Assembly: GCA_030144725.1 (NCBI GenBank)
Contig: JASKMD010000016.1
Span: 1,269,793-1,333,792 of the forward strand
Reading direction: 5' to 3'
DNA length: 64,000 nucleotides
Origin: Haematococcus lacustris
Lineage: Eukaryota > Chlorophyta > Chlorophyceae > Chlamydomonadales > Haematococcaceae
The notes under the pieces were generated by a model. The model was given only the letters and a program-made list of their open reading frames with translations, made no database searches and had not been told where the DNA came from. Below, piece by piece: positions 1-64,000 of this stretch. How positions within the stretch are numbered: position 1 is the first letter of the stretch; each line of letters opens with the position of its first letter. A program made the translations under genes and the position numbers.

Positions 1-993
1 TGCTAGCAACATTCAATAACAAAACCAAGTTGAGTCGAGCAGAGCTCAATGCTGCAGCTACCACCAGTAGAGCGTGACCCGGAAGCACCTACCAGTAGCT
101 GTTGATGCGTCGCTGCCTGGTGAGCATCGTACCAGAGGCTGAATAGACAGGCAACAGCAAGCCAGCCCACAATAAATCACTGAAAAGGGGACAAAGTTGT
201 GTATGGTATATGGACAAAATGGACTATGGTTTCAAAGTATCTTTAGCCGCGTTGCAACAGTATGTTTCACGACGAAGGCGTATGCCAGTGTACCCGTGTG
301 GGTGTGCCTGCGCCTGCAGGGAATGTGTGTGAGCAAGAGCTATTTACGGTAGGGTAGAAGAGAGCGCCGTGTTTGATGAATGATATAAAGAGGGCTGTAC
401 TGTGCAGGAGGTGCCAAAAATGTCGATAGCATGTCGGCAGATGCTTTCAGTCGTAACACATCGCGTTGAACTTACCGTGTCAACAGTCAAGCAAACACGG
501 CGCATCGCCTTGGTAGCTATGTCGGCCCCAGGCTCCGGTACGATGATAGCCCAGCATCCGAGAAATGCAGTAATTAAAAGCAAAGCCGATAGAAGCAGCT
601 TGCTGGCGAAGTGCTGGGCAAACCACCGCCCCATCGCGCACGGGATTTTATTGGGGGTAGGCTAGCGGCAGGCTACGGTCCGGATAGAAAGCAACGACAG
701 CGGCTATTAGACGCTAGTAGACATCATACACGCGGCATTCGTGGAGCTGTGTTGCCCGCGGTGCACGTGAGCCCACATGACAGCTATGTTTATCCACGGG
801 AAACTTTTTTTGTAGACTGACGGTTAGGGCGCGTTAATGTTAACACCCTAGGCTTTCGACTTTAACACATTGTTAACGCTACTTTAACACATTGTTAACA
901 CCTTCAGCCTCCACCCTGACGACCCGGTGTGCAAGGGGTCACCCCCGCCATTGGCCCCGCAATTCACTTTTTGGCACCGTCTTTGATTCAGGT
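1..993. other. No gene recognised
   Basis: Only short unconvincing reading frames are present on either strand. Positions 835-900 hold a small direct repeat built on the motif TTTAACACATTGTTAACGCT. At about 937 a sequence GGTCACCCCCGCCATTGG resembles a transposon end and recurs in inverse orientation near 20143, 25506 and 27113, but no partner end is visible here. Confidence 0.6.
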
Positions 994-1121
994 GGTCACC
1001 CCGGCCGTTGGTCCCGCCAATCCGTGACAGGCGCGACGCTCACACCACGCGCTAGTGAAGGGTAGCTGAGGCTATCGCGGTAACTCACGCGCGCTGAAAC
1101 TCGCGTTTTGGACTGAAGCCT
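994..1121. repeat. Left terminal inverted repeat, 128 bp
   Basis: Identical by eye to the reverse complement of 3499-3626. Identity stops after GACTGAAGCCT. Confidence 0.9.
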
Positions 1122-1249
1122 CCCAGATCACTCCGCCCGCCATTCCCGCGGACTGTGAACATGGTCGCTCGCTGCAACCTGGGGCTCAACGGGGTGCGAC
1201 CGTACGTGGGTCGCAGGGCGAAGCGCAAGATTCCCTGGGTCGCTATTCA

Positions 1250-1745
1250 CACAACCTTGTCATGGATGTCCCGGTGCCGGGACGTGTGCAATTGGCGTAG
1301 CACCGTGCGGCATGCGATGACCGCTTAGTCTTCTATACGCCCATTATGCTATGAACACCGTAGATGAAATAGTACAGCCACTAATCAGCCGGCTGCTCTC
1401 ACAACATCGCGCAGCACAAGTGCATTGTGGAGGTACTTCGCATCGACGTGGTGGCATCCGAACGCTCTAAGGGCAAGTACAGCCGGCGATCCAAATTTCT
1501 CCCGGCTCGAGTAACCAGACAATGTACTCTTGATGTAGGCGCGCACCTAATGCTATTTCTGCGGGAGCCTAGGTCCTTTAGCTCATAAATTCTTCTCAGC
1601 TCCGGGTAAGGACGGACACATGTAGCCAGTACAACTTGCTATGTTGCTTGTAAGGCCTATGTTGTATGTAGCAGAATGACCCGCCCTTGCTGCCGCTCTC
1701 AATGTAGAAAATGCAGATGTTACTAGAAAGTTATTTAAGTCGTGC
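1250..1745 (+). repeat. Diverged dispersed repeat inside the transposon
   Basis: This stretch matches 20320-20815 and its duplicate 25683-26178 with many substitutions and small indels. Examples are the shared blocks CACCGTGCGGCATGCGATGA and AGAATGACCCGCCCTT. It lies between the left TIR and the first reading frame, so it may be the 5' non-coding part of an element whose relic also sits in the tandem duplication. Confidence 0.7.
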
Positions 1746-1761
1746 ATAGCTACCCCCATGG

Positions 1762-2316
1762 TTGACGACTGTTGCAGGAGCCAGGCACCCTATGGGTATT
1801 CCCAGCAAACGCGCCAAGGCCAGTAGGGCTAATGGGGCTCAAGGGCAGCTGCAGCAGCAGCTACGTGAAGCAGCAGCTCGACAACAACAGATCCTTATGT
1901 CTGCAGTTGCTGCCACATGCTGGGGCCATAAGCGCCCACGCAGCTGCCTTGGCCGGAGCGCTCAGCAGCAGCTCAGCATGGACCAGCAGGAGCTGCAGGG
2001 TGCCCAACATCAGCTCGGTCTAGACCAGCAGCAGCTGCTGGGTGCCGAGCAGCAGCTAGCTCTGGACCAGCAACAGCTGCATGGTGCCAAGCGGCAGCTG
2101 ACCATGGACCAGGGTCAGCTGCAGGGTGCCCAGCACCAGCTGGCTCTGGACCAGCAGCAGCTGAAGCGTGCCCTGCAGCAGCTGACCCTGGATCAACAAC
2201 AGCTGAAGGGTGCCCAGCAGCAGCTAGCTCTGGACCAGCAGCAGCTAGCTCTAGATCAGCAGCAGCTTTGCATCAAGTGCTTGATTATCTACAGGGTGAG
2301 CGGTGCATGGTCATGA
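1762..2316 (+). CDS. Gln-rich heptad-repeat (coiled-coil) N-terminal part of transposase-like protein
   Basis: From about 1975 to 2265 the DNA is a 42-bp tandem repeat coding 14-residue units of the type LDQQQLKGAQQQLA, which are two leucine heptads each. This predicts a long coiled coil, a plausible dimerisation segment. The frame ends at 2316, but the next frame (2268-3152) continues the protein with an overlap and a frame change. The two are probably one protein joined by a frameshift or a small splice event. The window shows only an approximate start near 1762, which is not a certain ATG. On its own this could be dismissed as low-complexity coding, but its position inside a TIR element next to a conserved domain supports it. 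Confidence 0.5.
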   Translation: MTTVAGARHPMGIPSKRAKASRANGAQGQLQQQLREAAARQQQILMSAVAATCWGHKRPRSCLGRSAQQQLSMDQQELQGAQHQLGLDQQQLLGAEQQLALDQQQLHGAKRQLTMDQGQLQGAQHQLALDQQQLKRALQQLTLDQQQLKGAQQQLALDQQQLALDQQQLCIKCLIIYRVSGAWS

Positions 2317-3152
2317 AGCAGTTGTGCATGTGGTCAGATGGGTGCGCAGCCCAATTCAAGGGCACACCGGCATTGCAGCTGCACCGGCGCATGGCCATGA
2401 GGTACAGGGTGTCAGTGTGGTGGTCGTATGGAGCCACATCTCATTTCAAGGGCCGCCATGACTCTGAGGGTGGGGTATTCAAGCATAGCATGGCAGCCAG
2501 AGTCTTGGCTGATCACCCAGATCTCAGTGCAGAGTGCAAGGCTCAGCAGTTGGCAGGTGTGCATAATGTAGAGTGTGTGGTGCCAGCTGCACAACTAGCA
2601 GCCAGTGTTGCGCATCAGACTAGGGGGAGCGTGCAGCGGCGGTGGTGTTTGGTGCTGAAGGATGAAGAAGTTGAGAAGTGTGCTGAGCTTGACCCTGATG
2701 CCCACAGGCTGCTTCGCACCATCACTGGGTCACGGGCCATGCATGCAATGTTCTTCCCTGCAGATGGGGTTGCGCCCATGTGGTCTGAGACTGCATGTGC
2801 GTGTGTGAGGCACATGGGCAGCAAGCCACAGCAGTGCATGTGTCATGGAGCATCTACTCTGAGCAGCATACCCATGTTTGGACGTGTGACACTGGCAAGT
2901 GACAAGAAGGAAGATGCTGAGTGCTTGAGGCTTCTGCATGCACGGGCACCACACATTGCAAGCGCCCACATGACCTTGAATGTGCAGCTGCTGAAGGAGT
3001 ATGCACGGGAGTGCTTGGGCTGGAAGGGCAAGAGGTTGACGCAGAAGAAGCCATTGCTTAGGGCTGACATCCTAGAACATCTGAGGTGGGAGCAAGAGAT
3101 GGAGGAGGATCAGTTGGCTGAAGTGGGGGTTGACGAGGCAGATGAAATGTAA
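2268..3152 (+). CDS. Transposase-like protein with SDG/QFK and SHFKG motifs and SAP-like C-terminus
   Basis: The frame is 294 residues from a TTG at 2268; the first in-frame ATG is 2307. The visible order is: WSDGCAAQFKG at residues 22-32, then YGATSHFKGRHDSEGG at about 55-70, a Cys/His-containing middle, and a C-terminal stretch around residues 243-275 (LLKEYARECLGWKGK, then KKPLLRADILEHL) that resembles a SAP DNA-binding helix-extension-helix. An SDG...QFK / SHxKGxxDxxGG pattern is familiar from RNase-H-like proteins carried by eukaryotic mobile elements; I cannot name the superfamily. A second, decayed homologue lies at 7183-7689. Acidic residues in SDG, RHDSEGG and downstream are candidates for a DDE triad, which is inference. 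Confidence 0.6.
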   Translation: MHQVLDYLQGERCMVMKQLCMWSDGCAAQFKGTPALQLHRRMAMRYRVSVWWSYGATSHFKGRHDSEGGVFKHSMAARVLADHPDLSAECKAQQLAGVHNVECVVPAAQLAASVAHQTRGSVQRRWCLVLKDEEVEKCAELDPDAHRLLRTITGSRAMHAMFFPADGVAPMWSETACACVRHMGSKPQQCMCHGASTLSSIPMFGRVTLASDKKEDAECLRLLHARAPHIASAHMTLNVQLLKEYARECLGWKGKRLTQKKPLLRADILEHLRWEQEMEEDQLAEVGVDEADEM

Positions 3153-3155
3153 GAC

Positions 3156-3498
3156 CAAGTACTTTCGATTGAAACCAGCAGCACCAACTGAGCCAGAATA
3201 GCACGAACTGAGCCGATAAAGCCGATTAAGGCAATGACCAAAAAATTAACAGTGCCATGCGCCCAACTTGCACAGTTTCAGCTAAGCGTGGCGTGACTCA
3301 GTCTCGTGGTGTAATGACATGGCTCGGTAGCATGGCGCACTGCGATGGCCTACTCCGCAGTACTGCGAGGCTGCCTCCATGGTGCGAACTTTGCTACGGA
3401 CGCCACGGAGCGCCTCGCCACCCTGCTCTTGTAGGTGGGTCGCTGCTTGTTTGCGCTATCTCAAGTTTCGACCTGGTGGCGGGCGGTGTACTGGGACA
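3156..3498. other. 3' non-coding part of the 994-3626 transposon
   Basis: No supported gene. The short frames here overlap the right TIR or are shadows of it. Confidence 0.5.
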
Positions 3499-3626
3499 AG
3501 GCTTCAGTCCAAAACGCGAGTTTCAGCGCGCGTGAGTTACCGCGATAGCCTCAGCTACCCTTCACTAGCGCGTGGTGTGAGCGTCGCGCCTGTCACGGAT
3601 TGGCGGGACCAACGGCCGGGGTGACC
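3499..3626. repeat. Right terminal inverted repeat, 128 bp
   Basis: Reverse complement of 994-1121 with no mismatch found by eye, suggesting a recent or homogenised element. Confidence 0.9.
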
Positions 3627-4795
3627 TAAGGCGGCTCAAATCTTGACATTCAAATGCATGCCAGTTTTGCTCATGCGGGCCTCGCCGCGACCGACCGCCG
3701 CGACCGACGTGGCCCAGTAGCCTCTGCAAACAGTCAGGGACAGTCGCCGCAGTCAAAACAATTCACATGGCACGCCAAACCGATGTAACGACGCCCCTCC
3801 ACCCATGCTCGGAAGTATACAAGGCTGCTGCATTGCTTGACCGCTGCGTGAGTAGTACCTACTACCAGGCCACTCGGTAAGGCCACTCAAGGTGTGTAGG
3901 ACATTGCTACGTTACCTTGCTCGACATGTTGGGTCGGATCCCTCCCGCCCGCCCTCCGCTTGCGTGTCCAGCTTGTGTCCAGCTCCGCCCTGACCCCCTG
4001 CTGCTCAGCTGGAGGGGTGGGCAGCCCAGGGGCAGCACCAGCACCAGCTGCCTGCTGCTGCCAGGGGGGTGCAGCAGGAGGGGGGGGGCAGCAGGAGGGG
4101 GGGTGCAGCAGGAGGGGGGTGCAGCAGGAGGGGGGGGCTGGGAGGGGGTGGGAGGGGGTGGGGCTGGGGCTGGGGTGGGGTGGGGCTGCCAGGGGGTGGT
4201 CCGGTTGGGCTAGTCAGCACTGCAAGGCAAAGTTAGGTCACGCCAAAGTATGTTCCCACAAGCCTACTCAATGAAATGCCGTGCTTTCTTCTCCAGCAGC
4301 TGTGACGTTGAGTAAGGAACAGAGTTACAGATCGAAAATCTGAAAAGTCGCAGTGGTCAGCTCACAACATACTACTTTGTGGATGGGGGTCCCTTTTCCT
4401 GTGTGACTGGCGAGAGAGAGACGCACATTCTCCGCGTTTCTTGCAATGTCGATCAGTAACTTGCCCCTCGACGGTCTTCCGACTCCGCCTGCACCAATGA
4501 AAGGCTTGCGGAGTGAGCTTGGCGGGCTAAACATAGATTGTACTTCAGGCTCGATGCCAAGCGCAGTTCGCTCATTGGTGCCGCTACTCACCACTAGAAC
4601 AATCGATAGTGAGCAGCTGAGGTGTGTCCGCGCTCGCTTGCGCCGGTATGGACTCTGATGCAAGGATTAACGCGCCGCTTGCCAGTAGATGCGGAGTAAT
4701 TCGCAGGTGCCAATGCAACAAACGCTATCGAAATCGGTGCACTCTGTAGCGAGTACTTGCATGAAGATTACCAACCCCATGTTGGGGACTCCTGA
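3627..4795 (+). mobile_element. Truncated copy of TCAGG-TIR family (left arm of giant inverted repeat)
   Basis: From 3627 to 4795 the sequence is the reverse complement of 4847-6897, apart from a much shorter G-rich minisatellite at 4070-4205. Its right end is GTTGGGGACTCCTGA, the family's terminal repeat. The left end is missing: the homology starts abruptly where the 994-3626 transposon ends, at a position that is internal in the complete copy. No transposase is encoded; the short frames are in repeats. Confidence 0.85.
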
Positions 4796-5439
4796 CTTTG
4801 ATCCGCTGCATGTAATTTTTCCACCATTGGGCTCTACATCTCACAATCAGGAGTCCCCAACATGGGGTTGGTAATCTTCATGCAAGTACTCGCTACAGAG
4901 TGCACCGATTTCGATAGCGTTTGTTGCATTGGCACCTGCAAATTACTCCGCATCTACTGGCAAGCGGCGCGTTAATCCTTGCATCAGAGTCCATACCGGC
5001 GCAAGCGAGCGCGGACACACCTCAGCTGCTCACTATCGATTGTTCTAGTGGTGAGTAGCGGCACCAATGAGCGAACTGCGCTTGGCATCGAGCCTGAAGT
5101 ACAATCTATGTTTAGCCCGCCAAGCTCACTCCGCAAGCCTTTCATTGGTGCAGGCGGAGTCGGAAGACCGTCGAGGGGCAAGTTACTGATCGACATTGCA
5201 AGAAACGCGGAGAATGTGCGTCTCTCTCTCGCCAGTCACACAGGAAAAGGGACCCCCATCCACAAAGTAGTATGTTGTGAGCTGACCACTGCGACTTTTC
5301 AGATTTTCGATCTGTAACTCTGTTCCTTACTCAACGTCACAGCTGCTGGAGAAGAAAGCACGGCATTTCATTGAGTAGGCTTGTGGGAACATACTTTGGC
5401 GTGACCTAACTTTGCCTTGCAGTGCTGACTAGCCCAACC

Positions 5440-6060
5440 GGACCACCCCCTGGCAGCCCCACCCCACCCCAGCCCCAGCCCCACCCCCTCCCACCCCCTC
5501 CCAGCCCCAGCCCTACCCCCTCCCACCCCCTCCCAGCCCCAGCCCCGCCCTCCCAACCCCTCCCTCCCCCAGCCCCGCCCTCCCCCCCCATCCCACCCCC
5601 TCCTAGCCCCAGCCCCGCCTTCCCCACCCCTCCCACCCCCAGCCCGCACTCCCACCCCCTCCCAGCCCCAGCCCCAACCTCCCATCCCCTCCCACCCCCT
5701 CCCAGCCCCAGCCCCGCCCTCCCACCCCCTAGCACTGCCTTTCCACCCCCTCCCACCCCCTCCCACCCCCTCCCAGCCCCCTCCCACCCCCTTCCAGGAA
5801 CCCTTCCAGCCCCCCCCCACCCCTTCCCAGCCCCCTCCCACCCCCTCCCACTCTGGACCGTGCCCCACCCCCTCCCCAGCCCTGCATAGCCTTTCCACCT
5901 CCTCCTACCCCCTTCCAACCCCAGCCCCGCCTCCCCCCCCCTCATTGCCCTCCCATTGCCCTCCCATCCGCCCCCTCATTGCCCTCCCATCCCTGCTAAC
6001 CCCTCCCAACCTCAGCCCCGCCCTCCCCCCACCACCACCACCCCCTCCCATGGCGATGAG
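5440..6060 (+). repeat. C-rich minisatellite (CCCCTCCCA/CCCCAGCC type)
   Basis: Irregular tandem units such as CCCACCCCCTCCCAGCCCC run for about 600 bp. The long Pro-rich or Gly-rich frames across it are compositional. The equivalent in the left arm of the inverted repeat is only about 130 bp, showing expansion or contraction after duplication. Confidence 0.9.
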
Positions 6061-6074
6061 CTGGGGGTAGCAGC

Positions 6075-6515
6075 AGGTGCCGGTGCTGGTGCCGCCCCTG
6101 ACCTGCCCCCCCCTCCTGCTGCACCCCCCTGGCAGGAGCAGGCAGCTGGTGCTGGTGCCGCCCCTGACCTGCCCCCCCCTCCTGCTGCACCCCCCTGGCA
6201 GGAGCAGGCAGCTGGTGCTGGTGCCGCCCCTGACCTGCCCCCCCCTCCTGCTGCACCTCCCTGGCAGGAGCAGGCAGCTGGTGCTGGTGCCGCCCCTGAC
6301 CTGCTACCCCCCTCCTGCTGCACCCCCCTGGCAGCAGCAGGCGGCTGGTGCTGGTGCTGCCCCTGGGCTGCCCACCCCTCCTGCTGCACCCCCCTGGCAG
6401 CAGCAGGCGGCTGGTGCTGGTCCTGACCCTGGGCTGCCCCCCCCTCCTGCTGCACCCCCCTGGCAGCAGCAGGCAGCTGGTGCTGGTGCTGCCCCTGGGC
6501 TGCCCACCCCTCCAG
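6075..6515 (+). repeat. 66-bp tandem repeat, about 6-7 units
   Basis: Units read GCTGGTGCTGGTGCCGCCCC followed by a C-rich run and CCCTGGCAGGAGCAGGCA, and recur every 66 bp. They stay open in several frames because 66 is a multiple of three. I do not regard this as a gene. Confidence 0.85.
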
Positions 6516-7182
6516 CTGAGCAGCAGGGGGTCAGGGCGGAGCTGGACACAAGCTGGACACGCAAGCGGAGGGCGGGCGGGAGGGATCCGACCCAACATGT
6601 CGAGCAAGGTAACGTAGCAATGTCCTACACACCTTGAGTGGCCTTACCGAGTGGCCTGGTAGTAGGTACTACTCACGCAGCGGTCAAGCAATGCAGCAGC
6701 CTTGTATACTTCCGAGCATGGGTGGAGGGGCGTCGTTACATCGGTTTGGCGTGCCATGTGAATTGTTTTGACTGCGGCGACTGTCCCTGACTGTTTGCAG
6801 AGGCTACTGGGCCACGTCGGTCGCGGCGGTCGGTCGCGGCGAGGCCCGCATGAGCAAAACTGGCATGCATTTGAATGTCAAGATTTGAGCCGCCTTAGCA
6901 CTCAGCACACTGCACAATATTTAATGTTACAAGCTGCACCGCATAGCTGACAGAGTCTTCTATCCAGGGATGTGCGAATCATAAATAGAAACCACGTGGC
7001 TGAGACGCGGCGTCGTTTTGATTACCAGGGGTCGGTTTCCTATCATTTCCAGCCATTTTTTGAATGTTGGGGACACCTGACTCACAACGGTGTCGCTAGC
7101 AGGTTAGGCCCTCTTTTGTCGATTGTACTGCATTGTCTCGTCGACTTGATTAGCTTCGCAATGTCATTCTCCATCTGTTTAT

Positions 7183-7689
7183 ATGCGTGTCGCAACAGGA
7201 GAGATGAATTGGTGGCCGGGGCATTTCCGTGCCGAGCAGCCTTTGCTGCCGTTGGACTGGGCAACTCGCGAATACATCTCAGGTAAGCACGGGGTGCTGT
7301 TTCTTAGTGCGTTCTGCATACAATGTCAACACATGCAACCAAATCTGCTGACCTCCACAGGTGCTTGGCTGTTGTGAAGATCAGCATTAAACCCACAGCA
7401 GCCCAAGGCTCTTCCAAGCTTCAAGGGTACAGTACAAGGGTCTCGTGCACAACACAGCATGTATTTTCCTGCTACTACCGAGGGTGAGCTCATGTGGTCA
7501 ATGACGGCATGTGCTTGTGGTGCACGCATGAGCAACCCCCCTCAGCCGTGTGGTGCACAGTGCCGTGGTTCGATGCCTCTTGAGCCAATGCCCATGCTGC
7601 TAGACAAGGAAGCTGCTAGGCAAGCTGCTTTGAACGCAGAGTGTATTATGTTACAGTTCTGCTTTAAACCTAGTATGCATGTGATTTGA
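7183..7689 (+). pseudogene. Decayed relative of the 2268-3152 transposase-like gene
   Basis: From about 7384 to 7689 the frame contains SRAQHSMYFPATTEGELMWS, TACACGARM and PMPMLLDKEAARQAALNAEC. These align with SRAMHAMFFPADGVAPMWS, TACACVRHM and the following region of the 2268-3152 protein. An upstream frame from 7183 (GEMNWWPGHFRAEQPLLPLDW) ends at a good donor, TCAG|GTAAGC near 7282, and an acceptor TCCACAG is at about 7360, so an intron is plausible. The N-terminal SDG motif and the SAP-like end are absent. It is a 5'- and 3'-truncated relic. Confidence 0.55.
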
Positions 7690-8015
7690 ATGCGCCCATC
7701 CCAGCCCTGCATGCGAGATCGACTTTTGTCATGTTTAGTTTGTCATGACAGTTGGTAGTTTGTTCTTGGTTGATTTAATGCCTTGCACTGCTTATTGTAA
7801 GTACTTGGAACCTCACAGAACAAGGACAAGCCACTAAACGCAACAACGCTAATCCGAGATTCGCAACGTCGCGCGCTAAAGAGTACGTAAGCAGCAGCTA
7901 CAGCAGTAGCAGCAGCAGATAGCAACAACAAGTAGCAACAGCCACATAGCAGGATCGCCTTGTCCGGCTGCAAATTGTTACTATCGTCCGCCGCCATCCT
8001 GAAGATACAGCTGTA
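7690..8015. other. No gene recognised
   Basis: Contains a short CAG/TAG-rich stretch (7885-7945) and ends with GAAGATACAGCTGTACTATA, the same motif that is tandemly repeated at 19417-19545. This is the left insertion site of the large LTR element. Confidence 0.5.
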
Positions 8016-8020
8016 CTATA

Positions 8021-8280
8021 TGTAAGGAAAGCACGGCCAGACCAGAACACCACTATCAAGGTTACATAGATCTGCCACAACAGACTGGCGCATAGCTCGC
8101 GCCTACCTGTAAGGAAAGCACGGCCAGACCAGAACACCACTATCAAGGTGCCGAGGTCTGGCAAGAAACTGCCTTAACTACAACAGTCACACTCGTACAC
8201 TCGGCAGACTAGCCGCTGAATATCTCGCCCTATCATCCCGATGCTTCATGCGCAGCACCGGGAGAGCATACTTTTCAACA
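8021..8280 (-). repeat. 3' LTR of the pol-less element
   Basis: 260 bp, TG...CA. Its first 42 bp (TGTAAGGAAAGCACGG...) recur 85 bp further on inside the same LTR. Confidence 0.85.
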
Positions 8281-8521
8281 CTCCCACTCAGGGGCTAGGC
8301 AAGGAGACACTACTGCAAAGAAACAACTGCAAGAGTACAGCAAAACAAAAGAGCTACCAACGTCTACAACAGAAGAGCTACCAAACCCTTAATCGGAAAG
8401 AACTACCAAAGAGTCTTGCGAGTGCTTAGGGAACAAACAAGTACACTTGACAAGCAACTTGTGAGCACTTGAACATATTGATGTGACAGGCGCATGGTGC
8501 ATGGCATGCTTAAGTGCATGG

Positions 8522-8982
8522 GTCATGTTGTTACTGTGCACATGCTCCCACTAGCCATGCCAGCCACGGGCAGGGCTGCTCCTCGCCTGCTATTGCTGTA
8601 AGTGGCATGCAACTCCTGTTACTGCTGCTCCCACTGGCCTTGCAATTGCCACAGCTACTTCTGCTCCTGGTGTGTTGTTGCTGGTTACATGCTGCACATG
8701 TTCCCACTGGCCATGTTAGCCAGGGGCAGGGCTACTTCTCGCCTGTTGTCGCTGCAAGTGGCATGAGTGCTCAACCTTGTTTCAACTGCTGTTGCTGCTG
8801 CTCTTACTGGCCTTGCACTTGCCACAACTGCTTCTGCTGCTGGTGAGCTGTTGCTGGCTACTTACTGCACATGCTCTCACTAGCTATGCACTTGCCACAG
8901 CTGGTGCTACTCCTGGTGAGCAGTTCCTCGATACATGCTTCACATGCTCCCACTGGCCATGCCTGCTCGGGGCAGGGCTGCT
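8522..8982 (+). repeat. Minisatellite-like interior of the pol-less LTR element
   Basis: Units of about 74 bp built on CACATGCTCCCACTGGCCATG followed by CTGCTGCTCCTG. 8522-8622 recurs at 11760-11859 and 8620-8982 recurs at 15033-15402. The Leu/Cys-rich frames over it shift frame from unit to unit, so I do not call a gene. Confidence 0.75.
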
Positions 8983-9151
8983 GCTCCTGTCTGGGGCTTC
9001 AGTCTGGGGCTGAAGGGTCCATGGTGACCATAACCTCCAGTGAGCGACCTGCATCCGGATGGGCAGGAGTTCCAAATTAGCGGTCATGTACTGCGAGTCC
9101 ATGCCATGATGGCCTATGGGCGGAACGGCCATCCCTTGGGAGGGGGAGGAA

Positions 9152-9387
9152 TGTAGCGTTCCGATTCTGCACTAAGCGGATCGGCGCTAGTGTCACTGCT
9201 GAAGTGTGATACAGGCAGGTTAAGTGGTGGGCTGTACTGCTGCCCACCATTCGGGTTCGATCCCCGGAGGCCGTTCTATGTCTTAGCCTGGTTGCGCTGC
9301 AGCAGTCTGACACCTGTAACTGCGGTTAGCGTTGCATGGCGTTCACACACTGAAAAGATTTAAGGCGCGTTCTTTCTGAACGCTACA
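9152..9387 (+). repeat. Left LTR of nested gypsy
   Basis: 236 bp, TG...CA, identical by eye to 11525-11760. It contains a tRNA-like double hairpin at 9226-9267. Confidence 0.85.
9226..9267 (+). promoter_or_regulatory. tRNA-like double hairpin (B box) inside gypsy LTR
   Basis: GGTGGGC (9226-9232) pairs with GCCCACC (9242-9248) around a 9-base loop. Two bases later comes TCGGG-TTCGATC-CCCGG (9251-9267), a five-pair stem with a seven-base loop, the exact geometry of a tRNA T arm. It contains GGTTCGATCCC, a match to the RNA polymerase III B box. The same structure is in the right LTR at 11599-11640. It is not a complete tRNA. Confidence 0.55.
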
Positions 9388-9388
9388 T

Positions 9389-9397
9389 TGGTTTCCG
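9389..9397 (+). promoter_or_regulatory. Primer-binding site of nested gypsy
   Basis: TGGTTTCCG, one base after the LTR. It would pair with a tRNA ending CGGAAACCA. The gypsy element at 28167 has the same nine bases in the same position. Confidence 0.6.
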
Positions 9398-9427
9398 TAT
9401 TCCGATACCTCAGTGACTGGCCGCACC

Positions 9428-10005
9428 ATGACTGACACTACGCCAAATGGCGAAACACCAGGCGCTGGCACATCCAGCGGTCCTGCGGGTTCCCAGGCCA
9501 TATTGGCCCAGGCCCTATCTGATCCCGAGTTTGCCAGGTCCCTGAGGGCGGCTTTGTTCCCCGACGGTGGTCCTGCTGCAACTCCGTCGCGGAATGGGCA
9601 GGGCGATGGCCCAGTCCCTCCAGGCGATGAAGAAGAAGAAGAGGAGGAGCAGGATGAGGAAGAAGAGGCTGACGACGTCTCTGAGGGCGAGATTGACCTG
9701 TCCTCCGCAGACCAGCTGGCCCAGTCGCTGCTGGACACGCAGGACCAGCTGAAGGAAGCCAAAACCAAGCTGGCCAAGATGGAATCTCGCCAAAAGCTGA
9801 CAGATCGCACACTGGCTGCGCTGGCTGAAAAGGTGGGTCTATTTCCTGGGTCCCCTCCCTCCATCCAGGACAGGCTGTTTAGTATGCGCACTCCGTCCCC
9901 GAGTAGGTCAGGTACACGCCCTGCGTGTATTCCTGGTACCTTTAACTCGATCGGTGGGAGAGGCGGCGCTTTGCACCACCTCTTTCCCCAGGTCACGAGT
10001 CAGGC
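9428..10005 (+). CDS. Gag N-terminal part of nested gypsy (cut by gap)
   Basis: The frame starts at the ATG at 9428 (MTDTTPNGETPG) and runs 192 codons into the N gap. It has an acidic stretch of Glu/Asp around residues 70-95 and then a helical segment rich in Leu, Gln and Lys, as in the N-terminal parts of many gypsy Gag proteins. No zinc knuckle is visible before the gap. An apparent longer frame through the gap is an artefact of the Ns. Confidence 0.6.
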
Positions 10006-10505
10006 NNNNNNNNNNNNNNNNNNNNNNNNNNNNNNNNNNNNNNNNNNNNNNNNNNNNNNNNNNNNNNNNNNNNNNNNNNNNNNNNNNNNNNNNNNNNNNN
10101 NNNNNNNNNNNNNNNNNNNNNNNNNNNNNNNNNNNNNNNNNNNNNNNNNNNNNNNNNNNNNNNNNNNNNNNNNNNNNNNNNNNNNNNNNNNNNNNNNNNN
10201 NNNNNNNNNNNNNNNNNNNNNNNNNNNNNNNNNNNNNNNNNNNNNNNNNNNNNNNNNNNNNNNNNNNNNNNNNNNNNNNNNNNNNNNNNNNNNNNNNNNN
10301 NNNNNNNNNNNNNNNNNNNNNNNNNNNNNNNNNNNNNNNNNNNNNNNNNNNNNNNNNNNNNNNNNNNNNNNNNNNNNNNNNNNNNNNNNNNNNNNNNNNN
10401 NNNNNNNNNNNNNNNNNNNNNNNNNNNNNNNNNNNNNNNNNNNNNNNNNNNNNNNNNNNNNNNNNNNNNNNNNNNNNNNNNNNNNNNNNNNNNNNNNNNN
10501 NNNNN
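10006..10505. other. Assembly gap of exactly 500 N
   Basis: A run of 500 N suggests a placeholder of unknown length. The missing Gag end, protease, reverse transcriptase, RNase H and most of integrase would need roughly 3-4 kb. Confidence 0.95.
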
Positions 10506-11240
10506 GAGATGCTCAGGCATTATATCTCTCCCACTCAACGAGACTGGCCTAAACACCTCTCGTTCGCCGAGTTTGCAATCAATAACTCATGGCAAGAAAG
10601 TATTAAATCTACACCTTTTCTGATCAACTATGGACAATCCCCAGTGACACCGGTGACCCAAGAGTTACCTCGGTTGCCACCTCCCATGGCCCAGTTCTTC
10701 TCTGATGGCTGGGAAAAAGGTGTTCAAGAAGCCAGAAGATGTATGAAACTGGCACAGAGTCGGCAGTCTAATAACGCTAATCCACACAGGAAATCCTCGG
10801 ACAGTATGTTCCAAGTGGGTGACCGTGTGCTGCTTAGTACCATGAACCTGCGTAACATGGTGGGCAAAGCCAGAAAGCTGCTGCCACGGTATGTGGGGCC
10901 TTTCAGGATTGAGGCTCATGTGGGTAGAGACGCGGTAAAGCTGACCCTGCCACCAGCCATGTCCAGGATTCATCCTGTCTTCCATGTGTCATTGCTAAGA
11001 CCCTATGAGGGCAACTTTGGTCGTCTTCCCCCCACCGAGCTGGGCTGGTTAGATGATTCCCCACAATATGAAGTAGAGCGCATTGTGAACCACCGGCATG
11101 TGCGTGCAGGTAAAGCAAAGGAGTACCTCGTCAAGTGGAAGGGTTATGATGACTCTGACAACACCTGGGAGCCAGCCGGCAATCTAGCAAATGCCCCTGA
11201 TTGCGTGAACTTGTATAAAGCTCAGAATGGCTTGCTGTGA
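10506..11240 (+). CDS. Integrase C-terminal part and chromodomain of nested gypsy
   Basis: The frame opens out of the gap with EMLRHYIS, which matches the integrase segment after the catalytic Glu in the intact gypsy (EMLRHYVN). It continues through [13 protein letters not shown], the GPF...[12 protein letters not shown] segment and a C-terminal chromodomain: [19 protein letters not shown] and TWEPAGNL. It stops at 11238-11240. The chromodomain places it among chromoviruses, which as a group use it to target chromatin. It is truncated only by the gap; there is no internal stop. Confidence 0.85.
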
Positions 11241-11524
11241 ATTAAATGTGGGACATGGGCTCCATGTGGTCATGCTGGTTGCTTTGCTGCATGCTACGTG
11301 CCTTGGTGTGCTATGGGTCCAGTTGCTCATGTGAGCCTGGCTTGTCTTGTTCCCAGCGTCCACTGGCTCTGTGAGTCTGGGGCTGAAGGGTCCATGGTGA
11401 CCATAACCTCCAGTGAGCGACCTGCATCCGGATGGGCAGGAGTTCCAAATTAGCGGTCATGTACTGCGAGTCCATGCCATGATGGCCTATGGGCGGAACG
11501 GCCATCCCTTGGGAGGGGGAGGAA

Positions 11525-11760
11525 TGTAGCGTTCCGATTCTGCACTAAGCGGATCGGCGCTAGTGTCACTGCTGAAGTGTGATACAGGCAGGTTAAGTGG
11601 TGGGCTGTACTGCTGCCCACCATTCGGGTTCGATCCCCGGAGGCCGTTCTATGTCTTAGCCTGGTTGCGCTGCAGCAGTCTGACACCTGTAACTGCGGTT
11701 AGCGTTGCATGGCGTTCACACACTGAAAAGATTTAAGGCGCGTTCTTTCTGAACGCTACA
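11525..11760 (+). repeat. Right LTR of nested gypsy
   Basis: 236 bp copy of 9152-9387, preceded by the polypurine run GGGAGGGGGAGGAA at 11511-11524. Confidence 0.85.
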
Positions 11761-11989
11761 GTCATGTTGTTACTGTGCACATGCTCCCACTAGCCATGCC
11801 AGCCACGGGCAGGGCTGCTCCTCGCCTGCTATTGCTGTAAGTGGCATGCAACTCCTGTTCACTCGTAGAAACTAGCACATGAAAAGTTCAATATTTTGAC
11901 ATGAAACTTGGTACATAGCATTTTTACAACATTGTAAGAGTTATGGTGAAAACCTAAAATCGAGGAAAAATCGGGCTGAGGAGATACAG

Positions 11990-13015
11990 AGTTGTCAGTA
12001 CTGACAGACCCCCCAGTCAGTGCTGACTGACCCACTTGCAGTGCTGACTCATCGACTTTCAGTGCTGACTACCTAATTTACAGTGCTGACTGACCCTCTT
12101 TCAGTGCTGAATGACCCATTGTCAGTGCTGACAAACCCACTTTCAGTGCTGACTGATTAACTTTCAGTGCTGACTGACCCACTTTCAGTGCTGACTACCT
12201 AACTTTCAGTGCTGACTGACTTACTTTCAGTGCTGACTACCTAATTATCAGTGCTGACTGGTTAACATTCAGTGCTGACTGACCCATTGTCAGTGTTGAC
12301 TGATTAATATTCAGTGCTGACTGACCCATTGTCAGTGCTGACTGATTAATATTCAGTGCTGACTGGTTAACATTCAGTGCTGACTGACCCATTGTCAGTT
12401 CTGACTGATTAATATTCAGTGCTGACTGACCCATTGTCAGTGCTGACTGATGAATATTCAGTGCTGACTACCTAATTATCAGTGCTGACTGATTAGCATT
12501 CAGTGCTGACTGACCCATTGTCAGTGCTGACTACCTAACTATCAGTGCTGACTGACGCACTTTCAGTGCTGACTACCTAACTATCAGTGCTGACTGACCC
12601 ACTTTCAGTGCTGACTGACCCATTCTCAGTGCTGACTACCAAACTGTCAGTGCTAACTGACTACCTTTCAGTGCTGACTGACTAACTTGCAGTGCTGACT
12701 TACTAACTTTCAGAGCTAACTTACTTAACGCACTAACTTTCAGTGCTGACTACCTAATTCTTAGTGCTGATTGACTAACTTATAGTGCTGACTGACTACC
12801 TTACTGTCAGTGCTGACTGACTAACTGTCAGTGCTGACTAAGTAACTTTCAATGCTGATTGACTTAACTCACTAACTTTCAGTGCTGACTACCTAACTTT
12901 CAGTGCTTACTGACTAACTTTCAGTGCTGACTGACTTCACTCACTAACTTTCAGTGCTGACTGACTAACTTTCAGTGCTGACTTACTAAACTAACTAACT
13001 ATGTTGACTTACTAA
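11990..13015 (+). repeat. 20-21-bp minisatellite TTTCAGTGCTGACTGACTAA
   Basis: About 45 to 50 variants of TCAGTGCTGACT plus an 8-9-bp linker (GACCCAT, GATTAATAT, ACCTAAC and others) follow one another. CACTA elements typically carry subterminal repeats near their ends, which this array could be. Confidence 0.9.
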
Positions 13016-13364
13016 CTTATGGATTGCTAAACATCTGCATGATGCACCATCATTTCACGGAGATGTTAAGCACATGTCTTGAAAGAAAGGCGACAACAAC
13101 AACAACACCACAACAATGGGACAATACAACACACAACGAGGTGACTGCCACCACAAGTACAAAGTAACAACATAGCTAGGCTGGGCTCCAACATAGCTAG
13201 GCTGGGCTCCTGGTTGCTGACGCCACGCTTCAGCCACCACACAGCAGCTGACTTCTGGCTGCACACGTCATGCACCACCTGCCGCATGGTAGCTGCTCAC
13301 GTCATGCGCCACCTAGGTAGCTGCGCCGTATGACTTATGGCGGCGGCTCCAAGATGAGCCTCCT

Positions 13365-14835
13365 TGCTGATATTATTATTATACTCTATATTATATATTA
13401 TACTGATATTTATAATACACTGATATTATATTAATAATATATATTATAATATGTATTATATATTATAATATATATTATATTATATAATATATAATATGTA
13501 TTATATATTATACTTTTATATTTATATTATTATACTATTATTATATATTATTATATATATTATTATATTTATATATAAATATAATAATATATAAATATAT
13601 TATAATTATAAATATTCTTTATATTTAATTATATTATATTATTATATTATTATTATATTATTATATTATATATATAATATCATATATTATTATTATATTA
13701 TTATTATATATATTATTATATATTATTATTATATATTATTATTATTATATATATATGTATAAATGTATATATATAATAAACATATACAATAAAATATATA
13801 TATATGTTTATTATATAAATAAACATATATATATAATATAATATATATATAATATAATAAATATATATAATATATATATATTTATAAATTTATTATAAAA
13901 AATATATATAATAAATATATATAATAAATATAATGATATTTATATAAATATAATAATAAATACAATATATGATATATTATATTTATTATATATATTATAT
14001 TATATTTATTATATATATTATATAATAATATAATATATATTATATTATATTATTATTATATATATATGTATATATGTATATATATAGTAAACATATACAA
14101 TAAAATATATATATATGTTTATTATATAAATAAACATATATATATAATATAATATATATATAATATAATAGATATATATAATATATATATATTTATAAAT
14201 ATATATAATAAATATATATAATAAATATATATAATAAATATAATAAATATAATAAGTATATATAATAAATATATATAATAAATATAAAATCCAACCCTAA
14301 CCCTTATAATAAATATAAATATATAATATATTTATATTTATAAATATATATAATATAATATATATATAATATAATAAAATATATATATATGTTTATTATA
14401 TGTAATATAATAAACATATACAATCAAAAAGATATATATGTATATATGTATATATATATATATATTATTATTATTATATATAATATTATTACTGTTATAT
14501 ATTACTATTATATATATTATTATTATATATATTATTATAATATTTTATTATTATTACACATATTATTATATATTATTATATATTATTATACCATTATTAT
14601 ATAATATATATTATATATTTTATATTATACTTTTATATTATATATTATACTGATATTATATTATTAATATATATTATAATATATATTATAATACAATATA
14701 TATATTATATTATACTGATATTATATTATATTATATATTATACTGCTATTTATATTATACTGATATTATTATTATATTATTATTATATATGATATTATTA
14801 TTATGAGCCTCCTTGCTGATATTATTATTATACTT
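13365..14835. repeat. AT-rich simple-sequence block
   Basis: About 1.45 kb of TATTAT/ATATAT repeats almost free of G and C, with internal larger duplications (for example AATAAACATATAC blocks at 13785 and 14090). A short insert, CCAACCCTAACCCTT, sits at 14291-14305. Frames in this block are not genes. Confidence 0.95.
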
Positions 14836-15032
14836 ATACAAGCAGTCAGTACTGATAGGCATTAAGCCTATAGGCATTCAGCACTGAATGGCAGGCACAC
14901 GGTATCTCATCAACCATTGGGAGTTGATTTTTTTTTTCAAGTGCGTTGGCTTGCAAATGGACAAAGGAAGCCAGCTAGCCAAAAAAAATGTACCCTTACG
15001 TGGCACCAATAGTGCCATCTTTTACACGAGTG

Positions 15033-15735
15033 TTACTGCTGCTCCCACTGGCCTTGCAATTGCCACAGCTACTTCTGCTCCTGGTGTGTTGTTGCTGGTT
15101 ACATGCTGCACATGTTCCCACTGGCCATGTTAGCCAGGGGCAGGGCTACTTCTCGCCTGTTGTCGCTGCAAGTGGCATGAGTGCTCAACCTTGTTTCAAC
15201 TGCTGTTGCTGCTGCTCTTACTGGCCTTGCACTTGCCACAACTGCTTCTGCTGCTGGTGAGCTGTTGCTGGCTACTTACTGCACATGCTCTCACTAGCTA
15301 TGCACTTGCCACAGCTGGTGCTACTCCTGGTGAGCAGTTCCTCGATACATGCTTCACATGCTCCCACTGGCCATGCCTGCTCGGGGCAGGGCTGCTGCTC
15401 CTGGTGAGCAGTTGCTCGATACATGCTGCACATGCTCCCACTGGCCATACCAGCTCGGGGCAGGGCTGCTGCTCCTGGTGAGCAGTTCCTCGATACATGC
15501 TGCACATGCTCCCACTGGCCATGCCTGCTCGGGGCAGGGCTGCTGCTCCTGGTGAGCAGCTGCTCGCTACATGCTGCACATGCTCCCACTGGCCATGCCA
15601 GCTCGGGGCAGGGCTGCTGCTCCTGGTGAGCAGTTGCTCGCTACATGCTGCACATGCTCCCACTGGCCTTGCACTTGCCACAGCTGGTGCTACTCTTGGT
15701 GAGCTGTTGCTGGCTCCTTGCTGCACATGCTCCCA
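15033..15735 (+). repeat. 74-bp minisatellite of the pol-less element
   Basis: Units CACATGCTCCCACTGGCCATG + CTCGGGGCAGGGCTGCTGCT + CCTGGTGAGCAG repeat every 74 bp between about 15280 and 15735. The first 370 bp duplicate 8620-8982. Confidence 0.85.
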
Positions 15736-15739
15736 CTGG

Positions 15740-15975
15740 CCTTCACACTGCCCATCTCACTGGGGCAGTGTCACACACACATGGGTCAAGCACAGCCTAC
15801 ACACTGCCCATCTTACTGGGGCAGTGTCACACACACACATGGGTCAAGCACGGCGTACACACTGCCCATCTCACTGGGGCAGTGTCACACACACACATGG
15901 GTCAAGCACAGCGTACACACTGCCCATCTCACTGGGGCAGAGTCACACACACATGGGTCAAGCACCGCCTATCCA
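15740..15975 (+). repeat. 57-59-bp tandem repeat, four units
   Basis: Units CACTGCCCATCTCACTGGGG + CAGTGTCACACACACATGGG + TCAAGCACAGCGTA. Duplicated at 21103-21338. Confidence 0.85.
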
Positions 15976-16269
15976 CTGTAACCGGTTGTTATGAGGAAGA
16001 GCTTCTGCTGCTGATCAGCTGTTACTGACTTTTCCCCCCTGCAGCAGAAGTTATGACTTGATGTACCCAGAAGGCAGTGTCCAAGACAACAGAGCAGCGT
16101 CAAACACATAGAAGTCAAACACTGCCTAGACACTACCCTAAGTCTTATAGGGCAGAGCTTATGCTGATGAGCAGCACTTGCTGACTCTTCCCCCCTGCAG
16201 CAGAAGTTATGGCTTGATGCAAACCAGAAAGTGGTTTTGAGACCAACAGAACAAAAAGAGCAGGTTATC

Positions 16270-16825
16270 CCTGGTAGCTGCCTGGCACTGCACACTCATT
16301 AGACAGTGACTAACGAACAGAACATGACAGGCAGCGCTACAGCATGCACCTGCATGGCATTGCACACTCGTCGTGGCAATGACTAACAAACAAGACAGGC
16401 AGCGCTACAGCATGCACCTGCATGGCAATGCACACTCGTCGCGGCAGTGACTAACAAGGTAGAACAGGACAGGCAGCGCTACAGCATGCACCTGCCTGGC
16501 AATGCACACTCGTCGCGGCAGTGACTAACAAAGCAGAACAGGACAGGCAGCGCTGCAGCATGTACCTGCCTGGCACTACACACTCGTCGCGGCAGTGACT
16601 AACAAGGTAGAACAGGACAGGCAGCGCTACAGCATGCACCTGCCTGGCAATGCACACTCGTCGCGGCAGTGACTAACAAGGTAGAACAGGACAGGCAGCG
16701 CTGCAGCATGCATTTGCCTGGCAATGCACACTCGTCGCGGCAGTGACTAACAAAGCAGAACAGGACAGGCAGCGCTGCAGCATGCACCTGCCTGGCACTG
16801 CACACTCGTCGCGGCAGTGACTTTC
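16270..16825 (+). repeat. 74-bp tandem repeat, about seven units
   Basis: Units GACAGGCAGCGCTACAGCAT + GCACCTGCCTGGCAATGCAC + ACTCGTCGCGGCAGTGACTA + ACAAGGTAGAACAG. Duplicated at 21633-22188. Confidence 0.9.
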
Positions 16826-17142
16826 GTACACCATCCCCACAGACACGACACACCATCCAGACAATGCACGATCTTGGCACGAGCAACTCGGAAGCTTATG
16901 CACACGGACAACGCTGGAGTTGGCCCCGTGTATCGCACCAAGCTTGGCTTACTTGGCTGCTCGACGGGGTAACCAGATCTCACAGCGGTTGCGTAGCTTT
17001 GCAAAGAGCCTCGGCATCCATCGGCATCCCTGCGTGGTAATGCGCTTGAGCAAGGGCTCGAAGGCTATCATTTACGCACAGTCGCTTGCCAGGCGACTGC
17101 GCGGACCCGATCTCATTGGTGTCCGACACAATGGCGGAGCAG
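16826..17142. other. Interior of pol-less element next to primer site, no gene
   Basis: Single-copy-looking sequence between the minisatellite and the primer-binding site. Short frames exist on both strands (for example 16920-17153) but show no family features. Position and strand suggest the 5' leader of the element. Confidence 0.5.
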
Positions 17143-17156
17143 TGGGCCCATAACCC
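17143..17156 (-). promoter_or_regulatory. Primer-binding site matching initiator tRNA-Met anticodon arm
   Basis: The plus strand reads TGGGCCCATAACCC directly against the LTR. This is the conserved anticodon stem-loop sequence of eukaryotic initiator tRNA-Met (anticodon CAT), so the element RNA would pair with an internal tRNA fragment, as known for Drosophila copia. The same site occurs at 22506-22519 and in the copia element at 43507-43519. Confidence 0.65.
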
Positions 17157-17416
17157 TGTAAGGAAAGCACGGCCAGACCAGAACACCACTATCAAGGTTA
17201 CATAGATCTGCCACAACAGACTGGCGCATAGCTCGCGCCTACCTGTAAGGAAAGCACGGCCAGACCAGAACACCACTATCAAGGTGCCGAGGTCTGGCAG
17301 GAAACTGCCTTAACTACAACAGTCACACTCGTACACTCGGCAGACTAGCCGCTGAATATCTCGCCCTATCATCCCGATGCTTCATGCGCAGCACCGGGAG
17401 AGCATACTTTTCAACA
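17157..17416 (-). repeat. 5' LTR of the pol-less element
   Basis: 260 bp, near-identical to 8021-8280. A further copy at 22520-22779 belongs to the tandem duplication. Confidence 0.85.
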
Positions 17417-17506
17417 CTATAACATCTGGTTTCCCTGTATTCTGATCATAGGCCTGTGCAGTGACTGACAAGCAGGAGGATTTCAACATCCTTTCACTAC
17501 TGGACG

Positions 17507-18730
17507 TCGGGCGGCCCCAACATGGGGTTGGTAATATGCATGCAAGTACTCTCTAAATACTGCATCGTTTTCGATAGCGTTTGGCACATTGGTAGCTGCG
17601 AAGCAATGCGCGTCATTTGACCATCAGCGCACGACATTGGAGTCTTTGCTCGCGTACTGCCACATGTGCCCGCGAACAAATCACAGCGGCGAGACGGGTA
17701 TCCTTGGCACGGTGCGCCACATCCCTGTGGCGCCATCTATCTGGCGCAATGAGCGGGTTGTGCACAAATGAAATGTCCGGCAAACACCCAACGCGATGCC
17801 TGCCGGGCGTGCAGGGCACCTAGACGGGGTGAATGAAACATATAATCGTACTCGCTTCCGCCGAATACACCACTTGGGTCAGCGCACACCAAGGTATCAC
17901 CGGCTTAGAACCCCCCTCCCCCACTGTGTCCTCCACTGTGTTGCACCCGCTGCACCCACAAGAAAATGGCTACGAAATGTTTGTTCTTGACCCCTTGGCG
18001 CATTTATTAGAACAAACCGTACGTTAAACAGCCCAGGCCTCTATTAGTTTGACATCTTTAAAGTGACATCATGTTCTCCAAGCAGAATCAGGGCCACGGG
18101 GCTGTGGGGTGGCAGTTGAGCTATGAAACTTTGCACGCAGGTGGATGGCATGTAGGGGAGTGTAACTCTCAGAGGAGCCGAGTCCAAACTCGGTCATGGT
18201 GTGGAGTTGTGCGACTGACTGCATGGCTCTGGCCCTGAGATCGGCTAAGGGAGTTGGGGGTCACAGACCAAAGTGAGCTTTTGCCTTATCTGAGTATGAG
18301 CGTTTGTAACACTGTCGTAGATGAGCTTAACTTAGTAAGTAGCATGTTGTAAGTCCAAATGGTCGAGCTGTGGCATTGCCCTCAAGGTATGGGGAGAAGG
18401 TAGGCTCAGTGCCACATTTCCGCAACCGCTCTCCAATCCGACTGCTGCTGTCGACGCGCATGCTTGTGTAGAGCAGCCTAAGTGACGCGCGCGGTCGCAG
18501 CGATGACTGCATGCCCCGAACCGGCTCAAATTTGAATTACTAACTTTGACGCTTTGTTGTGCACGGCCTACTCGGTGTATGTTTATTCTGGATGGGTGAA
18601 AGGTAGCTGGCTGGGTTGGCTACATACTGAGCCAGCTAGCATTAAATTTGGCGCAGCGAGTGCAGAGTTACAGCCGTCCTACTACCAGGGGTCGGTTTAC
18701 TGTCATTTTTTGAATGTTGGGGCCGCCTGA
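17507..18730 (-). mobile_element. TCAGG-TIR family element, 1.2 kb, duplication CTGGACG
   Basis: It starts TCGGGCGGCCCCAAC and ends GTTGGGGCCGCCTGA. CTGGACG occurs at 17500-17506 and 18731-18737, an exact 7-bp duplication. The interior differs from the 4847-7080 copy and has only short unconvincing frames. It sits 86 bp from the right LTR of the pol-less element. Confidence 0.85.
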
Positions 18731-18958
18731 CTGGACGACGTGCTACCCAACGACGTCCCTCCGGCGCCGCCAACCGTGAACCCACCAATCGCAGCGCACA
18801 GTGAGTATACCCACTTGCTCTAAGCGCAGCGCCACCTGCATTACTTTTGCTGAAGTGCAGTGTTTGAACCTGCGTGCGTAGCAGTGACCACCTGCGACAG
18901 CAGTGCTACCCGCGCAAGCGGTGATTACCTGCGTTAGCAGTGCTGACCTGCGCAAGCA

Positions 18959-19372
18959 GTGACTTACCCAATTCTTGGTGACCTGCTTTTTGCAGTGAAC
19001 GCTGCCCCCAAGAGGAGGACTCCAATCCCCGTTCCAGACTTCTCACAAGTTCGAGTTGTACCGCCGACAGTACCGCCAACGGCCCCAGCGGAACCACCGC
19101 TACCCCACCACCGCCCGAGCCAGACTTCGAATCCGTGCCCGAAGTGCGCCCAGTTTCGAGCAGCCGCAGATTACCAACACGCTGTCAACCGTGAGCTTCG
19201 ACAGCAATTAGCAGCACAGCAGCACATTATCACTACCATTGCATTAGGGAAAGCACCCACAACTTACCCACTGCCTCCCCCTATCACAACCCCACCACCA
19301 GCCCCGGCTGTGAATAGCAATCACATAGCAGCTCAGCGCCGCCAGGCAGCCAAGGCAGCCAGGCACACATAA
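18959..19372 (+). CDS. Pro-rich protein with Cys pair, probable first exon of SAP-like gene (copy 1)
   Basis: A 137-residue frame, start near 18959. It has a Pro/Ala-rich part (residues 30-55), a CPKC pair at about 60-63 and a Gln/Ala helical segment, then Pro-rich sequence and a basic end. A three-fold 43-52-bp repeat follows and then a second short frame at 19562-19714 with a SAP-like motif. Together they may be one spliced gene of a mobile element, in parallel with the gene at 44318-45228. I do not recognise the family. Confidence 0.4.
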   Translation: MTYPILGDLLFAVNAAPKRRTPIPVPDFSQVRVVPPTVPPTAPAEPPLPHHRPSQTSNPCPKCAQFRAAADYQHAVNRELRQQLAAQQHIITTIALGKAPTTYPLPPPITTPPPAPAVNSNHIAAQRRQAAKAARHT

Positions 19373-19410
19373 TGGAGGGTGATATGCCAGACACACACAC
19401 CGTTCTGAAT

Positions 19411-19547
19411 GTCCTGAAGATACAGCTGTACTATAACATATTAGGCTCATGCGCTCCTGCGTCCTGAAGATACAGCTGTACTATAACATATTAGGCTCAT
19501 GCGTCCTGAAGATACAGCTGTACTATAACATATTAGGCTCATGCGCT
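19411..19547 (+). repeat. Triple repeat CCTGAAGATACAGCTGTACT
   Basis: Three units of GTCCTGAAGATACAGCTGTA + CTATAACATATTAGGCTCAT + GCG, the first two separated by an extra CTCCTGC. The same GAAGATACAGCTGTACTATA is the left insertion site of the pol-less LTR element at 8001-8020, so related sequence exists at two loci. Confidence 0.85.
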
Positions 19548-19561
19548 TGGACAACCCTGGT

Positions 19562-19714
19562 ATGCCTCAATTTGATACACTGAACAAGGACCTATTGAAA
19601 GCATGGTGCAAGCACAATAACATCAGAGGGGTTTCAAGTAAATCAAAGAATGAGTTGCGTGACATGTGCCTGCTGAAGTTGAGGAAGAAGGTTGAGGCAC
19701 CACGGCACATGTAA
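19562..19714 (+). CDS. SAP-like C-terminal exon (copy 1)
   Basis: A 50-residue frame from ATG 19562 to TAA 19712-19714. The core, LNKDLLKAWCKHNNIRGV followed by SSKSKNELRDMCLLKL, has the helix-turn-helix spacing, the buried Leu pattern and the Gly/Ser/Lys turn of a SAP DNA-binding motif. It ends with basic residues. It may be the last exon of the gene beginning at 18959. The copy-2 equivalent is 24925-25077. Confidence 0.45.
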   Translation: MPQFDTLNKDLLKAWCKHNNIRGVSSKSKNELRDMCLLKLRKKVEAPRHM

Positions 19715-20156
19715 CACTGAAAGCCAGAGCCATCCCGAGGCATCCCGACAACATATTGCCAAGTGATGATGTAGCGCTGTCATAAGGCAGCTTACATTTA
19801 CATAGAGTCATGCCGCAACGTAAGTGAGGTAAGGGGTGCCAGCTTGCTGACTTGTGCGCATATGCACGAACTATATGCTCCATGCACTGACATGCAAGCA
19901 GGCGTACTGCACTTGTGCCGTTGGCTTACGGCGTGCGTAGAAGGACTGCCAGCCTCGCCTTATGATGTGCGTGAGTCTTTTAGGAGCGGAAAGCACAGGT
20001 CAGGTTTGGGCGGGCGCCGATCTGAGCTAGTGTTTTGCGGCTGCGGGGTGCCGGATACGCCTGTTACACCCAACTGCGCCAAAACTTTGTCGCGAGCTAC
20101 ACGGAGATTCGCGCCCCAGACCGTCTCACATTTGCGGGGCCAATGGCGGGGGTGAC

Positions 20157-20815
20157 CTCTAGCCAGTCACACAGAAAAAGGGACCCCCTTGCAAAAATCG
20201 CATGTTGTGAGCTGACCACTCTGAGTTATTAGAATTTTGCATTATTACTTTGTTCATTACTCAACGACACAGCTGCTGGAAAAGAAAGTCAGACCCTCCC
20301 AACTCTGATAAAACCTTTTACACAACCATGTCATGGACATTCCGACGCCGGGAAGTGTGCGATTGGCGTAACACCGTGCGGCATGCGATGAACGCGTAGT
20401 CTGCTATACGCCCGTAATGCCAGGAACCCCGTAAACGAAAAAAGTGCGCCCACCAATCAGCCGGTCGCTCTCACGACATCGCGCAGCGCAAGTGCATTGT
20501 GGAGGTGCTTCGCAATGACGTGGTGGACTCCTGACGCTGTAAGGGCAAGTACAGCTGGCGGTACTAATTCCTCCCGGCTCAATGAACCCGACGTTGTTTC
20601 CTTAATGGAGGCGCGCTCATAGTCTTACATCTGTGAGGGCATGGTCTGAGATAGTACAAAATCAGCATCGCACCTCTCAGTGCGAGGTAAGGACTGACAT
20701 GTACATGTGCACGAAGCTTGCTATGTTGCTTGTGAAGAACACATTGCATAGAGCAGAATGACCCGCCCTTGGTGCCGCTGTCAATGTAGGGAAAGCATAT
20801 GTTATCAGTAGGGTG
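20157..20815 (+). repeat. Relics of older repeats (copy 1)
   Basis: 20157-20290 is homologous to the interior of the TCAGG-TIR elements (compare 5233-5352: AGTCACACAGGAAAAGGGAC, GCTGACCACT, ACTCAACG, CACAGCTGCTGGA). 20320-20815 is homologous to 1250-1745. A transposon-like end, CCAATGGCGGGGGTGACC, precedes them at 20143. No gene is seen. The copy-2 equivalent is 25520-26178. Confidence 0.7.
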
Positions 20816-22869
20816 CGTCAATCTATATTAGATCTATATTAGACGACCTGCACATGACGATGCTGCACATGCTCCCACTGGCCATGCCTGCTCGGGGCAG
20901 GGCTGCTGCTCCTGGTGAGCAGCTGCTCGCTACATGCTGCACATGCTCCCACTGGCCATGCCAGCTCGGGGCAGGGCTGCTGCTCCTGGTGAGCAGTTGC
21001 TCGCTACATGCTGCACATGCTCCCACTGGCCTTGCACTTGCCACAGCTGGTGCTACTCTTGGTGAGCTGTTGCTGGCTCCTTGCTGCACATGCTCCCACT
21101 GGCCTTCACACTGCCCATCTCACTGGGGCAGTGTCACACACACATGGGTCAAGCACAGCCTACACACTGCCCATCTTACTGGGGCAGTGTCACACACACA
21201 CATGGGTCAAGCACGGCGTACACACTGCCCATCTCACTGGGGCAGTGTCACACACACACATGGGTCAAGCACAGCGTACACACTGCCCATCTCACTGGGG
21301 CAGAGTCACACACACATGGGTCAAGCACCGCCTATCCACTGTAACCGGTTGTTATGAGGAAGAGCTTCTGCTGCTGATCAGCTGTTACTGACTTTTCCCC
21401 CCTGCAGCAGAAGTTATGACTTGATGTACCCAGAAGGCAGTGTCCAAGACAACAGAGCAGCGTCAAACACATAGAAGTCAAACACTGCCTAGACACTACC
21501 CTAAGTCTTATAGGGCAGAGCTTATGCTGATGAGCAGCACTTGCTGACTCTTCCCCCCTGCAGCAGAAGTTATGGCTTGATGCAAACCAGAAAGTGGTTT
21601 TGAGACCAACAGAACAAAAAGAGCAGGTTATCCCTGGTAGCTGCCTGGCACTGCACACTCATTAGACAGTGACTAACGAACAGAACATGATAGGCAGCGC
21701 TACAGCATGCACCTGCATGGCATTGCACACTCGTCGTGGCAATGACTAACAAACAAGACAGGCAGCGCTACAGCATGCACCTGCATGGCAATGCACACTC
21801 GTCGCGGCAGTGACTAACAAGGTAGAACAGGACAGGCAGCGCTACAGCATGCACCTGCCTGGCAATGCACACTCGTCGCGGCAGTGACTAACAAAGCAGA
21901 ACAGGACAGGCAGCGCTGCAGCATGTACCTGCCTGGCACTACACACTCGTCGCGGCAGTGACTAACAAGGTAGAACAGGACAGGCAGCGCTACAGCATGC
22001 ACCTGCCTGGCAATGCACACTCGTCGCGGCAGTGACTAACAAGGTAGAACAGGACAGGCAGCGCTGCAGCATGCATTTGCCTGGCAATGCACACTCGTCG
22101 CGGCAGTGACTAACAAAGCAGAACAGGACAGGCAGCGCTGCAGCATGCACCTGCCTGGCACTGCACACTCGTCGCGGCAGTGACTTTCGTACACCATCCC
22201 CACAGACACGACACACCATCCAGACAATGCACGATCTTGGCACGAGCAACTCGGAAGCTTATGCACACGGACAACGCTGGAGTTGGCCCCGTGTATCGCA
22301 CCAAGCTTGGCTTACTTGGCTGCTCGACGGGGTAACCAGATCTCACAGCGGTTGCGTAGCTTTGCAAAGAGCCTCGGCATCCATCGGCATCCCTGCGTGG
22401 TAATGCGCTTGAGCAAGGGCTCGAAGGCTATCATTTACGCACAGTCGCTTGCCAGGCGACTGCGCGGACCCGATCTCATTGGTGTCCGACACAATGGCGG
22501 AGCAGTGGGCCCATAACCCTGTAAGGAAAGCACGGCCAGACCAGAACACCACTATCAAGGTTACATAGATCTGCCACAACAGACTGGCGCATAGCTCGCG
22601 CCTACCTGTAAGGAAAGCACGGCCAGACCAGAACACCACTATCAAGGTGCCGAGGTCTGGCAAGAAACTGCCTTAACTACAACAGTCACACTCGTACACT
22701 CGGCAGACTAGCCGCTGAATATCTCGCCCTATCATCCCGATGCTTCATGCGCAGCACCGGGAGAGCATACTTTTCAACACTATAACATTTGGTTTCCCTG
22801 TATTCTGATCATAGGCCTGTGCAGTGACTGACAAGCAGGAGGATTTCAACATCCTTTCACTACTGGACG

Positions 22870-24093
22870 TCGGGCGGCCCCAACATGGGGTTGGTAATAT
22901 GCATGCAAGTACTCTCTAAATACTGCATCGTTTTCGATAGCGTTTGGCACATTGGTAGCTGCGAAGCAATGCGCGTCATTTGACCATCAGCGCACGACAT
23001 TGGAGTCTTTGCTCGCGTACTGCCACATGTGCCCGCGAACAAATCACAGCGGCGAGACGGGTATCCTTGGCACGGTGCGCCACATCCCTGTGGCGCCATC
23101 TATCTGGCGCAATGAGCGGGTTGTGCACAAATGAAATGTCCGGCAAACACCCAACGCGATGCCTGCCGGGCGTGCAGGGCACCTAGACGGGGTGAATGAA
23201 ACATATAATCGTACTCGCTTCCGCCGAATACACCACTTGGGTCAGCGCACACTAAGGTATCACCGGCTTAGAACCCCCCTCCCCCACTGTGTCCTCCACT
23301 GTGTTGCACCCGCTGCACCCACAAGAAAATGGCTACGAAATGTTTGTTCTTGACCCCTTGGCGCATTTATTAGAACAAACCGTACGTTAAACAGCCCAGG
23401 CCTCTATTAGTTTGACATCTTTAAAGTGACATCATGTTCTCCAAGCAGAATCAGGGCCACGGGGCTGTGGGGTGGCAGTTGAGCTATGAAACTTTGCACG
23501 CAGGTGGATGGCATGTAGGGGAGTGTAACTCTCAGAGGAGCCGAGTCCAAACTCGGTCATGGTGTGGAGTTGTGCGACTGACTGCATGGCTCTGGCCCTG
23601 AGATCGGCTAAGGGAGTTGGGGGTCACAGACCAAAGTGAGCTTTTGCCTTATCTGAGTATGAGCGTTTGTAACACTGTCGTAGATGAGCTTAACTTAGTA
23701 AGTAGCATGTTGTAAGTCCAAATGGTCGAGCTGTGGCATTGCCCTCAAGGTATGGGGAGAAGGTAGGCTCAGTGCCACATTTCCGCAACCGCTCTCCAAT
23801 CCGACTGCTGCTGTCGACGCGCATGCTTGTGTAGAGCAGCCTAAGTGACGCGCGCGGTCGCAGCGATGACTGCATGCCCCGAACCGGCTCAAATTTGAAT
23901 TACTAACTTTGACGCTTTGTTGTGCACGGCCTACTCGGTGTATGTTTATTCTGGATGGGTGAAAGGTAGCTGGCTGGGTTGGCTACATACTGAGCCAGCT
24001 AGCATTAAATTTGGCGCAGCGAGTGCAGAGTTACAGCCGTCCTACTACCAGGGGTCGGTTTACTGTCATTTTTTGAATGTTGGGGCCGCCTGA
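22870..24093 (-). mobile_element. TCAGG-TIR family element, duplicated copy
   Basis: Same as 17507-18730, carried by the segmental duplication. CTGGACG flanks are at 22863-22869 and 24094-24100. Confidence 0.85.
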
Positions 24094-24321
24094 CTGGACG
24101 ACGTGCTACCCAACGACGTCCCTCCGGCGCCGCCAACCGTGAACCCACCAATCGCAGCGCACAGTGAGTATACCCACTTGCTCTAAGCGCAGCGCCACCT
24201 GCATTACTTTTGCTGAAGTGCAGTGTTTGAACCTGCGTGCGTAGCAGTGACCACCTGCGACAGCAGTGCTACCCGCGCAAGCGGTGATTACCTGCGTTAG
24301 CAGTGCTGACCTGCGCAAGCA

Positions 24322-24735
24322 GTGACTTACCCAATTCTTGGTGACCTGCTTTTTGCAGTGAACGCTGCCCCCAAGAGGAGGACTCCAATCCCCGTTCCAG
24401 ACTTCTCACAAGTTCGAGTTGTACCGCCGACAGTACCGCCAACGGCCCCAGCGGAACCACCGCTACCCCACCACCGCCCGAGCCAGACTTCGAATCCGTG
24501 CCCGAAGTGCGCCCAGTTTCGAGCAGCCGCAGATTACCAACACGCTGTCAACCGTGAGCTTCGACAGCAATTAGCAGCACAGCAGCACATTATCACTACC
24601 ATTGCATTAGGGAAAGCACCCACAACTTACCCACTGCCTCCCCCTATCACAACCCCACCACCAGCCCCGGCTGTGAATAGCAATCACATAGCAGCTCAGC
24701 GCCGCCAGGCAGCCAAGGCAGCCAGGCACACATAA
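24322..24735 (+). CDS. Pro-rich protein with Cys pair (copy 2)
   Basis: Identical 137-residue frame to 18959-19372 in the second copy of the duplication. The SAP-like exon follows at 24925-25077 and the triple repeat at 24774-24910. Confidence 0.4.
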   Translation: MTYPILGDLLFAVNAAPKRRTPIPVPDFSQVRVVPPTVPPTAPAEPPLPHHRPSQTSNPCPKCAQFRAAADYQHAVNRELRQQLAAQQHIITTIALGKAPTTYPLPPPITTPPPAPAVNSNHIAAQRRQAAKAARHT

Positions 24736-24924
24736 TGGAGGGTGATATGCCAGACACACACACCGTTCTGAATGTCCTGAAGATACAGCTGTACTATAAC
24801 ATATTAGGCTCATGCGCTCCTGCGTCCTGAAGATACAGCTGTACTATAACATATTAGGCTCATGCGTCCTGAAGATACAGCTGTACTATAACATATTAGG
24901 CTCATGCGCTTGGACAACCCTGGT

Positions 24925-25077
24925 ATGCCTCAATTTGATACACTGAACAAGGACCTATTGAAAGCATGGTGCAAGCACAATAACATCAGAGGGGTTTCAA
25001 GTAAATCAAAGAATGAGTTGCGTGACATGTGCCTGCTGAAGTTGAGGAAGAAGGTTGAGGCACCACGGCACATGTAA
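24925..25077 (+). CDS. SAP-like C-terminal exon (copy 2)
   Basis: Identical 50-residue frame to 19562-19714 (ATG 24925, TAA 25075-25077). No base difference from copy 1 was seen. Confidence 0.45.
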   Translation: MPQFDTLNKDLLKAWCKHNNIRGVSSKSKNELRDMCLLKLRKKVEAPRHM

Positions 25078-25519
25078 CACTGAAAGCCAGAGCCATCCCG
25101 AGGCATCCCGACAACATATTGCCAAGTGATGATGTAGCGCTGTCATAAGGCAGCTTACATTTACATAGAGTCATGCCGCAACGTAAGTGAGGTAAGGGGT
25201 GCCAGCTTGCTGACTTGTGCGCATATGCACGAACTATATGCTCCATGCACTGACATGCAAGCAGGCGTACTGCACTTGTGCCGTTGGCTTACGGCGTGCG
25301 TAGAAGGACTGCCAGCCTCGCCTTATGATGTGCGTGAGTCTTTTAGGAGCGGAAAGCACAGGTCAGGTTTGGGCGGGCGCCGATCTGAGCTAGTGTTTTG
25401 CGGCTGCGGGGTGCCGGATACGCCTGTTACACCCAACTGCGCCAAAACTTTGTCGCGAGCTACACGGAGATTCGCGCCCCAGACCGTCTCACATTTGCGG
25501 GGCCAATGGCGGGGGTGAC

Positions 25520-26178
25520 CTCTAGCCAGTCACACAGAAAAAGGGACCCCCTTGCAAAAATCGCATGTTGTGAGCTGACCACTCTGAGTTATTAGAATTT
25601 TGCATTATTACTTTGTTCATTACTCAACGACACAGCTGCTGGAAAAGAAAGTCAGACCCTCCCAACTCTGATAAAACCTTTTACACAACCATGTCATGGA
25701 CATTCCGACGCCGGGAAGTGTGCGATTGGCGTAACACCGTGCGGCATGCGATGAACGCGTAGTCTGCTATACGCCCGTAATGCCAGGAACCCCGTAAACG
25801 AAAAAAGTGCGCCCACCAATCAGCCGGTCGCTCTCACGACATCGCGCAGCGCAAGTGCATTGTGGAGGTGCTTCGCAATGACGTGGTGGACTCCTGACGC
25901 TGTAAGGGCAAGTACAGCTGGCGGTACTAATTCCTCCCGGCTCAATGAACCCGACGTTGTTTCCTTAATGGAGGCGCGCTCATAGTCTTACATCTGTGAG
26001 GGCATGGTCTGAGATAGTACAAAATCAGCATCGCACCTCTCAGTGCGAGGTAAGGACTGACATGTACATGTGCACGAAGCTTGCTATGTTGCTTGTGAAG
26101 AACACATTGCATAGAGCAGAATGACCCGCCCTTGGTGCCGCTGTCAATGTAGGGAAAGCATATGTTATCAGTAGGGTG
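25520..26178 (+). repeat. Relics of older repeats (copy 2)
   Basis: Duplicate of 20157-20815, carried by the segmental duplication. Confidence 0.7.
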
Positions 26179-26184
26179 CGTCAA

Positions 26185-27050
26185 TCTATATTAGATCTAT
26201 ATTAGACGACCTAATATAATACGGGTCTAATACGCACCTAATATTAGACGGCAAGAGCAGGTTCCCACCGGGGTTCAAATCGCGGGGATCTCAGTAGGTT
26301 GTTCATTTGCGCCAAGCTGTGTGTTTCGCCTGTGAGGCTTGCTCAACCCCTAAACAACGGTTGTTGACATTGCACGTGCATCTGAAGGCCATGCTGGGCG
26401 ATGGATGGGTGGCAGATGGGTGGGTGGCAGTGATTATTTTCGTAGGTCAGGCCCAATGCTGACCAGTTGCGCTCTGCCGCAGCTGTCGTATTGTTACTAT
26501 CGGGCTGTGAGGTCCCAGAGATCGCGGCGTACGCTGATGTCAGCTGTGACAGTCTTCATAAAGTTGTTAAAGTAGTTATAGTTGTCCTCATCAATGCGCC
26601 ACTTGCCAACGAGTGCCGTATGTAGTGTGCATCGCAACGGATGCTGCCTCTCAGTTTGAGTCAAATTTTTTACGCTGGCGCCCTCATTGTTCTCTGCACG
26701 CGGGCATCGCTTGCAGAATGCTTTGGCGATGCCCTCCACGAACTCAAAGTCCCAAGTTGCGGTGAACTTGCGAGCCTGGACTTTCAACATCACCACAGAC
26801 GTGTCAGTATTCTTGCCATTGTACTTCTGTTATCTGATTGCGGCCATCGCCGCTTGGCTGCCAATGCAGCTGCCGGCCTGCCTGCCGGCTGGAAGTGACA
26901 ATGTGACGCGCTTGCAATTGCGACCAGTGCGCTAGGGTCGCACGGCTGCACTCACAGCGCCCAGGATCAAACATCGTCATCTAATACGCATATTAGATCT
27001 AATACCGGCCGGATTAGATCTAATATAATCTAATACCTAATATTAGGCGG
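26185..27050. other. Region bounded by CTAATA/TATTAG palindromic clusters
   Basis: 26185-26250 and 26980-27047 are both packed with CTAATAT, TATTAGAC, TAGATCTA and similar palindromes in opposite orientation, as expected for the ends of a small inverted-repeat element. At 26268-26284 CGGGGTTCAAATCGCGG resembles a tRNA T arm. The clusters partly overlap the end of the segmental duplication at 26212. I cannot define exact ends or a target duplication. Confidence 0.35.
26497..26796 (-). CDS. Unrecognised 99-residue reading frame
   Basis: A Met-initiated frame with an ordinary amino-acid mix: charged N-terminal half, FCKRC pair at about residues 27-31, and aromatic/acidic DEDNYNYFNNFMK near 70-82. 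It is the only protein-like frame between the two palindromic clusters and may be a fragment of an element's protein. No family recognised. Confidence 0.3.
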   Translation of the reverse strand: MVMLKVQARKFTATWDFEFVEGIAKAFCKRCPRAENNEGASVKNLTQTERQHPLRCTLHTALVGKWRIDEDNYNYFNNFMKTVTADISVRRDLWDLTAR

Positions 27051-27339
27051 GGGGAGCCGCGCCCTAGTTATCAGAACGTAATTGACCTCGTGCATACTAG
27101 TACTCAACAACAATGGCGGGGGTGACCACCTGACAATCAGGCTTGTGAATCTTCAGATTTTCACTTTTTCAGATTTTCAGTTTTCAATGAAAATGAAAGT
27201 GTTTCATGTGAAAATGTGAAAATGTGAAATTGAGCGGATGCCGCTGGTTCTCAGCCTGTCCTTTTAAACGCGGCTTGTTTGTAGGCCTGCACTGTTGGAA
27301 ATGCAGAAATACTTAGTTTGCCAAAGGTCAGACATGCAA

Positions 27340-27838
27340 TCAGGATGTCCCAACATGTCGAGCAAGGTAACGTAGCAATGTCCTACACACCTTGAGTGGC
27401 CTTACCGAGTGGCCAGGTAGTAGGTACTACTCACGAAGCGGTCAAGCAATGCAGCAGCCTTGTATACTTCCGAGCATGGGTGGAGGGGCGTCGTTACATC
27501 GGTTTGGCGTGCCATGTGAATTGTTTTGACTGCGGCGACTGTCCCTGACGGTTTGCAGATGCTACTGGGCCACGTCGGTCGCGGCGGTCGGTCGCGGCGA
27601 GGCCCGCATGAGCAAAACTGGCATGAATTTGAATGTCAAGATTTGAGCCGCCATAGCACTCAGCACAATGCACAGTATTTATTGATACATGTTTCACCGC
27701 ATAGCTGACGGAGTCCTCTATCCAGGCATGTGCAAAACATAAATAGAAACCACGTGGCTGAGACGCGGCGTCGTTTTGATTACCAGGGGTCGGTTTCCTA
27801 TCATTTCCTGTCATTTTTTGTTAGTTGGGGTCGCCTGA
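27340..27838 (-). mobile_element. Short TCAGG-TIR family element (499 bp), duplication CATGCAA
   Basis: It starts TCAGGATGTCCCAAC and ends GTTGGGGTCGCCTGA. CATGCAA flanks it at 27333-27339 and 27839-27845. It matches the outer part of the 4847-7080 element (6585-7080) and lacks the interior, so it is a MITE-like deletion derivative. It inserted next to the Fanzor-like pseudogene. Confidence 0.85.
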
Positions 27839-27871
27839 CATGCAAGCCAATTTAAAAGATGCAAGCCGTCC

Positions 27872-28166
27872 ATGCTGTCCGTGGATCCGCCATCTGTGGT
27901 GTTTTCTGGCTTGCGCTTCTTCCGCTGTGGCTGTAGCGCGCTGACGCCAGCCAAGCCAGTCACAGCCAAGCCAATCACTCTGCAACACCCGACACCTTGT
28001 GTGCCTTGGCTGCGGATTGTGACTCACAGTGTGAGGGGTGCCATGGTACGATCCAACTCGGCTGCCACAGGTCGCCCCCTGGCCCTGGCCTATGGGGCAG
28101 CAGGCTTCAGCGGCAGCGGCACCATTGGCAGCAAGGATGTGCCTGTCAAGCAGATGCTACGGGAAG
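27872..28166 (+). pseudogene. Fanzor/TnpB-like nuclease gene, 5' part (interrupted by gypsy)
   Basis: In the frame that runs to 28166, the segment LALAYGAAGFSGSGTIG (from about 28080) and DVPVKQMLRE leads straight into the gypsy target site. With one target duplication removed, the reading continues at 34865 as ACKQF and then, after a 1-base frameshift in a T run, as VGHVVLVHEFRTSRVSSA. These are the RuvC-like segments seen in eukaryotic TnpB relatives (Fanzor), where EFRTS corresponds to the E..xTS motif. The family name is from recall and carries moderate certainty. Sequence before about 28043 is less clearly coding. Confidence 0.45.
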
Positions 28167-28357
28167 TGTTACGTGGCAATGCGCCTGGCTGATATGCCAT
28201 TTAAGGACAACCATATAATGCCCCCATGCGCCAGTGTAACTCTCAAAGTGCGGTGACCGGTGTCAAGGCCGGGTTCGACTCCCGGGAGCTTAGACATCGC
28301 CCAAAGCTCTTTAGCCGCACTAAGAGGATTACGCTGGCCGTGCAAAGGCACGTTACA
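28167..28357 (+). repeat. 5' LTR of gypsy chromovirus
   Basis: 191 bp, TGTTACGTGG...CACGTTACA. It contains an A-box-like TGGCTGATATG (28186-28196) and a T-arm hairpin at 28269-28285. A leader frame starts inside it at 28226. Confidence 0.95.
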
Positions 28358-28591
28358 TTGGTTTCCGACCACGCTGAGTGCGCAGAAGCGCGTCTGTTCG
28401 AGGGAGTTGTAGTCGAGACCGCTTGTAGAGAGCAACCGCGCTTGTTCTCACTATCTGCTTGGAAAGGTTGGCAGGAGACCTGCCGGGGAAAAGTTGAATT
28501 TCCGTGGAACGAAGACCAAGAGTTTGTCTTGCAGCAGTATCGCGAGCAGCTCCGAGGGTGGTACGAGTCGACTTTCAAAATGGGTATGTGA
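28226..28591 (+). CDS. Leader reading frame upstream of gag
   Basis: The frame starts within the LTR and runs through the primer site to TGA at 28589-28591. The last 50 residues (AWKGWQETCRGKVEFPWNED and onward) look protein-like. It ends 38 bases before the gag ATG in another frame. It may be an upstream ORF that tempers Gag translation or the eroded N-terminus of a longer Gag. The function is not known. Confidence 0.3.
   Translation: MRQCNSQSAVTGVKAGFDSRELRHRPKLFSRTKRITLAVQRHVTLVSDHAECAEARLFEGVVVETACREQPRLFSLSAWKGWQETCRGKVEFPWNEDQEFVLQQYREQLRGWYESTFKMGM
28269..28285 (+). promoter_or_regulatory. tRNA T-arm hairpin / B box inside gypsy LTR
   Basis: CCGGG-TTCGACT-CCCGG is a perfect five-pair stem with a seven-base TTC loop and contains GGTTCGACTCC, the B-box consensus of RNA polymerase III genes. 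TGGCTGATATG, a fit to the A-box pattern TRGYNNANNNG, lies 76 bases upstream. The 3' LTR has the same hairpin at 34771-34787. Confidence 0.55.
28359..28367 (+). promoter_or_regulatory. Primer-binding site of gypsy chromovirus
   Basis: TGGTTTCCG, one base downstream of the LTR; it would pair with a tRNA 3' end CGGAAACCA. It is shared with the nested gypsy at 9389. Confidence 0.65.
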
Positions 28592-28629
28592 TCTAGCGCT
28601 GCCAGATTAGTACACCGTTGTTGCCTTGC

Positions 28630-30519
28630 ATGGATCACCTGTTGTTTTCACCTAGTGAGGCACAACAGATTAGCGCAGCCTTAGACTGTTTGACTCGTGA
28701 GCAACAAAGCCAGCTTTTGATCTGCAATACAAAGCAAGAGTTTCGCAACATGCTCTGTTTCCTGCTAGGTGCCCGTTTGCTTCCAGATCCAGAACAGACT
28801 GCTATGCGTACCCAGACCGATCAATCGGCTGCAAGCCAGCAGAATAATCCTCAGCAATTGCAGCAGCAATTCGCACAGCTGAGAACGACATTTCTGACTG
28901 CTCCCAATAGGCCAGTAGCCGAGGCTGTTTCCAACAATGCCGCTGCAAGCGAGCTAGGGCTAGGTGCTGGGTTTTCGTTTGGTTCTGGGATCCCAGCGGC
29001 CATGAGCCCTGTTTCTGTGGCACTGCCAACGGCCCATGTGCCTGCTTCGCAACGATTGGTGTCGCAATTAGCACTGGCTGTCCCGAATGTTGGGGCACCA
29101 GGCGTGGCTCAATCGCAGCAAAATGTAGGGCCGAACAGTGCAAGCCAGCCAGCCAGTGAGGCAAATGTGGGCGAGTTGGCTGAGCGCATTGCAGCAGCAG
29201 CAGCAGCAGCGGTGGCAGCAGCTCCGGGCCAGGACCGGATGACGACCATGGCCGCGTTCACCAACGCAGCAGCGCATTTGGTGACCCTAGCGAGGTCGTT
29301 TCCCGACCCAGTGAGTACGTCTCGAATAGCATCTGCAGTGTTGCCGACCCATGGGCCACAGAGCAATGTCAAAGTGACCCTGCCAGCAATCAAGAAGTGG
29401 GGCTTGAAGTGCTTGTTTGATGGTAGGGACTTAGACCTCTTCTTGACTGACTGCCAGCAATTTGCTCGTGCTTCCAATCAGGCCCCAGCGGCAACGATCA
29501 TCTTGATGGTCTCTGATGAGCTACGACGTGTGCTAAACCTCCAAGTAAGCCAAGCTATGAGCCTAGGCAAGCAGCTCACAGAGCAAGAGGTGGTAGCTAG
29601 CCTCAAGGAGCTCATCGGTTACAACATGCATGATGCAAAACACATTGCCATGACGCGTTTAGTGCATGGTAGTGTCAAGCAACGCACAGATCAGACCGTG
29701 CTTGAGTATGCCGTAGATTTCAGGCTGGAGGTCATGCGTGCAGATGCTCTGCCCGCAGCGGTGCTATGTGACTTGTTTGTGAAGGGCTTGAAGGCTACCA
29801 TAGCCGCACAGTGTGCCCGCACTTCTGCCGGACTCCTATGGACTGACTTGAATGAGTGCATCACGTATGCTATAGGCAAAGAGGCAACCATGCCTGGTGG
29901 CAGCAGGTCAGGAGCACCAGTAGCCGTTCTGTCACACCAGGACCAACGCAAGGGTGTGGATAGAGGTCACTCTAGTTTCCCTGCCCGTGGTCGTGGGCGT
30001 GGTGTGCAGGGGCTCATGACCTCTGATGAGGGCCACCAGTTCAAGCGTGATGGTGGGCAGTGGCAGCCAGTGCCACAGGGCTTTGTTCCTCATGGCGGTG
30101 GAGGCCGTGGCGGCCCGCTGCGAGGCCGTCGGGGTGATGACCAGTGGGACCGGGGTTATGACCAGTCCAGCCATGGTGAGCGCACCCCGTATGGGCGTGA
30201 CAGGCAAGGCAGGGGTGGCTATGGCCGTGGAGGCGCACGGGGAGGCCAGGGCCGTGGCAGCCAAGGAGGCCCAGGAAGTGGTGGCAGCCAGGGAGGCCCT
30301 GGGAGTGGTGGCAGTCAGGGGGGATGGCAAGGAGGCCAGGGTGGCCAGCAGGGTGGCGGCCAAGGCAGTTGGCAAGGAGGCCACGGTGGCCAAGGAGGCG
30401 GTCGGCTGGGTGGCACTCAGCAGCCAGCATTTGCTGCTCCGGCAATGTTTCACCAGCCTAATGAGCCACTTGCCTGTGAGCATTGTGCACCCCATCCATG
30501 CCAGTGCGCATGGGAATAG
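28630..30519 (+). CDS. gag: Gag of gypsy chromovirus
   Basis: 629 residues from the ATG at 28630 (MDHLLFSPSEAQQ); the open frame extends four codons upstream to 28618 without an ATG. The first 230 residues are Gln/Ala/Pro-rich. The middle part (about 255-420: KKWGLKCLFDGRDLDLFLTD and the following helices) is the typical retrotransposon Gag capsid region. The C-terminus from about 435 is an RGG/GQGG-rich tail that would bind RNA, and ends in CEHCAPHPCQC, which is not a standard CCHC knuckle. The stop is TAG at 30517-30519. The pol frame continues in the same phase, so stop readthrough or re-initiation would supply Pol. Confidence 0.9.
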   Translation: MDHLLFSPSEAQQISAALDCLTREQQSQLLICNTKQEFRNMLCFLLGARLLPDPEQTAMRTQTDQSAASQQNNPQQLQQQFAQLRTTFLTAPNRPVAEAVSNNAAASELGLGAGFSFGSGIPAAMSPVSVALPTAHVPASQRLVSQLALAVPNVGAPGVAQSQQNVGPNSASQPASEANVGELAERIAAAAAAAVAAAPGQDRMTTMAAFTNAAAHLVTLARSFPDPVSTSRIASAVLPTHGPQSNVKVTLPAIKKWGLKCLFDGRDLDLFLTDCQQFARASNQAPAATIILMVSDELRRVLNLQVSQAMSLGKQLTEQEVVASLKELIGYNMHDAKHIAMTRLVHGSVKQRTDQTVLEYAVDFRLEVMRADALPAAVLCDLFVKGLKATIAAQCARTSAGLLWTDLNECITYAIGKEATMPGGSRSGAPVAVLSHQDQRKGVDRGHSSFPARGRGRGVQGLMTSDEGHQFKRDGGQWQPVPQGFVPHGGGGRGGPLRGRRGDDQWDRGYDQSSHGERTPYGRDRQGRGGYGRGGARGGQGRGSQGGPGSGGSQGGPGSGGSQGGWQGGQGGQQGGGQGSWQGGHGGQGGGRLGGTQQPAFAAPAMFHQPNEPLACEHCAPHPCQCAWE

Positions 30520-30579
30520 GAATCTGCCTGGACTGGTGTAGGATGCAACCTACCAGGCGGGGACCAGCGTGTTGCTAAC

Positions 30580-33500
30580 ATGGTGTATGTGAATGAACCA
30601 TGTAAGCTGGACTCCCCACGCATCCTAGGAGTTGTTTGTTCTTCTATAACAAAACAAGTGCCTCTTCCGTTTGTCTTCACAGCCAGACTAGGAGGGAGAG
30701 AATGTGTAGCTATGATTGACACTGGAGCTACGTACACCATCTTGTCAGAGAAGTGGCTAAATCAACCAGGCTACAAGAACAAACATATGAGCGTGACTCT
30801 TTTGGAACGAAGGATCTCGGTGGTGGCTGCAAACAATGCATCCATGCCTATCACCCAGCAAGTCCATGCAACTGTGTCAATTGAGAGGAGTGTTACGCCT
30901 GTGGCAGCCAAAATCTTACCAGAGATGCTGGAGGGTATTGACCTAATCTTGGGTGCTGACTGGCAGAAGTCACATGGCGCTGTGCTGGACGTTGGCTCAA
31001 ACATATGCCACATCAAAGTCGGCAACAAGTTGCACAAGCTACACTCTCAGCACCACAAGTTCAGGCCGGGCGCAGCTGTTCTCGCCGCTGTGGCGGACAG
31101 TGGTGAAGCAGTGAAAGTGCTGAGCGCAAAACAAGCTGCAAGGGCCCTGAGAAAAGGTTGCTGCAGCGTGCTTGCCCTGGTCCAACCATCGGCTGCAAAT
31201 GATGATGAAGGCTGGTACAACGGCAGCCTTGCATCCGTTCTCGTCAACAACCAAGAAGGGTGTGAGAGGCCTGGGCTTGTGCCGGCCTCATTTATCGACA
31301 GCATGGTGCATGAGGAATTCCCAACAGTGTTCCAGGACATGCCAGCTGGACTACCGCCTGACCGAGGGGTAGGCCACACCATACGTTTAGAACCTGGACA
31401 CGCACCTCCTTACCAACGTGCTCGGCGCTACAGTCTGAAAGAAATGGATGAGATGAGGAAGCAGGTAGCGGAGCTGTTGGCAAAGAAGCTCATTGAGCCT
31501 AGCAGCAGTCCGTATGGTGCCCCAGTCTTGTTTGTGCAGAAGCGTGATGGCACTCTCAGGATGTGCATTGACTTCCGCGCGCTAAACAAACTGACTGTGA
31601 GGGATAGGTACCCCCTGCCAAGAATTGACGACCTATTTGACAGAGTCCAAGGGAAGACGGTGTTCAGCTCGTTAGACCTCCAAAGTGGTTATCACCAAAT
31701 ACGCATCACTCCTGAGGACGTACCCAAAACTGCTTTCGTCACACCTGGAGGGCAGTTTCAGTACAAGGTGTTGTGTTTTGGGCTAACAAATGCCCCAGCC
31801 ACATTCCAACGTGTGATGAACCGTATCTTTGAGAAGCAGCTGCTGGCGGGCACGGTGCTCGTGTATCTTGACGACATCCTGGTCATGAGTCGTTCGCCGG
31901 CGGAGCATGTACAACATCTTCGAGAGGTGTTGCAAGTCATGAAAGATAACAACCTGTATGCTAAGCTTAGTAAGTGTGAGTTTAACAAACCTGAGCTGAA
32001 GTTCTTGGGTCACATCGTGGGAAGGCATGGCATTGCCGTAGATCCTGCCAAAGTGCAAGTCATTCAGGACTGGGCTATGCCCACGTGTCTTAAGGAATTG
32101 CAGGCATTCCTTGGCCTCGCAAACTTCTTCCGGCGTTTCATTGCAGGCTACAGCACCATTGCTGCACCGCTGACACACCTTACTGGTGAAGCTGTGGCGG
32201 CTGGTACAAATTGGAGACAGCTCAGTGAGCCTGCTGTAAATGCTTTCAACGCTCTCAAAGAAGCTCTGTGTTCAGCACCTGTCTTGGCTCTCCCTGACCC
32301 GTTACAACCTTTTGAGGTGTGGTCTGATGCCTCACTTGCGGGCACGGGAGGTGTCCTGATGCAAAACGGCAGAGTGGTTGCGTACACGAGCCACAAGTTC
32401 ACTCCGGCTCAAGTCAAGTACACCACAGGGGAGCAGGAATTGTTAGGTATCATAAGAGCAATGCAAGAATGGCGCTGCTACCTCGATGGAGCAGTGCATG
32501 TGACTATTGTGACTGACCACAACCCTCTGATCTACCTGAAAACTCAAACCAATCTTTCAAGGCGACAAGCCCGGTGGATGGAATTCCTGGCACGCTTTGA
32601 CCATCACATTGAGTACAAACCAGGCAAGGGCAATGTGGCAGATCCTTTGAGTCGCAATCCTGGTCTGACACATCACGATGACGATGATGACGGCCAACCC
32701 ATCCTACTCACCATGGGTGCCCAGCTCTGTGTGTCAGGTGTGTATGCCATGGTGATGACAAGGCGACAGGCTGGCTTACAAGTGCAGCCTCCTTTTCAGC
32801 CCCCACCGGTGCCACCTAGCCAACCAGCTGCCCCCCGCAAGCAAAAGCGCCAGCAAAAGCGTGCGCGCTGTGCCAGCGGTGGTCAACCTCCTCCCTCCGT
32901 GGTCCCATGTGACAAGTGGCCTGATGGGGGGGAGAAGCAGCTGGATTCGGCCACACACACACCTGCAGGCAAAACCCATAGCACGACGCAAGGAAGCTCA
33001 CTTGTCAAGGCCATCATCAATGGGTACAGCACCGATGATCGCTTTGCTGATCGTGCATACACCCAGGCCTATGAGTTGAGTGAGACGGGGCTATGGATGT
33101 CGGGCGGAAAGGTGGTTGTACCCAAGAGCCCCTTGGTCAAAAGAGAGGTGCTTGAGGCGTGCCACGATGCAAAATATGCCGGCCATATGGGCATGAGCAA
33201 AACATGGCATACTGTGGATCTCAGCTTCACCTGGCCAGGCATGCGCAAGGATGTAGAGGACTATGTCAGGCAATGCGATGTTTGCCAGCGCAACAAGCCC
33301 AACACTCGTCTCAAGGCCGGAAAGCTCCAGCCCCTGTCTATACCTGGTCGTCGCTGGGAAAGTGTGAGTATGGACTTCATTGTAAAACTGCCAAAGAGTG
33401 GTGAACGTGGATTTGACAGTATCCTAGTATTCGTAGACAGACTCAGCAAAATGGTGCATCTCGTACCCACCAAGGAGAGCATCAGTGCCTTCGACATGGC

Positions 33501-34482
33501 TACACACTTCTTCCATGAGGTCGTGCGCCTGCATGGCATGCCAGCCTCGGTGATCACAGACCGTGGCCCTCACTTCAACAGCCACTTCTGGGAACATGTA
33601 TGCGCCCTGTGCAAAGTGGCCCATTACATGTCCAGTGCATATCATCCCGAGTCTGACGGCCAGACAGAGCGAGTAAACAGAGTCATTGAGGAGATGCTGC
33701 GACACTATGTAAACGATGCCCACAGAGACTGGGCAGAACACTTGCCTTGGGTTGAGTTCGCTATCAACAACTCCTGGCACGAGTCAATCCGCCAAACGCC
33801 GTTCTTTCTGAACTATGGGCAGCATCCGCTGACTCCCGCGACGTTGGATCTACCGCGCAAGGTTCCCAAGGCTTCTGCGTTTGCGGAAAATGTGGAGAAA
33901 GAGGTGCACAAAGCCAGACAGTGTTGGCGTGAGGCTCAACAACGCATGAAAGCTCTGGTAGACGGCAAGCGTCGTGAGGTGACGTACAAACCAGAACAGC
34001 TGGTAATGCTGAGCACTGTCAACATGAGAAAACGAAAGGATGAGGTGGGGGTGCGCGAGCTAAAACCCCGATATGTCGGCCCCTTCGTGGTGCTACGCAT
34101 GATCGGGTTGGTTGCGGTGCAAATCCAGCTACCGCACCGATGGACCCGCATGCACAACGTGTTCCATGTCTCCCTGGTGAAACCCTACCTCGGCACTCAA
34201 GCGCCAAACATGGCAGCACCTCCGCCTGTACAGTGGCTTGACGGCGAGCCAGTTTACGAGGTGGAAAAGCTGTTGCAACACAAGCTGGTGAAAGTGAGAG
34301 GCCGGGGGAATGGGAAAGGGCGCAAGCCAAGCAAGAATGTGAAGCAAGCTCTGGAGTTTCTGGTTCGATGGGTGGGCTACTCTGAGGAGCATGACACCTG
34401 GGAGCCTCAAAAGAATTTGGTGAACTGCGACGAGGCCCTGCAGCAGTACATTGATGAGCATGGACCGCTGCCGGTTCCATAG
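30580..34482 (+). CDS. pol: Pol polyprotein of gypsy chromovirus
   Basis: 1,300 residues from the ATG at 30580. In order: aspartic protease with DTGATYTIL at about 46; reverse transcriptase about 250-470 with YLDDILVMS at 428; RNase H from about 575 (WSDASLAGTGG, TDHNPLIYL); integrase with the zinc finger H...H...CDVCQ at about 862-902 and catalytic Asp (MDFIVKLP, 930), Asp (ITDRGPHFN, 992) and Glu (GQTERVNRVIEE, 1029); GPF/HNVFHVSLVKPY segment; chromodomain 1225-1290 (YEVEKLL, EFLVRWVGY, TWEPQKNL) with a basic loop inserted. All catalytic residues are present. The order RT-RH-IN and the chromodomain define a Ty3/gypsy chromovirus. Confidence 0.95.
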   Translation: MVYVNEPCKLDSPRILGVVCSSITKQVPLPFVFTARLGGRECVAMIDTGATYTILSEKWLNQPGYKNKHMSVTLLERRISVVAANNASMPITQQVHATVSIERSVTPVAAKILPEMLEGIDLILGADWQKSHGAVLDVGSNICHIKVGNKLHKLHSQHHKFRPGAAVLAAVADSGEAVKVLSAKQAARALRKGCCSVLALVQPSAANDDEGWYNGSLASVLVNNQEGCERPGLVPASFIDSMVHEEFPTVFQDMPAGLPPDRGVGHTIRLEPGHAPPYQRARRYSLKEMDEMRKQVAELLAKKLIEPSSSPYGAPVLFVQKRDGTLRMCIDFRALNKLTVRDRYPLPRIDDLFDRVQGKTVFSSLDLQSGYHQIRITPEDVPKTAFVTPGGQFQYKVLCFGLTNAPATFQRVMNRIFEKQLLAGTVLVYLDDILVMSRSPAEHVQHLREVLQVMKDNNLYAKLSKCEFNKPELKFLGHIVGRHGIAVDPAKVQVIQDWAMPTCLKELQAFLGLANFFRRFIAGYSTIAAPLTHLTGEAVAAGTNWRQLSEPAVNAFNALKEALCSAPVLALPDPLQPFEVWSDASLAGTGGVLMQNGRVVAYTSHKFTPAQVKYTTGEQELLGIIRAMQEWRCYLDGAVHVTIVTDHNPLIYLKTQTNLSRRQARWMEFLARFDHHIEYKPGKGNVADPLSRNPGLTHHDDDDDGQPILLTMGAQLCVSGVYAMVMTRRQAGLQVQPPFQPPPVPPSQPAAPRKQKRQQKRARCASGGQPPPSVVPCDKWPDGGEKQLDSATHTPAGKTHSTTQGSSLVKAIINGYSTDDRFADRAYTQAYELSETGLWMSGGKVVVPKSPLVKREVLEACHDAKYAGHMGMSKTWHTVDLSFTWPGMRKDVEDYVRQCDVCQRNKPNTRLKAGKLQPLSIPGRRWESVSMDFIVKLPKSGERGFDSILVFVDRLSKMVHLVPTKESISAFDMATHFFHEVVRLHGMPASVITDRGPHFNSHFWEHVCALCKVAHYMSSAYHPESDGQTERVNRVIEEMLRHYVNDAHRDWAEHLPWVEFAINNSWHESIRQTPFFLNYGQHPLTPATLDLPRKVPKASAFAENVEKEVHKARQCWREAQQRMKALVDGKRREVTYKPEQLVMLSTVNMRKRKDEVGVRELKPRYVGPFVVLRMIGLVAVQIQLPHRWTRMHNVFHVSLVKPYLGTQAPNMAAPPPVQWLDGEPVYEVEKLLQHKLVKVRGRGNGKGRKPSKNVKQALEFLVRWVGYSEEHDTWEPQKNLVNCDEALQQYIDEHGPLPVP

Positions 34483-34668
34483 GCTCATTACAGACTGAAA
34501 GAGAAAAAGATGAATGAGTACGAAAAGCAAAAACATGGCATTCTTGACACCGAGCGTTGAGGCGCGAGTCTCGGCACAATCGTGGGTTGCCGAGGCGGGG
34601 CAGTCACCTATAGGCACAATCCTACAGTTGAGGACAACTGCGTCCAGAGAGGACCAGGTGGGGGGGAA

Positions 34669-34859
34669 TGTTACGTGGCAATGCGCCTGGCTGATATGCC
34701 ATTTAATGACAACCATATAATGCCCCCATGCGCCAGTGTAACTCTCAAAGTGCGGTGACCGGTGTCAAGGCCGGGTTCGACTCCCGGGAGCTTAGACATC
34801 GCCCAAAGCTCTTTAGCCGCACTAAGAGGATTACGCTGGCCGTGCAAAGGCACGTTACA
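34669..34859 (+). repeat. 3' LTR of gypsy chromovirus
   Basis: 191 bp, one mismatch to the 5' LTR. The preceding GGTGGGGGGGAA (34657-34668) is the polypurine tract. Confidence 0.95.
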
Positions 34860-34864
34860 GGAAG

Positions 34865-35419
34865 CATGCAAGCAGTTTTGTTGGGCATGTGGTGTTGGTG
34901 CATGAGTTTCGTACCAGCCGGGTCAGCTCTGCTCGCACCAACGTGGTGCAAGGTCAAGCAGAGTCCTTGAGGTGAGAGACATCAACCTGATCAGGTGCAT
35001 TTGCATTGCATGAGTGGAACCACACACACACCAGCCTAGACCATGCCCTGCACCGTCTAGACTAGACATGACTTGACTTCACACTTGGTTTGGCAAGAAA
35101 GGATCTTACAAATAAGCGATGATATATGTTGCCTTGCAGGTAGCTGTACCCGGTGCGCAGCATGGCGAAGCGGTCCCGGATCCGGGGCTTGATGTGCTCT
35201 ACAAGCAATGCCACCAAGCGCAGGTTCTACGTCCGAGACGTGTCAGCCGCGTTGAACATCCGCCGCATTGCAGCCGGGCTAGGCCGCCCACGCGAGCTCA
35301 GCAGCTGTCTGGGCCGCCCCGCCATGCCTAACCCAGGCAGACCAGGCCAGGAGTGGGTGCAAATGCGCGACAGAGGCCTGCTGCGGAAGTGGCAGCGGCG
35401 GCACCAGCGGCAGCTGTAG
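34865..35419 (+). pseudogene. Fanzor/TnpB-like nuclease gene, 3' part
   Basis: The exon 34865-34971 ends GQAESL(R) at a donor AG|GTGAGA. A 168-bp intron (34972-35139) ends in TTGCAG. The next exon (35140-35419) codes RSRIRGLMCS, RRFYVRDVSAALNIRRIA, RPAMPNPGRPGQEW and a basic end, with stop at 35417-35419. RDVSAALNI corresponds to the last RuvC Asp motif (RDxNAAxN) of TnpB/Fanzor. It is a pseudogene because of the frameshift near 34876, a TAG at 35141-35143 directly after the splice, and the 6.7-kb gypsy insertion. Zinc-ribbon cysteines are mostly missing. Confidence 0.5.
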
Positions 35420-35939
35420 TTTCATATGTGTCATGCCGCGAGACAAGCAAAGAAACAAACAAGCCGATTTCCCCTTACAAAGGGGATGTGTGTGCGCGAG
35501 AGTGATGAATAGGGTAGGTCAGGCGTTCCCATGACGCCGGTGCACGATACACTGCCCGCCAGAACCCAGTACTGCCCACCAACTGCCGCATAACTGCCAC
35601 CCGAACCTCAGCGCGCACGGTTACGACTAGTGCGCGAGGGACATAGGGTCCCCACAGGCGTCTTGCACTGCAGAAACAGGGCTTATAATGAAATATAATG
35701 ATATTATCATGATGCATAGTCTATATCATATAATATGATACAGCCCGGGACGCTCCTTAAGCATAGCCCATGTACGTGTGATTCATGTATGTTCATCATG
35801 CCAGCTCTACAGCATAGCCATGTATGTTCATCATGCCAACTCTACAGCATAGCCCTCAGGGTCAGGCAATAGTGTAGGTGGTAGGCGACCATGCCCGTGT
35901 GTATACCATGTGCATGGGAACTCCGTACAGCCAAAAACT
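35420..35939. other. No gene recognised
   Basis: Holds a short AT-rich palindromic patch (35686-35735) and a 46-bp direct repeat at 35761-35860 (GCATAGCCATGTATGTTCAT + CATGCCAACTCTACA). Short frames are not supported. Confidence 0.5.
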
Positions 35940-36395
35940 TCAGGCGTTCCCAACATGGGGTTGGTAATCTTCATGCAACTGCAGCCCATCTACTCCATCT
36001 TTTGATGTAACATTTGTTGCGTCTGCTGCGATGTGATATTGCGCGTTTAACGTTCGACTGGAATTGCCATCGGAGTCTTTTGATGCGGGCAGCCACATGT
36101 GACCCCGAATGTGTCCCAATCGCAGACCGTGGTTAGCTACACCGGTAAGCTACGTCCTTGGCTATCCGTTAGCGATGCACGACATGTCGGTGGCGCACAC
36201 CACTGAAGTCCGGCAAACATGGCTGCGCGAGGTTCCTGATGGTGCAGGCCGCTCGGCGAGGATGTGAAGAAACTCGAAACTGTGTGTGGCAGCGCTGTAT
36301 CGCTGTAATGGTGGGTGGCACAGTAGGGACTAGACACCCCCTCCAGCTATGATCCGCTTTATGTTTTGCACCATTAAACAAACAGCCTGACCTCA
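35940..36395 (-). mobile_element. Partial TCAGG-TIR family copy
   Basis: It starts TCAGGCGTTCCCAACATGGG and is alignable with gaps to 17507-18020 (ATGGGGTTGGTAAT, CACATGTG, GTCCGGCAAACA). The opposite terminus is missing: homology fades near 36395, before the next family member at 36480 in the opposite orientation. Confidence 0.6.
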
Positions 36396-36965
36396 CACAG
36401 ATTTTTTATAGCATACTCACTAACGCGTCCGTGGTACTATGCAACTCAATCACTGGGTTTGTATGTGATAAGTTATACCTCAGGCGACCCCAACTAGCAA
36501 AAAATGACAGGAAATGATAGGAAACCGACCCTTGGTAATCAAAACGACGCCGCGTCTCAGCCACATGGTTTCTATTTATGTTTCGCACATCCCTGGATAG
36601 AGGACTCTGTCACCTATGCGGTGCAGCTTGTAACATTAAATACCGTGCAGTGTGCTGGGTGCTATGGCGGCTCAAATCTTGACATTCAAATTCATGCCAG
36701 TGTTGCTCATGCGGGCCTCGCCGCGACCGACCGCCGCGACCGACGTGGCCCAGTAGCCTCTGCAGATAGTCAGGGACAGTCGCCGCAGTCAAAACAATGC
36801 ACATGGCACGCCAAACCGATGTAACGACGCCCCTCCACCCATGCTCGGAAGTATACAAGGCTGCTGCATTGCTTGACCGCTTCGTGAGTAGTACCTACTA
36901 CCTGGCCACTCGGTAAGGCCACTCAAGGCCATGGGTTTGCGTCTTGCAATGACTTGCTAAGGCTA

Positions 36966-37385
36966 AGGGGGGCGGGGTGGGGGTGGCGGGGTGGAGTGGC
37001 TGGGAGGGGGTGGGAGGGGGTGGCAGGGGTGGGAGGGGCTGGGAGGTGCGAGGGGCTGGGAGGTGGGAGGGGCTGGGAGGGGGTGGGAAGGGTTGGCGGG
37101 GCAGTAAGGGGCTTAGGAGGGGGTGGGAGGGGCTGAGAGGAGGTGGGAGGGGGTGGGTGGGGGGTGGGAGGGGCTGGGAGAAGGTGGGAGGGGGTGGGTG
37201 GGGGGTGGGAGGGGCTGGGAAGGGGTGGGAGGGGGTGGGAGGGGGTGGCAGGGGTGGGAAGGGGTGGGAGGGGGTGGGAGGGGGTGGCGGGGCAGTGAGA
37301 GGGCTGGGAGGGGGTGGGGGGGGCTGGGAGGCTTCTGCGGGGGCTGGGAGGTGGTGGGGCTGCAAGGGGGTGCGAGGGGGCAGGG
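36966..37385 (+). repeat. G-rich minisatellite (GGGAGGGGGTGGGAGGGGCT)
   Basis: Irregular 9-11-bp units for about 420 bp, equivalent in position to the C-rich repeat at 5440-6060 on the other strand. Gly/Trp-rich frames here are compositional. Such sequence could form G-quadruplexes. Confidence 0.9.
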
Positions 37386-37965
37386 TCCAGGCGGTCGGAG
37401 TAGGCAAGTCAACTCTGCAAGGCAGAGTCGGGTCACGCCAAAGTTAATTACGGCGGGCCTGATTGATGAATTGCCGTGCTTTCTTTTCCAGCAGCTGTGT
37501 CGTAGAGCTACGAATAGAGTAATGACTCGAAATTTCAGACAGTCGCAGTGGTCAGCTTACAACATGCCGATTTGTGCAAGGAGGTACTTTTCTGTGTGAC
37601 TGGCTAGAGAGAGGAACGCACCTCCCACATCCCCTGCGCATTTGATGCAATGTCCGGTCATTACTAGCCCCACGACGGTCTTCCGACACCGCCTGCACCA
37701 ATGAAAGGCTCGCGGAGCAAGCCTGGCGGGCTGAATTTAGATTGTACTTCTGGCTCGATAGCAGGCGCAGCTCCATCACTGATGCCGCTACATACCACTA
37801 GAACAACCGGTTGTGAGGCTAGTAATGACCGGTAAGCTGAGGTGTGTCCGCGCTCGCTTGCGCCGGCATGGACTCTGATGCAAGGATTAAAGCGCCGCTT
37901 GCCAGTAGATGCGGAGTAATTCGCAGGTGCTAATGTAACAATCGCTACCGAAATCGGTGCACTTT
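37386..37965. other. Interior of the TIR element, no gene
   Basis: Homologous to 4214-4740 and, inversely, 4900-5430 with about one change in ten. No conserved reading frame: the 112-residue frame seen in the other copy (4979-5317) is broken here, arguing against its being a gene. Confidence 0.6.
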
Positions 37966-38248
37966 TGTTGGAAGAGCACGGGCAGACGCGGACACCAGTT
38001 CAGGGTAGTTACATTGATCTGCCACAACTGCTAACGCGCAACCTTGCGTCAACCTTGCGCAACCTTGCGCCTACCTGTTGGAAGAGCACGGGCAGACGCG
38101 GACACCAGTTCAGGGTGCCTACGACTGCCGGGTGTCTGCCCTAAATACGGCAGTCACACTCGCACTCATCGCGGCCGGGCCGCTGGCAGGCACACCCTAC
38201 AATCCCGGTGCTTGATCTCAACTGCACCGGGAGGGTATGCAACTAACA
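37966..38248 (-). repeat. 3' LTR of copia element
   Basis: 283 bp. The first 41 bp (TGTTGGAAGAGCACGG...TTCAGGGT) occur a second time 112 bp further on within the LTR. Adjacent CTCCCACTCAGAGG (38249-38262) is the polypurine side read on the plus strand. Confidence 0.9.
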
Positions 38249-38524
38249 CTCCCACTCAGAGGTCTGGCTAGGTGAGAGCAACAACTTTGCGCTTCCAACA
38301 ACTGTTTAAGCAAGCTACTGGCGGTTAGCAGGCATGCAAGCCTGAGCCAAGCAAACAACTGCGGGCAACTTCTCAGATCAGGGCAATAGCACACCATGCT
38401 AAGATCAACAGGCTGTTAACAGGCAGACAGGCCTGTGCCCAGAATCCTTCCATGCTCCAGTCCTGATTCGCATTCCAGGCTGGATACCACAGGCTGTTTC
38501 AGATCAGATAAGACCTGTGCCTGT

Positions 38525-41500
38525 TCAGCTGAACACTCCACATCCTTGCTTGCCCATGTTAAACTGGACTGCTGCCAAGGGCTTGGTGAGAATATCTGCC
38601 AGCATGCTGGAGGTGTGGCAGTAGTGGAAAGCTACCTCACCCCTGCTGATGCGCTCTCTGACAAAGTGGTGGTGCACATCTATGTGCTTAGCCCTGGAGG
38701 TGGCCATGGGGTTGTGCAAGAGCTGAATGGCTGCCTGATTGTCACAGCCCAGGTGCACACAGCTGGCATCCAGCTGCAGATCCCTCATGAGCTTGCGCAG
38801 CCACAGAGCCTCCTTGGCTGCGCTGGAAGCTGCCATATATTCTGCTTCTGCTGTTGACATAGCCACAGTCGGCTGCAGGCGGCTGGACCAGCTAATGGCA
38901 CCCCCATTCAGAGTGAAGATATACCCAGTGGTGCTTCTGGCTGTGTCCTTGTCCCCTGCATAGTCTGCATCAGAGAAGCCCTGCAGCCCTGACACACCAC
39001 CAAACAGGAGTCCTTGATCTGCTGTGCCCTTCAGGTAACATAGCACACTGCAGGCTGCTGCCCAGTGCTGCTTAGTGGGTGCAGACATGTGCCTGGCCAA
39101 GGCGCCCACAGCAAATGCAATGTCTGGCCGTGTGCAGCAGGTCAGGTAAAGCAGACTGCCCACCAGGGCACTGTAATGATGCAGAGTTGTGTCCAATGCA
39201 TCCCCTTCCCTGACTAGCTTAACAGCAGGAGCCATGGGCAGAGGCTTGCTGTGAGCTGCTGACTTGCTGTTGGCTGTAACCAGCTCCTGGATGAACTTGT
39301 GCTGGTCAAGCTTGATGGTGCCCTCAGCCCTGTCTCTGGTTAGCTGCATCCCTAGGAACCACCGTGCCTCACCCAAGTCCTTCAGTTTGAATGCTGAGGA
39401 CAGCTGCTTCTTCACGTGAGCCAAGCCTGCGGTGTCCCCCTGCTGGGTGCACAGAAGGCAGTCGTCCACATACACTAGCAGGTACACCATGCCAGTGCTC
39501 AGCTGCAGGGTAAACAGGGCAGGGTCTGCCTCAGAGGCCTTGAAGCCCATGCTCAGCAGCTCCTCACACAGCCTAGCATGCCACGCCCTAGGGGCCTGCC
39601 TCAGTCCATACAGGGCCTTCTGCAGGCGGCACACAGTGTTAGTGCTGCCCTCCTCAAAGCCCTCTGGCTGCTGCACATAGATAACCTCCCCTGGCTCTAG
39701 CTTGCCGTTCAGGAAGGCTGTCTCAAAGTCTAACTGATGAATCTCCATGTTTTCAGCTGCTGCCTTGGCCAGGAGGGTGCGCAGTGTGGTGTGCTTGCTG
39801 ACAGGTGCATAGACATCTCCTACATCCACACCTGATTGTTGATAGAACCCCTTTGCCACTAGCCTGGCCTTCAGCTTCTCAATGTTCCCTGCAGCATCAC
39901 GCTTCACTTTGAGTACCCATTTGGTAGGCAGCACACGTGCATTGGCAGGACGCTCTTCAAGGCACCATGTTTGGTTGGCATGCAGGGAGGCCAGCTCAGC
40001 ATTCATGGCTTCAATCCACAGGTCTGCCATGGGACCTGCCAGAGCCTCTGCCACAGTGGGTGTGTCATTGACAGGAGAGTCTGACACATTCATGGCAAAC
40101 AAGTCAGAGTCCCTGAACCTCTCAGGTCGGTGCCTCTCTCTGGATGGGTTGCGCCGTGGCACGGGTGCAGCAGGTGCTTCAGGTGAAGCAGGCCGTGGAT
40201 CAGGTGCAGGAGGCATGGGCATAGAGGGGTGCACTGCAGGTGCTGCCTGTCTTGCTGTTGCTGATGTTGGGATCAGAGGAACACGGAGCGCAGGCTGTGC
40301 CAAGCCTGGTCTTGCTGCTGCTGCTGGTCTAGCTGCTGGTGCTGCCGGTCTTGCTGCTGTTGGTGCTGCAGATGATGCTGACGGTCTGACTGCTGCTGGT
40401 GCTGCTGGTGGTGCTGCGGCTGGTGCTGCTGGTCTTGCTGCTGTCGGTGCTGCGGCTGGTGCTGCTGGTCTTGCTGCTACTGGTGCTGCAGATGGTTGTG
40501 CTCCCACTGTCTCCCTGGCTAGAGGCATAGAACGAAAGCTGAATCTGCCTATTCCTGGTCTGGGTAGCTTGCTGATGAGCTCCAGTTGCTGTTGGTGCCA
40601 CATGTGGGAGCCTGGCTCATATCTGGCAGTGAGGCTGACTTGCTGACTGGGTTCTTGCTCACTGGGTGGAGAGTCTGAGCTGCTGCTGTCCTGATGTGCC
40701 CCTACGCCTTCCAGGGGTCTGGACTGTGGTCGCTGTGCACTGCTGCCTGGCCTGCTGATGCTGCTGCTGCTGCTCCCACTGTCCTCAGAGCTACTGCTGC
40801 TGGTCTGCTGCAGACTGTTGCCCCCCTCAGCAGGAGCTGCTGGGGACAGTGGCTCAGAGGGGGTTGTAGGGCTGGGTGGGATGGGTAAGAGAAACACAGG
40901 TTGTGCTGGCTGGTCTTGCTGGCGAGTAGGCTGCAGAACTGACAGCTCGTCAAACACTATGTCCTTGCTGCATGTCTCTCTGCCATTGACCAGTACCCTG
41001 TACGCCTTAGAGCCAGGCTCATAGCCTATGAACAGGCCTTCAACTGATTTGGCTTGCAGCTTGCTGCGCTGGTGATCAGGAATGTGGAGCCAGACTCTGC
41101 AGCCAAACACTCTGAGACCAGACAGATCAGGTTTGACACCGTAGAAGGCCTCCCAAGGTGTGAGCGGCTGGCCTGACACAGGAAGCAGGCATCTGACATG
41201 ATTGGCAAACTTGACAGCATGTGCCCAGAAGCTGAGTGAGATATCGGCTGAGTGGATGATGCTGCGAGCTTTTTCAAAGATGTTTCTGTTCAGGCGTTCA
41301 GCTGCACCGTTCTGCTGGGGGCTGTAGGGGGCTGAGTGCTGGTGCACTATGCCTTTGCTGGCACAGTATTCCCTCATGCGGCTGTTGACGTATTCTGTGC
41401 CATTGTCTGTTCGGATGGCCTTGCAGCGGTAGCCTGACTGGGTCTCAAGCTCTTCAATGACTGTTCTGACTGTGTCTGGCACCTGAGCCTTGCTGCTGAT

Positions 41501-42636
41501 GGGCACACACACAGAAAGCTTTGTGTACTCATCAAGGAAAGTAGCCACATACAGGCTGCCGTCTCTGGCCCTGGCATGCATGGGGCCACAGACATCCATG
41601 TGGATCAGCCCTAGGGGAGCTGTCACTGGTGCTGCATTGGGGGGTGGTCCAGCAAATGCAACATTCTTGTGCTGCTTGCCCTTGACACAGCCCACACACA
41701 CAGCTGGATCTGAGGCAGCTGCTCGGAATTGTGCGGCTGTGACAGGTACACCTGACACCATGCCTGCTGACTGCATGCGTGCCAGAGCATCATAGGAAGT
41801 ATGACACAGGCGCTGGTGCCACACCTGGGGAGAGTTGGAGGTGGTGCTGTTGGCAGAGGGCGCAGGCACGTTGGTCAGGAGCTCCAGCTTTACTCTGGGG
41901 TCAGGCTGTAGAGCTGACTGCTGGATGCTGCCAAACTGATTGCAGCTGATCTGGCACACATCACCACGGAATAGAAAGCTGCTGCCATCGTCTGTTGCAG
42001 CTGTCACTGAGATGAAGTTCTGCTTGCTGTCAGGTACATACAAAGCATGGTTGAGGAACCAGGAGCCACGCTTGGTGCTGAGGAACACACTGCCTGACCC
42101 AACTGCCCAGACCCTGTGGCCCTCAGCTGCCAGCCTTACAGGCCTGTGCTTGTCTGGCGCAAAGGGAGTGTAGTTGTAGAAGAACTGCAGGTCCTTCAGG
42201 ATGTGCTGTGAGGCTCCTGAGTCAATGCAGAAAGGGCTGTACAGGTCGTTGTTGAAGTGTAGTCTGGGCTGCACCATCTGCATGAGGACATCATCAAGAT
42301 CATCATCATCATCATCAGCAGCAGCAGCAGTGGAGCAGGTGAACAGGCTGGCTCCCCTGGATGGGCTCTGAGCTGCTGCTCTGCCAGGGGTCTGGGCCCT
42401 GCCTCTGCTGGGGCTGGATGTCCTGGCTGGGCTGGAGCTCCTGCCTGGACTGGGTCGTCTGCCTGGGCTGCTGGGTTTGGCAGGGTTGCTGAATAGGGTC
42501 CTCATGCGGTTGCGCTGGTCCCTGTCAAAGGTGAAACATTCAGACATGATGTGGCCAGGCTTAGCACAGTAGTTGCAGGTCAGGTGAGCATGTGAGCTGA
42601 CATCCCTGGTGGACCTGTCAGGCGACTGTGCTCTGG

Positions 42637-42673
<37 letters not shown>

Positions 42674-43432
42674 AGGTAGTCTGAACCTGCCCCTGCCCCC
42701 CTGTCCGCCTGAGCTACCAGCCCCCCTGCTATCAGAAGGGGAGGAGTAGGACCAGAGTGAGGATGAGGAGGTGCTGAGTTGCTGCTGCATCTGCTTGCTG
42801 AGTAGGTCAGCCTCCTTAGTCAGCAGCACACGCTTGATGCGCTCGACTTTTAGGTCGGCGCTGGTCTGATCATAGCGCAGCCTTTCGACTGTGCTTTCAT
42901 ACTCAGGCGGTAGGGCTGCTAGAATGGCGAGTACCACTGTGGACTCAGATGTCTCACAGTTGCAGGCTTCCAGCTCTGTAAGCAGCTGCTGCAAACGCGC
43001 ATAGAAGCGCGCTACTGACTCGCCGGGCTCCATGCGCAGGAGACTGAGTTGCTGCTGAAGCTGCGACTGTCGCGCGACTGACGATTCGGTGAACTGAGAT
43101 TCGAGGGTTTCCCAGGCGTCTTGCGCTGAGTCTGCAGACTTGACAGTGAAGATGTGGAGGTTAGAGACGTGCCGCTGGACAAAGGCTTTGGCTTTGCGGT
43201 CCAGCGCGCTGTCCGCGCGAGATCTGGCTAGCTCAGCAGCATACGCAGTCTGCTCTTGCTGAGTGGCGTTAGCTGCTGGCGCGGTGGGTAGGGGGGTGAC
43301 GCCGTCGGCGACGACGGACCAGAGGCCTGCTTCGATTAGCAGGCCTTCGGTGCGGATGCTCCAAATTGGCCAGTTGTCGTCATCGAGAATGGTGGCCTGA
43401 TTGCCGGAGGCTGAAGCAGGAGAAGTTGCCAT
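38525..43432 (-). CDS. Gag-Pol polyprotein of copia element
   Basis: 1,635 residues in one frame from the ATG at 43432. In order: Gag about 1-230 (WPIWSIRTEGLL, then helical UBN2-type region); a polyGln tract near 253-264; CCHC knuckle CNYCAKPGHIMSEC at about 286; protease DSGASQHIL at about 406; integrase with the H..H/C..C finger (WHQRLCH, CVGCVKGK) and catalytic Asp (MDVCGPM, 614), Asp (RTDNGTEYV, 677) and Glu (NGAAERLNRNIFEKA, 714); a long Pro/Ala/Ser-rich linker about 850-1110 with near-repeats; reverse transcriptase about 1150-1400 with YVDDCLL near 1320; RNase H with DADYAGD and AEAEYMAASSAAKEALW. IN before RT defines Ty1/copia. No stop or frameshift; likely functional. Confidence 0.95.
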
Positions 43433-43506
43433 CGCTGATCGACTGGGCTGTCAACCACACGAACCCTAGCCAGCAACTTACTGGAGTCCTATCGCGCGTC
43501 AGCGCG

Positions 43507-43519
43507 TGGGCCCATAACC
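43507..43519 (-). promoter_or_regulatory. Primer-binding site matching initiator tRNA-Met anticodon arm
   Basis: The plus strand reads TGGGCCCATAACC against the LTR; the minus-sense element RNA therefore carries its complement. This is the anticodon stem-loop of initiator tRNA-Met, as in half-tRNA priming described for Drosophila copia. Confidence 0.65.
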
Positions 43520-43780
43520 TGTTGGAAGAGCACGGGCAGACGCGGACACCAGTTCAGGGTAGTTACATTGATCTGCCACAACTGCTAACGCGCAACCTTG
43601 CGTCAACCTTGCGCAACCTTGCGCCTACCTGTTGGAAGAGCACGGGCAGACGCGGACACCAGTTCAGGGTGCCTACGACTGCCGGGTGTCTGCCCTAAAT
43701 ACGGCAGTCACACTCGCACTCATCGCGGCCGGGCCGCTGGCAGGCACACCCTACAATCCCGGTAGGGTATGCAACTAACA
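43520..43780 (-). repeat. 5' LTR of copia element
   Basis: 261 bp, with the same internal 41-bp duplication. Lacks 22 bp around GCTTGATCTCAACTGCACC present in the 3' LTR. Confidence 0.9.
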
Positions 43781-44317
43781 ACTTTGTAGCGAGTACTTGC
43801 ATGAAGATTACCAACCCCATGTTGGGACACCCTGATTATACCGCTTACAAGGTACACATGCTGATGGCTACAGGTGCACGAGGAGCCAACCGAGCTTGGC
43901 TTACCACTCCGCCACGTGGCCACCACCAACACAGCTTGACCCACCATCTCCCAACCTCGTCCTCACCGCCCACCTCCTACAAATAGCCCCTCCTCCCAAC
44001 AGCCGGTCACCCCTCCCATTGAACCACCACGTAAGGGACATTTGACTTTGCGGCATGCCTGGTGGGAGTTGAGTTGTCATTTTAACGCGGAATGCCTTAT
44101 CTCTGCGCCGCGCTTGCGCCTGCGCGCCCGAGCTGCTGGCACCCACGGTGACCGGCAGTCTGCCAGGCACGCGAACGGTTCCGCTGTGCGCAATGGGCCT
44201 TTCAAGTGCTGCCTAACAACACCCACAACGCGGGATGCAGAGTTCTCCGCTGCGGTACACTGCGGTACACTTTACGCATGGAGCCCAATTTTCTCAACGT
44301 CACCTTACACAGCCAGC

Positions 44318-45228
44318 TCAATCCCACTCTGCTTGCCCATTGAGATGCCCCAGTACCATGTACCGTAGGTCAGCACGCAAGGTGTTGGCTGGCACATACA
44401 ACCCCACTGCCTTGCAATACTCGTTTAACATTTTCACGCTCAGCTTCTTGCCCAAGGTGCACAGCTGCTTCACGCTATCTGGTGCAAATGAGCAGAGAAG
44501 GGTGAGGCACTCATCGTCCCAGTGCTTGAAACCACACACAGGAGTGTGACGAGTGGTGCTTTCACAATGGTGCTAGGTGGAATGGGTGGAAACAGGCTGC
44601 AACCTGAGTGTGAAACTGATGTTGTTCAGCTGGCTTGCCATGTCAGCCCATCATCCAGCAGGGGCACTCACATGATGGGCTGTTGCTCCACGGCAGGTGA
44701 GGTCACAGGGTTGGTGGCAGGCCTAGTGAGGATGGAGAGCCCCGGTAGGTGCAGCAGTGCCGGCAGGGCCGGGTGGTGCTGGCTGGACCCCTGCACCTGT
44801 GATGGGTGCGAGGGTGGTTGGTCTGGGAGATGGTGGGGGCAGGGCGCATGGGCTGGCCCAGGCTGTGCAGGTGCTTGCGTGGGTGTGGAGCTGAGACGGG
44901 GCATGGGCTGGAGCTGACTGGCTGACTCCTGCCCCCGCAGCCGCTGGCACACAGCATGCGCAGCTGCAGCAGCCTCAGCGCAAGTCCTGTGGGCTAATGG
45001 AATCAGTGCGGGCACCAAGTTGTCGCAGGCCTTGATGATTTCAGCCATCTGGGTTGTGACCTGGCCGATGGCTCGTACACTCTGCCCGGAGCGGTAGGAG
45101 GCTGCCTCCCCCTCCACATGAATCTCCACCCAGCCAGCAAGACCAGCTGGTGTCGTCTTCACACACAGCGCACAGCGGGCTGCATGCCCGCCCTTCCCCT
45201 TGTAGGGGTGATACTTGGATGTCGGCAT
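44318..45228 (-). CDS. Two-exon transposon gene: Cys-motif N-terminus and SAP-like C-terminus
   Basis: Exon 1 from the ATG at 45228 codes MPTSKYHPYKGKGGHAARCA with CALC at about 19-22, a helical part (about 50-110) and a Pro-rich tail. A good donor (GTGAGT, minus, at about 44671) follows. Exon 2, ending at the stop near 44318, codes CGFKHWDDECLTLLCSF and then a SAP-like stretch, KLSVKMLNEYCKAVGL + VPANTLRADLRYMVLGHL. The acceptor is uncertain and phases do not join cleanly at my best site (about 44573), so the exact splice is open. I do not recognise the family. In copy 2 exon 1 is shortened and exon 2 deleted. Confidence 0.45.
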
Positions 45229-45230
45229 GC

Positions 45231-45765
45231 TGCAGGCATGTGCACACGCCAGCTTCTAAAACCCCTATTTGCAAATCTCAGCAAGAGTTGAGACCTTGGC
45301 AGGGGGTCCACAGATAGGTTCCCTAGCCAGTGACGCAGGGCTGGGGCATTCGTTTGCGTCCGATGGTCGCCATATTGGCATCAACAGAGTGGGTAGCATG
45401 GAGGAGTGTTTCCCCACCTTTTGGAGCGTAATCCACAAGGGATTGATGCAGCTGCCACTGCTGTGCTCCTACTGTGGTCTCCTCCAAGTTTCAGAGCCCC
45501 TGAGCCAGCGCATGTTGGTCACGATGTTGGACATGGGGTCGGGCTCCTCGCACATCGCGCACTATTCATCGCGTCAATGAGGGACTCACAGATACTGGGT
45601 CAGCGTACATCAAGTCCGCAGGCTCGGTAGGGTCGGATACCCGGCAACATGCCCGACCAGCTCGGCGCGTGCCTCAGCGCGGCCGCATTCCGACGCTTCA
45701 ATTCGCGTGTAAACCCGTGCAGAAATGAGTCCGGGAAAGCCGTTGTCCCTTACCGTGAGGGGGGT
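45231..45765. other. Upstream part of TIR element copy 1, no gene
   Basis: Presumed 5' region of the minus-strand gene. Shares blocks with 46080-46550 in opposite orientation (for example CAGCGTACATCAAGT/TTGATGTACGCTG). Short frames are not supported. Confidence 0.5.
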
Positions 45766-45970
45766 TGGTGGTTCAATGGGAGGGGTGACCAGCCCAGCCT
45801 CCCCCCCACCTCTCCTTCTCCTCGCCTCCTCCCCCCTACCTCTCCTTCACCCATCTCCTTATCCTTCACCTCCCATCACCCCAAGCCAAGCCCGTAGCCC
45901 CGCTCAGCCACTCACCCCACCCCTCTCAGTCCCTAACCATGAAGAAGAAGAGATTAAGCAAGGCGCATAG

Positions 45971-46974
45971 GGCTACCCCTCCCATTGAACCACCAACCCC
46001 CCTCACGGTAAGGGACAACGGCTTTTCCGGACTCATTTCTGCACGGATTTACACGCGGATTGAAGCGTCGGAAAGCGGCTGCGCTCAGCCACACGCTGAG
46101 CTGGTCGGGCATGTTGCCGGGTATGCGACCCTACCGAGCCTGCGCACTTGATGTACGCTGACCCAGTATCTGTGAGTTCCTGATTAACGCGATGGATAGT
46201 GCGCGATGTGCGAGGAGCCCGACCCCATGTCCAACATCGTGACCAACATGCATTGACTCAGGGGCTCTGAAACTAGGCTCTGGGGCTCTGGAACTAGGAG
46301 GAGACCACAGTAGGAGCACAGCAGTGGCAACTGCATCAATCATTTGTTGATTAGGCTCCAAGAGGTGGAATAACCCTCCTCCATGCTGCCCACTCTGCTG
46401 ATGCCCGTTTGACAACCTTAAAACTAAATCAAACTCTCCAGCCTTGCGTCACTGGCTAGGGAACTCACTGTGAACCCCCTGCCAAAGTCTCAACTATTGC
46501 TGAGTATTGCTAATAGGGGTTTTAGAAGCTGGCGTGTGCACATGCCTGCAGCATGCCGACATCCAAAAATCACCTCTGCAAACGGCAGGGGGGCCAGGCT
46601 GCCCGCTGTGCGTGTTGTGTGAGGTCTACGCAAGCTGCCAGCACTGGCTGGGTGGAGATTCATGTGGAGGGGGAGGCTGTGTAAGATGATGTTGAGAAAA
46701 CTGGGCTCCATGCGTAAAGTGTACCGCAGCGGAGAACTCTGCATCCCGCGTTGTGGGTGCTGTGAAGCAGCACTTGAAAGGCCCATTGCGCACAGCGGAA
46801 CCGTTCGCGTGCCTGGCAGACTGCCGGTCACCGTGGGTGCCAGCAGCTCGGGCGCGCAGGCGCAAGCGCAACGCAAAGATAAGGCGTTCCGCGTTAAAAT
46901 GACAGCTCAACTCTCACCAGGCGCGCCACAAAGTCAAATGTCCCTCACGTGGTGGTTCAATGGGAGGGGTAGCC
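45971..46974 (+). mobile_element. TIR element GG(CT)ACCCCTCCC family, copy 2, duplication ATAG
   Basis: It starts GGCTACCCCTCCCATTGAAC and ends GGGAGGGGTAGCC. ATAG precedes it at 45967-45970; after it the duplication is AT (46975-46976) plus AG (49545-49546) because a hAT element has inserted two bases beyond the end. It is an internally deleted, inverted relative of 44005-45790. Confidence 0.75.
46553..46684 (+). pseudogene. Truncated first exon of the TIR-family gene
   Basis: 43 residues, MPTSKNHLCKRQGGQAARCA to WVEIHVEGEAV, then TAA. It aligns to residues 1-44 of the 45228-start gene. The rest of exon 1 and exon 2 are deleted; sequence after 46690 corresponds to the 3' end of copy 1. Confidence 0.6.
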
Positions 46975-47194
46975 ATCAGTGATGCGGCATTACAAAGTTA
47001 CAAAGTTACTTACTTACTTACGCCGTGTAATTACATGTAATTTACATGTAATTACATGTAAATTACATGTAATTACAGGGAATTACAACCAGCTTTTCTC
47101 CTCACTGGCTCGTTTTCTTCAGCCGACATTGTGAGACTTAAGAGGGTTATCTTTAGACAACCTCTAATGACACTCAGAACCTCGATATACGGAC

Positions 47195-47330
47195 ATGCCG
47201 ACCCTCTACAGGGTCCTACCAATACTGACCTTGTGCAGGGTCCTACAGACCCTGTGCATGGTCCTACTGACCCTGTGGAGGGTCCTACCGACCCGGTGCA
47301 GGGTCCTACCGACCCTCTACAACGGGGCAC
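47195..47330 (+). repeat. 21-24-bp tandem repeat (GACCCTGTGCAGGGTCCTAC)
   Basis: Six variants of CGACCCTCTACAGGGTCCTAC, each containing a small palindrome around AGGGTCC/GGACCCT. Confidence 0.85.
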
Positions 47331-47465
47331 AAGTCACCTACACAAGTCAACACTAGTAGTCATCTATCACACAACACCACACCACAACACCAAGTGACCA
47401 CAACACCAAGTCAACACAACACCAAGTCGACACAAATCAACATCACACCACACCACACCACACCA

Positions 47466-47664
47466 CACTAGGCTAGGGCTGGGCTGGGCTGGGCTGGGCT
47501 GGGCTGGGCTGGGCTGGGCTGGGCTGGGCTGGGCTGGGCTGGGCTGGGCTGGGCTGGGCTGGGCTGGGCTGGGCTGGGCTGGGCTGGGCTGGGCTGGGCT
47601 GGGCTGGGCTGGGCTGGGCTGGGCTGGGCTGGGCTGGGCTGGGCTGGGCTGGGCTGGGCTGGGC
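47466..47664 (+). repeat. (GGGCT)n pentanucleotide array, about 200 bp
   Basis: Around 39 nearly perfect GGGCT units directly after the end of the transposase gene. The Pro-Ser-Pro-Ala type frame across it is compositional. Confidence 0.95.
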
Positions 47665-47671
47665 GGGGCTG

Positions 47672-49360
47672 CTACAGCTGAGGGGCATCAAGCACTACCT
47701 GGGCTGCCATATAGCTCTCCCACTCCTCTTGCGCCTCAGCTGATGCGTGGTGCTCCTTGCGAGTCATGACCCGTGTGTTGAAGAACACATAGGACATGAT
47801 CCACATGCGCCCTAGCAACAAGCGAGAGCGCCGGTCGCTCCAGATGAACTTGAAGGCACTGAACAAGCGCTCGGTGGCAGCTGAGGTGGCGGGGATGCTG
47901 ACCACCAGGCCACTGGGTCCACTGTCAGGTCCGGTGCAAACCTGTCCATCGTGAGCCCCATGCCGACAGCGTAGTCAGGCTCCAGCCAAGTGTCTAGGAG
48001 CTCTAGGCGCGCTGCATTGCCAGCAGCATCCTTGCCCTTGCCATCCGCACTTGCCAGCTTAGCAGCCAGCTCCTCTGCAGCCAACACCTCCTCAACGGTG
48101 AGGTTGTGAGGCTTGTGGCGGTACCTGGGGTCTAGCACGGCAGCCAGGTAGAGAGCGACATGGTGCCCGTAGTCCATGCGCTTGCTGAACACTTGCTCGA
48201 GCTCCATCACCTCATCCACAAACTCCACGGGCACGTTCCTGAACATGATCAAAGAGAGGTACATGGGGTGTGGTGTGGTGTGGTGTGGTGTGGTGTGGTG
48301 TGGTGTGGTGTGGTGTGGTGTGGTGTGGTGTGGTGTGGTGTGGTGGGGTGGTGTCTCACCTCGTGGCATCACCAAACCACTTATCCACTATGGCCAGGCC
48401 GTAGTGCACGTCAGCAAGGTTGGCGTGATCCGCTTGAATGGCTGTCAACAGCTGAGCCACGGGGACCATCAGCTCCACCAAGCAGCTGTTCAGTGCCCAC
48501 CATGCAAAGAGTAAGACATGTGCAAAGAGTAAGGCATAAGCGGTAATGTGTATAAGCACCACAACTTCTGCATGCTTGAGGGTGTGTCCGTCACCAGGCC
48601 ACAGATCTTGCCCGTCTGCAATGCACACATACACATGCACACATATACATGCACACATACACAATGTCAAGTCCCTACCCAAGGCCATGGTCCCCTCCCC
48701 TCCCCTACCCTCCTTTCCCTCCCTCCCCTCCTTTCCCTCCCTCCCTTCCCTCCCTCCCTTGCTTCTCACATCTCTATCCTAACCCTTCCTACCACTCTAG
48801 CCCTAGCCCTTGCCCGCCCTAGCCACTTACCAGGTTGTGCTTCTCAAGGATCTCTAGCTCTATTGCACCCTTCTATTGCACCCTGTTGCACCCTCCTAAC
48901 ACATCCTGGTCCACAGGTAATGGTTACCTGCGCGAGCTGTCGACTTGCTGTTCGGGGTGGTCCCAGCGTCTTGCTGCACCTCGGCGACCTCCTTGTTTTC
49001 TTGCTTGTACTCTTCAATGGCTGCCGCGATTTCAGAGAAGGTCTTGGCGATGTTCATTGCCTGCGTGCTGGCTAGGAACTTGCTGCATCGCAAGAGATGT
49101 CTCTTGAGACGGTCCTTGTTACTGCCCGCCAAGTTATCCTGGCAGTGATTGCACATATAGCGCAGAACGAAGTTAACAGCGCCGTCAGTCTCGTCGGGGT
49201 CGCTCGTCGGTGCTGTGACGGCCGTCAGCTGTTCCATCACCCAAGCCGACTTCGTCTTGTGCTGAGTCTTGTGCTTCTTCTTGTGCCTCCGAGTCCACTG
49301 GGCAATAGGGGCGGAGGAAGCGATGTGCCTCTCAGCCCGGAGGCCATACGCCTCCGACAT
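47672..49360 (-). pseudogene. hAT transposase in broken exons
   Basis: The exon from the ATG at 49360 has a BED-type zinc finger, YMCNHCQ...RLKRHLLRC, at about residues 65-90, and ends at a plausible donor (GCGCAG|GTAACC, about 48928). A second exon (about 48616-48357) codes LVELMVPVAQLLTAIQADHA and HYGLAIVDKWFGDATR. A third (about 48240-47672) codes YLAAVLDPRYRH, then DPVAWW, and in another frame SIPATSAATERLFSAF and RLLLGRMWIMSYVFF, the C-terminal hAT dimerisation motif. The frame change between WW and SIPATSA, with about 20 residues missing, suggests it is inactive. The element could still move if a relative supplied transposase. Confidence 0.8.
48264..48350 (+). repeat. (GGTGT)n pentanucleotide array
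   Basis: About 17 GGTGT units within what would be a transposase intron. Confidence 0.95.
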
Positions 49361-49546
49361 GTTGGGACGACAGCCGGCGGCCTGCTGCGCGAGTCTGTAA
49401 TTACGTAATTACACGACTGGATGTAATTACACGATTTCCCTGCGGACAACCATGTAATTACAAAGTTACAAAGTTACAGAATTACGCGTGTAATTACATG
49501 TAATTACGTAAAAATACATGTAATTCTGCATCACTGGTAGCCATAG

Positions 49547-49760
49547 TGCCCATCTCCATGCACTAAACAAGTCGCCAAGGGCTGGCTATCTGCATTGCCC
49601 TAACAACATCAAGGCTGCAGCTTGTACGGCACAAGCGACAAACCGTGATCTGCAGGCTGAGGTGCAGCGGTTGAGGGATGTGGAGCAGTCCCTTATGGGC
49701 ACAGTGGATGGGTGCTTTGAACAGAGGAGAGTCATATTTACGAAATGGCAGACGCAGCAA
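49547..49760 (+). other. Short protein-like stretch, unassigned
   Basis: Plus-strand frame around 49603-49745 codes NNIKAAACTAQATNRDLQAE and VQRLRDVEQSLMGTVDGC, which looks like a coiled-coil exon fragment. There is no start, splice site or partner that I can support. It lies between the hAT element and the minus-strand pseudogene. Confidence 0.25.
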
Positions 49761-51722
49761 AAACCATCTCGCTCTCAGCGGTGCTCAGTGCCTGCCCAAA
49801 AGATCGATATTTGAATTCATGCGATTTCGCCACATGCGAGGCGCGCCGCACTAGCACGCTTCGCCACGCTGTTGTGAGTGGCACCTGCAACACGCAGCAG
49901 CAGTCGGAACATGTTTTGCTTTTGGCATGTGGACGCGACGACGGCAGTCGTGACGACTGGATACCACTATGAGCTTTTGGAGCTGCTGCTGGCGCTAGTG
50001 CATTACCGGCTGCTCTACTACGCTTAAACAAGGTGCTAGGTGCAGTACGTGGTGTTGTCTCACCTTGCTTTGCTGCCCTCGACTTGTTAGCTGCAGGTGC
50101 CTCACGCTTACGTGACGTGCTTGCCGCTGCCAGCTGTTGCTGCTGGTGAGGGGGTGCACCAGCAGGCTCAGCCAGCTCAGGGGTGGTGCCTGCATGTGTC
50201 AGCTGCTGCCGAGGGGGCGCAGCTGCGGCAAGCTTCCCACGGATGTGGGTGCACACATGGCTCTGTAGCTTGGGTACCCTCCAGCTCGTGTGTACCTCCT
50301 GCTTGTGAAATTGGAGGTATGACTGAAGCTGCTTTCCTGTCATCTTCATTGCCTCCTCGACTGTTGTGTGGCCAAAATCACGCCCCCCAAAGGCAAGGCC
50401 GCTGCAAGCCGCTCTTGGCACGCATGGTCACCCACACTAACCACAACCCTCCCGACCTTGTGCGCTGCATCTGTGATCTGGCGCTCTGCCTTTGCTGACC
50501 GCTGTGCTGCAGCTGCGGCATCCTCCTTACGCCGCACTTCAGCACGGAGCTGACCCATACGCTGCTGCAAATCATGAGCATCCACAGTCTTCATGGCCTC
50601 CTTGCATGTGCGCAGGGACATCAACTGCAACAGAGCTGGCAGCTCCATGTACCTGCCACCACCATGCTTCAGCAGCTGCAACAAGGACTCCACTGGGGCA
50701 TTGGAGATGGGGCTGGCGAGGTAGTACTGTTCGAGGTGAAGGCACAATGCGGGGCTGCCAGGGTCGCCGTTCACAGCCATGGCACGAATGCCAGATGCAT
50801 ATTGACGCCAAGTGCCATAAGGGTCCTCTTGCTGCTGTTGCTGCTGCTGCTGCTGCTGCCAATCAGCAGCAGCGGCAGCCGTAGCTCGGCATGATACACC
50901 ACATTAAACGCCACTTCCATGAGCGTAGCTTGGTCTGAGCTGCCGAGAGCAGCAAAGAGGTGGGGCAAGGCCATTTGAGCCTGCACATGATCAACTCCAG
51001 AAGTAAGTCCACATAGCACCACAGTGCTCCTGCAAATAGGTCGCAAGCTGCTGCTTCTGCTGCTCGCGCTGATCTGCTGGCTATGCAGACCTGCCAGAAG
51101 GGGCAATGTGTCCCAGGTCCCCAGACAAGCTAGCACATCCTGCCAACCACTCCCCAACCACTGCCACCACGCTGAGCCTGAGCAGCAGGCTGTTGTCCCG
51201 GAGCAGTTGGCTAAGGGTGACAACCCATGGTGGAGACCGACCCTTCTGCCGCTCAAGCAGCTGTGACACTGCATCTCTCGCATGCGCCCAGACGCGCAGC
51301 ATGGACACCGTTGAGCTGATGTAGCTGGCCCAGCGGGTGTCACACGGCACTTGGGGCTTTGTGCCCCATGCTACCATGCCGAGCGGCACCCAATACTACG
51401 CCAGCAAGCTGGCAATGGATTCAATGGCTGGGCAGATGTCACCACCCAATGCAGCTAGCCCAGTCAGCAGTGTGTTGTGTATGCCGTGGCTATAGCAGGG
51501 CTGCGCCCAAATGCAGCCAGCCTGCCCCTTGCTCTGCAGGAGCTTGCTCATGCGGGTGACAACACCACCATATTCACCCATGTTCACAGCTGCACTGTCT
51601 GTTGTGATGCTGGCGATGCAGGCACTGTCGAGGCCGTGGAGGAGCAGCTCCTGCATTATGACCTGGACATGAGCTTCTGCCGTGCCAATAGGCAGGGGGA
51701 TGATAGCCAACACATCACACAA
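49738..51722 (-). pseudogene. Decayed hAT-like transposase gene with SAP-like C-terminus
   Basis: Read on the minus strand: TTDSAAVNMGEYGGVVTRM and WAQPCYSHGIHN (51600-51480) resemble the central D...A.N / C.SHxxHN core of hAT-type transposases. After an in-frame TAG (about 51393) come VPCDTRWASYISSTVSMLR, then, in other frames, PHLFAALGSSDQATLMEVAF (about 50950) and a helical segment at 50780-50346. A last frame from 50421 codes MTGKQLQSYLQFHKQEVHTS + WRVPKLQSHVCTHIRGKL, a SAP-like motif, and a basic tail. Frame changes could be introns or indels; the nonsense codon says pseudogene. The N-terminal part is missing where the retrotransposon begins. Confidence 0.5.
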
Positions 51723-51819
51723 TTCTGGTTTGAAAACTCAACGCAAAATTCCACCGCACCGAAGCGAGCTCTAGACTATCCAACGGCAGAGTCTTACAGA
51801 GCACGTCAGGAGCTGCCGA

Positions 51820-52618
51820 ATGAGCGTCGATTCATCAACCCCGACTTGTACAACGCGCGCTGCACAGGCTATGGATGTTGATGGTAAGCCCAGGAGAAGG
51901 CCTACCGTAATCCTAACCTGTCTCTGGTTGTTGTGCGCGTGTTGGTGCTGGGGTGCGGTAAGCTTGGGTGGCACAAGTGGCCATCCAGCTCCGCACTTGT
52001 CAGGCCAACACGGCACCGTTGAGGGTTCGCCTCACGGTAGCTACGCAAACAACTTTGGCCCCTGGCCAACGTGCACCCATACTAAGACCCCAACTCTCCA
52101 CCACACTGATACCCCCTACGGAATTAGCAACACGGATCGTGACCCTTTCTACCTGACCGCAGCGATCTACAAGTTGACATCGACCTCGGCCGACATGCAC
52201 ACTTTGCTCAGAGCAGCGCTTCCCAAGAAGGCTATCTTCGTTAGCAGCAATGCGACCCACGCCAGCCTCCTCGCCAAAGCGAAGGCCAGCTACAAGAGCC
52301 CAGCCGCCCCGACCATCTCCAGCAACCGTGCTGGGGATATGCGCCATAACAGCTACAGCACCTTGGAGTATGAGGAGGCTATCGCAGCTGTAGTGCGCGC
52401 AGACACTGGAGATGCCGTCCTGGCCCCGTACTTGTTTCTCTACGACACCAAGGCAGTCGTCCTCAAGGACCTCACCGCAGCATTCAAAGAAGGTGACAGG
52501 GCCCCACATAGCAGAGACCTTACTATATGTGGACTCGCACGACGCCCAAAACACCGCCTTCATGTCCCCTGCTGGCCAGATACACGCACAGAACAGACTA
52601 GAAACATACATGGCCTGA
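51820..52618 (+). CDS. Upstream reading frame of the retrotransposon (ORF0-like, frame changes)
   Basis: Protein-like sequence runs in the main frame from about 52140 to 52490 (FYLTAAIYKLTSTSADMHTL, EAIAAVVRADTGDAVLAPYL). It then appears to continue one frame over as KVTGPHIAETLLYVDSHDAQ to METYMA-type end (LETYMA) with TGA at 52616-52618. Before 52135 the alternative frame (from 51968) also looks plausible. This suggests a short ORF of about 217 residues with two compensating shifts, or programmed frameshifting. The ATG at 51820 is the first in the open main frame and is followed by a hydrophobic stretch that may be chance. No family recognised. Confidence 0.35.
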
Positions 52619-52701
52619 CATGCACTTACGTACACAGGACAGGACAGGACAGGACACACACCCTTTTAATACAGAAACACACAAGATTACAATCCCATCA
52701 C

Positions 52702-54636
52702 ATGCCTTCATATGCAGAAACACTGGAGAAGGTGGACAAGGTCTTGAGCAGCATGGGTTGTGAAGACTACACCATCCATGCGGAGACCTACAAGCTTGGG
52801 GGAACGGAGACCTTTGAGCTGCAGATTGAAGCCACGCACGAGGAGGAGGAGATCCGCAGAGCTGGAATGCTAGGGCTGATTGGAGCAACCATCTCCTCAG
52901 GCGGGTTGCTTTCCACCCTCCAGTGCACCCAGCCCCTCACAGCCAGCAGCAGCACGACCACACTGGCCAGGCCCCTCATCTACTTCCCCAAGGCACCCTC
53001 CCCGAGCATAGCCCTTACCCTGAAAATGACCAGCAATGGCTTCCTTAGCGACCCAGCAGCCAACGCTGTCCTAACAAACAGGGGCACAGGTGCTAAAGCC
53101 ATCTCTCTGATCAGAGCCCTAGGTTACCTGCGCCATAAGATGGCCCAGGATGTGTCCCTCCGCAGCCACCCTGTCTACCTGCTGGCATGCTCAGTCCACT
53201 CTGCCCACGACGTGACAAACAGGAGCATGACCAAAGTTGAGTTCACAGACTCTGAAACCTGTGCTGCCATACAGAGCAGCGGTGACCTGCAGATCAGCGG
53301 CAGCAAAGTCAAATTCGCTCTGACTCAGCCTCAGACCAGCAGAGTCAGCGGCCTCGACACCAAGCACTCGCTCGTGCTCAGCACCGCTGCAGGCATTGGC
53401 CTGGCAGGCCTGGCCTCTGTCCTCAAGGCAGTTGCTGAGGCCGAGCTGACCATCCTGGAGGCTGACCTGATCCTGAACGCCACCTACCAGGCAGGCAGCA
53501 CCGCGACCCCGCCTCTCAAAGGCACAGCAGCTACAGCTAGCAATGTCAGCAGTTACTCCGCTACCACTAAGCATGTGTCCCTGGCCAGCAGCAACTCCTC
53601 GTCCATCATCGCTGCAGTTGGGCAGAGCAGCAGGGCTCAGACCACCATCTACCCAGGAGGTGGCCCAGAGCGGGCGGCTATAGTGTACACAGTGGCCGCG
53701 ATGAGCAGCAAGGGCACGCCGATCCAGGACAGCAGCAGGAGGGCCATCACGGTCACTGGACATGACGACAGCTACACAGGCAGCGGAGCCGCAGTGGGCA
53801 CGGACAGCGCCCAGCCCCTGCACCGCAAAGAAAACATGCTAAGGGCAACGTGCTATGTTATGGCCGAAGCTCACCACCTGACCCACACAGACCAGCGCAA
53901 AGCCAACTTCTTCCTGGACTGCAGCCGCCATCTGATGAACGAAGACTGGCAACAGGGCCATGAGGGCAGCCGCAGGGGGGTGGTCATTACCTCCAGCCTG
54001 GACAGGCTGGTGACGCAGTGCCTGCCACTGGTGAAAGCCATGCTGGAAGTTGCAGCCTCCCGCACTGACAGCGCCAGGGCAGTTGCTACCCGCAAGGTGC
54101 AAGACATCTACACCGTCATGGTGGACATCTGCAGCCCCCGCCTGACAGACCCCGCCATTGAGCAGCAGCAGCACCCAACCCCCATGGCGGCCATGCCCAG
54201 GCCACCCATGGGAGTCCCAAGGAGCAGCACCCAGCTACCAGGCCGCGCTCAGTCCGTCACATCCCTGCCACCAAGGGGCGCAGGGTCCAGCAACCGCCGG
54301 ACCAGCGACGAGAGACAGGTCAGAGAATACAAACACACAGGAAACAATTACCTACCTTGCTCCATCGATACAACCAAGCACCTGACCTGCACCACTACAG
54401 CCACACACCACTACGACCAGTGCACCCCCCATAGCAGTGAAACCACATGTCCCTCCCCCCCTCCCCGGTCCCACACTTGCCACACCCATATACCCTCCAC
54501 ACACATCCCTGATCTCGTTGATGCTTGCAGTCCCCAACCAAGCACCCACTCAAGCGCCACAACTCCACCAGCTCCTTTCAGCACCTGGCGGACGAGATGG
54601 AGGGTGTGCAATCGTTGGACCGGCCCTCGGCCTGAC
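52702..54636 (+). CDS. ORF1-like protein of the retrotransposon
   Basis: From the ATG at 52702 (MPSYAETLEKVDKVLSSMGC) about 540 residues of ordinary, well-mixed protein run to about 54318. Visible are EEEEIRRAGMLGL near 55-67, a Ser/Thr/Ala-rich middle and a helical segment around 375-470, then a Pro/Arg/Ser-rich tail. No zinc knuckle or RRM is visible. After ERQ (54318) a GTCAGA donor and a TTGCAG acceptor (54528) would splice to a frame coding PTKHPLKRHNSTSSFQHLAD and DEMEGVQSL, stopping at about 54636. Without splicing the main frame simply stays open into the next ORF. Codon use here is GC-rich, unlike the AC-rich downstream ORF. It could alternatively be an unrelated gene. Confidence 0.45.
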
Positions 54637-54705
54637 CTCTCCACCGAGGTAAAGCAACACCTGGGCTTGTACGCACCAGCGTACACGACACCAACCTACC
54701 TTGAC

Positions 54706-57700
54706 ATGCGCGACACCAACACACACAGACACACAAGTCACCTAGCCGCCCTACCTACCGCCCTACCTACCGCCCCACCTGCTCCCCCTACTGCCCCACC
54801 TGTTGCTGCATCAGTTGCCTCACCAGCTACCCTACCAGCCGCCACACCCGCAGCCCCACTTACTACCCCACCTGCAGCCCCACCTGCTGTCCCACCCACA
54901 GCCCCACCTGCTGCTGCCCTAGCTACAGCATCACCTGCTGCTTCCCCAGCTACAGCACCACCTGCTGCCCCACCTGCCACCCCCCACACCGCCACACCTT
55001 CCACCCCATCTGCTGCCTCACCTGCTGCCTCCCCTGACGTTGCACCGGTAGCCCCACCTACTGCCCAACCTGCCACCTCCCAGGAAACCCTACCTGCCAC
55101 CCCACCCGCTGCCTCACCAGCTGCCTCACCAGCCGCCACACCTGTAGCCCCACCTACTACCCCACCAACCCCACCTGCAGCCCCACCTGTTGTCCCACCC
55201 GCAGCCCCACCTGCTGCTACCCCAGCTGCGGCACCACCTGCTGCCCCATCTGCCACCCCCCACGTCGCCACACCTACCACCCCACCTGCTACCTCACCAG
55301 CTGCCCCCACTTCTGCCACACCTGCAGCCCCACCTACTGCCCCACCTGCCACTTCCCACGCAGACCCACCTGCCACCCCACCAACTGCCTCACCAGCTGC
55401 CCCACCTGATGCCCCAATGTGCAGGAGGGCGGAGACCCCCATGGCAGACAATTGCTGGCAATGGAACTGGACCGACCGCTCGCAGTGCCCTGCGCACTCA
55501 TCCTACATTGATCAATGCCTTGGGGCCAGCTATCAGTGGCTAACTAGACATAAGAATGTAGTAGGAACACCATATAGCAAAAAAGGACGAATGAGGCTGT
55601 GGAATGAGTGGTCTACACCCCTCACCACCCTGGCACCCCGTTATGGTACTATGCCGCACGCCTACGATGTAGCCCAAGGACACCATGTAAATGCAAGCAG
55701 TCAGCAACAGTACCGGGATGAGTCCACCAGCCATGCGCACCACTGTATCCCCACCCACACGGGCAGTGTCATCGACCATCAGAATAGGGTAATAGCCCAA
55801 TTCCTTCTCATTGCGATAGGTACCTACATCCGCAACACAAGCCTCCAACACCGCCACCACCCCACAGCTACGGAATCCAAACGATGCCTAAGACGACACC
55901 GCAAACGACTAGGCTCCTATAGATCCACAATACGAGCCATCGGGTACAATCTAATGACGGGCCTAGACGGCACCCTAGCAGCTTCTAGCTCCCTATGTAA
56001 GCTTTCTAACACTTTCCACCTCTCCACAAATGGAGCCAAGAACGGCCGCCCACACACAGTCTACCAATACAATAGCACCCTCCACGTCTATTGTTGCTAC
56101 CAAACAACACTAGGTGAAAGTAATTGGACCACCTCCACCTTCAACCCCATAGCTGCCGCACGGGCTGTCTACGTGGCCTGGCTCTTACTAGCCGCTGGGG
56201 ATGTTGAAGCTAATCCAGGACCAGAGGTTGCGCACTTTAAGCAAGATAAAGATAGCTCCGCGTGCCAGGTATACTCCCTAAACAATGCTGCGGGACATGA
56301 ATGGGTCACCATGCAAGACATAGACAACTTTTACGAGAACAGGCTCCCTCAGCTAACTGATCACTTTGAGCGGGGCGCATGGCTGATGGCAAGAGGAGTG
56401 GACGGCTACTCCGACGAAGTCATCGAGATGTACTTACGCTCCCACTACGGCCTTGCTGTGCAGAGCATTGCCCAACTCAACCAACCCAGCGACTGGACTG
56501 CTGATAACCTAGGGAACCTCGCTGGCCAATACGGTACACACACCTTTCTGTGCAAGAAGCCAGGCCACAGCATGGCCATGAAGTGCACTAGCGGCGCATG
56601 GCACCTACTGGATTCCTTGAAAACGACAGCCACACCCCTCTTGCACATTCCTGCGGCGACCAAGCAAACTATGCACCAACTATTTGTCATCACGCCTAAC
56701 ATCCGCACACGGGAGCAGATACGCCGGTGTGAGGAAAAGGGAATTTACCACATCATCAGCCATGCGGAACAAGCATGCGACCATGATAGCAACACTACAA
56801 CACCCGGCCCCACACATACACCGATCCACAACCCGGCACAACTCTACATGGAAGGGCAATACGAAGAGTGTTGCCTAGTACATGCATTCAACATGGCCAT
56901 GGGAAAGAAATGCATAGATTACCATGCAGTCATCAGACACTGCAAGCAACTAGCCGAGCACCTACAACATCTAGCACAAGCAGCACGAGATGACGGACAC
57001 ATGATTCGATCCTTCAATACTGATCACATCTACCACGAGAAAGGCAAGTTCTCGTCTGACACACTGAACCACTACCTACACCGCCAGCACCATGAGACGC
57101 ACACGTACCTGCACCCAGCAACAACCTACCTACCAACCCACAGCATCACACCTGAGGTGATCACTACAACTGTTGCCAGCACGGGGGCGACACACACTGA
57201 TGCTGTGATCTTGCTATCACACCACCATGCAACTGTCATTAAACACACACAACAAGGCTGGTACCAGCTGGACTCATTCAACCGTGTGCCAAAACCACTC
57301 TCCACACCTAACGACTGGGGACGCCTCCAAGGGAACTTGCTCACCATCTGCACAGGCAACGTGAGACACACAAGGTTCGTTAGGAGGGAGATCTGGATAG
57401 CGGACCCGTTGGAGGCCACCACCGCATCAGCACTAGCAGCACACTTTCAAGATCACACCGACCCGATCGATCTCACCAACAACCACATAGAGGAAGGAGA
57501 GATACTCGCCCCACCGCCCGTGACCACCATTGACGCCGACAAGAACTCTACACTAGACACCAAGCGCAGCACCACAATAGAGGGCACTCCATTACACGAG
57601 GAACCTGCCCGGTCGCGACAACGCCGGGACATTCCCACTGTTACCCTCCGCCCGCCAGCCCCCTCAGGTAAGCCGCGTACCAACCGACCCACCACGCGTG

Positions 57701-60700
57701 TCGATACCAACACTGGCCCGTCCGCTAAGCGGGTACGAGCCACCAAGGCACACCGCAACGACACGCACACACAAACCCTCATGTCCCAATACCTCTGCAA
57801 ACCTACCGGAGCCCACACCACAAGACTAAACCCCAACATAGCCGAGACACAACAAACCACGCCGGACAATGACCCTCGCACGAGCCAACACAACAACCCC
57901 TCAACCGAACTGCCCCAAGCAACCCTCAACAGGCAACACATCACCCTCACAACCTTCAATGTCAGAGGCCTATGCAGATCTAGAAACGAGGTCCTAAACC
58001 TGGTGCTCAAACATAGCCCGGACATCTTGATCCTCACCGAGACTATGACCCAACCCAAGAGCAACAAACCTAGCTCTGGCTGGCTGAAGAGGGTTATGCC
58101 CAACTACACCGTCCACCGTCACGAAGGCCATAGTGAGGTCCTAATTGGCATCAGACACGACCTAGCTATCCAGATGCAAACCACCATGCTGCCGCCGTGT
58201 ACAGATGCGGATGTGAACACCCGATGCGTCATCCTAAGCCTCCGCCAACGGCAAAGCGAGGAACTCACACTCGTCGCCACGTACTGGCCGTCAGGGAACA
58301 ACGACGACGCGATCCCATTAAGGAGAAAGATGCAAGAACACATACGAACAGCCACTGGACACCTGCCCGGCTCACTCATTCTGGCGGGAGACATCAACGC
58401 CACGATGAAAACAGAGGATCGCTCCGAACACACTGAATACCCACAAGACCACATGATGAGGGAGTTCGCCACGGAGCTGCGCCTATCCGAAGCTGACCCC
58501 GGCGACCGGGCCTGGACCTACCAGCAACCACACTGCAACAGCCGCATCGACGCCATCCTGACGCGCGACGCGAGACAAGGCCCTGGGCATCGCACACACG
58601 TCGACACAAACGCGTACCTCAGCGACCACAGACCGCTCACCGCCACACTCACCACTACCAGACTGGGCATAGATCTAGCAGCCACACATCAACCCTTAAA
58701 ACACAGCCACACCATTCTCACCACCCCAATCACCAACAAGGATAGGGAAGCATACCGGCATGGAGTGCAACAACCCAGTTCAGGCGCTCCACAACTGCAT
58801 GCACAACTGACAGCATACCTAGCTCCCATGTACACAGACGCTACCCACTTCCTGACCACACTAGATAAGGCCGACCCACAACAACCACAACGCCTGACAC
58901 TAGTGGCAGGCCTCCCGGCTAGAGAGGCTGTCGATACCGCAGCCGCCATGCTCACAACGCTCCTGGAAACCTGCAGGGGAACTGCCATGCAGACATGCAA
59001 CACCAAGACATTGACTAGAGGAGGCCAACATTACCAACGCAGGAGCATGTGCAAGATCAGACAGGCACTAGGGAAAAAGCTCAAAACCACCAGAGAACTC
59101 AGCCGGAAGGCTAGAATGTTATTCAAACAAAACAGCGCCCACCCGTCTATCGACGACCTACTCCCAGAGACAGACACGATCAACGCGGAGGTAAGGGAGG
59201 CGGTGCAAGCACGCCAGGGCGACGGTACAACAGAAAATTACGTGCAAGCCGCGCTCGCCCAACTGACCAACTCCTACCGCGACCAAATCCACAAGCTAGA
59301 TGACGACGACTCCGCACTTGCCATTGCACAGGCGCGTCTCAGAATGCAACACCTCATCAGCACCCAACCCAAAAAAGCCAACAAATACATACTACGCCCC
59401 TCTCGCACCGACCACAAAGGACTGCAGGCACTAGCTGACCCCGATACCAAGAACATCTGCACCGCCCCGGCCGACCTCAACCGGATTATCACCGCCGCCT
59501 ATAGACACAAGCTCACGCCGCCGAATCCCAAAACAGGCCACTACACAAACACACAGACCAGAAATTACCCCTGGACCCGCCCCAAAGCCGCGGACCCCTT
59601 CACGTTGCACACCTGCCAAAATATACACTGGATGCACACAGCCATCATGGACAAAGCAGGATTTCAAGAATGCATCAGCAGACTATCTGGGGGCAAAGCG
59701 CCTGGCCCTGACGGCATTGAAAACGAGATCATCAAGATGCTGCCATGGGAGATGAGGGACACCATACACCAACTGTTCATCATCATGTGGGCCACTGGTT
59801 GCACACCCACAACATGGAAAACCAGTGACACCTGCCTGCTCTACAAGGACAAGGGCCAAGAAACAGACCTCAACGCCTACAGACCTGTTGGGCTGGCCAA
59901 TACCATCTACAAACTCTGGACCAGCCTCATAACCAAGGCGCTGTACGAGTATGCTGAGGCTAACGGGATGTTAAGTAACTGCCAAGCAGGCTTCCGCTCC
60001 CATAGGGACACCACACAACAGCTCCAAATGCTGGTCATGGCCCTCGAAGACGCCAAGCTAGCCAAAGTAGATATCTATGCGCTACTGGTCGACTTCACTA
60101 GCGCCTTCAACACCACCTGCCAAGACAAACTGCTATGGATCATGCACGACCTTGGCTTTCCCACCGACGCCACAGACGCGGTGAAGGACCTGTACACGGG
60201 CGCTACAACGCGCTTCAGAACTCCCTACGGCCCCACCGACCCGGTACCTGTAGACCGGGGCACCATCCAGGGCGACTCACTCTCACCTTTCCTGTTCCTC
60301 ATCTACATCGAACCCTTACTGCGCTGGCTCCAAGTAGGAGCGAGGGGGTACAAATTTACATCCGACACAACCGACAGCGCCGGGCGATTTACAATCGGCA
60401 GCATCGACTACGCCGATGACATCGCTATCCTTTGCAACTCGATCAGCAACCTACGCTGTCAGGCAGACAAGCTCTCCGCCTACTCGGATTGGGGCCACCT
60501 AATCGTATCCCACAGCAAAACCCTCGCCACAGCGGCGCTCCACAAAGCGCACCAATCCGGCAGATGCAGCACCATGGCAGAAGCGGAAAAGCAAGCCCGT
60601 AGAGAACTGCAAGCCGTAACGCTACAAGGGAAACCTGTCACCTACCTCAAACCGACCTCCCCCTTCACTTACCTTGGTGTCTTACTTACCATGACGCTCA

Positions 60701-63700
60701 ACTGGAAACCACAACACATAGCCATGATGACACAACTCAGACAGAAGCTAGAAAGACTACGACGCTCATTCGCTAGCGCCAGACAAGCCATCCACATCAT
60801 CAAGACAGCCATCATCCCCAGTCTGGCCTATAGCTTCTGCGTAGCCCCATGCACACCGGGAGACCTAGACCTCTACGACAGAGCTATTAACCAATGTGTT
60901 AAGAAAAAACTCAGACTCCCACTAGGCACACCCAACGCCGTTGTCAGGGAGGACATCGACAAGCTTGGTCTTGGCATCAGCTCAACAGCCAAAGAATACC
61001 ATACCAGAAACACTACAGCCCTCCTACACAGCCTCCAGTCCACAGACACCACACATGCCCACATAACCAGATGCATGCTACACAAACAGATCACTTGGCT
61101 CTACGCTCAAGCTGCCAAGCATGGACACCGCATGTTAATTATGCTTCGACACACCCTACGAGCTAGACAACTCCTACATGCAACCACGGCGCAGCTCACT
61201 GCCACCCAGGAAGGACAAGAACTCTACCCTAAGGAAACCAAACTGCTTGGACAACTCATCACACAGAATACCAGCCCCCTTCCACTCGACATAGTTAGTG
61301 CTTGCATGACGTGCCTCAAAAGCTTGGGCATCCGACATGCCACAGAGCTCCAACACACCATCGCTGGCCATACCTACATCATATCAGGACAGATGCTTAA
61401 AGAACGCTTCCACAACAAAGTCCAACAAAAACACTATATCGCCCTCAACAGATTAACGACCATGGCGACCCAGGACAGATGCCCAACCACAACAGAAGCG
61501 AAAGACATCGCAGCCAAACGAGACACCACCCTAGACCTGCCCGCTGCGCAAAGACTCATTAAACCATGGGCCGCGGGTCTGACGGAGCTCGCACCGACCG
61601 ACGTCGAGGAAGACACAAAACACCGCTACGCTGATATTAGGGCGTACGCGACTGCCAAGAAGACCACACCGACCGAAGCGACGCACGTGACCGGACATGC
61701 AACACAACCCGCAGCCCAGGAGGCCATCAAGAGTAGCTCCCGGCTGCTAAGGCGAGAGAACAGGGAAACCCAATCGCCCCCGACGAAACCCGCCCGACCC
61801 CAGGGCACGAAACGGAACACTGAGGGCAGACAGATACAAACCATCCCGGAGGATATAGTGCACATAATAGGCCTCGACCTCCCAGGGCTCTCCAGCTGGA
61901 AGGTGGATAAAGCCTGCCGATGTAAACCCAAGGACCTAGGCAGCATACTAGGGGCCATGTACGGCCACCAAGAGGCCATCACCAGCATAGATGGATGGCA
62001 ATGGGACGGCATCAACAAAGAAAGCTACTACAAGGTGCATTGGAAGCCCACAATCATAGATAAATGGGCATTACCACTATGTGCAGAAGAAGGCTATACA
62101 CCCTCACACATAGAACCCATCAGCAGGGAAGAGGCTAAAGACGTATGCACATGTGAGCTATGCTGGCTACCAAGAGGAGACAGCCCAACGTGCCACAACT
62201 GCAAGAGGGCCTACCACCCAGCCTGCCTTGAGGAAGCCCTCCTGTCGGGACACAAAGAACCAGGCCACTGGCTGTGCCCAATATGCAAGTTTGGCAGCAA
62301 CGAGTTCAAAACGACTATGCGTCTATCAGCGCACTCGGACCTTATACGAGTTCACTGGCGCCCCACCCTCGAACCGGCACCTCTCATCACGGCACACCTG
62401 GACTACCTGGCGCGACGCAGCGACTATGAAGAGGAAAATAAGAGGATACAAGAAGCTAGATACGCGCGGCCTGACACACAGCTGCCGACACACACCCGGC
62501 AGGGACTGCCGGACCCGCACACCTGGCTACCCCGGTGCACCAACCTTCACTCGAAGGCCATCTTCCACACGTACCCCATCAACCCGCAGACGGACATCGT
62601 CGGGACGGGCAAATGCGAAACCTTCCTCCAACTTCACCCCCACATGACCACCCCCGCGATGAACCCCAGCACGGGAGAGCCCATCATGCCCAAGCACGAC
62701 CTAGTGCAACATGTAACGGTTCACGATGAGTCGGGCCGCACAATAGGCCTTCTAACCAAACAACAACACCAACACCTACACGCTTGGCTACAACACACAC
62801 CACACACACGCAATCTGGCCACAGAACTGGTGGCCCTCCTCAGGAGACAGGACACACAGAGCAGCCGCCACCCCATGAGACTGGCACAAGACAAAGCCCT
62901 CAACACCCTACACACCACACGAAGCTTTCCAAGTACCGTCCAAAGGTGGGCTGATCCACTCACAGTTAGACCAGAAACCACTACCTACTGGAGCCCCGAC
63001 ATCAATGACACGGCCTTTGGGGCACACCACAACTGCCTACTTGTACGCCACACTGGGCTATCCACATGGAATGTACCAGCCGATGATGCGGTGGCCCTGA
63101 AATGCGTCAATCATGCTATACACTCAGCACACCAGGAGGAGGCCATGGCCACCATTATGCTGATCCCTGGTAAGAAGGGCATCTCGTACCCCAAACACAT
63201 TGACACCCTGAGACGCTACCCAGAGTACTGTCAGCACCTGGCCAGCATACCCCTCAACAATACCAACGGCTCCAAACTTGGCAAACACGCCACCCTCCTC
63301 GTTTACGTCATATGGAATGCAGCAGGACAACTACTCACCACCAAAGGCAACCCACAAGGATGGATGGCTAGCACAGCCACTGCCCTACACCCAGACAGGG
63401 AGACACACCCTCTCCTTCGCAGACCACACAATCAAAACCAGCCAGCCACCCTCCCCAGTGGCCACAAACAGCACCTCCGCCTTCCGCTGGACAGGGCTCT
63501 ACCCACGCTGGGGCACACACGCAGCCAACACCAGCTCACGCACCACTCCACCACGCTACCGCGGATGGCCATCACCGAATGGACCACGATAGCGTACACC
63601 GACGGCAGCTGCATTAAGACATCCGAGCCAGACCCGGCGCGCGTCGGGGCGGGGGTCTACATTCCGGAAAGCAACGCCCTTCTTACCATTGCGATGAACG

Positions 63701-64000
63701 ACCCAGAGAACAACACCATCAATAAGGCAGAACTCACAGCGATACACGCGGCACTGAAAGCGGGGGCCAGACGCATCGCCACCGATAGCCTATGCTCTCT
63801 ATATCAGATCCGCCGAGCCCTGGCTAACCCGATGTCCCTCATCAATCATAGACACAACGACATCCTGACGGACATCGCCACTCTCATCATCGACAGCCCC
63901 GTCACGACCCAATTCTACAAGGTCCGGGCCCACTCGGGCATCATCGGCAACGAAGGCGCTGATGCCCTTGCTAAACACGCAGCGCTACACCCGGAGCAGG
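54706..64000 (+). CDS. Non-LTR polyprotein: 2A, Josephin-like protease, APE, RT, PHD, RNase H (partial)
   Basis: The ATG at 54706 is a candidate start; the frame is open upstream, and at least 3,098 codons lie before the window edge. In order: Pro/Ala repeat (54745-55410); 2A-like GDVEANPGP (56197-56223); first protease-like block (PGHSMAMKCTSGAWHLLDSL, 56562-56621); second, Josephin-like block with GQYEECCLVHAFNMAMG (Cys at 56869-56874) and HHHATVIKH...WYQLDSFN (57220-57282); AP endonuclease 57946-58650 (TTFNVRGL, LTETM, LAGDINATM, SRIDAIL, SDHRPL); reverse transcriptase about 59690-60700 (GGKAPGPDG, LLVDFTSAFN, GTIQGDSLSPFLF, YADDIAIL); PHD finger 62146-62286; RNase H from about 63583 (YTDGSC, NKAELTAI, TDS, AHSGIIGNEGADALAKHA). 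All expected catalytic residues are visible. Confidence 0.8.
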   Translation, partial: MRDTNTHRHTSHLAALPTALPTAPPAPPTAPPVAASVASPATLPAATPAAPLTTPPAAPPAVPPTAPPAAALATASPAASPATAPPAAPPATPHTATPSTPSAASPAASPDVAPVAPPTAQPATSQETLPATPPAASPAASPAATPVAPPTTPPTPPAAPPVVPPAAPPAATPAAAPPAAPSATPHVATPTTPPATSPAAPTSATPAAPPTAPPATSHADPPATPPTASPAAPPDAPMCRRAETPMADNCWQWNWTDRSQCPAHSSYIDQCLGASYQWLTRHKNVVGTPYSKKGRMRLWNEWSTPLTTLAPRYGTMPHAYDVAQGHHVNASSQQQYRDESTSHAHHCIPTHTGSVIDHQNRVIAQFLLIAIGTYIRNTSLQHRHHPTATESKRCLRRHRKRLGSYRSTIRAIGYNLMTGLDGTLAASSSLCKLSNTFHLSTNGAKNGRPHTVYQYNSTLHVYCCYQTTLGESNWTTSTFNPIAAARAVYVAWLLLAAGDVEANPGPEVAHFKQDKDSSACQVYSLNNAAGHEWVTMQDIDNFYENRLPQLTDHFERGAWLMARGVDGYSDEVIEMYLRSHYGLAVQSIAQLNQPSDWTADNLGNLAGQYGTHTFLCKKPGHSMAMKCTSGAWHLLDSLKTTATPLLHIPAATKQTMHQLFVITPNIRTREQIRRCEEKGIYHIISHAEQACDHDSNTTTPGPTHTPIHNPAQLYMEGQYEECCLVHAFNMAMGKKCIDYHAVIRHCKQLAEHLQHLAQAARDDGHMIRSFNTDHIYHEKGKFSSDTLNHYLHRQHHETHTYLHPATTYLPTHSITPEVITTTVASTGATHTDAVILLSHHHATVIKHTQQGWYQLDSFNRVPKPLSTPNDWGRLQGNLLTICTGNVRHTRFVRREIWIADPLEATTASALAAHFQDHTDPIDLTNNHIEEGEILAPPPVTTIDADKNSTLDTKRSTTIEGTPLHEEPARSRQRRDIPTVTLRPPAPSGKPRTNRPTTRVDTNTGPSAKRVRATKAHRNDTHTQTLMSQYLCKPTGAHTTRLNPNIAETQQTTPDNDPRTSQHNNPSTELPQATLNRQHITLTTFNVRGLCRSRNEVLNLVLKHSPDILILTETMTQPKSNKPSSGWLKRVMPNYTVHRHEGHSEVLIGIRHDLAIQMQTTMLPPCTDADVNTRCVILSLRQRQSEELTLVATYWPSGNNDDAIPLRRKMQEHIRTATGHLPGSLILAGDINATMKTEDRSEHTEYPQDHMMREFATELRLSEADPGDRAWTYQQPHCNSRIDAILTRDARQGPGHRTHVDTNAYLSDHRPLTATLTTTRLGIDLAATHQPLKHSHTILTTPITNKDREAYRHGVQQPSSGAPQLHAQLTAYLAPMYTDATHFLTTLDKADPQQPQRLTLVAGLPAREAVDTAAAMLTTLLETCRGTAMQTCNTKTLTRGGQHYQRRSMCKIRQALGKKLKTTRELSRKARMLFKQNSAHPSIDDLLPETDTINAEVREAVQARQGDGTTENYVQAALAQLTNSYRDQIHKLDDDDSALAIAQARLRMQHLISTQPKKANKYILRPSRTDHKGLQALADPDTKNICTAPADLNRIITAAYRHKLTPPNPKTGHYTNTQTRNYPWTRPKAADPFTLHTCQNIHWMHTAIMDKAGFQECISRLSGGKAPGPDGIENEIIKMLPWEMRDTIHQLFIIMWATGCTPTTWKTSDTCLLYKDKGQETDLNAYRPVGLANTIYKLWTSLITKALYEYAEANGMLSNCQAGFRSHRDTTQQLQMLVMALEDAKLAKVDIYALLVDFTSAFNTTCQDKLLWIMHDLGFPTDATDAVKDLYTGATTRFRTPYGPTDPVPVDRGTIQGDSLSPFLFLIYIEPLLRWLQVGARGYKFTSDTTDSAGRFTIGSIDYADDIAILCNSISNLRCQADKLSAYSDWGHLIVSHSKTLATAALHKAHQSGRCSTMAEAEKQARRELQAVTLQGKPVTYLKPTSPFTYLGVLLTMTLNWKPQHIAMMTQLRQKLERLRRSFASARQAIHIIKTAIIPSLAYSFCVAPCTPGDLDLYDRAINQCVKKKLRLPLGTPNAVVREDIDKLGLGISSTAKEYHTRNTTALLHSLQSTDTTHAHITRCMLHKQITWLYAQAAKHGHRMLIMLRHTLRARQLLHATTAQLTATQEGQELYPKETKLLGQLITQNTSPLPLDIVSACMTCLKSLGIRHATELQHTIAGHTYIISGQMLKERFHNKVQQKHYIALNRLTTMATQDRCPTTTEAKDIAAKRDTTLDLPAAQRLIKPWAAGLTELAPTDVEEDTKHRYADIRAYATAKKTTPTEATHVTGHATQPAAQEAIKSSSRLLRRENRETQSPPTKPARPQGTKRNTEGRQIQTIPEDIVHIIGLDLPGLSSWKVDKACRCKPKDLGSILGAMYGHQEAITSIDGWQWDGINKESYYKVHWKPTIIDKWALPLCAEEGYTPSHIEPISREEAKDVCTCELCWLPRGDSPTCHNCKRAYHPACLEEALLSGHKEPGHWLCPICKFGSNEFKTTMRLSAHSDLIRVHWRPTLEPAPLITAHLDYLARRSDYEEENKRIQEARYARPDTQLPTHTRQGLPDPHTWLPRCTNLHSKAIFHTYPINPQTDIVGTGKCETFLQLHPHMTTPAMNPSTGEPIMPKHDLVQHVTVHDESGRTIGLLTKQQHQHLHAWLQHTPHTRNLATELVALLRRQDTQSSRHPMRLAQDKALNTLHTTRSFPSTVQRWADPLTVRPETTTYWSPDINDTAFGAHHNCLLVRHTGLSTWNVPADDAVALKCVNHAIHSAHQEEAMATIMLIPGKKGISYPKHIDTLRRYPEYCQHLASIPLNNTNGSKLGKHATLLVYVIWNAAGQLLTTKGNPQGWMASTATALHPDRETHPLLRRPHNQNQPATLPSGHKQHLRLPLDRALPTLGHTRSQHQLTHHSTTLPRMAITEWTTIAYTDGSCIKTSEPDPARVGAGVYIPESNALLTIAMNDPENNTINKAELTAIHAALKAGARRIATDSLCSLYQIRRALANPMSLINHRHNDILTDIATLIIDSPVTTQFYKVRAHSGIIGNEGADALAKHAALHPEQ
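54745..55410 (+). repeat. Pro/Ala-coding degenerate repeat
   Basis: Units of the type GCCCCACCTGCTGCC/CCACCTACTACC, 12-15 bp, code an Ala-Pro-Pro-Ala linker of about 220 residues. The unit length keeps all frames open, including a long spurious minus-strand frame. Confidence 0.85.
56197..56223 (+). other. 2A-like ribosome-skipping motif
   Basis: The frame codes GDVEANPGP, a full match to the 2A consensus D(V/I)ExNPGP, preceded by a hydrophobic Leu/Ala run (YVAWLLLAA) as usual for 2A. Known 2A peptides release the chain between Gly and the last Pro, so translation would yield the leader ending in NPG and a downstream protein starting with Pro at 56221. It splits the Pro-rich leader from the protease and endonuclease-RT part. 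Confidence 0.8.

Follow-up and report, generated by a model that had tools for sequence, protein, structure and literature searches.

Sites of the 2A (StopGo) type in non-LTR retrotransposons were reportedly described by Heras in 2006 and by Odon in 2013, in the trypanosome elements L1Tc/Ingi and in animal APE-type LINEs, and the clades of the 2013 work are said to be Rex1, Crack, L2, L2A, CR1 and Ingi, with Dualen/RandI not among them. The occurrence of 2A in L1Tc, Ingi and animal APE-type LINEs is also cited in PMC4981915 and PMC12846837 (both in excerpt). StopGo is otherwise common in RNA viruses and rare in cellular genes, and there is no evidence of its natural use by plant viruses (PMC12846837, in excerpt); the 2A peptide of FMDV has been put to use in the chlorophyte Chlamydomonas (PMC3427385, in excerpt). 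Among the viral sites, an L-rich class (motifs 2/6) ends in (A/S/C)G before the Asp at p12 and is associated with Ser at p15, and one of its representatives was active in vitro; the F2A structure given in this 2026 study shows an L-rich cluster inside the exit tunnel, with bonds from 28S rRNA to Asp, Glu and Asn (PMC12846837, in excerpt). The Dualen/RandI LINEs, described with both endonucleases (PMC4640811), are known from chlorophytes (PMC8226300), and non-A 3' repeats are listed for 8/8 green-algal RandI families (PMC3747384, Table 3), these three sources being likewise taken in excerpt.

Here we consider a motif of this kind in Haematococcus lacustris. The window, meaning the whole stretch of 64,000 nucleotides that was analysed, very likely holds a functional 2A (StopGo) recoding site in the single open reading frame (ORF) of a Dualen/RandI-like non-LTR retrotransposon.

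Layout and placement of the element

The element is bordered by a 13-base direct repeat, TAGCCAACACATC, which we read as its target-site duplication and which therefore sets its extent at 51717 to about 65096, that is about 13.4 kb (Table 1). With the duplication at both ends, the element inserted as one unit. By blastn, a 5' end at 51718 or 51719 (51719 in two copies) is common to L010, L011, L012, L019 and L027, and the flanking DNA differs in four of these five copies, the flank of L027 not being among them; the 3' end near 65097 is common to L028. The element terminates in (TCT)n, and no LTR is present at the element ends inspected. An RT together with an endonuclease, a 3' simple repeat, a target-site duplication and many dispersed copies are the features of a non-LTR retrotransposon. 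In L027, two copies of the element stand head to head near 7210 (blastn orientation switch at 7209/7210).

Table 1. Features of the element and of its open reading frame (numbers are window positions, continued past 64000 where the feature lies beyond the window)
Feature	Position	Strand	Remarks
5' target-site duplication copy, 13 bases, TAGCCAACACATC	51704..51716	+	direct repeat
Retrotransposon	51717..64000 in window, on to ~65096	+	blastn ends and target-site duplication
Single ORF	from first ATG 51820, to 64000 in window, stop 64986 beyond	+	no internal stop codon
N-terminal domain	52714..54324	+	24-25% identity in L020, L026, P0030, P0022
Pro/Ala/Thr-rich tandem-repeat linker	54739..55416	+	
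Hydrophobic stretch (55789-55845), then basic and GxDGT domain, just before 2A	55789..56121	+	
2A/StopGo island, WLLLAAGDVEANPGP	56179..56223	+	predicted skip: Gly (56218-56220) / Pro (56221-56223)
Josephin-like domain 1	56263..56619	+	Cys (56263), His (56566), Asp of LLDS, invariant in 10 sequences
Josephin-like domain 2	56857..57306	+	Pfam PF02099; invariant Gln-x4-Cys, His (57226), Asp of LDS
AP-type endonuclease domain	57952..58629	+	Pfam PF03372, E 4e-11
Reverse transcriptase domain, YADD at 60409-60420	59869..60681	+	Pfam PF00078, E 6e-22
PHD-finger-like zinc motif	62152..62286	+	PF00628, E 0.0044, below curated cut-off
RNase H domain	63586..63984	+	PF00075, E 7e-16
CCHC motif	64339-64389, beyond window	+	read in L009
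Candidate PD-(D/E)xK nuclease	64606-64695, beyond window	+	read in L009
3' target-site duplication copy, TAGCCAACACATC	65097-65109, beyond window	+	read in L009

The stop-to-stop frame begins at 51775, exits the window and counts 4403 codons, of which 4,388 follow from the first ATG. In several related copies the frame stays open for 4,400-5,825 codons, a length that is unusual for a LINE. The domain order is an N-terminal module, the hydrophobic/basic domain, 2A, two Josephin-like domains, AP endonuclease, RT, the PHD-like motif, RNase H, CCHC and RPD...EIK. The preliminary description spoke of an algal non-LTR retrotransposon with an AP endonuclease; the AP endonuclease and the RT are indeed present, but the element goes beyond the plain APE type, since it further carries an RNase H and, at its C-terminus, a CCHC together with a PD...ExK motif. 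Among solved structures, the best relatives of the RT are R2 proteins (2e-25), then LINE-1 (1e-12). In an alignment of 5 rows, C-x2-C-x7-H-x4-C and RPD are invariant and EIK is the majority form. The candidate C-terminal nuclease had no match among solved-structure sequences or in NCBIfam, and its structure model (pLDDT 39) is too poor to use. As AP endonuclease, RNase H and a candidate restriction-like endonuclease make up the Dualen/RandI layout, we place the element as putatively Dualen/RandI-like, by layout alone and with the candidate second nuclease included.

An Rfam search of 51500-64000 gave no match. Elsewhere in the window we noted a Copia-type LTR retrotransposon polyprotein on the minus strand (38528-43450; open for 1641 codons, with gag, integrase and RVT_2) and, on the plus strand, a Gypsy-type element (28597-34479) in which a 640-codon ORF with no Pfam match is followed by a 1320-codon pol-like ORF carrying protease, RT, RNase H, integrase and chromodomain. 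A run of 500 N at 10006-10505 is an assembly gap or a withheld stretch.

The motif, its neighbouring domains and the predicted products

The window translation places GDVEANPGP at 56197-56223 on the plus strand, inside the long open frame as the preliminary description had it, and directly preceded by AVYVAWLLLAA, so that the hydrophobic lead-in claimed there is real; the AP endonuclease likewise lies about 1.7 kb downstream, its Pfam match starting at 57952. The octapeptide agrees with the form (D/G/C/N)(V/I)ExNPGP given for 2A/StopGo in the excerpted text of PMC12846837. Six-frame translation of the window gave one further NPGP, which lacks DxE and lies on the minus strand.

Upstream of the motif, the N-terminal domain had no Pfam match and no meaningful NCBIfam match, a fold search returned nothing below E 0.1 and the model reached a pLDDT of 57.5. 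Some related NCBI models (P0001, P0008, P0009) have other tandem repeats in their N-terminal part, and since the repeats thus differ among related families, this part of the protein appears modular.

Downstream, the second part of the frame begins with two Josephin-like domains that were absent from the preliminary description. Domain 2 matches PF02099 at E 6e-11 (42.9 bits against a cut-off of 26), or at E 4e-13 when a 409-residue piece is used. A Pfam search of 56215-57441 alone gave two Josephin stretches, one of them only at E <= 10, and domain 1 was unmatched in the wider search; with Pfam support this weak, the main ground for domain 1 is the conservation of its Cys, His and Asp. Residues C67, H168 and D183 of domain 1 and Q265, C270, H388 and D403 of domain 2 are invariant in 10 sequences, and by analogy with ataxin-3 we take the Cys, His and Asp to be catalytic. 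The Cys of domain 1 sits 14 residues past the StopGo Pro. When PDB chains were searched by phmmer with the Josephin region, the matches were weak throughout, to viral capsids (best E 0.04) and to Josephin-2 (E 0.42), and those to capsids were taken as chance.

The interpretation given to the locus earlier, that two proteins would be made from one frame by predicted skipping, is supported. According to this reading, the nascent chain WLLLAAGDVEANPG would stall the ribosome while Gly occupies the P site, and the chain released would end the upstream protein, composed of the N-terminal domain, the Pro-rich repeats and the hydrophobic and basic segment. Elongation would then resume at Pro and give a second protein, which would start 14 residues ahead of the Cys presumed catalytic in Josephin-like domain 1 and carry the two Josephin-like domains, the endonuclease, the RT, the RNase H and the candidate second nuclease. 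We infer the skip itself, the two products and their roles from the sequence; StopGo would in this way yield ORF1-like and ORF2-like products and a clean N-terminus for Josephin-like domain 1.

Selection on the island and alternative readings

Over the 15 codons of the island WLL(L/M)A-x-G-D(V/I)E-x-NPGP (-7 to +7), pN/pS was 0.123 in 12 families (bootstrap over families 0.091-0.162), and over the 18 codons before it (-25 to -8) it was 0.995 in the same families, all these ratios being rough, as synonymous sites are close to saturated (pS about 0.7). The families share less than 90% identity over 33 residues and were built from 98 fetched motif-bearing copies, two copies without the motif being left out. 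A wider set of 19 families gave 0.073 in the island, 1.02 on its upstream side and 0.67 downstream, and the conserved run stops abruptly at the final Pro; this set, like the set of 11 sequences of the window's own group, includes loci sampled by the motif, and there the core is fixed by the sampling. Residues W, L, L, A, D, E, N, P, G and P of the island are unchanged in the 12 families, while their codons vary synonymously (Trp has one codon), which indicates that the peptide is what selection keeps. At p13, the second residue of the octapeptide, V or I is found, and at p15, the fourth, A, P, E or V; on the sequences compared, the variable positions of the island match the pattern of tolerance expected of StopGo peptides. 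Judged by these ratios, the motif is kept nearly unchanged by selection across families whose adjacent sequence changed freely.

The island also lies in frame between two coding segments under selection. Among the 11 sequences of the window's group, pN/pS was 0.36 for the adjoining upstream codons (-110 to -27), and 0.22 and 0.28 for Josephin-like domains 1 and 2. In this same comparison the 18 codons before the island gave 0.68, the hydrophobic stretch 0.80 and the region preceding it 0.76; at 0.76-0.80, the remainder of the upstream product is weakly constrained in the window-group comparison. Coding constraint is therefore found on both sides of the island and is weaker further upstream.

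The motif is widespread in the host genome (308 Mb), where a DNA pattern for DVE-x-NPGP, with x restricted to the codons that the pattern allows, gave 155 + 204 = 359 matches, versus 1 + 0 for the reversed pattern. At 22/22 distinct motif sites inspected, a Josephin-1 motif follows within 70 residues (the search string accepted Tyr for Cys, as found in the damaged copy L007). We also looked for related copies that keep the rest and lack NPGP, sampling through the downstream Josephin region in order to avoid sampling by the motif itself. Results showed D(V/I)ExNPGP directly upstream in 127/129 copies, drawn from 310 rows listed (49/102, 40/106 and 40/102 for three Josephin-region queries from divergent families, each scoring the best ~102 of 822-879 candidates). 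By coordinates, the motif adjoins all 29 first-query matches on contigs reached by the motif list, that is by the first 100 of the 359 places, the window copy included; by sequence, it was present in 59/60 upstream stretches fetched for the first two queries and in 39/40 for the third. These 100 fetched copies were hand-chosen among rows with a match start no later than query residue 10, and rows starting later (e.g. 49-406, 64-406, 101-406, 155-406) were left out because their upstream end may be missing. Copy L076 has a nonsense codon within the motif, which reads NP-stop-P, and in L090 the upstream DNA is unrelated and the motif is absent; a stop stands six residues past the motif in L118, and Ala replaces the Gly before Asp in L088. 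What we observe is purifying selection confined to the island, a single frame and presence of the motif in independently sampled copies.

Of the other explanations, the one that survives best, although it is unlikely, is a dual use in which the hydrophobic lead-in and 2A would be mainly a signal or membrane anchor, with 2A setting the share of downstream protein that retains the anchor, as has been described for sea-urchin NLR proteins. Such 2A peptides doubling as signal sequences have been reported (PMC4981915, in excerpt), and when the separate 19-residue stretches of the ORF are ordered by hydrophobicity, IAAARAVYVAWLLLAAGDV comes third. However, 2A lies about 1450 residues from the first ATG, hence not N-terminally; the residues before W, though many are hydrophobic, vary freely (pN/pS 0.995); and a plain anchor would not need the charged core DVE-x-NPGP, which is the part conserved.

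That the upstream region is an intron or UTR, and not translated with the rest, is quite improbable. This is what several NCBI gene models of Haematococcus imply, as P0005, P0021, P0029 and P0036 are without 2A or without the start of the first Josephin-like domain, and the weak constraint on the far-upstream regions (0.76-0.80) would agree with it. On the contrary, the fetched upstream part is free of stop codons in 98/98 motif-bearing copies, the domain adjoining 2A is constrained (0.36), many copies are open for more than 3,500 codons, exceeding the part after 2A, and the canonical D(V/I)ExNPGP is present in 15/37 database proteins, including 14 of the 15 with the Josephin-1 motif. The four gene models are probably mis-spliced, and proteome surveys may therefore miss the motif in them.

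We give still less weight to a conserved proteolytic or structural sequence that works without skipping, such as a cleavage site of the Josephin-like domains. Self-cleavage by an encoded protease is common in polyproteins, and a cysteine-protease-like domain does start soon after the motif, with its Cys 14 residues on; but conservation falls on the StopGo positions, leaving p13 (V/I) and p15 free, past the final Pro the conservation breaks off, and to our knowledge Josephin proteins are deubiquitinases and not polyprotein proteases. Finally, a chance motif spread by copying in a repetitive genome would explain why copies of one family have it by common descent, but is practically negligible against 12 families of less than 90% identity that keep it with different codons, a pN/pS of 0.12 in the island versus 0.99 adjoining, 127/129 carriers among copies sampled by another domain and 359 matches versus 1 for the reversed pattern.

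Comparison with known StopGo sites, LINEs and Josephin proteins

With StopGo as the preferred reading, the mechanism itself would be known, and its host lineage, its element group and its tie to Josephin-like domains would set the locus apart. In the open-licence PMC literature, among the matches listed, we recognised neither a report of 2A in green-algal LINEs nor a transposon-borne Josephin domain; two key surveys (Odon 2013, Rao 2025) lie outside this scope, and the latter, as told in the excerpt of PMC12846837, surveyed viral and cellular proteomes and could contain Haematococcus sequences. Haematococcus lacustris proteins match the element at up to 98% identity. Protein searches for relatives outside Haematococcus, covering the best ~8,000 candidates by common words, found no close one, the search being weak there so that other algae may hold some, and a scan of viral contigs found no relative of the element. 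The matches not filed under H. lacustris were P0017 (no source given), P0004, P0039 and P0040 (Bosea sp.) and P0041, a weak match to a fern LINE RT (E 3e-9, 8% coverage). Bosea belongs to the alphaproteobacteria, and the three entries under its name are pieces of the element or its kin, probably through Haematococcus contamination of a bacterial bin.

If true, so many proposed sites, diverse among families and under strong conservation in a green alga, would bring both the green lineage and a further LINE group into the natural range of StopGo. Algal biotechnology would gain numerous natural variants as candidates, all with the Trp-Leu lead-in fixed, and a clean test would be possible of how single-ORF LINEs make ORF1-like and ORF2-like proteins. 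The link with Josephin, a deubiquitinase-like domain, also raises the question whether ubiquitin signals, either on the element's own proteins or on restriction factors of the host, are edited by the element. A wider proposal is more tentative, and our confidence in it stays somewhat under even: StopGo may be an ancestral and essential part of the dual-endonuclease (Dualen/RandI-like) green-algal LINE lineage, among the first natural cases in green plants, where a tandem Josephin protease would owe its native N-terminus, close before the catalytic Cys, to StopGo, which would also uncouple the upstream part, since free to swap or expand N-terminal modules and repeats by family.

Compared with the Josephin deubiquitinases of the ataxin-3 family, the element has the PF02099 match and the Gln-x4-Cys in domain 2 and the Cys-His-Asp set in both domains; it differs in that the domains form a tandem pair within a retrotransposon, that the profile match of domain 1 is weak and that the N-terminus of domain 1 would be set by StopGo. 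Like L1Tc/Ingi and the animal APE-type LINEs, it is a non-LTR retrotransposon with an in-frame D(V/I)ExNPGP, but its host is a green alga, it carries RNase H, CCHC and a candidate second nuclease, and Josephin-like domains follow its 2A.

With the Dualen/RandI LINEs of Chlamydomonas and other core-Reinhardtinia it has in common the AP endonuclease upstream of the RT, the RNase H, the C-terminal CCHC and RPD...EIK motifs of the candidate second nuclease, the chlorophyte host and, as in RandI, a 3' end made of a non-A simple repeat, here (TCT)n; it also has 2A and Josephin-like domains, neither of which is mentioned in the excerpts of PMC4640811, PMC8226300 and PMC3747384. As for the L-rich viral class (PMC12846837, in excerpt), the island resembles it in the lead-in W-L-L-(L/M)-A-(A/S/C/G)-G followed by D-V/I-E-x-NPGP, the context being judged by resemblance. 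Against a full fit, only A, P, E and V were seen at p15, never Ser, and the algal island further differs from the viral class by an invariant Trp seven residues before the Asp and by residing in a non-viral host element.
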